Shown: positions 1 to 46,517 of the stretch, one piece after another
How the letters are laid out: each line of letters starts with the position of its first letter
Numbering within the stretch: position 1 is the first letter of the stretch
NCBI GenBank assembly: GCA_024643405.1
Contig: JAHENA010000013.1
Span: 1 to 46,517 of the forward strand
Reading direction: 5' to 3'
Length of the DNA stretch: 46,517 bases
Source: Flavobacteriales bacterium
GTDB taxonomy: Bacteria; Bacteroidota; Bacteroidia; Flavobacteriales; Flavobacteriaceae
Translations under genes and position numbers: made by a program
Notes under the pieces: generated by a model
Told to the model about the DNA's origin: nothing
Databases searched by the model: none
Seen by the model: only the letters and a program-made list of their open reading frames with translations

Positions 1-257
1 CCATTGAAAATACTTTATTTAGTAAACCCATGTGTCCTATATATCAAAACGTGACAGCCAAAGCGGTCATTGACGAGGCAGCCATTAAATTAAATTTAAT
101 TTCCCAGTTAACAGCACCTGTGCGCTGGACACAATCTGTGCAACAAATGATTGCTGATGGCGCCACCTTATTTACTGAAGTTGGACCCGGAAATGTATTA
201 CAAGGTTTGGTGAAAAAAATAAACAGAGAAGCGCAAACTGCTTCAGCAACTGTATAA
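1..257 (+). CDS. fabD: Malonyl-CoA:ACP transacylase FabD, 3' end only
   Basis: The reading frame is open from base 3 at the window edge to the TAA at 255-257, so only the last 84 or so residues are present and the start lies outside. FabD transfers malonyl groups from CoA to acyl carrier protein in fatty-acid synthesis in the cytoplasm. The visible part has the family's C-terminal signature: KPMCPIYQNVTA, then APVRWTQSVQQMI and FTEVGPGNVLQGLVKKIN. The catalytic Ser and His regions are upstream and cannot be seen. lspA follows 12 bases later on the same strand and may be cotranscribed. Confident family call from these C-terminal motifs. Confidence 0.9.
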   Translation, partial: IENTLFSKPMCPIYQNVTAKAVIDEAAIKLNLISQLTAPVRWTQSVQQMIADGATLFTEVGPGNVLQGLVKKINREAQTASATV

Positions 258-269
258 ATCATATTGTTT

Positions 270-773
270 ATGAAGTTGTCCCGCCGTTCTTTATTGATCA
301 TACTTACTATAATTTTGACTATTGCCGTTGATCAAATTTCTAAAATAATAGTTCGAACTTATGTGGTTCCTTCTGAAAGATCCAACATAATAGGCACATA
401 CTTTACATTACATAATGTTGAAAATGTTGGAGCCTTTTTAGGAATGGGAAGTGATTTAAGTCCGTTACTTAAACTTATTTTATTGCTTATATTACCTATC
501 ATCGTGTTAGGTTTTGTGACCTATCATATTTTTAAAGACAAATCTCTAGACAAATTATCCTTATTTGCTTTTGCAAGTATTATTGGTGGTGGTATTGCGA
601 ATGTTTTTGACCGTGTTGTTTATGGATCCGTCACCGATTTTTTCCATATTGATTTAGGAGGTGTTTTTAGAACCGGAATCTTTAATATGGCCGACTTATC
701 GGTGACAACAGGTATGATTTTACTTTTACTTGTAAGTTTTAAAAAGAAAAAAGAAGTAACCAATCAAGGTTAA
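270..773 (+). CDS. lspA: Lipoprotein signal peptidase (signal peptidase II)
   Basis: Inner-membrane aspartyl protease that removes signal peptides from prolipoproteins after lipidation. About 167 residues, the usual length. Hydrophobic segments lie near residues 8-25, 65-85, 93-110 and 140-157. The two catalytic aspartates are recognisable in GGIANVFDRVVYGSVTDF and in FNMADLSV. A TTG six bases earlier (264) is in frame, but ATG 270 gives the typical MKLSRRSLL start with a short basic N-terminus, so I chose ATG. The stop codon abuts the stop of the convergent amidohydrolase with no base between. The many SPII lipoproteins elsewhere in the window would be its substrates. Confidence 0.93.
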   Translation: MKLSRRSLLIILTIILTIAVDQISKIIVRTYVVPSERSNIIGTYFTLHNVENVGAFLGMGSDLSPLLKLILLLILPIIVLGFVTYHIFKDKSLDKLSLFAFASIIGGGIANVFDRVVYGSVTDFFHIDLGGVFRTGIFNMADLSVTTGMILLLLVSFKKKKEVTNQG

Positions 774-2051
774 TTATTGTTTATAGACAACCCCTTCCTT
801 CATTACAAAAACGACATTTTCAAGCGTTTTAATGTTTTCAATCGGATTCTCATTTACAGCAATGATATCTGCTAAATACCCCGCTTTAATTTCGCCTAAT
901 TTATCATCAATTTCTAAGATATTTGCACTTGTAATGGTTGCAGACTGTATGGCTTCCATAGCAGGCATACCCGCCTCCACCATATAACCAAATTCTTTTC
1001 CATTATCGCCATGTCTAAACACGCCAGCATCAGTACCAAACGCTATTTTGACGCCTTTTTTATACGCTTTTGAAAATGTTTCCTGAATTTTAGGTCCTAT
1101 TTCCAGAGCTTTTGGAACCACTAATTCCGGATAAAACCCCGCGATTTTAGCTTTTTCCGCCACTTCTTTACCAGCAGTAATTGTTGGCACATAATACGTA
1201 CCATATTGTTTCATTAGTGCCATGGTTTCCTCACTCATAAATGTCCCATGTTCAATAGTAGTGACACCTCCTTTAATAGCGCGTTGCATACCTTCATCTC
1301 CATGCGCATGAGCGGCTATTGTCATGCCATAATCTTTAGCTGTTTTACATATTTCTTGAATTTCTTCAAGAGTAAATTGCGGGTTTTGCCCACTTTTTGC
1401 CACACTCAATACGCCTCCTGTCGCAGTGATTTTTATATTATCTGATCCCTCCTTATACCGCTGCCTTACTGCTTTCCTAGCATCATCAACACTATTTACT
1501 ACCCCTTCATTTGGTCCTGGATCACCCATTAATTCCCTTTTCATACCATTTGTAGGGTCCAGATGTCCCCCAGTAGTGCTTATAGCTCTACCTGCGGTAA
1601 AAATTCTTGGCCCAACAACATCCCCTTTATTTATAGCATTTCTTAATGATATATTAACCCCTGTTCCACCTAAATCTCTAACTGTAGTAAACCCTGCTAA
1701 TAATGTGGCTTTAGCAAAAACTGTAGATTTAAAAGCTCTATCCGCTTCATTATTAGTAAAGATATCTATATATCTATTTGGATTAAATTCCTCTTCTAAA
1801 TGAACATGCATATCCATAAGGCCCGGAAGAACCGTTTTATCTTTTAAATCTATAATAAAATCTTCCTGATTTTTTGGTATTAGTAAACCATTTTCAACTG
1901 AAATAATTTTTTTGCCTGAAATTATTATGGTTTGATTTGTTAATACTTTTCCCTTTTTCGTATCAATTAATTTACCACAATGTATATACGTGTTTTGAGA
2001 AATGGTACTATAGCAAATTAAGACGGAAAGGATTAGAAGAAACTTTTTCAT
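774..2051 (-). CDS. Secreted amidohydrolase, Xaa-Pro/Xaa-Arg dipeptidase type
   Basis: About 425 residues of the metal-dependent amidohydrolase superfamily. The N-terminus MKKFLLILSVLICYSTISQ is a signal peptide, so the enzyme is probably periplasmic. Visible metal and active-site motifs in order: GLMDMHVHLEEEF (HxH), NIKITATGG with the likely carboxylated lysine, AAHAHGDEGM, TTIEHGTFM and FGTDAGVFRHG. This order fits the prolidase/imidazolonepropionase-like branch that hydrolyses dipeptides with C-terminal Pro or Arg; the exact substrate cannot be read from sequence. The frame opens further upstream to 2105, but those 18 residues look unlike a protein start, and the ATG at 2051 begins a clean signal peptide. 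It converges on lspA stop to stop. Confidence 0.82.
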   Translation of the reverse strand: MKKFLLILSVLICYSTISQNTYIHCGKLIDTKKGKVLTNQTIIISGKKIISVENGLLIPKNQEDFIIDLKDKTVLPGLMDMHVHLEEEFNPNRYIDIFTNNEADRAFKSTVFAKATLLAGFTTVRDLGGTGVNISLRNAINKGDVVGPRIFTAGRAISTTGGHLDPTNGMKRELMGDPGPNEGVVNSVDDARKAVRQRYKEGSDNIKITATGGVLSVAKSGQNPQFTLEEIQEICKTAKDYGMTIAAHAHGDEGMQRAIKGGVTTIEHGTFMSEETMALMKQYGTYYVPTITAGKEVAEKAKIAGFYPELVVPKALEIGPKIQETFSKAYKKGVKIAFGTDAGVFRHGDNGKEFGYMVEAGMPAMEAIQSATITSANILEIDDKLGEIKAGYLADIIAVNENPIENIKTLENVVFVMKEGVVYKQ

Positions 2052-2166
2052 AAAAAAATATTTTGTTGGTTTTAAATATACAATTAAAACAGAAATTATA
2101 ATCACTATTCAATATTTCAAAATCACTAAAATTCTATGCTGTTTTTAAAAAGTTCAGAAATAGAAA

Positions 2167-2189
2167 GAGCCACATTTACAATGTGGCTC
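2167..2189 (-). terminator. Intrinsic terminator after galE
   Basis: A perfect 9-bp inverted repeat, GAGCCACAT and ATGTGGCTC, around a 5-base loop, lies 28 bases beyond the galE stop. On the minus strand it is followed by the T-rich run TTTCTATTTCT. It should end the aminotransferase-galE transcript and separate it from the amidohydrolase. Confidence 0.75.
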
Positions 2190-2216
2190 CATATGATAAA
2201 TGTAAAATAGTAAACA

Positions 2217-3239
2217 TTATTTTTTTCTAACAATCTGCTCCCACTTCCAGGCAGAGCGCATGGCATCATCTAAGTTCAATCCAGATTTCCAACCAAGTTC
2301 CTTATTTGCCCTAGTAGTTTCGGCATAAGCGGAAATGATATCGCCTTCTCTTCTACCTACTATCTTATAATTAAGTTTTTCACCTGACACACGCTCAAAA
2401 GAATGTATCACTTCTAAAACGGAACTTCCTGTGCCAGTACCCAAATTAAAAGTCTCACAGTTAGATTTATTCTTGTTTTCCAAAAGACGTTTAAGCGCCA
2501 CTACATGGGCCTTAGCGAGGTCTACCACATGAATATAATCGCGAATACATGTGCCATCTGGAGTTGGATAATCATCACCAAAAACTGAAAGTTGTTCTCT
2601 TAACCCAATAGCCGTTTGTGTTATAAAAGGGACTAAATTTTGTGGTACACCAATTGGTAATTCGCCGATTTTTCCGGATTCATGGGCACCAACCGGATTA
2701 AAATAACGCAAAGCAATGGCTTTAATACTTGGGGTAACTTTACAAGTATCACGAATTATTTCTTCTCCTATTTGTTTCGTGTTTCCATAAGGCGATTCGG
2801 CTTGTTTAACAGGTGCATTTTCAGTAATAGGCAATTCATCTGCCTGACCATAAACCGTACATGAAGAACTAAAAATAAAACTAGCTTCTGGTAATTTTTT
2901 TAACTCCTTGAGTATGTAAACAAGCGTACCTATATTATTTTCATAATATAATAAAGGTTCTTGAACACTCTCTCCAACCGCTTTACTGGCGGCAAAATGA
3001 ATTACACCTTTGATATCATGATGCTTTTTAAAAAAGGCCTCAACACCAGATTTATCTTTTAAATCTAATTTTTCGAAAATTGGTTTTGTCCCTGTTATAG
3101 CAGTGATACCGTCTAGTACCTGAATAGATGAATTTGACAAATCATCTATGATAACAACTTCGTATCCTTCATTTTGTAACTCAACAACGGTATGTGACCC
3201 TATAAAACCTAAACCGCCTGTAACTAATATTTTATCCAT
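2217..3239 (-). CDS. galE: UDP-glucose 4-epimerase
   Basis: Cytoplasmic NAD-dependent short-chain dehydrogenase that interconverts UDP-glucose and UDP-galactose. 340 residues, the standard length. The Rossmann motif is TGGLGFIGSH near residues 7-16. The catalytic Ser and Tyr-x3-Lys are in SSSCTVYGQ and SPYGNTKQIGE. Conserved RYFNPVGAH and RDYIHVVDLA segments follow. Its start overlaps the upstream aminotransferase by 8 bases (3232-3239), which suggests translational coupling. It sits beside waaA and an aminotransferase and not with galT-galK-galM 6.4 kb away, so supplying UDP-sugars for envelope glycans is likely its first job. It can still close the Leloir pathway used by the PUL. Confidence 0.94.
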   Translation of the reverse strand: MDKILVTGGLGFIGSHTVVELQNEGYEVVIIDDLSNSSIQVLDGITAITGTKPIFEKLDLKDKSGVEAFFKKHHDIKGVIHFAASKAVGESVQEPLLYYENNIGTLVYILKELKKLPEASFIFSSSCTVYGQADELPITENAPVKQAESPYGNTKQIGEEIIRDTCKVTPSIKAIALRYFNPVGAHESGKIGELPIGVPQNLVPFITQTAIGLREQLSVFGDDYPTPDGTCIRDYIHVVDLAKAHVVALKRLLENKNKSNCETFNLGTGTGSSVLEVIHSFERVSGEKLNYKIVGRREGDIISAYAETTRANKELGWKSGLNLDDAMRSAWKWEQIVRKK

Positions 3240-4386
3240 TTATAAATGATTTCACCTTTGATGTTATAAATTTTATTTGTTCATTATCCAATTCAGTATG
3301 CATTGGTAATGAAATGACATCTTTTACCAACTGATTCGTCACTACAAAATCATTCTCATTGTATCTTGAATCTAAGTAAGCTTTTTGTTTATGTAAAGGA
3401 ATTGGGTAATAAACACCACAAGGAATGCCATTGTCATTAAGATAAGCTGCCAGAGCATCTCTGTCAACACCTTTAACTCGTAAAGTATATTGATGAAACA
3501 CATGACAATCACAAGTATCACAAATACCATTGCATTCGGGATTTCCAATTGGTGTAATAATATTTTTGTCATTTTTAAAGGCATCATTATATTTCTTTGC
3601 TGCTAATTGACGTGCTTTATTATAAGCATCAAGATTTGGTAATTTAGCATCTAAAACCGCCGCCTGCATACTATCTAATCTTGAATTAACACCCACAACA
3701 TCATGATGATAACGAATGTACATACCATGATTCACAATACCTCTAATGGTATGAGCCAAGGCATCATCATTTGTAAAAATTGCGCCACCATCGCCATAAC
3801 AACCTAAATTTTTTGAAGGAAAAAAAGAAGTAGATGCTACATGCCCTATAGTCCCGGCTTTTGCCTTTTTACCATTTTTAAATGTATAATTAGCACCAAT
3901 GGCTTGGGCATTATCTTCAATGACATATAAATTATGCTGCTTAGCTATTTCCATAATAGCCTCCATATTGGCGCATTTTCCAAATAAATGGACTGGAACA
4001 ATAGCTTTAGTTTTAGGTGTTATTGCTTTTTTAATAGCTTCTATACTAATATTAAAATCATCCGGATTAACATCTACTAACACAGGTGTCAAATGAAGAA
4101 GCGCTATGACTTCTACGGTTGCAGCAAAGGTAAAGTCTGCTGTGATGACTTCATCACCCGCTTTTAAACCTAATCCCATCATGGCAATTTGCAATGCATC
4201 GGTACCATTGGCACATGGAATCACATGTTTTACACCAAGATAGTTTTCTAAGTTTTTTTGAAACTGATGTACTTTAGGACCATTTATAAATGCTGTGGTT
4301 TCTAAAACTTCTTGAATGGACGCGTTTACTTCATCCTTGATTTTATCAAATTGACCTTTTAAGTCAACCATTTGAATTTTATTCAT
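3232..4386 (-). CDS. DegT/DnrJ/EryC1/StrS-family sugar aminotransferase
   Basis: PLP enzyme of about 384 residues that transaminates keto-sugar nucleotides for lipopolysaccharide or glycan synthesis. Family motifs: NGTDALQIAMMGL, DEVITADFTFAAT, VHLFGKCANM, VIEDNAQAIGA, and the PLP-lysine region SFFPSKNLGCYGDGGA. The segment LDSMQAAVLDAKLP is also typical. An unusual Cys-rich insertion, CNGICDTCDCH, lies near residues 286-296 before the conserved FHQYTLRV strand. The gene is first in an operon with galE, overlapping it by 8 bases. The sugar substrate is not determinable; neighbours galE and waaA point to cell-envelope glycans. Confidence 0.88.
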   Translation of the reverse strand: MNKIQMVDLKGQFDKIKDEVNASIQEVLETTAFINGPKVHQFQKNLENYLGVKHVIPCANGTDALQIAMMGLGLKAGDEVITADFTFAATVEVIALLHLTPVLVDVNPDDFNISIEAIKKAITPKTKAIVPVHLFGKCANMEAIMEIAKQHNLYVIEDNAQAIGANYTFKNGKKAKAGTIGHVASTSFFPSKNLGCYGDGGAIFTNDDALAHTIRGIVNHGMYIRYHHDVVGVNSRLDSMQAAVLDAKLPNLDAYNKARQLAAKKYNDAFKNDKNIITPIGNPECNGICDTCDCHVFHQYTLRVKGVDRDALAAYLNDNGIPCGVYYPIPLHKQKAYLDSRYNENDFVVTNQLVKDVISLPMHTELDNEQIKFITSKVKSFING

Positions 4387-4520
4387 CTAAAAAAAATTTC
4401 AATTCCCCATAGTTTGTAAATAAATGATAGTACTCATTTGATACTTAATATGGAAAAATTAATGAGTTACGAAATTACAAAATTCATAATCTCTAACCAT
4501 GTTTTTCTTTTAAAGAAATG

Positions 4521-4528
4521 TATTTTTG
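4521..4528 (+). promoter_or_regulatory. Candidate -7 promoter element for waaA
   Basis: TATTTTTG matches the Bacteroidota sigma-A -7 consensus TAnnTTTG exactly and lies 15 bases before the TTG at 4544. The expected -33 TTTG is poorly conserved (around 4499-4504). If real, transcription would begin around 4533, which excludes the upstream TTG at 4526 as a start codon. Confidence 0.45.
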
Positions 4529-4543
4529 TTAAAAAGCATTCAT

Positions 4544-5794
4544 TTGAATTTTTTATATAACATAGGTATCAACATCTTTAAAATCACTTTACACTTCATG
4601 TCTCTATTTAATGAGAAAATAAAAGCAGGTGTAAAAGGAAGAGCTGAGACATTTAATATATTAGAAGGCAAAATAAATTCTGGCGATAAAACCTTATGGT
4701 TTCATTGCTCCTCTTTAGGAGAATATGAACAAGGGCTTCCAGTTTTTAAGGCTTTAAGAACTCACTACTCTAAACATAAAATTGTTCTCACCTTTTTCTC
4801 TCCTTCAGGATATGAAATAAGAAAATATTCCCCCATTGCAGATGTTGTGGTTTATGTTCCCATTGACAGTAAAAAAAACGCGAAGCGATTTTTGGACTTA
4901 TTAAATCCGGAATTGACCGTTTTTGTAAAATATGATATTTGGCCTAATGTTTTGAATGCATTAAAATCCAGAAACTTACCTACCATTTTAATTTCGGCAT
5001 TATACCAAAAAAACCAATCCTATTTTAAATTTTATGGCTCAGTACTAAGAAAAGGACTTTTTGCTTTTAATCATATTTTTACTCAGAACGAAGTTTCAAA
5101 AGAGCTCCTTGAATCAATAGGCTACCAACATATTACCGTTGCTGGCGACACCAAATTTGACAGAGTAACTGATCAATTAAAACAAAATAACACCCTTGAG
5201 TTTATAGAATTATTTAAGCAAGATAAACTCTGTGTTGTTGCCGGAAGCACATGGCCCGAAGATGAAACATTGTTAATCAATTATATAAATTCTGAATCAA
5301 CAGAAAAAATTAAATTTATCATTGCTCCCCATAATATTAAATCCAATCAGATTCATAAGCTAAAGGAAAATCTGAATGCTAAAACAGTTTTGTATTCAGA
5401 AAAAGACACACAAGATTATAGACATGCGCAGGTATTTATTATAGATACTATTGGATTACTTTCTAAAATTTACAGTTATGCCAATATAGCCTATATTGGG
5501 GGAGCTATAGGTTCCACCGGACTTCATAACACCTTAGAAGCGGCTGTTTTTGGGGTTCCAATTATTATTGGAAACAAACATACTGAATTCCCTGAAGCTC
5601 AAACCATGATAGATCTTAATGGCATGTTTGAAATATCTAATCAACAAGAGTTTAATTCTGCCTTAAATCGCTTAATAAAAGATGATCATCTGCGCTTAAA
5701 TGCAGGTAAAATAAATGCAGATTACACTAAAAAAAATGCAGGAGCCGTCAATAAAATAATGACGTTTTTAAAAATTGATTCTTTCATTGAATAA
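4544..5794 (+). CDS. waaA: 3-deoxy-D-manno-octulosonic acid transferase (GT30)
   Basis: Membrane-associated glycosyltransferase that adds Kdo from CMP-Kdo to lipid A precursors. Recognisable segments: the N-terminal LYNIGINI membrane anchor, KGRAETF, LWFHCSSLGEYEQGLP with the catalytic Glu, LTFFSPSGYE, VKYDIWPN, VAGDTKFDR, VVAGSTWPEDE, YIGGAIGSTGLHNTLEAAVFGVPIIIG. Length is about 416 residues, normal for the family. No ATG fits the N-terminus. TTG at 4526 or TTG at 4544 could start translation; I chose 4544 because a TAnnTTTG element ends at 4528 and because NFLYNIG is where relatives usually begin. It is divergent from the aminotransferase-galE operon and is followed by an intrinsic terminator. 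Confidence 0.9.
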   Translation: MNFLYNIGINIFKITLHFMSLFNEKIKAGVKGRAETFNILEGKINSGDKTLWFHCSSLGEYEQGLPVFKALRTHYSKHKIVLTFFSPSGYEIRKYSPIADVVVYVPIDSKKNAKRFLDLLNPELTVFVKYDIWPNVLNALKSRNLPTILISALYQKNQSYFKFYGSVLRKGLFAFNHIFTQNEVSKELLESIGYQHITVAGDTKFDRVTDQLKQNNTLEFIELFKQDKLCVVAGSTWPEDETLLINYINSESTEKIKFIIAPHNIKSNQIHKLKENLNAKTVLYSEKDTQDYRHAQVFIIDTIGLLSKIYSYANIAYIGGAIGSTGLHNTLEAAVFGVPIIIGNKHTEFPEAQTMIDLNGMFEISNQQEFNSALNRLIKDDHLRLNAGKINADYTKKNAGAVNKIMTFLKIDSFIE

Positions 5795-5804
5795 CTACTT
5801 ATAA

Positions 5805-5829
5805 CATGACTTTTGTCATGAGTTTTTTT
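5805..5829 (+). terminator. Intrinsic terminator after waaA
   Basis: A perfect 6-bp stem, CATGAC and GTCATG, encloses a TTTT loop and is followed two bases later by seven T residues. It starts 10 bases after the waaA stop codon. Confidence 0.8.
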
Positions 5830-5869
5830 CAGAATTTTTGTTATTTTTAAAGGTTAGACATTCATCATT

Positions 5870-6256
5870 ATGAATAAGTCATCCAAAATATTATACTATA
5901 CGCCAAGAATTCTATGTATAATAGCCATTCTTTTTATTAGTTTATTTGCTTTAGATGCCTTCGAAACTGGACATTCTATTTGGGAGAAAATTATAGCTTT
6001 TCTTATACACTTAATTCCATCATTCATACTCACTATTTTGCTCATTATTGCCTGGAAGAAGGAACTTCTTGGAGGTATACTTTTTTTAATAATTGGTATA
6101 GGTTCAAGTCCTTTCCTTTTTAAACTGAATTATAATATGAACCATTCCATTTGGTTGAGTTTAGGAATCATTTTTATGATTACAATTCCATTTGCAGCTG
6201 TAGGTATTCTCTTTATCATGAGTCACTACAGAAATCGTCATACTTCAAAGATATAA
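5870..6256 (+). CDS. Small four-helix inner-membrane protein, unknown function
   Basis: 128 residues with about four hydrophobic segments, near residues 12-28, 42-61, 66-84 and 95-118. The segment PRILCIIAILFISLFALDAF and the IPSFILTILLIIAW helix recall short uncharacterised integral membrane proteins common in Bacteroidota, but no catalytic motif is visible. ATG start at 5870 after a terminator, so it probably has its own promoter. The neighbours do not suggest a role. Real coding sequence is likely from the length and the membrane-protein composition. Confidence 0.7.
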   Translation: MNKSSKILYYTPRILCIIAILFISLFALDAFETGHSIWEKIIAFLIHLIPSFILTILLIIAWKKELLGGILFLIIGIGSSPFLFKLNYNMNHSIWLSLGIIFMITIPFAAVGILFIMSHYRNRHTSKI

Positions 6257-6309
6257 ATGCCATCTAATAAGCATTTAACTAAAATATGAACTAATCAAAA
6301 TAAAAAAAC

Positions 6310-6669
6310 ATGGAAAATGCCACATTCATAAAAGTTTATCTAGTCACTTTTATAATCTGTACAATACTGACAATTGCATTAATTATCATAATTAATAAAG
6401 GACTCAAAAAGTTTTTTGAAAATCTGGCAGAAGATAAAATCATTGCCAAATTCTTTATAAAGCTGAGCTATTTAATAATTCTCTTAGGAGGTATTAGCGC
6501 CTCTTTAACTAGTAATTACAATACACTAGACACTGCGACGTGGCTCACACTCACCTGGGACGTTACAGATCATCTGAAAGCACTTTTTGAAAGGTTATTT
6601 CTAATTATCATTATACTTTCAGTTGTATTTTTCATCCTCCATCTGCAGAATAAAAGAACGAATAAATGA
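6310..6669 (+). CDS. Small membrane protein, first of a paired set
   Basis: 119 residues with three hydrophobic segments (about 8-29, 55-72 and 92-112). No recognised family. Its last codons overlap the next gene by 4 bases (ATGA at 6666-6669), a sign of translational coupling. The central stretch LSYLIILLGGISASLTSNYNTL resembles SSIVLASLIGALSVNFRNCY of the next gene in position and pattern, so the two look like diverged copies. They may form a heteromeric membrane complex, but this is inference. Confidence 0.65.
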   Translation: MENATFIKVYLVTFIICTILTIALIIIINKGLKKFFENLAEDKIIAKFFIKLSYLIILLGGISASLTSNYNTLDTATWLTLTWDVTDHLKALFERLFLIIIILSVVFFILHLQNKRTNK

Positions 6670-7046
6670 CAACCTGGACCGAATTAAATATTGCTGTTGT
6701 CTATTTTTCTGGACTATTCTTTGCCTTATTGACTGGTTTGATGATTGTATTATATTTGAATTTAAATAAAGAAGCCATAAAATTAATTACGGAAAAATTT
6801 CATAAACTATGGAATAGTGTCTTCAAATCATCAATAGTTTTAGCTTCATTAATAGGAGCGCTTTCTGTAAATTTCAGGAATTGTTATGGAAATTATGATT
6901 ACTTATTAAAATCACCGCAAAAGACCGTAATAAAAGGCATAGAGCAGGTTTCCAATTCTTTTGACTGGCTGACCGTTTTATTAGGATTTTGGTTATTATT
7001 ATTTATAATCTTTAGACTAAATTCAAACAAAAATATTGAAAATTAA
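6666..7046 (+). CDS. Small membrane protein, second of a paired set
   Basis: 126 residues with three hydrophobic segments (about 9-31, 49-66 and 98-116), the same layout as the protein encoded just upstream, with which it overlaps by 4 bases. No recognised family or catalytic motif. It ends 17 bases before the end of the convergent GH3 gene, so it marks the left boundary of the PUL. Confidence 0.65.
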   Translation: MTTWTELNIAVVYFSGLFFALLTGLMIVLYLNLNKEAIKLITEKFHKLWNSVFKSSIVLASLIGALSVNFRNCYGNYDYLLKSPQKTVIKGIEQVSNSFDWLTVLLGFWLLLFIIFRLNSNKNIEN

Positions 7047-7063
7047 ACCTAAATTTTACTCTT

Positions 7064-9307
7064 TCAATTAATTTGAACAGAAACTTCAGCTTTTATATCT
7101 CTTGAAGAATTGCCTATTCTAAAATTGTAAATCCCAGATTCTACAACCCACTTTTTTAAACCAACATCATAATAAGCCAACTCTTTTACAGGAAGGGCAA
7201 GAGTAACGGTTGCAGTCTGCCCTTTTTTTACCAATACTTTTTCAAAACCTTTAAGTTCCTGAGCAGCTCTCTCTACTTTCGATTCTTTTTTTGACGAATA
7301 CACTTGAACCACTTCTTTACCATCCATGTTCCCAGTATTAATGACATCTACAGTAACATAAATGATTTCGTTTTCTGAATAAGGTTCCTTTTTATCTAAA
7401 CGAACATTATTTATATCAAAGCTTGTATATGATAACCCATAACCAAACGGATATAAAGGTTCAACATTTTTGGTATCAAACCAACGATAGCCCACCAGAA
7501 TACCTTCAACATAAGAAACTGTTTGATCTCCAGGAAAACTTTTGGTTGCATGCGCTGGAGAATCCATTAGACTTTTAGGCATGGTCCAAGGCAACTTACC
7601 AGAAGGATTTACATGACCCAATAAAACATCGGCTAAAGCATTACCTCCTTCTGAACCGTTAAACCAACTCCATACCAGCGTAGAAGATTTTTCCTTGATA
7701 TTATTGATGTCAAATGGCGCTCCCGCAATCATCACTACTATGGTATTCGGGTTTACGGCTAACACTTTCTCAATCAATGTATCTTGACCAAATGGCAATT
7801 CTAAATCCTCTCTATCTGAAGCTTCAGTTTCATAATCGCGGTTGGAACCTGCAAAAATAATAGTCATATCAGAATTTTTAGCGGCCATTAATGCTTCTTC
7901 AACTAATTTAGAATCCAATTCATCAATAGTTTGAGCTCTTTCTTGAGTCACATCACCAAACTTCGCTTCTTTTTTTGGGGCATATCTTTCTTGGTAACCT
8001 TCGGCATAATTAATCTTTACAGACGCTGGAAGTCTGTTTTGCAAACCTTCCAAAGGTGTAACTTCTCTTTTGGTCTTTACGCCGGCTCCAAATCCACCTA
8101 AGGCATTTTTCTTGGTAGCGTTAGCTCCAATGACAGCTATAGAACTAATCTTTGAAGTATTTAATGGCAATAAATTTTTGTCGTTTTTAAGTAAGACCAC
8201 TGATTCCGATGCAATAGTATATGCATCTTTAAAATGAGCTTCTGTATTAATGCTACCTTTGGCGCGTGATTCACCACCCATACTTTTTAATGTGTACATG
8301 AGTTGTAAAATGCGTTTGACATGCTTGTCTATTTCTGCCTCTGAAATTTCACCTGCCTTTACTGCCTCGATTAAAGGATCTGCTAAAAAGAATTCATTGA
8401 ATGGTTTAGGCGTTCCCATTTCAATATCTAATCCGCTATTTAATGAATTTACAGAGGTATGAACCGCCGCCCAATCAGATATTACCACGCCCTCAAAACC
8501 CCATTCGCCTTTTAAAACTTCATTTAACATATGATTGTTTTCGCATAAATATTCTCCCCTAAATTTGTTATAAGCGCCCATAATACTATAAGCCTTCGCT
8601 TCTTTTACAGCAGCCTCAAATACCGGTAAATAAATTTCACGCAGCGCCCGCTCATCAATTTGTACATCTACAAAATCTCTATTGGTTTCCTGGTTATTGG
8701 CGGCATAATGCTTTACGCAAGCAGCGACATCATTATCTTGAATCCCAACAATAAATGGCACTGCCAATTTCTTATTTAAAAAAGGGTCTTCCGTAAGATA
8801 CTCATAAGTTCTACCTCCTAAAGGTGTTCTTATAATATTAATAGCAGGCGATAATATAACATCTTTTTCTCTGGCTCTGCACTCTTCACCCACACTATTC
8901 CCAAAAGTATATGCTAATTGAGGATTCCAAGTAGCCGAAAGTCCGGCACCTGCAGGATAATAGGTAGCAAAATCATTATCTAATCCGGCCGGAGCCCAGG
9001 AATATCTTGAAATCTCTTCACGTACTCCTAATGGGCCGTCTGCCATTTTTAATTCCGGCACACCCAAACGTTCAATCCCTGCTGTAGTAAACATGCTGGT
9101 TCCGTGAAGCATTCCTGATTTTTCTTGTAAGGTCATTTGGCTGATTATACTATCAATCATGGCATCATAATTATGAGTGATGGATTTGCCTAAATAACTT
9201 TCAGATGTGGTTACTTGAGCAGCATCCGATTTTTTATCTTTAGCATTTTCACAGGAAGAAAAAAGAAATACTGCTGCCATTGATAAAACAATGATTTTAT
9301 TAGTCAT
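7064..9307 (-). CDS. GH3 family glycoside hydrolase (beta-glucosidase-like), lipoprotein
   Basis: About 747 residues. The N-terminus ends in a lipobox with Cys19 (FLFSSC), so it should be membrane-anchored, facing the periplasm or surface. Domain order is the classic three-domain GH3: barrel (about 50-360, with KHYAANNQE and GVVISDWAAV; Asp278 is the expected nucleophile), alpha/beta sandwich (about 385-600, SVVLLKNDKNLLPL) and a C-terminal fibronectin-III-like domain (about 665-745). GH3 enzymes release terminal beta-linked glucose, xylose or related sugars; the specificity here is unknown. It is the most distal gene of the minus-strand PUL arm and is separated from galT by 346 bases, so it probably has its own promoter. 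Confidence 0.88.
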   Translation of the reverse strand: MTNKIIVLSMAAVFLFSSCENAKDKKSDAAQVTTSESYLGKSITHNYDAMIDSIISQMTLQEKSGMLHGTSMFTTAGIERLGVPELKMADGPLGVREEISRYSWAPAGLDNDFATYYPAGAGLSATWNPQLAYTFGNSVGEECRAREKDVILSPAINIIRTPLGGRTYEYLTEDPFLNKKLAVPFIVGIQDNDVAACVKHYAANNQETNRDFVDVQIDERALREIYLPVFEAAVKEAKAYSIMGAYNKFRGEYLCENNHMLNEVLKGEWGFEGVVISDWAAVHTSVNSLNSGLDIEMGTPKPFNEFFLADPLIEAVKAGEISEAEIDKHVKRILQLMYTLKSMGGESRAKGSINTEAHFKDAYTIASESVVLLKNDKNLLPLNTSKISSIAVIGANATKKNALGGFGAGVKTKREVTPLEGLQNRLPASVKINYAEGYQERYAPKKEAKFGDVTQERAQTIDELDSKLVEEALMAAKNSDMTIIFAGSNRDYETEASDREDLELPFGQDTLIEKVLAVNPNTIVVMIAGAPFDINNIKEKSSTLVWSWFNGSEGGNALADVLLGHVNPSGKLPWTMPKSLMDSPAHATKSFPGDQTVSYVEGILVGYRWFDTKNVEPLYPFGYGLSYTSFDINNVRLDKKEPYSENEIIYVTVDVINTGNMDGKEVVQVYSSKKESKVERAAQELKGFEKVLVKKGQTATVTLALPVKELAYYDVGLKKWVVESGIYNFRIGNSSRDIKAEVSVQIN

Positions 9308-9653
9308 TTAATGAATCTTTGAGTTAATAATAGTTTCAATGATATTATTTCCACAACATTTAAAACAATATTTATTTTAAATTTTTAAGCAAGAAACAGT
9401 TAAAAGTACGAACAAAATTTTACTTTAACATTTATACAATTAAGCTTTTTTATTAATAAATTATTATAGAGTTTCTTTTTAACAGATTCTTCCTGATGTA
9501 ATCATACTATATTAGATTGGCAAGACAGAATATATAAATTCCCTTTTACTAAACAGGGCTAAAAAAAAGACATTCATTAATACATAAATTAAAAGAATAT
9601 GTTTTGATTTCATATTTTTAATTTATTCATCCTTGTATTTAAAAAACTAATTT
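9308..9653. other. AT-rich intergenic region between GH3 and galT
   Basis: 346 bases without a credible gene. Very AT-rich with runs of A and T. It should hold the GH3 promoter and the end of the gal transcript, but I found no exact TAnnTTTG element on the minus strand and no strong hairpin with a T run. Confidence 0.5.
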
Positions 9654-10673
9654 TTATACTAATTCCCTTAACCTTTGAGCGGCAATTTCAGCAGTGATAT
9701 CCCTTTGTGGTGAACCAAACATCTCATATCCAACCATAAACTTTTTAACAGTGGCGCTTCTGAGTAGCGGTGGGTAAAAACTCATATGCCAGTGCCAATG
9801 CTTATTTTCTTCTCCATTAGTTGGTGCTTGATGTATCCCACTCGAATATGGAAACGACGTATTGAACAATCTATCATACGCTTTAGTTATGACTGAAATA
9901 GCTTCTGAAAAATGATTGGCTTCAGAATCTGTCATTTCCAAAATACTTTTTTGAGCTTGTTTTGGTATAATCATGGTTTCAAATGGCCAAATAGCCCAAA
10001 ATGGAACCAGTACAACAAATGCACCATTTTCATAAATAATACGTTCTTGAAGCTCTAATTCTTTTTTTAAGTAATCAACTAAAAGACTGCTTCCGAATTT
10101 ATTATAATAGATGCGTTGTTGTGACTCTTTCTTCTCTACTTCATTGGGAAGTGTTGATTGGCTCCAGATCTGTCCATGTGGATGTGGGTTGCTGCATCCC
10201 ATCACGGCCCCTTTGTTTTCAAATATTTGAACATAATTGATGTTAGAAATGGCACCTAGGGTTTTATACTCCTCTTGCCAGGCCTCAACTACTTTTTGAA
10301 TACCTTGAATACTCATATCTGCCAGACTTTTAGAATGGTCTGGACTAAAACAAATGACCTTACAAATACCTTGCTCAATGTGTGCTTCGAGCAACCCCTC
10401 TTTTACGATAAACGGCTTTGTTTCATTTTGTAATGCCGCAAAATCATTGGTAAAAACAAAAACATCGTCATAGTTGGGATTAATCTCTCCATTGATTCTT
10501 TTATTTCCTGCACACAAATAACAACTTGAGTCGTAGGCTGGTCTTATTTCTTTTGATAGTGCTTCATTTTGTCCTTGCCATGGTCGTTTGGCACGATGTG
10601 GTGAGACTAAAACCCATTCTCCTGTTAAAATATTCAATCGCTTGTGTGAGTAATCTTGTAAATTATTATTCAT
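9654..10673 (-). CDS. galT: Galactose-1-phosphate uridylyltransferase
   Basis: Cytoplasmic Leloir enzyme that exchanges UMP between UDP-glucose and galactose-1-phosphate. 339 residues, the normal length. The N-terminal RLNILTGEWVLVSPHRAKRPWQG is characteristic. SSCYLCAGNKR holds the metal-binding cysteine pair. The active-site HxHxQ motif is in SNPHPHGQIWSQ. The C-terminal part has HWHWHMSFYPP, also conserved. It is the last gene of a galM-galK-galT operon, 24 bases after galK. Its placement among galactosidases strongly suggests that galactose is a main product of this PUL. Confidence 0.96.
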   Translation of the reverse strand: MNNNLQDYSHKRLNILTGEWVLVSPHRAKRPWQGQNEALSKEIRPAYDSSCYLCAGNKRINGEINPNYDDVFVFTNDFAALQNETKPFIVKEGLLEAHIEQGICKVICFSPDHSKSLADMSIQGIQKVVEAWQEEYKTLGAISNINYVQIFENKGAVMGCSNPHPHGQIWSQSTLPNEVEKKESQQRIYYNKFGSSLLVDYLKKELELQERIIYENGAFVVLVPFWAIWPFETMIIPKQAQKSILEMTDSEANHFSEAISVITKAYDRLFNTSFPYSSGIHQAPTNGEENKHWHWHMSFYPPLLRSATVKKFMVGYEMFGSPQRDITAEIAAQRLRELV

Positions 10674-10697
10674 CTTGAAGATTAATGCTTTTTGGCA

Positions 10698-11846
10698 CTA
10701 ATTTATTATGCCTGTTCCATGAGAAAGCTCAACGGAATATATTGAACAGTCCTTTTTAAATTTATTTTTATACGCCTCTGAAACAAAAGTCTTAAATGAT
10801 TCTGTTTCTGCTTTTGCAATCAAGTTAATAGTACAGCCCCCAAAACCACCACCCATCATTCTCGCTCCTAAAACATGTTTATTAGCTTTTGCTTGTTCTA
10901 CTAAAAAATCAAGTTCTTCACAACTAACTTTATATTGTTTACTTAAGCCAATATGTGAAGCATAAATTAATTCACCTAAGGTTTTTAAGTCTCCTGCTTC
11001 CATAGCTTTAGAGGCTTGGATAGCACGATTGTTTTCCTGGATAACATATAAGGCTTTTTGATAGTTTTCTGGGGTAACTTTATCTCTTATAGATTCTAAA
11101 TCATATTCCGTAGCATCTCTTAATGCTTTAACTTTTAACATGTTTGATATAGATTCACAAACCGAGCGTCTGTCATTATAGGCACTATCAGATAAACTAT
11201 GTTTAACATTGGTGTTTATCAAAATGAGTTCATGGTCTTTAAAGTTGATTTCATAGGGCTTTGATTGTACTGTCCTACAATCAAGCAATAAGGCATGATT
11301 CTCAATACCAAACATACTGGCGTATTGGTCCATAATACCACATTTTACACCTACATAATTATGTTCTGCCTTTTGGGAAATTAATATCATCTCTTCTTTT
11401 GTTAATCCTAAATCGAAGAGTTCATTGAGCCCAAAAACCACACTATTTTCAAGTGCTGCCGAAGAAGACATGCCTGCACCTCCCGGTATATCGCCACCAA
11501 AAGCAATATTAAAATTTCCAATAGTTTTACTTCTATTTTGAAGTTCAGCAACCACGCCAAATACATAATTCTCCCAATAACCTTCTGCAGCAGGTTTTAG
11601 ATCATGCAAAGAAAACTTTACAATTTCTTCTTTATCAACTGCAAAAGCTCTGGAGGCATTTGAATCACTCTTTCCTATAGCAGCCACAATCCCTTTATTT
11701 ACTGCGGCTGGAAACACAAATCCGTCATTATAATCTGTATGTTCTCCTATAATGTTAATTCTACCAGGGGAAAATATCATTAAAGGTTCTATTTTAAAAG
11801 TTTCGAGAAAACTAGTTTTTATCTTATTAATTAGAGCGGTATTCAT
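10698..11846 (-). CDS. galK: Galactokinase
   Basis: GHMP-family kinase that phosphorylates alpha-D-galactose at C1 with ATP. 382 residues. The galactokinase signature is PGRINIIGEHTDYNDGFVFP. The ATP-binding GHMP loop is GGAGMSSSAALENS. The third motif is MMGGGFGGCTINLI near the C-terminus. DQYASMFG carries the conserved catalytic-site Asp region. It sits 9 bases after galM and 24 before galT, in one operon. Length and motifs are complete, so it should be functional. Confidence 0.96.
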   Translation of the reverse strand: MNTALINKIKTSFLETFKIEPLMIFSPGRINIIGEHTDYNDGFVFPAAVNKGIVAAIGKSDSNASRAFAVDKEEIVKFSLHDLKPAAEGYWENYVFGVVAELQNRSKTIGNFNIAFGGDIPGGAGMSSSAALENSVVFGLNELFDLGLTKEEMILISQKAEHNYVGVKCGIMDQYASMFGIENHALLLDCRTVQSKPYEINFKDHELILINTNVKHSLSDSAYNDRRSVCESISNMLKVKALRDATEYDLESIRDKVTPENYQKALYVIQENNRAIQASKAMEAGDLKTLGELIYASHIGLSKQYKVSCEELDFLVEQAKANKHVLGARMMGGGFGGCTINLIAKAETESFKTFVSEAYKNKFKKDCSIYSVELSHGTGIIN

Positions 11847-11855
11847 GGCTTTTAT

Positions 11856-12758
11856 TTAATTATTATCTATTTTGAGATTCCAACCTATTCTATAAGTTTC
11901 ATTAGGTTGTAATGTTTTTAATCCAATACCATTATTAAAACTGTCTGAAACTCCTGTTGTGGGTTCTATGGCTATGGTATTTTTATGAAGTGGTGTGTAA
12001 ATTTGTAGAAAACTGTCTTCTTCAGTAGAAGTTAATTTTAAAATATATTCTGGCGTAAGAAATGCTACCTCATTAGAATTTAAAACATAACAATCATCAA
12101 ATGTTTGCTCTTTAATTTCTATACTTCCAATAGGTTCAATATAAGAGATTTCTTTTGTAATGTTTCGTTCATCCAGGACTGTTTTTTTATTACAATCAAA
12201 TATAAGTGAGCTCTTAGACAGGTCACTACTTAAAAAATAAGGATGCCAGCCTAATGTAAAAGGAAAAGTTTTAGAATCGGTATTCGTGATTTCAATATTT
12301 AATTCAATCATATTGGGGGTTAAAATATACTCTAACTGAATTGTATAGGTATACGGAAATCCTTGAGATTCATTTTCTTCTCGATAAAGCAGTGTTACTG
12401 ACGCAAATTCATCACTTGTTTCCTGATTTGATACCACAAAAGTTTTGTTGTAAACCAATCCATGAAGCGCATTATTTTCTTCCTTTTGATTGATGTCAAA
12501 ATGATAGGTCTTTGCTTTAAACCGGTATGTACCATCTTTTACTCTATTAGCAAATGGAAATAAAATTGAAGAAGCATAGGTTTTATCATAGGTCAATGGG
12601 CACAAATCTTTTATCAACTCATGCGAGTTTAAAAACAATTCTTGCAGGCTTGCGCCCTGATTTAAATATATTTTTGCTCGTGAGATTTTAAACGAATCTT
12701 CAATTAATAGATAATTTTGATTGTTTTTTGAATTTTTAATATGATTTATCTTATACAA
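11856..12758 (-). CDS. galM: Aldose 1-epimerase (galactose mutarotase)
   Basis: 300-residue beta-sandwich epimerase that converts beta-D-galactose, the form released by beta-galactosidases, to the alpha form used by GalK. The substrate-site segments are NALHGLVYNKTF, FTLGWHPYFLS with the catalytic His, and AIEPTTGVSDSFNNG with a likely catalytic Glu. It belongs to the shorter YeaD/LacX-like branch by appearance. The start is a TTG at 12756-12758; no in-frame ATG lies near the expected N-terminus (MYKINHIKN). First gene of galM-galK-galT. The weak start codon may lower its translation relative to galK. Confidence 0.88.
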   Translation of the reverse strand: MYKINHIKNSKNNQNYLLIEDSFKISRAKIYLNQGASLQELFLNSHELIKDLCPLTYDKTYASSILFPFANRVKDGTYRFKAKTYHFDINQKEENNALHGLVYNKTFVVSNQETSDEFASVTLLYREENESQGFPYTYTIQLEYILTPNMIELNIEITNTDSKTFPFTLGWHPYFLSSDLSKSSLIFDCNKKTVLDERNITKEISYIEPIGSIEIKEQTFDDCYVLNSNEVAFLTPEYILKLTSTEEDSFLQIYTPLHKNTIAIEPTTGVSDSFNNGIGLKTLQPNETYRIGWNLKIDNN

Positions 12759-12929
12759 TACTTTTATGTTGTAAGGTTATTTATCTACAAATTTCTATAA
12801 TTAAAATAATATCCCTGAGGTTATATTGTTCAAATAGTACTTTAAATAAATCAATTATTAAACATTGTTTAAATGTATTAAAATTTCCTGCTTAATGCAT
12901 ATGATAATTTGTAATAGTATTAATAATAA

Positions 12930-14057
12930 TCATTTTTTAAAAATGGATAAGTTCCAAGAGTCCTTCCATTCCAAAAAGGGCAGATTATTTTTAAATTTTA
13001 TAGGTAACCATACATAACTACCATCAATTGGATTCTCTGGACGCCAGCGATCTGCCGCAAAAATAAAGGCATCCTTCTTACCATAAACAGGAATAACAAA
13101 AGTGCTTTGCGACCAAAATGTATTATTTTTTTCTTCCCTATCACCTCTACAAGGGTTACCCACAAACTCCCATTCTCCCATTATACTTTTTGAAACAGCT
13201 AGTCTTGCTGGATTTGGTTTCCAACCTGTAAGATCTGAAGTAAACATGAAATAATGATTCCCTTTTTTAAATATTGCAGGGGCTTCGTTTCGACCTCCTG
13301 GAAAAATTCTAATAAACTCTTTAGTCAGAGATAAATAATCATCTGATAATTTCGAAATTAATAAGGTTTGGTTTTCTTCTGAAGCCGTAATATGATAAGC
13401 TGTGTCATCTTCATCAACAAATATGGTCATATCTCTAGACATTTGTCCCATTTCATAATCTCGCTTAAAATAGGCTCCGCCTATTATTTTTTGTTTGTTT
13501 TTTTCATCCTTTACATTATCAACTAACTCTGCATTCTCTAGTTGTTCCGTTGAAAAGTTAGTAGGCAAACTATTTGGATGCAACCTAAAACTGGTGATAT
13601 ACTTAAATGGCCCTGTAACATAATCTGAGACAGCAATCCCGGCTAAAGCGGATTGATAACTCTGACCTTTTAATTCATGATGAAACCACATGACAAATTT
13701 CTTGTTTTTTTTATTATAAACAACCTTAGGGCGTTCGAGAGTACAGCCCTTTTGAAACATGCTTATAGTATCTTCATGCATTTTTAAAACAATGCCCTCG
13801 TCCTTCCAATTATATAAATCCTTCGAACTGTAAGCGTGAATACCAACCATAGCTCTATTTCCAAGTTCTCCGGATATTTTGTGTTCTCCAAACCAATAAT
13901 AAGTCTCATTATAATATAAAAAGCCACCACCATGAGCATTGATATGTACGCCATTATTATCTGGCCATATTTCACCAGGTTTAAACGTTTTTAATCTTGG
14001 TTGCGCAAATGTGCTGCATGTAACAAATAGAAATAGTATTTTTATGAATTGTTTCAA
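12930..14057 (-). CDS. GH43 glycoside hydrolase, exo-beta-1,3-galactanase-like
   Basis: 375 residues with a signal peptide (MKQFIKILFLFVTCSTFAQ). The five-bladed propeller fold of GH43 is suggested by GVHINAHGGGFLYYNETYYWFGEHK-type blade motifs, CTLERPKVVYN (Glu108), an SRDMTIFVDEDDTAYH blade, TASEEN (Glu227/228), NEAPAIFKKG, TGWKPNPAR and WSQSTFV (Gln317). This set resembles GH43 subfamilies 24/34. In characterised subfamily-24 exo-beta-1,3-galactanases a Gln replaces the usual Asp base, and Gln317 may be that residue. An arabinofuranosidase role (subfamily 34) is the main alternative. The start is a TTG preceded directly by an in-frame TAA. It ends 14 bases downstream of the GH2 beta-galactosidase gene, in the same operon. 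Confidence 0.75.
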   Translation of the reverse strand: MKQFIKILFLFVTCSTFAQPRLKTFKPGEIWPDNNGVHINAHGGGFLYYNETYYWFGEHKISGELGNRAMVGIHAYSSKDLYNWKDEGIVLKMHEDTISMFQKGCTLERPKVVYNKKNKKFVMWFHHELKGQSYQSALAGIAVSDYVTGPFKYITSFRLHPNSLPTNFSTEQLENAELVDNVKDEKNKQKIIGGAYFKRDYEMGQMSRDMTIFVDEDDTAYHITASEENQTLLISKLSDDYLSLTKEFIRIFPGGRNEAPAIFKKGNHYFMFTSDLTGWKPNPARLAVSKSIMGEWEFVGNPCRGDREEKNNTFWSQSTFVIPVYGKKDAFIFAADRWRPENPIDGSYVWLPIKFKNNLPFLEWKDSWNLSIFKK

Positions 14058-14071
14058 TTAATGTTTTGTAA

Positions 14072-17263
<3,192 letters not shown>

Positions 17264-17270
17264 TCAAATA

Positions 17271-18179
17271 TTAATTTATATAATTATTTACTCGCAACCA
17301 GGCCTCACAATGTTTTGTCCAATTTTGACTGGTTCCTGTGTTTCCTAATCCAAAACCATGCTTTCCATCTTGGTAAATATGAAGCTCTGCTGAAATTTTA
17401 CTGTTTTTTAATGCTAAATAATAGGCAAGAGTATTTTCAACAGGCACGCCATTATCATTTGTAGCATGCACCAAAAAGGCACATGGGGTTAATGAATCTA
17501 CCTGTTTTTCATTTGAAAACTTATCAACTAGCTCACTAGAAGGATTAATGCCTAAAAGTCTGTTTCTTGAGCCTTTATGAGCTATTTTTTCATCCATTGA
17601 AATAACAGGGTACACTAAAATAGAAAAATTGGGTTTTGCAGAAGTACTATCTATTGGCCTATATACTAGATCATCATAATGGGTTGATGAGGTAGAAGCA
17701 AGATGACCACCTGCAGAAAACCCAATAACACCAATCTTATTCGTATTTAAATGCCATTTTTCTGCCTGTCGTCTTATATATCTAATAGATTCTTGAGCAT
17801 CTTGTAATGGTCCAATAGACTTATCTTGCATAATACTATCATTTGGTAATCTGTATTTTAAAACAAATGCGGTGATACCAAGGGTATTTAACCATTCCGC
17901 AACCTTATAGCCTTCTTTATTTATTGCTAAATAGGCATAACCACCCCCAGGACAAATAACCATGGAAGTTCCGTTTGGTTTTTCTGGTATAAAAACGGTG
18001 AGCGTTGGATTTTTTACATGGCTTACTCTATCTAATTTTGTATCTGTAATTTCATTATAATTTGTGTTTTCAAGAGCATTTGGAACTCCCGATGGCCATA
18101 ATTCTATTTCTTGGCTTTGAGCCAATGAAAAACTTGTAAAAACTATTGATAAGATTAGTAAACTAATGTTTTTTTTCAT
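17271..18179 (-). CDS. Secreted alpha/beta-hydrolase carbohydrate esterase
   Basis: 302 residues with a signal peptide ending near SLAQS. It carries the alpha/beta-hydrolase elements: oxyanion-hole motif CPGGGYAYLA, nucleophile Ser155 in GFSAGGHLAS, an acid-turn region in VHATNDNGVPVEN, and the catalytic His in GKHGFGLG. This pattern matches the BD-FAE/acetyl-xylan-esterase-like group often found in PULs, which removes acetyl or feruloyl esters from glycans. Between two GH2 genes with 18-19-base gaps, it suggests that the target glycan is acylated. The exact ester is not readable from sequence. Confidence 0.8.
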   Translation of the reverse strand: MKKNISLLILSIVFTSFSLAQSQEIELWPSGVPNALENTNYNEITDTKLDRVSHVKNPTLTVFIPEKPNGTSMVICPGGGYAYLAINKEGYKVAEWLNTLGITAFVLKYRLPNDSIMQDKSIGPLQDAQESIRYIRRQAEKWHLNTNKIGVIGFSAGGHLASTSSTHYDDLVYRPIDSTSAKPNFSILVYPVISMDEKIAHKGSRNRLLGINPSSELVDKFSNEKQVDSLTPCAFLVHATNDNGVPVENTLAYYLALKNSKISAELHIYQDGKHGFGLGNTGTSQNWTKHCEAWLRVNNYIN

Positions 18180-18197
18180 GTTCTAAAATTTAAAAAA

Positions 18198-20666
18198 CTA
18201 CTCAGTTTTAATACTAATTATTTTAGATTTTAAACCTTCTGATGATGCTTCAATTAACACCTCACCAGGCACCCCCTTTTTACTTTTAATTACCAATAAG
18301 CATAAACCATTAAATACTTTTCTATAGTTTGCCTGAAAAGGTTCTGTGGAAGCTGCATTGCCATTACCTACCGCGGCTATTGTTGCGGGACCAGTAATTT
18401 TAAATTCAATTTTATTATCTGATAATGGACAGAAAATAGAGTTTTCATCTTCAATTTTAACCGTGATAAAAGATACGTCTTTACCATCTGCATTGATAAC
18501 CTCCCTATCAGCCATTAGGCTAATTTTATTAGGCTCTTTAGAAGTTTTTATTACACTACGTTTAACTTCTTTACCTTCTTTGTAAGCAACTATTTCAATA
18601 ACTCCTGGTTCATAAGACACATCCCATCTTAGTCGATAAGGTGAATCAAAATACTTGGGTCTTTTTCCCCAAGCCCCAAACGATACCGGAATTCTTGTTT
18701 TATCTACACCCATTGCTTTTCTTCCTTGTGATTTTCCGTTTACAAAAAGTTCGGCTTCATCACAATTGGTATAGCAATAAACGGGAATATTTTTAATGCC
18801 TGTGTTTTCCCAATTCCAATGCGGCAATATATGAACCATTGGTTCGGTTGTCCATTGACTTTGATATAGATAAAAACGGTCTTTTGGAAACCCTGCCAAA
18901 TCAACGGCACCAAAGTAAGAACTTCTGGATGGCCAGTCGGTATCCCAATTACCATGGGTTAAATTATCTTTTCCACCGTAAGGGGTTGGCTCTCCCAAAT
19001 AATCAAAACCAGTCCAAATAAACTCACCAATGATATTAGTTAAAGAATCTTGAAAATGAAATTCAACATCTGGAGGATAAGCCCAATTTGGGGCATTAAA
19101 ATCATAACTATTTACTTGAAGCGATTCATCCTTATCATATTCTTTTAATGGCAGATGATACACGCCTCTTGAGGACACAGTTGAAGCCGTTTCCGAACCA
19201 TAAACAATCCAATCCTTATGTTTTGCCATAGTTTCTGCATATTGCGTTGGTTTATAGTTGGCACCAACCAAATCAACCTCATCTGCCAGTCCATTTTCAA
19301 TGGCATGTGATAGGTTATTAAAACCTGCTGTTGTTGGTCTGCTAGAATCTTCGTCATGGCAAATCTCTACTAATTTCTTGGCTATTTTATAACCATCCTT
19401 TTCCTTTTGCTCTCTTACTTCATTACCAATACTCCACATAAAAACAGACGGATGATTTCTATCGCGTTTTATCATATCTCGCAAATCTTCTTCATACCAA
19501 TCTTTCCAATATTTATGATAATCATTTTCTGTTTTTCCTAATTCCCAGCAATCAAAAGCTTCAGCTTGAACCAAAATTCCCATTTTATCGCAAAGTTCTA
19601 ATTGTTCGGGAGACGTTGGATTATGAGACGTTCGTATAGCATTAACACCCATTGCTTTCATGATTTCAAGTTGACGCTCGGTGGCTCTGTAATTTACAGC
19701 AGCACCTAAAGGGCCTAAATCATTGTGTAAACAAACGCCTTTTATTTTTTCTTGTCTACCATTTAAAAAGAAACCTTCTCTGGTGAATTCTACGGTTCTT
19801 ATCCCAAAATGAGTAGCATAATCATCAATAGCTACCTCGTTTTTATAAAGTATCGATATCGCGTTATATAAATATGGGGTTTTAAAATCCCATAGTTTGG
19901 GGTTATTAATAGTTGCCTTTTGAACGACATTAACTTCATTATTTATAAACTCAACATTTGATAAACTTGATGCGACTTCCAAACAATCTGCATCATAAAT
20001 GGTCGTTTTAATTTGATAATTACCAACCAGATTTTGCTTATTTGAAATCTTTGTTTCAATTGAGACTTCGGCATTTTCTTCAGTTACTTTTGGAGTTAAA
20101 ATATAGGTACCCCAATGTTTAACATGAACAGGGTTTTTAATTTCTAACCACACATTTCTAAAAATACCAGCACCTGGATACCATCTTGCAGATAATATTT
20201 CAGGATTGACTTTTATAGCGATGGTATTGTCTTTTCCAAAATTGATATAAGGTGTAATGTCTATTTCAAAACCTATGTAACCATAAGGTCTGTGATATAC
20301 TATTTTATCATTAATGTAAATAGTTGAATTATTCATCACGCCATCAAACTCAAGGGTAATGAAACTGCCTTTTTTAGATTTATCAATTACAAAATGTTTA
20401 CGATACCAAGCTTTATCAAAAATGGGGAGTCCGCCAGTTCTAAGATTATACTCAGGTTTAAAAGGACCTTCAATAGCCCAATCATGTGGTAATGATAACT
20501 GTCGCCAATTAGAATCTATGAAATCTTTTTTTGCAGCCAGTGAATCCTCTGTTTTTTGAAACAACCAATGATCATTAAAAGAAGTACGCTCTCTTTCCTG
20601 CATTTCTGTTGAAGTGCAGGAAATTAATGATATAAGTATTAAAACACCGTATAATTTATTTATCAT
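18198..20666 (-). CDS. GH2 glycoside hydrolase with C-terminal DUF4982-type domain, lipoprotein
   Basis: 822 residues, lipobox Cys17 (SLISC). Architecture: N-terminal sugar-binding domain (about 30-185), immunoglobulin-like (190-295), catalytic barrel (300-590), then a DUF4982-like domain beginning near CYTNCDEAELFVNGKSQG and a final immunoglobulin-like domain with LMADREVINADGKDVSFI. Acid/base Glu416 is in MWSIGNEVRE and nucleophile Glu492 in YGSETAS. The layout is that of Bacteroidota exo-beta-galactosidases that are distinct from LacZ, so two GH2s of different linkage or substituent preference are expected. It is 6 bases after a sulfatase gene and 18 before the esterase gene. Confidence 0.9.
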   Translation of the reverse strand: MINKLYGVLILISLISCTSTEMQERERTSFNDHWLFQKTEDSLAAKKDFIDSNWRQLSLPHDWAIEGPFKPEYNLRTGGLPIFDKAWYRKHFVIDKSKKGSFITLEFDGVMNNSTIYINDKIVYHRPYGYIGFEIDITPYINFGKDNTIAIKVNPEILSARWYPGAGIFRNVWLEIKNPVHVKHWGTYILTPKVTEENAEVSIETKISNKQNLVGNYQIKTTIYDADCLEVASSLSNVEFINNEVNVVQKATINNPKLWDFKTPYLYNAISILYKNEVAIDDYATHFGIRTVEFTREGFFLNGRQEKIKGVCLHNDLGPLGAAVNYRATERQLEIMKAMGVNAIRTSHNPTSPEQLELCDKMGILVQAEAFDCWELGKTENDYHKYWKDWYEEDLRDMIKRDRNHPSVFMWSIGNEVREQKEKDGYKIAKKLVEICHDEDSSRPTTAGFNNLSHAIENGLADEVDLVGANYKPTQYAETMAKHKDWIVYGSETASTVSSRGVYHLPLKEYDKDESLQVNSYDFNAPNWAYPPDVEFHFQDSLTNIIGEFIWTGFDYLGEPTPYGGKDNLTHGNWDTDWPSRSSYFGAVDLAGFPKDRFYLYQSQWTTEPMVHILPHWNWENTGIKNIPVYCYTNCDEAELFVNGKSQGRKAMGVDKTRIPVSFGAWGKRPKYFDSPYRLRWDVSYEPGVIEIVAYKEGKEVKRSVIKTSKEPNKISLMADREVINADGKDVSFITVKIEDENSIFCPLSDNKIEFKITGPATIAAVGNGNAASTEPFQANYRKVFNGLCLLVIKSKKGVPGEVLIEASSEGLKSKIISIKTE

Positions 20667-20672
20667 TATAAA

Positions 20673-22265
20673 TTAATCTTTTGTTAGTTTGCTTCCCCAC
20701 CAATTGTCGTTCGGCTGAAATTCTTTTAATAACATTATTCTTCTTTCATCTTCAAGTTTTGGCCATAGTTTTTCAACGATTTGCTTATCATAGTCTGCTC
20801 TTTTATTAGCGTCAAATTCGGTGTCCGTCTCCGGAAATTTAGCGTCAACACCTTCCAGCCATTTCTTGAGATTATTAAATAAAATCGAAGTTTTATCTGG
20901 ATGAGAATCAGCAATATTATGTTGTTCGTAAGGATCAGATTTCAAGTTATAAAGTTCATTAATATCATCTTCATAATAGTGAATAAGTTTCCAGTCACCC
21001 TTCCTAATGATTGAAGATGGGTCACCACCCTGATTTCCATAATGAGGATAGTGCCAATACAATGGTCTCTCAGTTAACCCTGCGTTATCATTAATTAATG
21101 GTTTTAAACTCACGCCATCTTGATGTTGATTTGGGATTAAGTTGATGTTGGCATAATCTAACAGTGTAGGATAAAAATCGGCGCCAGTAACTGGGTAATC
21201 AATAGTTTTTACTTTTGAGTTATTCCATGGTAAATAGATAAAATAGGGCTCTCTAATACCACCTTCCCATTGATAACCTTTACCACCTTTGTATGGCAGA
21301 TTTGAGGTGGAGAATGAATCACCTGAGGCAACACCGCCGTTATCTGAAGTAAAAACAACAATGGTGTTTTTATCCAGACCTGATTCCTTAAGTGCTTTTA
21401 ATACAACCCCAACGGCATCATCCATAGTTTCTACCAAACCAGCATATACAGGATTATCCTGAACTTGTCGAATCGGTAATTTGCGTTCCATAATAAATCC
21501 ATAGTCTTTGATACCTTGAAGTTCCGCTTTCTTTCTATACTTTTCCCACTTATTTTCTGAAGTTTGAATGGGTCCATGTACCGCATAAAAGGACAAAAAC
21601 GCAAAAAATGGGGTTGTTTTATTTTGTTGAATGAAATTGGCCGTTTCATTTGCTAAACGCATAGATAGATTTTCTCCGGCTTCGTGATCTTCTAACTTAG
21701 GATTTTTAAAAGGTGAAAAATAACCTCCTACGGGTCCTCCTTTGTCCCAGCCACCAATGTTAATATCAAAACCATGATCTTCTGGATATGAACCCTCTTG
21801 TCCTAAATGCCATTTGCCTGCAAAAAAGGTTTTATAGCCATTTGCTTTAAAAGCTTCAGCCATCGTGATGTCTTGTTTTGGTAAATTTTGAATATAATCT
21901 GCAGGTAGCATTTTATCGTACCTATTCATTTTTCTCCAATCCGTTCCTGAGTTTTCTCCAATCCAATCTGTTATGCCATGACGCGCAGTAAATTTCCCTG
22001 TCATAATACTTGCACGTGAAGGACTGCAAACTCTGCTGCACGCATATCCTTGAGTAAAAACGACACTTTCAGTTGCCAATCGATCTATATTGGGTGTTTC
22101 ATAAAAGGGACTACCCGTAACACTTAAATCATTAATACCTAAATCATCGACTAATATAAATACGATATTGGGTTTAACTGGAATTTCAGAACTGTTTGTT
22201 TTAGTTTTAAATTCACATGAGACTATCATTAAGGATAGAATAAATAAGATGAGTTTTAATTTCAT
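20673..22265 (-). CDS. S1 sulfatase, lipoprotein (sulfatase 1)
   Basis: 530 residues of the formylglycine-dependent sulfatase family. Lipobox Cys17 (LMIVSC). Calcium-site Asp40-Asp41 lies in FILVDDLGIND. The modified cysteine is Cys80 in VCSPSR, so the maturation motif CxPSR is intact. GKWHLGQEG and the second metal motif FTSDNGGVASGD are present. The C-terminal subdomain has DWKLIHYYEDDINELYN. It would hydrolyse a sulfate ester on the glycan; regioselectivity is unknown. It is 6 bases after the next sulfatase gene, in the same transcript direction as GH2 and esterase. Confidence 0.92.
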   Translation of the reverse strand: MKLKLILFILSLMIVSCEFKTKTNSSEIPVKPNIVFILVDDLGINDLSVTGSPFYETPNIDRLATESVVFTQGYACSRVCSPSRASIMTGKFTARHGITDWIGENSGTDWRKMNRYDKMLPADYIQNLPKQDITMAEAFKANGYKTFFAGKWHLGQEGSYPEDHGFDINIGGWDKGGPVGGYFSPFKNPKLEDHEAGENLSMRLANETANFIQQNKTTPFFAFLSFYAVHGPIQTSENKWEKYRKKAELQGIKDYGFIMERKLPIRQVQDNPVYAGLVETMDDAVGVVLKALKESGLDKNTIVVFTSDNGGVASGDSFSTSNLPYKGGKGYQWEGGIREPYFIYLPWNNSKVKTIDYPVTGADFYPTLLDYANINLIPNQHQDGVSLKPLINDNAGLTERPLYWHYPHYGNQGGDPSSIIRKGDWKLIHYYEDDINELYNLKSDPYEQHNIADSHPDKTSILFNNLKKWLEGVDAKFPETDTEFDANKRADYDKQIVEKLWPKLEDERRIMLLKEFQPNDNWWGSKLTKD

Positions 22266-22271
22266 TTTTTT

Positions 22272-23690
22272 TTAAAATTTAAAATCTTTTGATTCGGTTC
22301 TGGCGGTTTCTAATAATTCTGTGAGTTCCTTTACTTTTTTTGGAATTTCATCAGCAAGATTTTTAGATTCACTAGCGTCTTTACTCAAATCAAATAACAA
22401 ATAATCACCACCTTTATTAACTTTATTTTTAACCAATTTCCAGTAATCCTTTCTTATAGCCTGACGACCCCCTAATTCATGAAATTCCCAATAAAGGTAT
22501 TCATGCTTTTTTTGTTTGCCTAGGTCTAACAAGGTGGGCAGAAAAGAAATGCCATCAGAACTCCTAATGGGATCAACTTTTAAAAGTTCTGCAAGAGTTG
22601 GCATAACATCCCAAAAGGCAGACATATGATCGGTAATCCTATTGGGCTTGATTTTTCCTTCCCATTTTACAATCATGGGAACTCTAATACCTCCTTCAAA
22701 CAAATCACGTTTAATACCTCTGTAAATTCCATTGCTATCAAAATAATCAGGATCTGCCCCGCCTTCTTTAGAAGGGCCATTATCTGAAGTAAAAATAAAA
22801 ATGGTGTTATTTTCTAAACCAAGATCCTTAACCTTTTTCATAATTTCGCCTACCTGATGATCTAACAAAGTAATCATAGCCGCATAAGCCGCATGGGGGT
22901 TTTGCTGTGAACCGTATCCCCCTTTTTTATAGTCTTCACCCTCATCTATACCTTTAAAAGGTTTTTCAGGATTAAACTTTCCCACAAAAAGATCCATATA
23001 ATCTTTGGGGGCAAAGAGTTCAGCATGTGGAATGATACTTGGATAATACAGAAAAAATGGTTCGTCTTTATGATTAGTTATAAATGAAAGCGCTTTTTCG
23101 TGTATTAAATTAGGAGCATATTGTCTCTTTTCTAAGCCTTCATTCTCGTTAAGAGTAAAAATTTTATCATTATTCCAAAGATAGTATGGGTAGTAATGAT
23201 GGGCTAATTTTTGATCGTGATACCCAAAAAATTCATCAAATCCCTGATTAAGCGGATCTCCCTCAGAGCCCGAATTGCCTAACCCCCATTTTCCAAAGGC
23301 TCCGGTAACATAACCATTATCTTTTAACAACTCCGCAATAGTATAGCTTTCTCTTGGAAGTGGTAATTGTCCCATTTCTGATTGTTTATTTCCTCGAATA
23401 GGCGTATGTCCTGTGTCTTGTCCAGTTAAAAGTGAAGAACGAGAAGGAGCGCAAACAGTGGAACCTGCATAATGCTGAGTAAACATTAAACCCTCTTGAG
23501 CTAATTTATCAATGTTAGGTGTTTGAAAATGGGATTGTCCATAGCAACTTAAATCGGCATAGCCTAGATCATCGGCAAGAATATAGATGATATTTGGTTT
23601 ACTATTATTACTTATAGCTGCTTTTTTTTCAATGCATGATGTATTTAAAATCATTAAAATAAACCAAAGGAAAAAAATTTTATTTCTCAT
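22272..23690 (-). CDS. S1 sulfatase, lipoprotein (sulfatase 2)
   Basis: 472 residues. Lipobox Cys19 (LNTSC). Asp40-Asp41 in YILADDLGYADLSCYG, formylglycine Cys80 in VCAPSRSSLLTGQ, followed by HTPIRGN, which is typical of the arylsulfatase A/GalNAc-sulfatase-like branch. GKWGLGNSGSEG takes the place of the usual GKWHLG: a Gly replaces the His often found after Trp, a feature also seen in that branch. FTSDNGPSKEGG and DLFEGGIRVPM complete the active site. A 126-base gap separates it from the upstream sulfatase, so a secondary promoter is possible. Confidence 0.9.
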   Translation of the reverse strand: MRNKIFFLWFILMILNTSCIEKKAAISNNSKPNIIYILADDLGYADLSCYGQSHFQTPNIDKLAQEGLMFTQHYAGSTVCAPSRSSLLTGQDTGHTPIRGNKQSEMGQLPLPRESYTIAELLKDNGYVTGAFGKWGLGNSGSEGDPLNQGFDEFFGYHDQKLAHHYYPYYLWNNDKIFTLNENEGLEKRQYAPNLIHEKALSFITNHKDEPFFLYYPSIIPHAELFAPKDYMDLFVGKFNPEKPFKGIDEGEDYKKGGYGSQQNPHAAYAAMITLLDHQVGEIMKKVKDLGLENNTIFIFTSDNGPSKEGGADPDYFDSNGIYRGIKRDLFEGGIRVPMIVKWEGKIKPNRITDHMSAFWDVMPTLAELLKVDPIRSSDGISFLPTLLDLGKQKKHEYLYWEFHELGGRQAIRKDYWKLVKNKVNKGGDYLLFDLSKDASESKNLADEIPKKVKELTELLETARTESKDFKF

Positions 23691-23816
23691 TGTTAAAAAC
23701 TATCACAAGTTGCATAAACCAATTTTCATCAAAAAAGGACATTGTTTTACTTACTAAATACCTGATTTAAATATTTTTATTTTTTGTAGCATGGAATCTC
23801 ACTAAAGCGTAAATCT

Positions 23817-25370
23817 TTATTTTAGTTCTAATTTTTGAATATTTGAATAATTTTGACCTCTAATTGCTTCAAAAGCAGTTATCATTTCTTGAAGTTTTTC
23901 TGGATTTGATTGTGCTAGATTATTTTGTTGTTCTATATCATTTTTTAAATTATACAACTGAAACTCTTTTGAATTTCCAACTTCAATATTCACCTCTGTA
24001 TTAATTGGGCCCCCTCTGTATGGTGGAATTAAAGCCCAGTCTCCCTTTCTAAAAGCAGTTCTTGAGGTTGCCTCTAATATTAAATGATCCCTACCTTGAT
24101 TACTCTTACCTAAAAATACATTTAACAAATTTTGGCTATCTGGTCCATTCATATCACTACCTACTAATGCAGATAGGGAACGAAATAAATCTATCTGAGA
24201 TACCATTGCATCTGATGTTCCTGGAGATATTTTGCCTTTCCAATAGGTTATAAATGGCACTCTTGTCCCTGCTTCAAATAAACTGTATTTACCGCCACGT
24301 AGTTTACCAGCGGGTGTATGTTTTCCAAGTTTTTCAACGGCCTCATCATAATAACCATCATTTAATACAGGCCCATTATCACTTGAAAGAATGATCAATG
24401 TGTTTTCTAAGAGCCCCTCTTCCTCTAAAGTTTTTAGAAACTCCCCAATGCACCAGTCTGCTTCTGCAATAACATCGCCTCTTGGTCCCATGCTAGTCGC
24501 TCCAACAAAACGGGGATTGGGAGTACGAGGGACATGTGGTTGCTGAAGGGCATAATACAAAAAGAACGGGTTATTTTTTTCTCGTTTGATATAGTCTTGT
24601 GCTTCTTCTAAAAAAGTATTAGCCATGTCTTCATCTTTCCATTTCGCAGATTCACCACCTTTCATAAACCCAATTCTTGGAATACCATTTACAATACTAT
24701 TATTGTGACCATGATGCCATTTCATTTTTAATAACTCCGGATTACTTATTGCTGTTGGCTGCCCTTCAAAATTGTTATCATAGTCAACCTCAATAGGATC
24801 ATTTTTATCTAAATTTTCTACATAACCATTTTTGATATAAACGGTTGGAACTCTATCTTGAGTAGCAGCCATAATAAAACTATAATCAAACCCAACTTCA
24901 TTTGGTCCTGGGCCAATACGTTCATTCCAATTGACTTGTCCATCTCCTAGGCCTAAATGCCATTTCCCGACTATTCCAGTATGGTATCCTTTTAATTTCA
25001 ACATTTTTGGGATAGTTACCTGAGCAGTATCTATAAGAAGTGGTGCGGTTCCGGGTAATATTTTAGCGTTTTTATTGCGCCAAGGATAGGTTCCAGTTAG
25101 CAAGGCATACCTACTTGGGGAACAAGTGGCTGAGGAGGCATAACCATTTGTAAACATAACACCTCCAATAGCTAACATATCCATATTTGGCGTGTTTATT
25201 TCTGTAGCTCCGTAAGCACTTAAATCTCCGTAACCTAAATCATCAGCATAAATAAAAATTATATTGGGAGTATTATTTTCTTTTACATCTTGTGGTTTTT
25301 CTGCTACGTCATTTTTGCAAGAATTAGAAATGATTATTAAAGCATAGATTATTACTTTCAGATTTTTCAT
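23817..25370 (-). CDS. S1 sulfatase, lipoprotein (sulfatase 3)
   Basis: 517 residues. Lipobox Cys18 (ISNSC). Asp43-Asp44 in FIYADDLGYGDLSAYGA, formylglycine Cys83 in ATCSPSRYALLTG. The YPWRNKNAKILPG segment after the signature, GIVGKWHLGLGDG, ILSSDNGPVLNDGYYD and the late TRVPFITYWKGKI fit the arylsulfatase A-like branch that includes galactose/GalNAc 6-sulfatases. That sub-assignment is tentative. It has a longer insert near residues 170-245 than its neighbours. It is 12 bases after sulfatase 4 in the same operon. Confidence 0.9.
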   Translation of the reverse strand: MKNLKVIIYALIIISNSCKNDVAEKPQDVKENNTPNIIFIYADDLGYGDLSAYGATEINTPNMDMLAIGGVMFTNGYASSATCSPSRYALLTGTYPWRNKNAKILPGTAPLLIDTAQVTIPKMLKLKGYHTGIVGKWHLGLGDGQVNWNERIGPGPNEVGFDYSFIMAATQDRVPTVYIKNGYVENLDKNDPIEVDYDNNFEGQPTAISNPELLKMKWHHGHNNSIVNGIPRIGFMKGGESAKWKDEDMANTFLEEAQDYIKREKNNPFFLYYALQQPHVPRTPNPRFVGATSMGPRGDVIAEADWCIGEFLKTLEEEGLLENTLIILSSDNGPVLNDGYYDEAVEKLGKHTPAGKLRGGKYSLFEAGTRVPFITYWKGKISPGTSDAMVSQIDLFRSLSALVGSDMNGPDSQNLLNVFLGKSNQGRDHLILEATSRTAFRKGDWALIPPYRGGPINTEVNIEVGNSKEFQLYNLKNDIEQQNNLAQSNPEKLQEMITAFEAIRGQNYSNIQKLELK

Positions 25371-25382
25371 TTATTAAAAATT

Positions 25383-26807
25383 TTAGTTTTGATTTTGTTT
25401 TTTAAATCGATTTGGATGCTTTTCACCATATTCTTTATCATATCCTAAACCTAAAAAAACAGGTGTAATCATTTGTGAATTCCATTTCTCATACTGATTC
25501 TTTAATTCATTCAAAGACTCTGTGTTATTTTGAATTAAAGTATCATCTTCACCTATATTTTCATTAAGATTGAATAATTTTACACCATGCTTTAATCCAA
25601 TAATCTTGTCTCCTGAGCTATTTCTAATGGCGTAATTTTCCTGATCAAATTTTCTCCAAAACAATAATTCATGAGGTTTTTCATTATTATCGCCAGTTAG
25701 GTAAGGAATCAAATTAACGCCATCTAATTTGTTTTTTGTTTGAATAATTTTTTGAGTTTGGACAATAACAGTTGAAAAAATATCTAATGAAATAATAGGA
25801 GAATCAAAAACAAGGCCTCCAGAAATTTTTTTTGGCCATTTCATAGCGAATGGTATGCGTATACCCCCTTCAAAAACATCTCCTTTTCCTCCTCTTAACA
25901 AGCCGTTGTCTGAACCATTTGTTTTTTCAGGGCCACCATTATCGGACAAAAAGAAAACAATAGTATTTTCGCTTAGATTTAACGCCTCAAGTTTATCCAA
26001 TATTATACCTACACCATCATCTACAGCACTCACCATGGCCGCATAAGTTTTACGTTTTGGGTCTTGAATGTTATCAAAACGATTTAAATATTTCTCTGTA
26101 GCTTGTAGAGGGGCATGTGGGGCATTATAGGCCAAATACATGAAAAACGGTTGGTTCTTATATTTTTCAATATAATTCACTGCTTCTCGAGATAAAGCAT
26201 CTGTTAAATACGCCTCTTCTTCAACCCGTATGTTATTTCTTAATAATTTTGTTCTGTATGGATCAAATTGGGCTTTAACTTCATATTCATTCTGCAGCGT
26301 CCAATTCTCAGGAAAATACTCATGACCTCCGCTTAGAAACCCAAAAAAATCATCAAATCCTCTATTTAATGGTCGCAAAGATTCATGTGCTCCTAAATGC
26401 CATTTTCCTAAAACTACTGATTTATAATTTGCCTTTTTTAATGCTTCAGCCAAAGTCTCTTCCGTTAATGGCAATCCCATATTGGGATCATTTGGGGCGA
26501 ATAATGGATTTCTACTAAAACCAAATCGGTCTTGATATCGTCCCGTTATTAATCCTGCCCTACTTGGCCCACAAACGGCATAACTCACATAAGCATTTGT
26601 GAATTTAACTCCTTGTGAAGCTATTTTATCAATATTAGGCGTTGGAATATCAAGACATCCATTGAATCCTACATCAGCATATCCCATATCATCAGTGAGT
26701 ATGATAATAATATTTGGTGATGATTGTGAGTTACTAGAAATATTTTGGGCTGCACCAAAAAGCATGCCTAAAGCAAACAAAAGAGATAACAACATTTTCT
26801 TTTTCAT
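25383..26807 (-). CDS. S1 sulfatase, secreted (sulfatase 4)
   Basis: 474 residues. Unlike the other three in this run it has an SPI-type signal peptide (cleavage near GAAQ) and no lipobox, so it should be soluble in the periplasm. Asp39-Asp40 in IIILTDDMGYADVGFNG, formylglycine Cys79 in AVCGPSRAGLITGRYQDRFG. The CGPSR variant still keeps Cys, Pro, Ser and Arg. GKWHLGAHESLRPLNRGFDDFFGFLSGGHEYFP and FLSDNGGPEKTNG are conserved. The RYQxRFGF and FGFLSGG motifs are shared with sulfatase 5 on the other arm, so the two are close relatives. First gene of the minus-strand arm. Confidence 0.91.
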   Translation of the reverse strand: MKKKMLLSLLFALGMLFGAAQNISSNSQSSPNIIIILTDDMGYADVGFNGCLDIPTPNIDKIASQGVKFTNAYVSYAVCGPSRAGLITGRYQDRFGFSRNPLFAPNDPNMGLPLTEETLAEALKKANYKSVVLGKWHLGAHESLRPLNRGFDDFFGFLSGGHEYFPENWTLQNEYEVKAQFDPYRTKLLRNNIRVEEEAYLTDALSREAVNYIEKYKNQPFFMYLAYNAPHAPLQATEKYLNRFDNIQDPKRKTYAAMVSAVDDGVGIILDKLEALNLSENTIVFFLSDNGGPEKTNGSDNGLLRGGKGDVFEGGIRIPFAMKWPKKISGGLVFDSPIISLDIFSTVIVQTQKIIQTKNKLDGVNLIPYLTGDNNEKPHELLFWRKFDQENYAIRNSSGDKIIGLKHGVKLFNLNENIGEDDTLIQNNTESLNELKNQYEKWNSQMITPVFLGLGYDKEYGEKHPNRFKKQNQN

Positions 26808-27144
26808 ATATGCATTTTAGAATTCAAACTTAAAAATAGTATTGAATAAATTTAAGCTAATAGCATTGTAAATATATTAACCTAATAAATAAAATGTGGG
26901 TATAATAAGTTCAATTTAAGGGAACAATAAGGTCAAGGACAATTATTAAATAATTAAAAAAAAGACAAATAGAAGTGATACCAGTTATTAATTAGATATT
27001 TATAATTGTTGAAATTTTATTTTTTATAATAATCAGCAAAAATATCTTGCTAAATTTACTTCAATAATTGGCGGTTAATTTTATAATTTAGGGTCAATTA
27101 AGCTGAAATTACATGTAAAGTTACTTATGTAGTGCGAAAAAAAC
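26808..27144. other. Divergent control region of the two PUL arms
   Basis: 337 bases between the first sulfatase gene (minus) and the hybrid regulator (plus). AT-rich, with no gene. It should contain the promoters of both arms. A candidate -7 element for the minus arm is listed separately; on the plus strand I found only imperfect matches such as TAATTTAG at 27084-27091. Confidence 0.6.
26825..26832 (-). promoter_or_regulatory. Candidate -7 element of the sulfatase/GH operon
   Basis: On the minus strand the sequence reads TAAGTTTG, an exact match to TAnnTTTG, ending 17 bases before the sulfatase 4 start codon. No clear -33 TTG lies at the expected distance, as may be expected of an activator-dependent promoter. 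Confidence 0.35.
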
Positions 27145-30100
27145 ATGAAAAGAGTATTAATAATTATCACATTCCTTCTCCGTATAAGCGTTTTTGCTCA
27201 AGAAAACGATATTAACTATGTGGTTGATTTCATCACTACAAAACAGGGGTTGTCTCATAATTATGCATCGAGTATTGTAAGTGATGATTTAAACATGAAG
27301 TGGATAGGAACTGAAAATGGTATTACAAAATTTAATGGATATGATTTTGAGTATATCAAGCCTAGTGCTGAATATGAGGAATTATTAAATGAAAACATTG
27401 AGGTGCTTTTTATGGATGAAGAATCAAATATATGGATAGGCACAAAAAGTGGAGGTGTATCTTACTTAGATATTAAAAGTAATCAAGTAAATAGCTTTAA
27501 TAATTTAATAGACCTAGCCAAAGAAGGGGATTTAAGAATCACAGCCCTTTCACAAGACCTTAATGGTAACATATGGATTGGCACCTGGAAAGATGGTGTT
27601 TTTGTGATTGATTTTAAAAACAATAAGCTCATAAAACATTACAATTCTAACCAAATAATTTATAGTATTATCAAAGATTTTAAAGGTAATATGTGGTTTG
27701 GCAGTGGTAACAAATTAAACTTTTATAACCCTGTAAACGACAAAATAAAAACATACACAATAAAAGGACAATTAACAGATATACTTTCTGATCCAAGCCG
27801 AAACAAAATTTGGTTAGCATCATCTGCTCAAAATAGCATGCTATATAGCTATAATTATTATACAGAGTCAATTGATGAATTAGAAACGGCCGTAGTTAGC
27901 GACTTTGCAAAAAAACTTTCTCTTGATGAATATAATAGAATTTGGATTGGCACCTGGGGTAAAGGTGTTTATAGAAGTAATGAAAATCTTTCAAAGTTCA
28001 GTAAAATCAACTTAATTTCTAATAATACTGATAAAACAAGCGGGAATTATAATACCGTTTTAAGCATCCATCATGATAAAAATAATGTGACTTGGCTTGC
28101 GACAGCTAATGGAGGTGTCGTAAAATTATTAGAAGGTAATGGGTTTAAAAACGCGAATACTTTAATTACTAACAATGACTTAAAGGGATATATTAATTGT
28201 ACTAGTATATATAAAAATGAGGAAAACATATACATAGGCACTTTATTTAAGGGGCTTTATTTTGGAAAGGATTTTTCTTCTTTAACACAAATAAAAGAAA
28301 TAGGAAACGTAAAAATTAATGTGCTCTACGAAAACAATCAAAAACTATTTATAGGCACTCAATTTGCCTTCTATATTTATGACCTTAATTTAAAACAAAT
28401 CGTTTTCTCTACTAAATTGTTAAATAAAGTTACTGCTTTCCTTGTTGATAATAATGATTTATTCATTGGTACACAGCAGCAAGGCCTTGCGATAGTTGAT
28501 TTAAATACTATTAATAATCCAGATTCTTTTAAAATATATTCTGAAGATTTGAAAGATGACAAAAAAATAGAAAGCAACCGGATTACTGGTATAAAAAAAG
28601 ATCAAAATAACAACATATGGATTAGCACTTACAATGGGTTACATTTATTTGATAAAAACAAACAATTATTTGTTCATCAATCCAATTTTTTAGAACAAAA
28701 ATTACCAAGTGTCATAATTAATGCAATAGCCATCATAAAAAATAATATTTGGTTGGCTACACCAAGTGGATTGATAAAAGTTAATTATAGTAACAACAAA
28801 TTAATTATAGAAGATACTGTTTCTAAAAATGATGGTCTTAACAGTGATTTTATATGTTCTGTTACCTTAGATGACAAAGATAATTTATGGTTAACTACAC
28901 ATACTGAAATTGTTAAATATAGTATGGCTGATAAATCTATCATCAATTATGGCGACATTAATGGTGTTAGATCAACCTCATTTAACAATAGAAGTTTTTA
29001 TAATTATAACAATGAGCTTATTTATTTTGGCGGAATTGATGATATCACTTTTTTCAATCCTTCAAACATTAAGGATTTTAATGTGGTTCCAGAAATTATT
29101 TTTACCTCACTTAGAGTTAACAATGAGTTAATTGAATATAAACCTGGCAATAATATTTTAGATAAAAACTTCAACTATGCTGATAAAATAAAACTAACTC
29201 ACAAAGACAATTTCTTTTCAACAAGATTTATTGCCAATGATTACTTGGGTAAGTTAAATATAAAATACCGGTATTCATTAGATGGTTATCAGGACCAATG
29301 GATAGATTTACAAAACAGAAATGAAATAAACTTTGCAGGTCTTTCCCCGGGCAATTATGTGCTGAAAGTTGAGGCCTCTAGAGATAATCAAAATTGGAGC
29401 AATCCTAAATCAATAAACATTATATTGTTAGGTTCACCATGGAAAAGCAGTTTAGCACTGTTTATTTATTCGCTTATTATACTAGCTATCATCATTTACC
29501 TTGTTAGGTCAAATAATTATAAATTAAAATTAAAAAACAGTCTTGAAATTGCTAGAATAGACAAAGAAAAGGAAATAGAATTAACCGAAGCCAAATTAAA
29601 CTTTTTTACCAATATTTCTCATGAATTTAGAACGCCTCTTACTTTAATTATTGGCCCATTAAAAGAGCTTTTAGAGAGCGACAATTTAACCCCAAAAGCT
29701 CATAAAAACCTAAATTATATAGACCGAAATACCAATAGACTTCTCAATTTAATCAATCAATTATTAGATTTTAGAAAAGCGGACCATGGCCTTTTAAGAC
29801 TCAATGTTTCTCAAGGCAACTTTGTAAGATTTTCTGAAGAAGTTCATTTGTATTTTAAAGAAGCTGCCAAAGCAAAAAATATAAAATATAAATTCAAACC
29901 TGCCAAAGAAGAAATTGTTTTTCCATTTGACAGAAACAAAATGGAAATTGTTTTATGCAATTTATTGTCAAATGCTATTAAATATACTCATCAAGATGGT
30001 AAAATTGTGATGCAAATTGATAGTGATGACACCTCCTGCATTATTTCCATAAAAGATTCAGGCATTGGAATGAATTCATCAGACCTGGACAAAATATTTG

Positions 30101-31149
30101 ACCGGTTTTTTCAAATAAAATCTGCCAATACCGCAAGAATGATTGGTAGTGGTATAGGTTTGTCTTTTTCAAAAAAAATTATTGAATTGCATTATGGAAA
30201 TATCGCTGTAAAAAGTGAACTTAATGTAGGAACTGAGTTTGTAATTAAACTTTCCATGGATCCCAGTTTATATGAAGGGGAAATCAATGAAGATTTTATG
30301 ACTTCAGATAATATAAAGGGCTATAAAACAAATGATGAATTAGGTGCTCAAATTGAAACTTTCAATATTAATGAAAAGGAACATTCTGTGCTCATAATAG
30401 ATGATAATTTAGAAATATTAAGTTACTTAAAGGAAATATTATCAGACACCTATTCAATTATAGAAGCTAATAATGGTGATACAGGTTTTGAAAAAGCATC
30501 TAGCCAAATTCCAGACTTAATTATCAGCGATGTCATGATGCCTGGTAAAGACGGCATAACACTTTGTAAAGAATTAAAATCACAAATTACCACCTCACAT
30601 ATACCAATCATTTTGCTAACCGCAAGAACTTCAACAGTATTTGAAATTGAAGGATTAAAAACGGGTGCTGACGATTATGTTACCAAACCATTTAATGCTA
30701 AAGTTATAAAGGCAAGAATTGCAAGTCTTTTAGAAAACAGAGAAAAACTGAGAGCATATTTACTTAATAAGGTGCGTTTTGAACCAACAGCTTCACAAAT
30801 AGAAAATGACACAGATACTGAAAACGCGTTTATTCATAAAGCGATGTTATTGGTTGAAAACAATTTAGACAATGCTACTTTTGGTATTGAAAATATGGTT
30901 GATGAGTTGAACATGAGTCAGTCCACTTTATACAGAAAAATAAAATCGTTAACAGGACTCTCGTTAACGGCCTTTATAAGATCAGTCAGATTAAAAAAAG
31001 CGGCACATCTTATTTTAACTTCAGACTTAAATCTGAACGAGATTGCTTATGAAGTGGGCTTCAATGATTACAAATATTTTAAAATATCCTTTAAAAAACA
31101 ATTCAATTGTTTGCCTTCAAAATATAAGGAGCTAATGAATAAAAATTAG
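27145..31149 (+). CDS. Hybrid two-component system sensor/regulator (HTCS)
   Basis: 1334 residues combining a sensor kinase and transcription factor in one protein. Order: signal peptide (1-18), about 14 propeller repeats with WIGT-type motifs (about 30-690), a Y_Y_Y domain (about 690-760), one transmembrane helix (about 769-790), HisKA with His826 in FTNISHEFRTPLT, the ATPase domain with DSGIGM and GSGIGLSFSKK, a receiver domain with Asp1129 in IISDVMMPGKDG and Lys in VTKPF, and an AraC-type helix-turn-helix (about 1240-1334). Such proteins bind a glycan breakdown product in the periplasm and switch on the adjacent PUL. Its position between the two divergent arms makes it the obvious local regulator. 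Confidence 0.95.
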   Translation: MKRVLIIITFLLRISVFAQENDINYVVDFITTKQGLSHNYASSIVSDDLNMKWIGTENGITKFNGYDFEYIKPSAEYEELLNENIEVLFMDEESNIWIGTKSGGVSYLDIKSNQVNSFNNLIDLAKEGDLRITALSQDLNGNIWIGTWKDGVFVIDFKNNKLIKHYNSNQIIYSIIKDFKGNMWFGSGNKLNFYNPVNDKIKTYTIKGQLTDILSDPSRNKIWLASSAQNSMLYSYNYYTESIDELETAVVSDFAKKLSLDEYNRIWIGTWGKGVYRSNENLSKFSKINLISNNTDKTSGNYNTVLSIHHDKNNVTWLATANGGVVKLLEGNGFKNANTLITNNDLKGYINCTSIYKNEENIYIGTLFKGLYFGKDFSSLTQIKEIGNVKINVLYENNQKLFIGTQFAFYIYDLNLKQIVFSTKLLNKVTAFLVDNNDLFIGTQQQGLAIVDLNTINNPDSFKIYSEDLKDDKKIESNRITGIKKDQNNNIWISTYNGLHLFDKNKQLFVHQSNFLEQKLPSVIINAIAIIKNNIWLATPSGLIKVNYSNNKLIIEDTVSKNDGLNSDFICSVTLDDKDNLWLTTHTEIVKYSMADKSIINYGDINGVRSTSFNNRSFYNYNNELIYFGGIDDITFFNPSNIKDFNVVPEIIFTSLRVNNELIEYKPGNNILDKNFNYADKIKLTHKDNFFSTRFIANDYLGKLNIKYRYSLDGYQDQWIDLQNRNEINFAGLSPGNYVLKVEASRDNQNWSNPKSINIILLGSPWKSSLALFIYSLIILAIIIYLVRSNNYKLKLKNSLEIARIDKEKEIELTEAKLNFFTNISHEFRTPLTLIIGPLKELLESDNLTPKAHKNLNYIDRNTNRLLNLINQLLDFRKADHGLLRLNVSQGNFVRFSEEVHLYFKEAAKAKNIKYKFKPAKEEIVFPFDRNKMEIVLCNLLSNAIKYTHQDGKIVMQIDSDDTSCIISIKDSGIGMNSSDLDKIFDRFFQIKSANTARMIGSGIGLSFSKKIIELHYGNIAVKSELNVGTEFVIKLSMDPSLYEGEINEDFMTSDNIKGYKTNDELGAQIETFNINEKEHSVLIIDDNLEILSYLKEILSDTYSIIEANNGDTGFEKASSQIPDLIISDVMMPGKDGITLCKELKSQITTSHIPIILLTARTSTVFEIEGLKTGADDYVTKPFNAKVIKARIASLLENREKLRAYLLNKVRFEPTASQIENDTDTENAFIHKAMLLVENNLDNATFGIENMVDELNMSQSTLYRKIKSLTGLSLTAFIRSVRLKKAAHLILTSDLNLNEIAYEVGFNDYKYFKISFKKQFNCLPSKYKELMNKN

Positions 31150-31230
31150 CCTAAACAGGTATTTTTAAGCTAATTGATTTATATAAACCCTTAATTGCCC
31201 TATTTAACCTATTACTTTTTAGTTTTTATT

Positions 31231-31242
31231 AACAAATTTGTT
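31231..31242. repeat. Perfect 12-bp palindrome upstream of susC
   Basis: AACAAATTTGTT reads the same on both strands and lies 46 bases before the susC start. It could be an operator half or part of a hairpin leader; a 12-bp palindrome in AT-rich DNA can also arise by chance. Confidence 0.35.
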
Positions 31243-31288
31243 GAGGAGTTAAATAACTTTTCACTAAACTAATTTTCAAAACAAAACT

Positions 31289-34200
31289 ATGAAAGTATAT
31301 TTATTTTATTTTCTGCTTTTAATCCCGATGGGACAATTAGCTTTTTCTCAAAATACTATTACTGGAACGGTAACAGACCCTAGTGGTCAACCACTTCCTG
31401 GAGCTACGGTATTAATTGAAAAAACGAACAGAGGAACAACAACAGATTTTGATGGCGCTTTTAATATTGCAGCCTCAGAGGGTGAAATACTAGTGATTTC
31501 TTTTGTTGGTTTCACTTCAGTCAAGGTTACTGTAAATAACAGTAAAACTTATAATGTAACACTTCAGGAAGATGCTGCACTTTTAGATGAAGTAGTGGTA
31601 GTTGGTTACGGTTCACAAAAAAAGGTAAACTTAACAGGTTCGGTTGCAACGGTTACTTTCAGAGAGGAAGTCAACCAACCTGTAACAAACTCAGGACAAT
31701 TATTGTATGGTAGGTTTTCAGGTGTTCAATTAACCCAATCTTCAGGTAACCCTGGCGCAGATGGGTCTTCAATAGTTATTAGAGGTATTGGAACTTTTGG
31801 AAATAGTACACCTTTAATAGTAATAGACAATATTCAATACGATGATTTGGCGGCTTTTAACAGTTTAGCTCCTTCAGATATTGAAAGCGTATCTGTTTTA
31901 AAAGATGCATCAGCAAGTGCCATTTATGGTGCAAGAGGTGCTAACGGGGTTGTTTTAGTGACTACAAGAAAAGGTGCCAACGATAAATTTGAAATTAGCT
32001 ATAATGGTTATTATGGAGTTCAAGACGCCACTGTTAAACCAGACTTTCTTGGATCTTTAGATTATGCCACCTTAATGAATGAAAAATTTAGAAATGAAGA
32101 TGGTCCCGGATTTATTCCAAGGTATACAGATACGCAAATTGAGGCTATAAGAACAGGATCCTTACCAGATCAATTCGCAAATACCTCTTGGGCTGATGAA
32201 GTGCTTACCCAAGCCTCTATACAAAATCATAATTTCGCATTCTCAGGTGGTAATGATAAAACAACCTACAGGCTCTCTCTTGGTTATTTAGGTCAGGATG
32301 CTATTGTTAAAAGTAAATTTAATAGTGAACGCTATAATCTAAGTTTTAACCTTAATTCTAAAATGAATGATTGGTTTACTTTAAGCAGTGTAACTAATTC
32401 TTTTTGGAAAAGAAATGAAGGTCCTTCAGGGGGTCAAAATGCTTTTGATGGTGATAATGGTATCATTTATTCTTTGCAAAGAACAGCACCTACTATTCCT
32501 GCTTTTTACAGTAATGGAATGTATGGTATTGTAGACGGCGCTTGGCTAAACTCTAATCCATCTTTCTTAACTCAAAACCCATTAAGACGTGGTTATTTAG
32601 GTAATTATGAACAAGACATTATTAATATCAGCCAACGAATTGGGTTGACTTTTAAATTATCAGATGATTTTACTTTTGAAACCAGTGGAAGTGCCAATAT
32701 AATTTATAATAATACCTCAGATTTTAGTCCTACCGCAGTACTTTATGATTATGATGGTAATATTGTCATTCAAAGTCAATTGAATAACCTTTCTAATTCA
32801 ACCAATTTTGAATACAGGTTGTTAAATGAAAATATTTTTAGATACAATAAGACCTTTAATAAAGTTCATGATTTGAGTGCGCTTTTAGGTCATTCCATTA
32901 CATATCTTAGAAACGATGGTTTTAGTGGACAAGTAAGTGGCTTTCCAACAAATAATTTAGAAGAGTTTAATGCCGGAGGTATTACAGATCCTTCAGTAAA
33001 TGGAGGGGCTTATGAAGAAGTGACCCAATCATTTTTTGGAAGAATTAATTATAATTATGATGGTAAATACCTAGCTGAATTTAATTTAAGACGTGACGGA
33101 TCCTCAAAGTTTGGAACAACTAATTTGTACGGTAACTTTCCTTCAGCATCTGTTGGATGGAACATTTCTAAAGAAAAATTCTTAGAAAGTGCCGATTTTA
33201 TAACCAATTTAAAATTAAGAGCCAGTTGGGGTATAAGCGGAAATGATAGGATTGGAAACTATATTCCATATCAAACTTATGACCCAGGACAAGATTATGT
33301 TTTAGGCAATGATAACGTAGTTGTTGGTGTTGCCATTACATCTTTAGCCAATCCGTTTATAAGATGGGAGGAAACAGAGCAATATGATATTGGTTTAGAC
33401 CTGAGTCTTTTTAAAAATAAAGTGGAGTTAGTTGCTGATTATTTTAACAGAAACAGTACGGATATCTTATATACTAACTTCCCTATACCAAATACATTAG
33501 GTGTTGCTAATTTAGGCGCTCAAAATGCGGCTTCAATGGTTAACCAGGGATTCGAACTTGGAATAAATTACAGAGGGAATGTTGGTCAATCAAAATTCAC
33601 TCTGGGAGCTAATTTTACCAAATTAATAAAAAATGAAGTGACAGGTCTGGGTGATGGTGGTGAAGAAACCATATCGAACATTAACATCATTAGAATTGGA
33701 TCACCATTTAGATCTTATTACGGTCTGCAAGCAATAGGTGTTTTTCAAACATTAGAAGAAATAGCCAATTCGCCAACACAATACGGAAATGCCAATACCG
33801 CCCCAGGAGATTTGAAATATGCTGATGTATCAGGTCCAGATGGCGTTCCTGACGGGATAGTAAATGATGATGACAGAACCATTATTGGTAATCCTAATCC
33901 GGATTTATTAGTGAATTTTAATGGATCATTTGAATATAAAAATTTTGATATTAACTTTTTATTTCAAGGGGTTAGCGGCGTTGACAGATTGTTGATGGGT
34001 AATGGAAATTTACCTATGGCTGATGACCGAAGTAATGCGCTAAGCTATTGGATCAATAGATGGACTCCTGATAATCCTAGTAATAACTTACCTCGAGTAG
34101 GGGGGCAAAATAATACAAGAGTATCGTCTTTTTATGTTCAAGATGCGTCTTATTTAAGGCTCAAATCCTTAGAACTGGGTTATTCATTGCCGGACGATGT

Positions 34201-34369
34201 GACTAGAAAAATTAATATTAATAAATTAAGAATTTTTGTTGGCGCTCAAAACCTGTTTACTTTCACAGGGTTGGAATATTTTGATCCTGAAGGCGCATCT
34301 GGTAATCAAAGTAATAGAAATGCCCCACTTTACAAAACAATTACTTTTGGTGTAAACTTAAAAATATAA
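31289..34369 (+). CDS. SusC-like TonB-dependent outer-membrane transporter
   Basis: 1026 residues. A signal peptide ends near LAFSQ, followed by a carboxypeptidase-regulatory-like domain (about 23-95, ITGTVTDPSGQPLPGATVLI), the TonB-box region DEVVVVGYG (about 100-108), the plug (about 110-230, with VLKDASASAIYGARGANGVV) and a 22-strand barrel ending in KTITFGVNLKI. It imports oligosaccharides with its SusD partner, powered through TonB. 139 bases separate it from the regulator gene; susD starts 5 bases after its stop codon. Confidence 0.97.
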   Translation: MKVYLFYFLLLIPMGQLAFSQNTITGTVTDPSGQPLPGATVLIEKTNRGTTTDFDGAFNIAASEGEILVISFVGFTSVKVTVNNSKTYNVTLQEDAALLDEVVVVGYGSQKKVNLTGSVATVTFREEVNQPVTNSGQLLYGRFSGVQLTQSSGNPGADGSSIVIRGIGTFGNSTPLIVIDNIQYDDLAAFNSLAPSDIESVSVLKDASASAIYGARGANGVVLVTTRKGANDKFEISYNGYYGVQDATVKPDFLGSLDYATLMNEKFRNEDGPGFIPRYTDTQIEAIRTGSLPDQFANTSWADEVLTQASIQNHNFAFSGGNDKTTYRLSLGYLGQDAIVKSKFNSERYNLSFNLNSKMNDWFTLSSVTNSFWKRNEGPSGGQNAFDGDNGIIYSLQRTAPTIPAFYSNGMYGIVDGAWLNSNPSFLTQNPLRRGYLGNYEQDIINISQRIGLTFKLSDDFTFETSGSANIIYNNTSDFSPTAVLYDYDGNIVIQSQLNNLSNSTNFEYRLLNENIFRYNKTFNKVHDLSALLGHSITYLRNDGFSGQVSGFPTNNLEEFNAGGITDPSVNGGAYEEVTQSFFGRINYNYDGKYLAEFNLRRDGSSKFGTTNLYGNFPSASVGWNISKEKFLESADFITNLKLRASWGISGNDRIGNYIPYQTYDPGQDYVLGNDNVVVGVAITSLANPFIRWEETEQYDIGLDLSLFKNKVELVADYFNRNSTDILYTNFPIPNTLGVANLGAQNAASMVNQGFELGINYRGNVGQSKFTLGANFTKLIKNEVTGLGDGGEETISNINIIRIGSPFRSYYGLQAIGVFQTLEEIANSPTQYGNANTAPGDLKYADVSGPDGVPDGIVNDDDRTIIGNPNPDLLVNFNGSFEYKNFDINFLFQGVSGVDRLLMGNGNLPMADDRSNALSYWINRWTPDNPSNNLPRVGGQNNTRVSSFYVQDASYLRLKSLELGYSLPDDVTRKININKLRIFVGAQNLFTFTGLEYFDPEGASGNQSNRNAPLYKTITFGVNLKI

Positions 34370-34374
34370 AAAAT

Positions 34375-35922
34375 ATGAAAAAGATTTTAATAGCAATTTG
34401 TATTGCATTTACATTGACGAATTGCAGTGATGATTATGTTAGACGATCTTCACTGACACAGATAGCCGAAAACAATTTCTGGCAGAGTGAAGCCGATGCC
34501 TTTTTGGCGCTTAACGGCGTGTATTCTGCGCTTCAAAGTAAATCCATGTATGGGGGACATCTTAATGGATGGCAAGGTATCCCAGGGTTTGACGGCTTAG
34601 GTGATAATGCTTTTAATCAATATAAGTGGGAAGGACCTGGTTTGTTCATGGAAGGAAGTGCGGATCCTGCAAGTGGCCCCATATTAAGTTTTTGGACAGA
34701 TCATTATCGCGGTATTACCAGAGTCAATGCAGTCATAAAAAATGTGCAAGAAATATCAGAAGATTTAATTCCTAACGAAACTAAAAATGAGTTGTTGGGA
34801 CAAGCCTATTTTTTAAGAGCGTTATTTTATTTTAATATCGCTGTTTATTTTGAAGAAGCCCCATTAATTACGGAGCCACAAACACTTGAAACTGCCTATG
34901 TACCAAAGAATACTTATGCAGAAATAACAGACCAAATTGTTGAAGATTTAAAATTTGCGATTGAGTATTTACCAACAAGTTATTCTGGTGATATATATGG
35001 CTATGCTACAAAAGGTGCTGCGTTAGGACTTTTTGCTAGAGTACAACTATACAATAAACAATATGATGGACTATTTGGAGTATTAGATTTAACTAATCAA
35101 GCCATGAGTTTGGGGTATTCTTTAAATTCTAATTATGCTGATTTGTTCTCTATTGCTGGAGAAACATCGCCTGAAATTGTGTTTGCCGTGCGTTTTTTAA
35201 GAGGAGACAATACCAATAGTGGTGAAACATTCTCAGGAACCTATAATGGGACTCCTAAAGTGGACCAAAGACCCATGCCAAATTTAGTTAATGATTATTA
35301 TTGTACTGATGGGTTGCCTGTAACAAGCTCTCCCTTGTTCAATCCAGCAGATCAGAGACTAAACAGAGATCCAAGAGCCATTGCAACTATTTATTTTAAA
35401 GGAGATACTTATTATACAGATCCTGTTAGAGTATTTCCTGGAAATGGCCCAACCACTTACGGAATGAGGAAATATATTAGAACGGGTCCAGATGCTGAGG
35501 GCAATGCCTCCTTTGGAGAAGGTTCACAGGATTTTTACTTAATAAGATATGCCGATATTTTGTTAATGCGCGCTGAAGCCATGGCAGAAACTGGTGATGT
35601 TTCTGGAGCAACCGCACTAGTTAATGAAGTTAGAAATCGCGTGGGAATGCCAAGTGTAGAAAGTGTTGAAGGTGCTGTTGGTCAAGCACAAATGATTCAA
35701 ATTGTAAGACATGAAAGACGTGTAGAATTAGCATTGGAAGGTTTACGCTTTATGGATTTAAAACGGTGGGGTGAAATTGAACAAGGCTTTCAAAGAGCTA
35801 TTTCAGATCCTGTTAGTTCTTACAATCCACAATATTTAGGTGGAAGATCTGAAGTTTTTCCAATTCCACAATCTGAACTGGATGTGAATCCTAATTTAAA
35901 ACAAAACCCAATATGGCAATAA
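34375..35922 (+). CDS. SusD-like outer-membrane glycan-binding lipoprotein
   Basis: 515 residues, lipobox Cys17 (TLTNC). It is the surface lid of the SusC transporter and binds the glycan. Family features: NFWQSEADAFLALNGVYSAL near the N-terminus, GQAYFLRALFYFNIAVYFE with the helix pairs, the DILLMRAEAMAETGD repeat, RVELALEGLRFMDLKRWG, and the terminal VFPIPQSELDVNPNLKQNP. It is immediately downstream of susC and 17 bases upstream of the GH128-like gene, so these three form one transcript. Confidence 0.96.
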   Translation: MKKILIAICIAFTLTNCSDDYVRRSSLTQIAENNFWQSEADAFLALNGVYSALQSKSMYGGHLNGWQGIPGFDGLGDNAFNQYKWEGPGLFMEGSADPASGPILSFWTDHYRGITRVNAVIKNVQEISEDLIPNETKNELLGQAYFLRALFYFNIAVYFEEAPLITEPQTLETAYVPKNTYAEITDQIVEDLKFAIEYLPTSYSGDIYGYATKGAALGLFARVQLYNKQYDGLFGVLDLTNQAMSLGYSLNSNYADLFSIAGETSPEIVFAVRFLRGDNTNSGETFSGTYNGTPKVDQRPMPNLVNDYYCTDGLPVTSSPLFNPADQRLNRDPRAIATIYFKGDTYYTDPVRVFPGNGPTTYGMRKYIRTGPDAEGNASFGEGSQDFYLIRYADILLMRAEAMAETGDVSGATALVNEVRNRVGMPSVESVEGAVGQAQMIQIVRHERRVELALEGLRFMDLKRWGEIEQGFQRAISDPVSSYNPQYLGGRSEVFPIPQSELDVNPNLKQNPIWQ

Positions 35923-35939
35923 TATTTAAATCATATACT

Positions 35940-37277
35940 ATGAAAAAATACATCTTATTATTACTCACAGTAATCTTGTTTACTAGCTGTGAAAAAAACG
36001 TTATTGGAGATTTTGAACCCTCACCTTATTTTGGAACTGGTGATGAGACTCCGATTAATATAAGTAAAAAGGGCGTTGCCTTTACAAACAAAACTAAATC
36101 CTGGTCTCATAAAACCAGTGATCTGGCTGCCCATTGGATGTACAGCTGGGGCAATATACTAAGAGAAGAAATACCAGAAAATGTTGAATTTGTGCCCATG
36201 TTTTGGGGAAAGGGATCTGTAACTGATGACAACATTACCAGAATAAAACAACTGATTGATGAAGGTAAAGTGAAATATGTTTTAGGTTTTAATGAACCGG
36301 ATGGTGTAACTCAAGCCAATATGACGGTTGATGAAGCCATTGCATTGTGGCCAAGGTTAGAAGAGTTAGGTGTGCCGCTAGGATCTCCTGCAACGGTTGC
36401 ATATGGTAACCCATGGATGACAGAGTTTATGCAACGAGCTGATGCCTTAGGTTTAAGAGTTGATTTTGTTGCTATACATAGTTACGGCGGGTCTAATGCT
36501 TTAAACTTCGTTAATATTTTAAAACAAGCACATGAATTATATAACAGACCTATTTGGGTAACTGAATTTGCGGTAGCCGACTGGAATGCCACCACTCCTG
36601 AAAATAACAGATATACCGAAGCCGAAGTGATTCAGTTTATGCAAGATGCTACCACTGCTATGAACTCTATTGACTGGGTGGAACGTTATGCCTGGTTTGA
36701 TGGTAGTAATGCCCCTTTAGCAACCTCTTCATTATTTGACGAGGAGGCTACTATAACTACTTTAGGTGAAGTATATGCAGCCATTAATCCTAATGAAAAT
36801 ATTGGCCCAGGTCAAGACACAGAATACACGCCACCCGTAGATTTAGACGAACTGCTTGTAAATGGAGGTTTTGAAGTAGGTCTGATTGCACCATGGCAAG
36901 GTTTTAAAAACGGGGTCGTCACTGCTGACGTAACGGAACCACATACTGGAAATTTTTCTGGTAACATACAAAATAATGACGGGTCATTATTTCAAGTTGT
37001 GGGTGTTGAACCAGGAAAAACATATATTTTAAAATTTTGGTCCAAATGGCGAGAAGCCGTACCAAATACGTTTACAGGAACCTTGAGAAATAATGACGGA
37101 AACGCCTTGTTATTTACTTTACCAGGAATGCCACAAACTGCTGATTGGACTGAATCTACCTATGAGTTTACGGTGCCTGATGGGGTTACTAATTTAAAAA
37201 TAGTCTTTTATAAAGGACAAGTAAATCCAACATTCCCACCATTTTTTATGGACGATGTCTCACTTAAACTTAAATAA
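35940..37277 (+). CDS. GH128-like glycoside hydrolase with C-terminal CBM, surface lipoprotein
   Basis: 445 residues. The frame is open nine codons further up (35913), overlapping susD, but ATG 35940 gives a proper lipoprotein signal with Cys17 (LFTSC). The catalytic part (about 45-285) resembles the Asl1-like/GH128 barrel: KSWSHKTSDLAAHWMYSWGN, VEFVPMFWGKG, VLGFNEPDG with Glu119 as likely acid/base, VAIHSYGG, and WVTEFAVADW with Glu209 as likely nucleophile. A CBM4/9-like beta-sandwich follows (about 300-445, from LLVNGGFEVG to FMDDVSLKLK). Characterised GH128 enzymes are endo-beta-1,3-glucanases. In this galactan-type PUL it could act on a different beta-1,3 backbone; that is inference. It holds the place usually taken by the surface glycan-binding protein. 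Confidence 0.8.
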   Translation: MKKYILLLLTVILFTSCEKNVIGDFEPSPYFGTGDETPINISKKGVAFTNKTKSWSHKTSDLAAHWMYSWGNILREEIPENVEFVPMFWGKGSVTDDNITRIKQLIDEGKVKYVLGFNEPDGVTQANMTVDEAIALWPRLEELGVPLGSPATVAYGNPWMTEFMQRADALGLRVDFVAIHSYGGSNALNFVNILKQAHELYNRPIWVTEFAVADWNATTPENNRYTEAEVIQFMQDATTAMNSIDWVERYAWFDGSNAPLATSSLFDEEATITTLGEVYAAINPNENIGPGQDTEYTPPVDLDELLVNGGFEVGLIAPWQGFKNGVVTADVTEPHTGNFSGNIQNNDGSLFQVVGVEPGKTYILKFWSKWREAVPNTFTGTLRNNDGNALLFTLPGMPQTADWTESTYEFTVPDGVTNLKIVFYKGQVNPTFPPFFMDDVSLKLK

Positions 37278-37287
37278 AAATTCAATA

Positions 37288-37322
37288 TGCTACTTTCATG
37301 ACCAAAAACCATGAGAGTAGCA
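37288..37322 (+). terminator. Long hairpin between GH128-like gene and CBM gene
   Basis: TGCTACTTTCATG pairs with CATGAGAGTAGCA over 13 positions with one G-U wobble and a 9-base loop. It begins 10 bases after the stop codon. No T run follows, so it may act as a weak terminator or as an mRNA end-protecting structure that sets different levels for the genes on either side. Confidence 0.55.
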
Positions 37323-37355
37323 AAATTTAATAATTAACAACTAAAAACAATCATT

Positions 37356-38198
37356 ATGAAAAAAATTACATTTTTAATGACATTATTAACCATCTCTTTA
37401 GGGTTTGGACAAAACCTTGTAGTAAATGGTGACTTTGAAACGGGCTCTTCAGTAGCTGGATGGAACCAAGGTGTTACTGGAGGTAGCTATGGTACAGATG
37501 CAGTTATAGGTGCCGACGTTGTTGGAGCTGGAACTACACATAGTGGCGACTATGCGGGAAGAGCCCTAAATTGGGGTACCGGTGCCACTTCATTTCTGCA
37601 AGGTGTTAATGTAACTCCAGGCGAAACCTATATCGTTAATTTTTGGTTTACATTTTCGGATTTTACTCCGACTACAAACGTTGTGATTAGAAATTTTACA
37701 GGTGATGTGGCACAAAACCCTAACTTAACTTTAACTCCTATTGTTCCTGATAATGGCAGAAATGCCGTTAGTGATGTCAATTATGGTTGTGGTATTGCAA
37801 ACCAAGATCCTTCCTATGCCTGGAAGGAAGCAAAATTTTCATTTACAGTACCCGCTGGTGTAACAAAAGTAAGATTTCAATATTATAATGGTAATGTAGG
37901 TTATTACAAATATATAGATGACGTCTCAATAGTTTTAGACGCAACGGCTTCACTTAAAGATTTAGCCCAATTTAATTTTAATGCCTATCCAAACCCTGCA
38001 AAAGATGCTATCAATTTGTCGGCATCTAAGAATATAGATAAAATAGAAATTTACAGCCTTCTTGGCCAACAGGTATTAACCAAAGAACTTAACAGCAAAA
38101 ATGCAAACATTAATGTTTCAAGCCTTGCAAAAGGGGTTTATGTGGTTAAAGCACAGATTGAAGATGCCGTAGGGTCTTATAAATTTATTAAAGAGTAA
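37356..38198 (+). CDS. Secreted CBM protein with T9SS sorting domain
   Basis: 280 residues with signal peptide (ends near FGQ). One CBM4/9-like beta-sandwich (about 20-190) begins NLVVNGDFETG and ends YYKYIDDVSIVL. It mirrors the CBM of the preceding GH128-like protein (LLVNGGFEVG ... FMDDVSLKLK), with matching TPGETYIVNFW/EPGKTYILKFW strands. The last 75 residues are a type A T9SS sorting domain: FNAYPNPAKDAINL, IEIYSLLGQQV, LAKGVYVVKAQ. No catalytic domain is seen. It is likely a glycan-binding protein delivered to the surface or the medium by type IX secretion, complementing SusD. Confidence 0.85.
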   Translation: MKKITFLMTLLTISLGFGQNLVVNGDFETGSSVAGWNQGVTGGSYGTDAVIGADVVGAGTTHSGDYAGRALNWGTGATSFLQGVNVTPGETYIVNFWFTFSDFTPTTNVVIRNFTGDVAQNPNLTLTPIVPDNGRNAVSDVNYGCGIANQDPSYAWKEAKFSFTVPAGVTKVRFQYYNGNVGYYKYIDDVSIVLDATASLKDLAQFNFNAYPNPAKDAINLSASKNIDKIEIYSLLGQQVLTKELNSKNANINVSSLAKGVYVVKAQIEDAVGSYKFIKE

Positions 38199-38235
38199 AA
38201 AACAATTGATTGATAGCTGATTCAATTACTTTTAG

Positions 38236-38278
38236 AGAGGTATTCCTATAAATAAAAAATAAGAGTGCCTCTTTTTTT
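38236..38278 (+). terminator. Intrinsic terminator after the CBM gene
   Basis: AGAGGTATTC pairs with GAGTGCCTCT through 10 positions including two G-U wobbles, with a 17-base A/T-rich loop, and runs into seven T residues at 38272-38278. It should end the regulator/susCD-CBM transcript before sulfatase 5. Confidence 0.75.
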
Positions 38279-38302
38279 GCCTCTTAAAGGAACCCATTGC
38301 TT

Positions 38303-39736
38303 ATGATGAATCCTAAAAAAATAATATATCTTTTTTTGTGCAGCTTTTTTGTACTCTTTTTTTCATGTAAAAAAACGAATAATAATGAGAGCTTGTCAGA
38401 GTTATCTCATCAAAAAAAACATCTAAAACCTAATATTATTGTCATTATTGCTGATGATGCTGGTTATTTAGATTTTGGATTTATGGGAAGCAAAGATTTG
38501 AATACGCCTAACATTGACAATCTTGCCCAAAGTGGTGTCATGTTTTCAGATGCTCACGTTACAGCCTCCGTCTGTGCGCCGTCAAGAGCTGGTCTCATCA
38601 CAGGAAGGTACCAACAGCGTTTTGGGTTTGAAGCCAACGGAACCGGATACGGAGATTCTGGAGATATTGGTTTATCAAATGATGTGGTTACCATAGCCGA
38701 TGTTTTAAAAAAAAATAATTACAAAACCATTGCTATTGGAAAATGGCATTTAGGAGCCACCCCTTCTGATCATCCTAACCAAAGAGGGTTTGATGAGTTT
38801 TATGGTTTTTTGGCTGGAGGCAGATCTTATTTTCCACTGAAAAACCCTTCAAAAGAACTGAGGCTTCAGCAAAATGGCAAGCGCGTAACATTTGACGGGT
38901 ATTTAACCGATGTATTAGGTGATCGTTCCGTAAGTTTTGTCGAAGAAAATAAAGACCAACCCTTTTTTATGTATTTAGCTTACAATGCGGTGCACACCCC
39001 AATGGAAGCTAAAGAATCAGATCTGTTAAAATATAAAAATCATCCAAGACAGTATTTGGCTGCCATGACTTGGTCTTTAGATGAAAACATAGGGAAACTT
39101 CGCAACAAATTAAAGGAATTAAATATTCTAGATAATACGCTTATCTATTTTATTAGTGATAATGGTGGTGCTCATAATAACAGTTCTGAGAGCGGCCCTT
39201 TAAAGGGTTGGAAAGGCAATAAATTTGAAGGAGGCCATCGCGTGCCTTTCATTATGAGTTGGCCAGATCAAATTAAACCAAATCAAAAATTCGATGGTTT
39301 AACGTCATCATTAGATATTTTTACAACGTCTATGGCAGCTGCACAAATTAAGCCAGATGAGGAACTAATTTTAGATGGTGTTAATTTATTACCATATATA
39401 AATAATGAAAAACAAGGAAATCCACACCAAGAATTGTATTGGAGAAAACTGGAAGAATCTGCAGCCAGAATAGGTGATTTCAAGCTGATTAATTTAAAAG
39501 ATTTTGGTTCTACTATGTACAATTTATCTTTTGATTTAGGAGAAATTGAAGATATTTCATCACAAGACACGGCTACATATCATGAATTATTAAAAAAGTT
39601 TTCAATCTGGGAAGCAAACATGATTGCACCCCATTGGCGTGAAGGGAAACCATGGGAAGATGTCACCTATTATATCCATCAAAGATTAATGGAAAACAAA
39701 CCTGTTTTATATAAAGAGCCTAGAAATAAAAAATAG
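38303..39736 (+). CDS. S1 sulfatase, lipoprotein (sulfatase 5)
   Basis: About 478 residues with lipobox Cys22 (VLFFSC, counted from ATG 38303). Asp51-Asp52 lie in VIIADDAGYLDFGFMG: the usual Leu after the Asp pair is Ala. Formylglycine Cys91 is in SVCAPSRAGLITGRYQQRFGFE. GKWHLGATPSDHPNQRGFDEFYGFLAGGRSYFP and YFISDNGGAHNNSSESGPLKG are conserved. It is closest in pattern to sulfatase 4 of the minus arm. A Shine-Dalgarno-like AAAGGA at 38286-38291 lies 5 bases before a TTG at 38297 and 11 before ATG 38303; the start could be TTG 38297, ATG 38303 or ATG 38306. It follows a terminator, so it should have its own promoter. Confidence 0.9.
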   Translation: MMNPKKIIYLFLCSFFVLFFSCKKTNNNESLSELSHQKKHLKPNIIVIIADDAGYLDFGFMGSKDLNTPNIDNLAQSGVMFSDAHVTASVCAPSRAGLITGRYQQRFGFEANGTGYGDSGDIGLSNDVVTIADVLKKNNYKTIAIGKWHLGATPSDHPNQRGFDEFYGFLAGGRSYFPLKNPSKELRLQQNGKRVTFDGYLTDVLGDRSVSFVEENKDQPFFMYLAYNAVHTPMEAKESDLLKYKNHPRQYLAAMTWSLDENIGKLRNKLKELNILDNTLIYFISDNGGAHNNSSESGPLKGWKGNKFEGGHRVPFIMSWPDQIKPNQKFDGLTSSLDIFTTSMAAAQIKPDEELILDGVNLLPYINNEKQGNPHQELYWRKLEESAARIGDFKLINLKDFGSTMYNLSFDLGEIEDISSQDTATYHELLKKFSIWEANMIAPHWREGKPWEDVTYYIHQRLMENKPVLYKEPRNKK

Positions 39737-39769
39737 CCCAAATGATAAAAGTCTTCCCTTTTTCTGTGC

Positions 39770-39790
39770 CAATTTTAAAATTTAAAATTG
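39770..39790. repeat. AT-rich palindrome before the first beta-helix gene
   Basis: CAATTTTAAA and TTTAAAATTG form a perfect inverted repeat around a single A, 20 bases before the next start codon. All AT except the ends; a possible binding site or chance structure. Confidence 0.3.
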
Positions 39791-39810
39791 ATTATTTAAG
39801 TTAATTTAAC

Positions 39811-41289
39811 ATGAAGCGCATCCTTTACATTTTTTCATTTCTACTGCTTTTCTCAAACTGTAAAAATGCTTATTACGTGGATGCATTTTCTGGAAACGAT
39901 TCTAATTCAGGGAAATCTCCAGATAAGGCCTGGGCTTCATTAAAAAAAGTAAATAAAATGGTTTTTCAACCGGGGGATAAAATTCTTTTTAAATCAGGAA
40001 CCACATATTACGGACAATTAGAACCCCAAGGCAGTGGTATTAAAAGAAAACCAATCCTTATTGATCGCTTCGGAAAAGGTAAAAACCCAGCTATTCATGG
40101 TGAAGGTCAGCAATTACATACCCTTTTACTTGAAAATATTGAATTTTGGGAAATAAAAAATTTAGAAATAACAAATACTGGAAAAGAACGTGTCCCACAT
40201 AGAAGAGGTGTCATTATAAGAGCCGAAAATTTTGGCGATTGCCATCATATTATTTTAGACAGCTTAGAAATTCATCATGTTAATGGCAGTTTGGTTAAAA
40301 ATGAGGGTGGTGGTAGTGCCATTTTTTGGCAAAATTCGGGGGATGATATTCCAACTCGATTTGTTGATTTGGTTATTCAGAATAGCTATTTGCATAACTG
40401 TGGTCGAAATGGTATTAACTCAACAGGAAATATAAATAGAGATAAGTGGTATCCCAGTACTGGTGTCATGATCAGAAATAATTTATTGGAAAACATTCCT
40501 GGTGATGGGATAGTGCCCATTGGCTGTGATGGCGCCATCATTGAACATAATGTGCTTCGCGATTTTCCTGATATCCTCTCCCATGAAGAAGCTGCTGCAG
40601 GTATTTGGCCTTGGAGCTCTGACAATACTTTAATTCAATATAATGAAGTAAGCGGACACAAAGCAAAGTGGGACGGACAGGGCTTTGACTCTGATTATAA
40701 TTGTATAGGCACTACCATTCAATACAACTACAGTCACGATAATTATGGCGGGTTTTTATTGATTTGTAATAATGGTTATACTTATAAGCAACCAAAGAAT
40801 ATTGGAACCAAGCAAACAATTATTAGACATAATATTAGTATTAATGATGGGATTCGGCCATATCCCACAAAACGAGAAGGGGATTTTTGTCCGGTTTTTC
40901 ATATTACAGGACCTACTGAAAATACCCATATTCATAATAACATTATTATTCTTCCTAAAAGGACATTAGATAATACCATTGTGAAAATGGACAACTGGGG
41001 TAACCTCTGGCCTGCAAATACAGTATTTGAAAACAACATTTTCTTATCTGAAGAACCTAGCAAATTTGTATTTGGAGAAGATTCGCAAACCCATTTTAAC
41101 AATAATGTATTTTATGGAGAAATTAAAAATCTCCCAAAAGACCCCAACGCTCTTTTTAGCAAACCCAATTTTATAAATGAAAATGTAAGAGGCAGTGGTT
41201 TTGAAATATTGAAAAACTTTATGTTGATTAAAAACGATTCTCTTGTTAATAAAAACAGGGGTGTCTCAGAAAAAATACTTTTAAAATAA
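39811..41289 (+). CDS. Right-handed parallel beta-helix lipoprotein (1), possible polysaccharide lyase or hydrolase
   Basis: 492 residues, lipobox Cys17 (LLFSNC). It begins with the YYVDAFSGNDSNSGKSPDKAW segment typical of extracellular beta-helix proteins, then PGDKILFKSGTTYYG. Coil repeats of the N-x-x-x-N-N type run from about 75 to 440 (IIRAENFGDCHH, VMIRNNLLENIPGDG, AIIEHNVLRDF, TLIQYNEVSGH, TIQYNYSHDNYGG, IIRHNISINDG, THIHNNIII, VFENNIFL). I cannot assign it to a named CAZy family. Candidate surface residues are in WPWSSDN and GQGFDSDYNC. It is paralogous to the next gene, 5 bases away. A lyase or endo-hydrolase role is a guess from fold and context. Confidence 0.75.
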   Translation: MKRILYIFSFLLLFSNCKNAYYVDAFSGNDSNSGKSPDKAWASLKKVNKMVFQPGDKILFKSGTTYYGQLEPQGSGIKRKPILIDRFGKGKNPAIHGEGQQLHTLLLENIEFWEIKNLEITNTGKERVPHRRGVIIRAENFGDCHHIILDSLEIHHVNGSLVKNEGGGSAIFWQNSGDDIPTRFVDLVIQNSYLHNCGRNGINSTGNINRDKWYPSTGVMIRNNLLENIPGDGIVPIGCDGAIIEHNVLRDFPDILSHEEAAAGIWPWSSDNTLIQYNEVSGHKAKWDGQGFDSDYNCIGTTIQYNYSHDNYGGFLLICNNGYTYKQPKNIGTKQTIIRHNISINDGIRPYPTKREGDFCPVFHITGPTENTHIHNNIIILPKRTLDNTIVKMDNWGNLWPANTVFENNIFLSEEPSKFVFGEDSQTHFNNNVFYGEIKNLPKDPNALFSKPNFINENVRGSGFEILKNFMLIKNDSLVNKNRGVSEKILLK

Positions 41290-41294
41290 ATATT

Positions 41295-42938
41295 ATGTCT
41301 ATTAAATTATTGCTTTTATATAGCATCATATACCTTTCATGTCTAAATCATTTAATGGCAACAGATTATTATGTCCATCCAAAATTTGGCAAAGACACTA
41401 ATACTGGATTATCAAAAGAACAGGCCTTTAAAACTTTAGAGCAGGCTTCAACCTTACATTTTATGCCCGGTGATAGGTTGTTATTAGCTTCCGGAAAAAC
41501 ATATTATGAAACTTTGAATCTTATCTATAAAAATGGAAACAATAAAAATCCTATTATTATTACAACGATTCCATGGGAAGTATCTGAAAATTTAATCCCT
41601 GCAATAATAGATTTTAAAGGAAAAGCTAATGGGATTTTAATTGAAGACAGTAGTTATATTGAAATTTCAAATATTCAGTTAACAGCAAATGGGCAATATG
41701 AAGACTCTGAAACAGCATCAAAAATGAGATGCGGTGTGTTGGTTAATAATGAGAGTGCTATTTTAATGGAACATATTGAATTGAAAAACATTAACATTTA
41801 TGATGTTTTTTATGAATCATATGGATTTAAAAGAGGGAAAAAAGAAGTTAAAACGGCTAACGGTACACAAAAATATGGTTGGGGCATTAGGGTAATAAAT
41901 AATAATGCAAATCATATCATTAAACATCTAAAAATTGAAGATTGCCGCGTTCAGGATGTTTCACATACAGGAATTAAATTAACAGGAAATAAAAAAAATA
42001 TCTCAAATATTGAAATATCAAATAATACAATTGAAAAAACTGGTGGCCCTGGAATTCAAATGTCAGAAGTAGAAACAGTATATGTTTCAAACAACTTAGT
42101 TTCTCATTCTGGAAGTAATGATGACACAAGAAAATGGGGGCGTGGTAGCGGACTATGGACCTGGGGGTCTTCAAAAGTGTTGATAGAGAAAAATAAATTT
42201 CTATATGCCAATGGTCCAGGTGATTCAGTTGGTGCACATATAGATTTTAACTGTGATAATATTGTTTTACAATATAATATTAGTGCATTTAATGCAGGTG
42301 GTTTTTGTGAGATTCTAGGAAATAATTATAATTGTTCTTATCGTTATAATATCAGTATCAATGACGGGCATAGAATTAAGGGAGTTGAAGGCGCCTTTCA
42401 AGAAGGAAAAATTTTATGGTTAAGTGGTTATCAAGGAGAACAAAAAGCACGTAAGGGTCCGGTAAATTCTTATTTTTATAATAACACTATTTATGCAGAT
42501 AGCTCTGTAGTTGCGAAAATAGCTATTGATAACACAAGTAGTGGCATTTTAATTGCGAATAATATTTTTTATTTAGAAGGCGATTCTAAGGCTGTCCTAG
42601 GAGACCAGTATAAGCCTGACACAGAATCTGAAGAGGTAGCGTATAATGTGTTTTTTAAGAACAATTTATTTTTAAATAAAAACAACTGGCCAACAGCTAT
42701 TGGAATAAAGGATATTGCTCCGCTTTATGGAAATCCAGAGTTTGTTCATAAAGGAGGTATTGAAAGTAAAGATTATATTCCAGAAAATGTGAACTTAGTA
42801 CAACATAAGGGGATTGAAATTACCTTATTGCCAAATGATTCTGTTGGATTGATGCATTCGTTAAAACTCAACAAAGATATTTTAGGAAATCCTATTTCAG
42901 AACAACCAAGTTTGGGAGCCATAGAACCAATGCATTAA
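41295..42938 (+). CDS. Right-handed parallel beta-helix protein (2), paralog of the preceding gene
   Basis: 547 residues with an SPI-type signal peptide (ends near LMATDYY). The layout is the same as in the preceding protein: YYVHPKFGKDTNTGLSKEQAF, FMPGDRLLLASGKTYYE, then helix coils from about 80 to 465 (IEISNIQLTANG, ISNIEISNNTIEKTGGPG, VYVSNNLVSH, VLIEKNKFLYANGPGD, IVLQYNISAFNAGG, YRYNISINDGHR, SYFYNNTIY, ILIANNIFY). The pair WTWGSSK/GAHIDFNCDN corresponds to WPWSSDN/GFDSDYNC in the first protein and may mark a shared binding site. No named family recognised. It probably forms an operon with the first gene and with the sulfatase remnant downstream. Confidence 0.75.
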   Translation: MSIKLLLLYSIIYLSCLNHLMATDYYVHPKFGKDTNTGLSKEQAFKTLEQASTLHFMPGDRLLLASGKTYYETLNLIYKNGNNKNPIIITTIPWEVSENLIPAIIDFKGKANGILIEDSSYIEISNIQLTANGQYEDSETASKMRCGVLVNNESAILMEHIELKNINIYDVFYESYGFKRGKKEVKTANGTQKYGWGIRVINNNANHIIKHLKIEDCRVQDVSHTGIKLTGNKKNISNIEISNNTIEKTGGPGIQMSEVETVYVSNNLVSHSGSNDDTRKWGRGSGLWTWGSSKVLIEKNKFLYANGPGDSVGAHIDFNCDNIVLQYNISAFNAGGFCEILGNNYNCSYRYNISINDGHRIKGVEGAFQEGKILWLSGYQGEQKARKGPVNSYFYNNTIYADSSVVAKIAIDNTSSGILIANNIFYLEGDSKAVLGDQYKPDTESEEVAYNVFFKNNLFLNKNNWPTAIGIKDIAPLYGNPEFVHKGGIESKDYIPENVNLVQHKGIEITLLPNDSVGLMHSLKLNKDILGNPISEQPSLGAIEPMH

Positions 42939-42949
42939 ATACAATAATC

Positions 42950-43342
42950 ATGAAATTAATTAGGTGGATTATCTTAATCTTTTTTTTATAGTAATCCGGA
43001 TATTTTTTCAGATAAAACAATTAAAAACTAACGCATTATTCATCATTTACGATGAATTAAATTACTATGAAGGCGTCTTTGATAGCTATAGTTAAACCTA
43101 TAATTAAAGAAAATGAAGTAAATTATAAAGGTCCAGACGGCGTATTAACTGTTTTGGGTAAATACGTCTTAAAGATTCCATCTGAGAAACAAAATTTTTT
43201 ATATAGCACACAATATTGGCCCTATATACGTTATGATAATGGTCAGGATGAATTATATAATCACAAGACAGCCCCTTATGAGTGGCATAATCTTGCACAT
43301 AAAAAGAAGTATAATAAAATTAAAGACCAATTATTTAGTTAG
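42950..43342 (+). pseudogene. Remnant of an iduronate-2-sulfatase-like S1 sulfatase
   Basis: The C-terminal 75 or so codons are intact from about 43100: [39 protein letters not shown] and [14 protein letters not shown] are typical of the C-terminal subdomain of iduronate-2-sulfatase-like enzymes. Upstream, ATG 42950 opens a signal peptide (MKLIRWIILIFFL) that stops at TAG 42989-42991 after a run of eight T. In another frame (43030-43089), [17 protein letters not shown] matches the sulfatase N-terminal strand that carries the metal-binding DDLN, here DEL. The formylglycine motif and everything between are absent, so roughly 1 kb has been deleted. The ATG at 43067 opens the C-terminal part but is unlikely to be a genuine gene start. 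Confidence 0.8.
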
Positions 43343-43412
43343 ATGGACACTATAATAAATAAAAAATAAAGGTAACTAGCATCTATTAAAATTTCATTAA
43401 AAAATCTCTGCT

Positions 43413-44981
43413 TCAGTGCATTTGGCCAGATAGTTTTGCTTTAATAGCACAGGCTGTTTTTGTAATTGCTAAACCTCCTTTTCCGGTACATTTCACACAT
43501 GTAGGCATTTGACTGCTAACACTAGATACGGTGCTTATCACCTCATCTAAAGGAATTAATGCATTGTATCCGGAGGCGACCATGGTAGCAGAAGAAAGTG
43601 CATTTACTGCAGCGCTTACATTTTTACCAAGACATGGAGCTTCGACACGATCAGCAATGGGGTCACATACCAACCCAATCATATTTTGTATTGCCATAGA
43701 AGCGGCATCAATGGCTTGTTTTGCAGTGCCACCAAAAAGCTGCACAATGCCTGCTGCCGCCATGCCAGCAGAGGCGCCACATTCTACTTGACAACCATGC
43801 TCTTCAGCAGAAAATCCCGGACCATTGGCAAAATAAACGCCTACCAAGCCTGCAGCAAAATAAGCCTGTATTAATTCTTCTTTACTTGCATTTAATTCAT
43901 CTGCAACCGCTTTTAATACGCCACCAACAGCTCCACAGGACCCAGCGGTTGGGTTAGCAACTACAACTTCCATGGCGCTTTTTGACTCCATAATTGCTGA
44001 AACATTTTTAATTATTTCATTTACAATAGAGTTTTTTAAAATTTTTCCTGCCTTTGCCCCTTTATCAATTAAATGCGATTGTTGAGGTAAAATTCTATCT
44101 TGATAAACGGTGCCTTGTAAACCTATTTCTATACTTTTATTTATAATATTAACATGATTAACCATGATTTCATTTACTTCATGAGCAGATAAACCACTTT
44201 GTGATTGCTCATAAATTAAACCCAACTTTCCTAAATCATAACGATGCTCCATACTATATTTTATGAGAGACTCAATAGTGGTATATGGGACTTGTTTCTC
44301 ATTTCCGGAAATGATTGGCAATACTGGTTTTAATAAAACTATTTCACTTTCTGAGAATTTTTCTTTCAATATGGTCAAAGTATCGTTCGAAAGGGTATCA
44401 GATAGTTTTACGTTTATTAAAACACCTCCGTTATTTATTGATTTATTTATGGACTTTAATTCTGGTAAGGCCCGTTTTATTGAATCAAAAATATCCAAAT
44501 CGTCGTCTGAAATAAAGATTAATTCATAGTAATTTCCTCTTATACTCACTTCGAAGCCATTTAACTCCTGTATTTCAAATGCGCCACCACCAAGAGAGGC
44601 TGCTAATGCCCTAACATTTTTACCGTTAATTCCCTCCAAGTTGAGTCTAACTGTATTAACATGATTTGTTTTAAACGAATCAACTTTATAGGTAATTACT
44701 ATGCCTCTCTCCGCAGCAACCTCTTCAGTATGTTTCATTAAATTATCGGTCATTTCCAAACTAAGTAAACCACCATCAATACCCAAAGTTGTTCCCTGTT
44801 CTCTATAATTGGGAGCCCAAGCCCCATTTTTATCAAAATCTATAAGCGCTTTTTTAAGTGGCTCCTGCAACATTTCTAAACACATTGTTGCAATTCTCCA
44901 TGAAGCAGCCGTATGTGAGCTGGAAGGTCCTCGCATGACTGGACCAATAACATCGTTAAAAATACTAGGTGATTTTTGCAT
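43413..44981 (-). CDS. sdaA: L-serine ammonia-lyase, iron-sulfur type, fused beta-alpha chains
   Basis: Cytoplasmic enzyme that converts L-serine to pyruvate and ammonia. About 522 residues. The N-terminal beta-type domain (about 1-170) has FNDVIGPVMRGPSSSHTAASW. The C-terminal alpha domain (about 230-520) has GSCGAVGGVL, HGCQVECGASAGMA, GLVCDPIADRVEAPCLGKN and CVKCTGKGGLA; these Cys include the likely ligands of the 4Fe-4S cluster. The frame is open upstream to 45125, but the added 48 residues are Ile/Lys-rich and unlike the family, and ATG 44981 begins MQKSPSIFNDV, the usual N-terminus. Convergent with the PUL plus arm and probably unrelated to it, though it marks its right edge. Confidence 0.92.
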   Translation of the reverse strand: MQKSPSIFNDVIGPVMRGPSSSHTAASWRIATMCLEMLQEPLKKALIDFDKNGAWAPNYREQGTTLGIDGGLLSLEMTDNLMKHTEEVAAERGIVITYKVDSFKTNHVNTVRLNLEGINGKNVRALAASLGGGAFEIQELNGFEVSIRGNYYELIFISDDDLDIFDSIKRALPELKSINKSINNGGVLINVKLSDTLSNDTLTILKEKFSESEIVLLKPVLPIISGNEKQVPYTTIESLIKYSMEHRYDLGKLGLIYEQSQSGLSAHEVNEIMVNHVNIINKSIEIGLQGTVYQDRILPQQSHLIDKGAKAGKILKNSIVNEIIKNVSAIMESKSAMEVVVANPTAGSCGAVGGVLKAVADELNASKEELIQAYFAAGLVGVYFANGPGFSAEEHGCQVECGASAGMAAAGIVQLFGGTAKQAIDAASMAIQNMIGLVCDPIADRVEAPCLGKNVSAAVNALSSATMVASGYNALIPLDEVISTVSSVSSQMPTCVKCTGKGGLAITKTACAIKAKLSGQMH

Positions 44982-45243
44982 CTTAAAACTTATTTTTCTT
45001 GAAATATATCTGTAAGATATATAATTTACCGATTGAATATGATTATTTGTTTTTTTTAAGCATATAGAATTAACACAATCAATTTCTAATCCCTGTTTTA
45101 AAATCAATATTTTTAAAAGTGCCAATCTTAATTAAGTATAAACAGTAATTAAAAAGTCCGTTAAAACTTTGATAAGGTTTTTAGCGCTCAAATTTGGTGT
45201 TTTTCGATTTAGAGCACCTTATTTTTCAAAATAAATGTAGATT

Positions 45244-46122
45244 TTATGAGAAATATTTTTCAAAATATCTTAAAAAACTTCCTTCGTAAAGTCTAGGCGG
45301 AGCCGAACTATTAATAACTTGTTGTAGCTCTTTGTCTTCCCAGATTATAGACAAGCCAATTTGTTCATTTATACGATAGGTATCGTTTCGTGAAGTGTAG
45401 CTTGCATAGGTATATGGCGCATCAAATTTTTCAAAAAAACTTATAATTTCCCCGCCTATATAATAAAAGTTTTCGTTACAATCGGCTTGAATATCATAAG
45501 CATAAAAAACAGGGTTTTCTACTTTCTTGTAATCTACAAGATCATTTATTGTAATATCTGCCTCTTTCATTGTACGGTTCCGAATCTTCTTGTATAGATC
45601 TATGGTTAAAGGAAAAAAGATGCTATGTCCAGAATAATACCCTGAAGTATCATAGATTATTACATTAATTTCGGGCAGTAATTGTATTGCTTTTTTAATG
45701 ATTTCTTTCTTTACAGGCTTAAATATCTCCTTTTGGTATAACGAACATCTTATAATACTTTCAATATCAGAATCAAATTTAATAGTACGTAATCTATCTG
45801 ATTTAAAATTTCGTTTATCACTTAACCAATCAGCTTCAGGTAAATCATTGGAAATTGAGCTTAAAGAATATCTTCTTAAATTAAGATCATAATAAGTTGG
45901 AATGGAGACCGGCGCATTTAAATTTCTAATGACCTGATAGGGAATAAAGGTGATATCTACCATTTCTTCTTCCTTATCTGGTTTCAATAAAGTTTCATTT
46001 TTCTCCCATCTTATTATGGTACGAACATCAACATCGAACTGGATAGCCAAATCCGATTGAGACAGATTGTTTTGTTTTCTGTAGTCTAATAGTAATTCAC
46101 CCAGCGAAGTATATTTTTTCAT
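45244..46122 (-). CDS. XRE-type helix-turn-helix regulator with unknown C-terminal domain
   Basis: 292 residues. Residues 6-55 form an XRE-like DNA-binding domain: LGELLLDYRKQNNLSQSDLAIQFDVDVRTIIRWEKNE. The remaining 230 residues have a mixed alpha/beta pattern with no family I can name; aromatic-rich segments include GYYSGHSIFFPL, NPVFYAYDIQAD and NFYYIGGEIISFF. This part could be a ligand-binding or acyltransferase-like domain. It starts 38 bases from a strong inverted repeat in the intergenic region shared with a divergent small gene, so autoregulation is plausible. Confidence 0.75.
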   Translation of the reverse strand: MKKYTSLGELLLDYRKQNNLSQSDLAIQFDVDVRTIIRWEKNETLLKPDKEEEMVDITFIPYQVIRNLNAPVSIPTYYDLNLRRYSLSSISNDLPEADWLSDKRNFKSDRLRTIKFDSDIESIIRCSLYQKEIFKPVKKEIIKKAIQLLPEINVIIYDTSGYYSGHSIFFPLTIDLYKKIRNRTMKEADITINDLVDYKKVENPVFYAYDIQADCNENFYYIGGEIISFFEKFDAPYTYASYTSRNDTYRINEQIGLSIIWEDKELQQVINSSAPPRLYEGSFLRYFEKYFS

Positions 46123-46160
46123 ATATCTAAAATAGAGCTTTAAAGTAAATTAAACCTGTT

Positions 46161-46193
46161 TTATTAATAAGACATTGCATGTCATATTAATAA
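46161..46193. repeat. Inverted repeat, candidate operator of the XRE regulator
   Basis: The arms TTATTAATAAGACAT (46161-46175) and ATGTCATATTAATAA (46179-46193) are complementary at 14 of 15 positions around the 3-base spacer TGC. The repeat lies between the starts of two divergent genes, 39 and 46 bases from them. Its size and symmetry fit a dimeric regulator binding site. Confidence 0.65.
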
Positions 46194-46239
46194 TGGCAAT
46201 AACATAATAATTTTACGCTATTAAAAATAAATAATAAAA

Positions 46240-46491
46240 ATGATTCGAGCTAAACTTCTATTAATACAAATTGATACGTTAAATAAGGAACAAAAAGACG
46301 AAAAAAAATTAAATACCATTTTAGACCTAAAAAAATTACTGAGGCAAATAGATTTTAATGTTGAAACGGTACCATTAGAAGATGAGGACCGCTTGTTAAA
46401 TTTTTTTTCTTCGTTGAAAAACAACCCCTTATCCATAGAAGAAAAAGAACTAGTAAACGAGTTAGTGCATTATGAAATCTTGAATAATTAA
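46240..46491 (+). CDS. Small hypothetical protein
   Basis: 83 residues, highly charged and predicted mostly helical (MIRAKLLLIQIDTLNKEQKDE..., DLKKLLRQIDF, SIEEKELVNELVHYEILNN). No signal peptide, membrane segment or recognised motif. ATG start, divergent from the XRE regulator with a 33-base inverted repeat between them. An open frame on the opposite strand covers the same DNA, but this orientation has the composition of a soluble acidic helical protein and the better start position. Function unknown. Confidence 0.6.
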   Translation: MIRAKLLLIQIDTLNKEQKDEKKLNTILDLKKLLRQIDFNVETVPLEDEDRLLNFFSSLKNNPLSIEEKELVNELVHYEILNN

Positions 46492-46517
46492 TTCAAAAAT
46501 TTACTGTAATTCATGAC

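Follow-up and report, generated by a model that had tools for sequence, protein, structure and literature searches.

Gene context suggests a galactan substrate for a GH128 lipoprotein encoded in a sulfatase-containing PUL of a Flavobacteriales bacterium

Which polymer is cut by a GH128 enzyme whose gene lies among genes for the release and metabolism of galactose? The question is raised by a 46,517-nucleotide stretch of DNA from a Flavobacteriales bacterium (hereafter the window), in which positions 35940-37277 of the forward strand form an open reading frame for a predicted surface lipoprotein of 445 residues. A first-pass annotation had proposed an endo-beta-1,3-galactanase-like activity within a glucanase family, or else a divergent subfamily or a PUL that handles mixed glucan and galactan. 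Our analysis indicates that the first of these is the best reading of the gene context, and that the protein is probably a retaining surface endo-hydrolase of sulfated beta-1,3-D-galactan with partner enzymes that would depolymerise this glycan to galactose.

The gene starts 17 bases downstream of the end of the SusD gene at 35922, so that it directly follows SusD as previously noted. An alternative in-frame ATG at 35913, which would lengthen the protein, overlaps the SusD stop, and 35940 is the better start because the signal peptide MKKYILLLLTVILFTSC begins there; the lipoprotein signal (...LFTSC, with Cys17) was judged by eye. The Pfam model PF11790 (Glyco_hydro_cc, which corresponds to the GH128 family) matches residues 45-279 (36072-36776) over all 237 model positions with an E-value of 4.6e-55 and a score of 187 bits, relative to a curated cut-off of 21. 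An AlphaFold2 model gives a confident barrel and a confident C-terminal CBM (mean pLDDT 88, pTM 0.67). The best 21 structure matches of this model in VIA-align are all GH128 entries, as expected for the (beta/alpha)8 barrel of the family, and the predicted structure matches AmGH128_I far above chance (Z 29, rmsd 2.2-2.3 A over 231 residues, 37-38% identity). AmGH128_I is also the nearest solved relative by sequence (E 2e-42). The window protein is thus a GH128 member, as the earlier description of a GH128-like barrel on a surface lipoprotein had it. Its fold is ordinary for GH128, and its setting is unusual and well conserved.

The CBM, which the first-pass annotation did not mention, is a CBM_4_9 domain in Pfam (residues 304-426, positions 36849-37217, E 4.1e-14). 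When folded alone (pLDDT 93), its top structural match is the porphyran-binding CBM 8xmz (Z 16.8, 2.1 A over 133 residues, 23% identity), with an EndoMA1 domain, CBM16 and CBM4-2 close behind (Z 15-16), while the CBM4 entry 1gui, which we take to be a laminarin binder, follows at Z 13.7. Comparison with the 8xmz type by phmmer gives an E-value of 2.5e-4. With structural runners-up within about 1-1.5 Z, the match of this modelled domain to a porphyran binder lends slight support to a sulfated galactan, no more.

The catalytic apparatus is that of the family. The NEPD motif starts at residue 118 and the TEF motif at residue 208, which places the two glutamates exactly at the residues first assigned, Glu119 (codon 36294..36296) and Glu209 (codon 36564..36566). 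They align with E102 and E199 of AmGH128_I, which have chain indices 96 and 193 (offset 6) and were mutated in crystal structures of that enzyme; the respective roles of Glu119 and Glu209 as acid/base and nucleophile are assigned by homology. Both glutamates, together with Asn118, His180 and Tyr182, are invariant in 30 of 30 aligned sequences, as is Trp89. A subsite comparison that takes its residues from the CBM6E complex, as described in the sections of PMC10956234 used here, shows that the -1 and negative-subsite set (Trp70, Asn118, Glu119, Gln125, His180, Tyr182, Glu209 and Trp252/Phe253) is kept in the window protein (P0001) and its 19 orthologues. The first-pass annotation had regarded conserved glucose-specific subsites, together with strong activity on laminarin only, as the mark of a plain glucanase. 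On the residue side of that expectation, the catalytic and negative-subsite residues do match those of glucanases, and it is the plus side that differs, most clearly in Gly122 and also in a shorter loop. The negative-subsite residues are common to glucanases and, taken alone, do not tell a glucose from a galactose specificity. Trp215, weighed as a distinguishing residue, was set aside; all 20 orthologues keep it, but Phe takes its place in AmGH128_I, so that the distinction is not clean.

The surrounding genes also bear on the substrate. Upstream of the GH128 gene on the same strand lie a hybrid two-component regulator (HTCS) with Reg_prop, HisKA, HATPase_c, Response_reg and HTH_18 domains (27145..31149), a SusC-like TonB-dependent transporter (31289..34369) and the SusD-like surface glycan-binding protein, identified by Pfam (34375..35922). 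Downstream, also on the plus strand, lie a secreted protein that carries a T9SS sorting domain and matches CBM_4_9 slightly below the Pfam cut-off (37356..38198), sulfatase E with C93 in its CxPSR motif (38297..39736), and two beta-helix proteins (39811..41289 and 41295..42938). The minus strand encodes sulfatases D (25383..26807), C (23817..25370), B (22272..23690) and A (20673..22265), a GH2 glycosidase (18198..20666), a BD-FAE-type esterase (17271..18179), a LacZ-type GH2 beta-galactosidase with WSLGNEAG and QCEYAH motifs (14072..17251; 6sd0, 8e-236), a GH43 enzyme (12930..14057), the Leloir genes GalM, GalK and GalT (9654..12758) and a GH3 glycosidase that is possibly in the cluster (7064..9307). 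The GH43 enzyme, the most telling of these neighbours, is an exo-beta-1,3-galactanase homologue whose best solved relatives are 6eug, 6euh and 6eui (E 5e-111) together with the galactan 1,3-beta-galactosidases 7bys, 7byv and 7byx. Its assignment to subfamily 24 is by similarity to 6eug-type structures, for which GH43_24 is presumably the subfamily label. Judged from these homologies, with a GH43_24-type homologue as the marker of a beta-1,3-galactan PUL beside the LacZ-like GH2, GalK/GalT/GalM and five sulfatases, the PUL is galactan-type, in agreement with the earlier description. Apart from the two beta-helix proteins, the remaining enzymes of the window are exo-type by family, sulfatases or an esterase. 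As no GH16 was found in the window, the GH128 barrel is the only predicted endo-type barrel there.

The sulfatases refine this picture. All five keep the C-x-P-S-R motif, and comparison with solved structures covered two of them. The nearest solved matches of sulfatase C are 7ozc, a GalNAc-6-O-sulfatase and S1_15 sulfatases (a label taken from PDB chain names), and those of sulfatase E are exo-4S-kappa-carrageenan and iota-carrageenan sulfatases. These similarities suggest 6-O- and 4-O-sulfated 3-linked galactose. The likeness of sulfatase E to carrageenan sulfatases, and of the CBM to a porphyran binder, led us to weigh an agar- or carrageenan-type substrate. Such a substrate is less likely: the bonds cut by known GH128 enzymes are beta-1,3, and beta-1,3-galactan is the specific target of GH43_24, whereas agar and carrageenan polymers alternate other linkages. 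The likely natural substrates are instead sulfated 3-linked galactans of green algae or glycans of the arabinogalactan-protein type. For example, the sections of PMC7550628 drawn on here describe 3-linked beta-D-galactans sulfated at C-4 and C-6 in Codium, and a 3-linked beta-D-galactan sulfated mainly on C-6 in Bryopsis, both of which fit the sulfatase types of C and E.

The beta-helix proteins are distantly related to lacto-N-biosidases, protein 1 by matches to 7v6m (5.6e-32) and 6kqs (3e-27) and protein 2 by a match to 6kqs (2e-8), and the relatives of protein 1 are presumably of the GH136 type. Both keep a D-x6-D motif, at residue 288 in protein 1, which aligns with an Asp pair of 6kqs that we take to be catalytic. 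Lacto-N-biosidases release a disaccharide, and by sequence similarity proteins 1 and 2 could release a Gal-beta-1,3-linked one.

Conservation of this context was followed in a search of genome contigs that found 33 loci encoding relatives, of which 19 form the orthologue set together with the window (n=20); L028 and L032 enter no alignment, their ORFs being unresolved. The hosts are Flavobacteriaceae, Balneolaceae and other Bacteroidota. The neighbourhoods searched by tblastn span 5.7-61 kb, most with extended flanks but many on one side only. SusC and SusD of the same type (at least 51% identity) are present in 20 of 20 neighbourhoods, the window included, and sulfatases in 19, the exception being a 5.7-kb contig (L024). 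A LacZ-type GH2 occurs in 14 of 20 (two at 38%), beta-helix protein 2 in 13 of 20 including the window (at least 52%), and GalK with GalT in 5 of 20; the GH3 gene is unmatched in the other 19. Seven of the 20 neighbourhoods contain the GH43_24 type, 17-36 kb away from the GH128 gene, and 13 lack it. In whole-genome searches a GH43_24-type match was absent from 9 of the 19 relatives' genomes, including that of at least one named isolate, Aestuariivivens sediminis (L012), and this enzyme is therefore not a required partner. In addition, individual PULs of the set encode a GH29 fucosidase, GH35, SASA and CE2 esterases, SSF symporters or a small GH16, which suggests that the glycan is branched and in some cases bears fucose and acetyl groups.

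Several variations on the gene order were also observed. Between sulfatase E and beta-helix protein 2, where the window has beta-helix protein 1, three loci (L007, L010 and L011) have a CBM_4_9-GH16-T9SS enzyme (for example, L010:13856-15388, in the orthologous PUL of Yeosuana aromativorans). The GH16 of L010 matches solved GH16 structures only weakly, at 8e-13 for the best of them. The orthologues of L013 and L017 are separated from SusD by a second GH128. A second, distant GH128 is encoded in the same PUL at L101:11943-14246, L102:575-2872, L098:4095-7967, L100:4095-7967 and L108:2153-4018, the window being without one; those of L098, L101, L102 and L108 carry a Cys-containing insert after NEPD/NESD.

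In the strongest alternative, the protein is simply a typical GH128 endo-beta-1,3-glucanase placed by chance in a galactan PUL, where it might for example open beta-1,3-glucan mixed with galactan in algal walls. Such an enzyme would account for AmGH128_I being the closest solved relative and for the conservation of the negative-subsite tryptophans, Gln125, His180, Tyr182 and both glutamates. Additionally, the GH128 entries among the 50 matches listed are titled glucanases or oligosaccharide binders, including the curdlanase CBM6E, and at least one survey of marine bacteria, in the sections used here, reads GH128 as laminarinase throughout (PMC11573768). The gene content argues otherwise. On another contig the same genome has a separate cluster of beta-glucan type (G000:C48:6001-26000, or L145) with GH3, GH30, GH16 and GH2_C-like barrels and a sugar transporter; no SusC or SusD of this cluster was recognised within the 20 kb covered. 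When the genome's own proteins from this cluster were used in tblastn, GH30 and GH5-like homologues were found in 0 of the 20 orthologous neighbourhoods, GH16 similarity was weak (27-31%) and confined to five, and the only GH3 match was the window's own at 31%. The same tblastn search, which covered GH16, GH30 and GH5-like proteins with GH17 outside it, gave no match in the window, which thus lacks these signs of a laminarin PUL. The earlier suggestion that the PUL handles both glucan and galactan was accordingly dropped, as a glucan-specific partner was not found by this search. GH43_24-type genes and sulfatases are, moreover, linked to distant GH128 clades too. Taken together, we regard a glucanase as unlikely, at well below even odds, though it is the most serious competitor of a galactanase.

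Residue 122 (codon 36303..36305) was examined as a possible correlate of specificity. It occupies the position of a +1-subsite Leu or Phe in characterised GH128 glucanases, its equivalents being Phe171 in CBM6E, Leu117 in PvGH128_II and Leu in AmGH128_I; the two characterised rows in the alignment have L and F. The window protein has Gly122 after NEPD rather than a hydrophobic residue after NEPD/NEPN, which is not known to be essential. The 20 orthologues have G in 16, N in two and A in two, while all 8 sister-clade rows have L and all 6 group C rows have L or M. Among 61 GH128 rows (the fragment L035 left out, as it was from the tree, and genome copies under two handles entered once), a sulfatase or GH43_24-type match was nearby in 35 of 41 with a small or polar residue 122 and in 2 of 20 with a hydrophobic one (Fisher 1.5e-8), on context labels assigned by hand and with second GH128s sharing the neighbourhoods of the orthologues. 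For the GH43_24 type alone the figures are 13 of 41 and 0 of 20 (Fisher 0.006). However, the class of residue 122 changes only twice on the tree, and a phylogeny-aware test with independent pairs was not significant for either trait; residue 122 was therefore rejected as proof of specificity. A small or polar residue without the context is seen in L024, L113, L078, L079, L084 and L086, and Leu near sulfatases in L025 and L074. Both L113, which has the motif without a PUL marker, and L025/L074 speak against a simple residue-122 rule. Gly122 is a clade marker only, a hypothesis for mutagenesis rather than evidence of specificity.

In the tree, L113 and two paralogues join the orthologues in a single clade (90/90), whose sister is a mostly pelagic clade; a 93/84 branch holds both. 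AmGH128_I, of subgroup I, falls elsewhere, on a 98/92 branch that carries a long-branch warning, yet it is the best match by both sequence and VIA-align. The earlier suggestion of a divergent subfamily is consequently borne out in that the clade stands apart from AmGH128_I, and weakened in that supports of 90/90 and 93/84 are not the strongest and AmGH128_I is the best sequence match. Within the clade, L113:9838-11211 encodes a GH128 with the clade motif between M16 and M1 peptidase genes, outside a recognisable PUL and with no PUL marker within its 20 kb.

Twenty further GH128 neighbourhoods were compared. GH43_24-type homologues (51-53%) adjoin or stand one gene from a distant GH128 in three of them (L163, L168 and L169), which indicates that the link between GH128 and beta-1,3-galactan genes occurs more than once. 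L168 has SusC and SusD at 53% and 50% to those of the window and a sulfatase at 40%, and sulfatase matches occur in seven more neighbourhoods (L161, L162, L164-L167 and L174); neither a GH43_24 type nor a sulfatase was found in the six loci of subgroup II type (L175-L180). In L163 and L169, which belong to one genus, the order is SusC-SusD-GH128-GH16-GH43 with a GH2 in addition, SusC is at 26%, and no sulfatase was detected in these neighbourhoods. A relative of this GH16 has 6t2n and laminarinases as its best solved matches, and since the GH16 of L163 and L169 resembles laminarinases as much as anything, these could be partly glucan loci. The stretches L163:7581-14195 and L169:7714-13711, with GH128-GH16-GH43 after SusC/SusD, resemble an arabinogalactan PUL with a GH128. 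A small GH16 recurs beside a GH43_24-type gene (L101:1792-2799, L163:12224-13069 and L169:11725-12585) and is possibly an endo-beta-1,3-galactanase of its own. Group B was tried as a glucan control and proved unusable; its seven neighbourhoods showed neither galactan nor glucan markers, except for sulfatases and GH3 in L025.

Given an endo-beta-1,3-galactanase as the preferred reading, the wider proposal that GH128 is not only a glucanase family is, in our estimate, evenly balanced. It holds that endo-beta-1,3-galactanases account for at least one clade, that of P0001 and its orthologues in Bacteroidota and Balneolota, and perhaps for another, distant one whose genes lie beside GH43_24-type genes in other genomes. 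A GH128 galactanase was not found in the open-licence PMC papers searched.

A different mode of action on the same glycan is improbable, more so than a glucanase. Here the protein would cut another bond, for example in a branched, fucosylated or acetylated galactan, act as an exo-enzyme, or act only after trimming by other enzymes. The GH29, GH35, SASA and CE2 genes in some relatives' PULs do imply a complex glycan, and among the 50 matches listed the titles of the GH128 entries of subgroups III, V and VI describe exo action. Nevertheless, the characterised GH128 enzymes among the matches listed act on beta-1,3-glucan, and the position directly after SusD, the lipoprotein signal and the CBM suggest endo action on a polymer. 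That the protein is a non-catalytic surface glycan-binding protein, like the GH128 subgroup VII entries titled oligosaccharide-binding among the 50 matches listed and in keeping with its CBM, is very improbable given the invariance of both catalytic glutamates, Asn118, His180 and Tyr182 in the 30 aligned sequences.

In the mechanism that we infer for an endo-beta-1,3-galactanase, the surface-anchored GH128 protein, holding the polymer by its C-terminal CBM, would cut internal beta-1,3 bonds of sulfated beta-1,3-D-galactan with Glu119 as acid/base and Glu209 as nucleophile. The oligosaccharides would be imported by SusC/SusD, and periplasmic sulfatases would take off their 4-O- and 6-O-sulfates. 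Galactose would then be released by the GH43_24-type exo-beta-1,3-galactanase and the GH2 beta-galactosidases and enter metabolism via GalM/GalK/GalT. If this is true, a sulfated galactan would have an endo-enzyme that attacks it at the cell surface, a family of glucanases would extend to a second substrate, and a tool would be at hand for dissecting the 3-linked sulfated galactans of green algae. If the clade does cut sulfated galactan, part of the counts that equate GH128 with laminarinase in the marine survey would be wrong.

For completeness, we compare the window protein with known systems. AmGH128_I (6uaq), a subgroup I endo-beta-1,3-glucanase of Amycolatopsis mediterranei, shares its fold, both catalytic glutamates, the negative-subsite tryptophans and Gln125; the window protein differs in having Gly122 for Leu after NEPD, a shorter loop at Tyr137 (+2), a CBM, a lipoprotein signal, a galactan-type PUL and a separate branch on the tree. 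CBM6E (8j3x/8j3y), a GH128-CBM6 curdlanase of Saccharophagus degradans, likewise combines a barrel with a CBM, although the CBM differs. As far as the sections of PMC10956234 used here go, its -1 subsite (N167, E168, H245, E272 and Y247) is conserved in the window protein, while +1 Phe171 and Trp276 are replaced by Gly122 and Ala213. For the CBM the closest structure is the porphyran-binding 8xmz, by a narrow margin over other CBM modules. The sulfated arabinogalactan-protein PULs of Bacteroides plebeius are similar in their GH43_24 exo-beta-1,3-galactanase, sulfatase and GH2; in the sections of PMC8406133 used here they also carry GH145 and GH105, and no GH128 appears among their enzymes. The proposed reaction is that of the GH16_10 endo-beta-1,3-galactanases (EC 3.2.1.181), which, in the portion of PMC6827312 drawn on, belong to an unrelated family with a beta-jelly-roll fold, whereas the window GH128 is a TIM barrel. 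The window protein and its orthologues would thus, if the galactanase reading is true, represent a TIM-barrel solution to EC 3.2.1.181 besides that of GH16, for sulfated algal galactans and arabinogalactan proteins.
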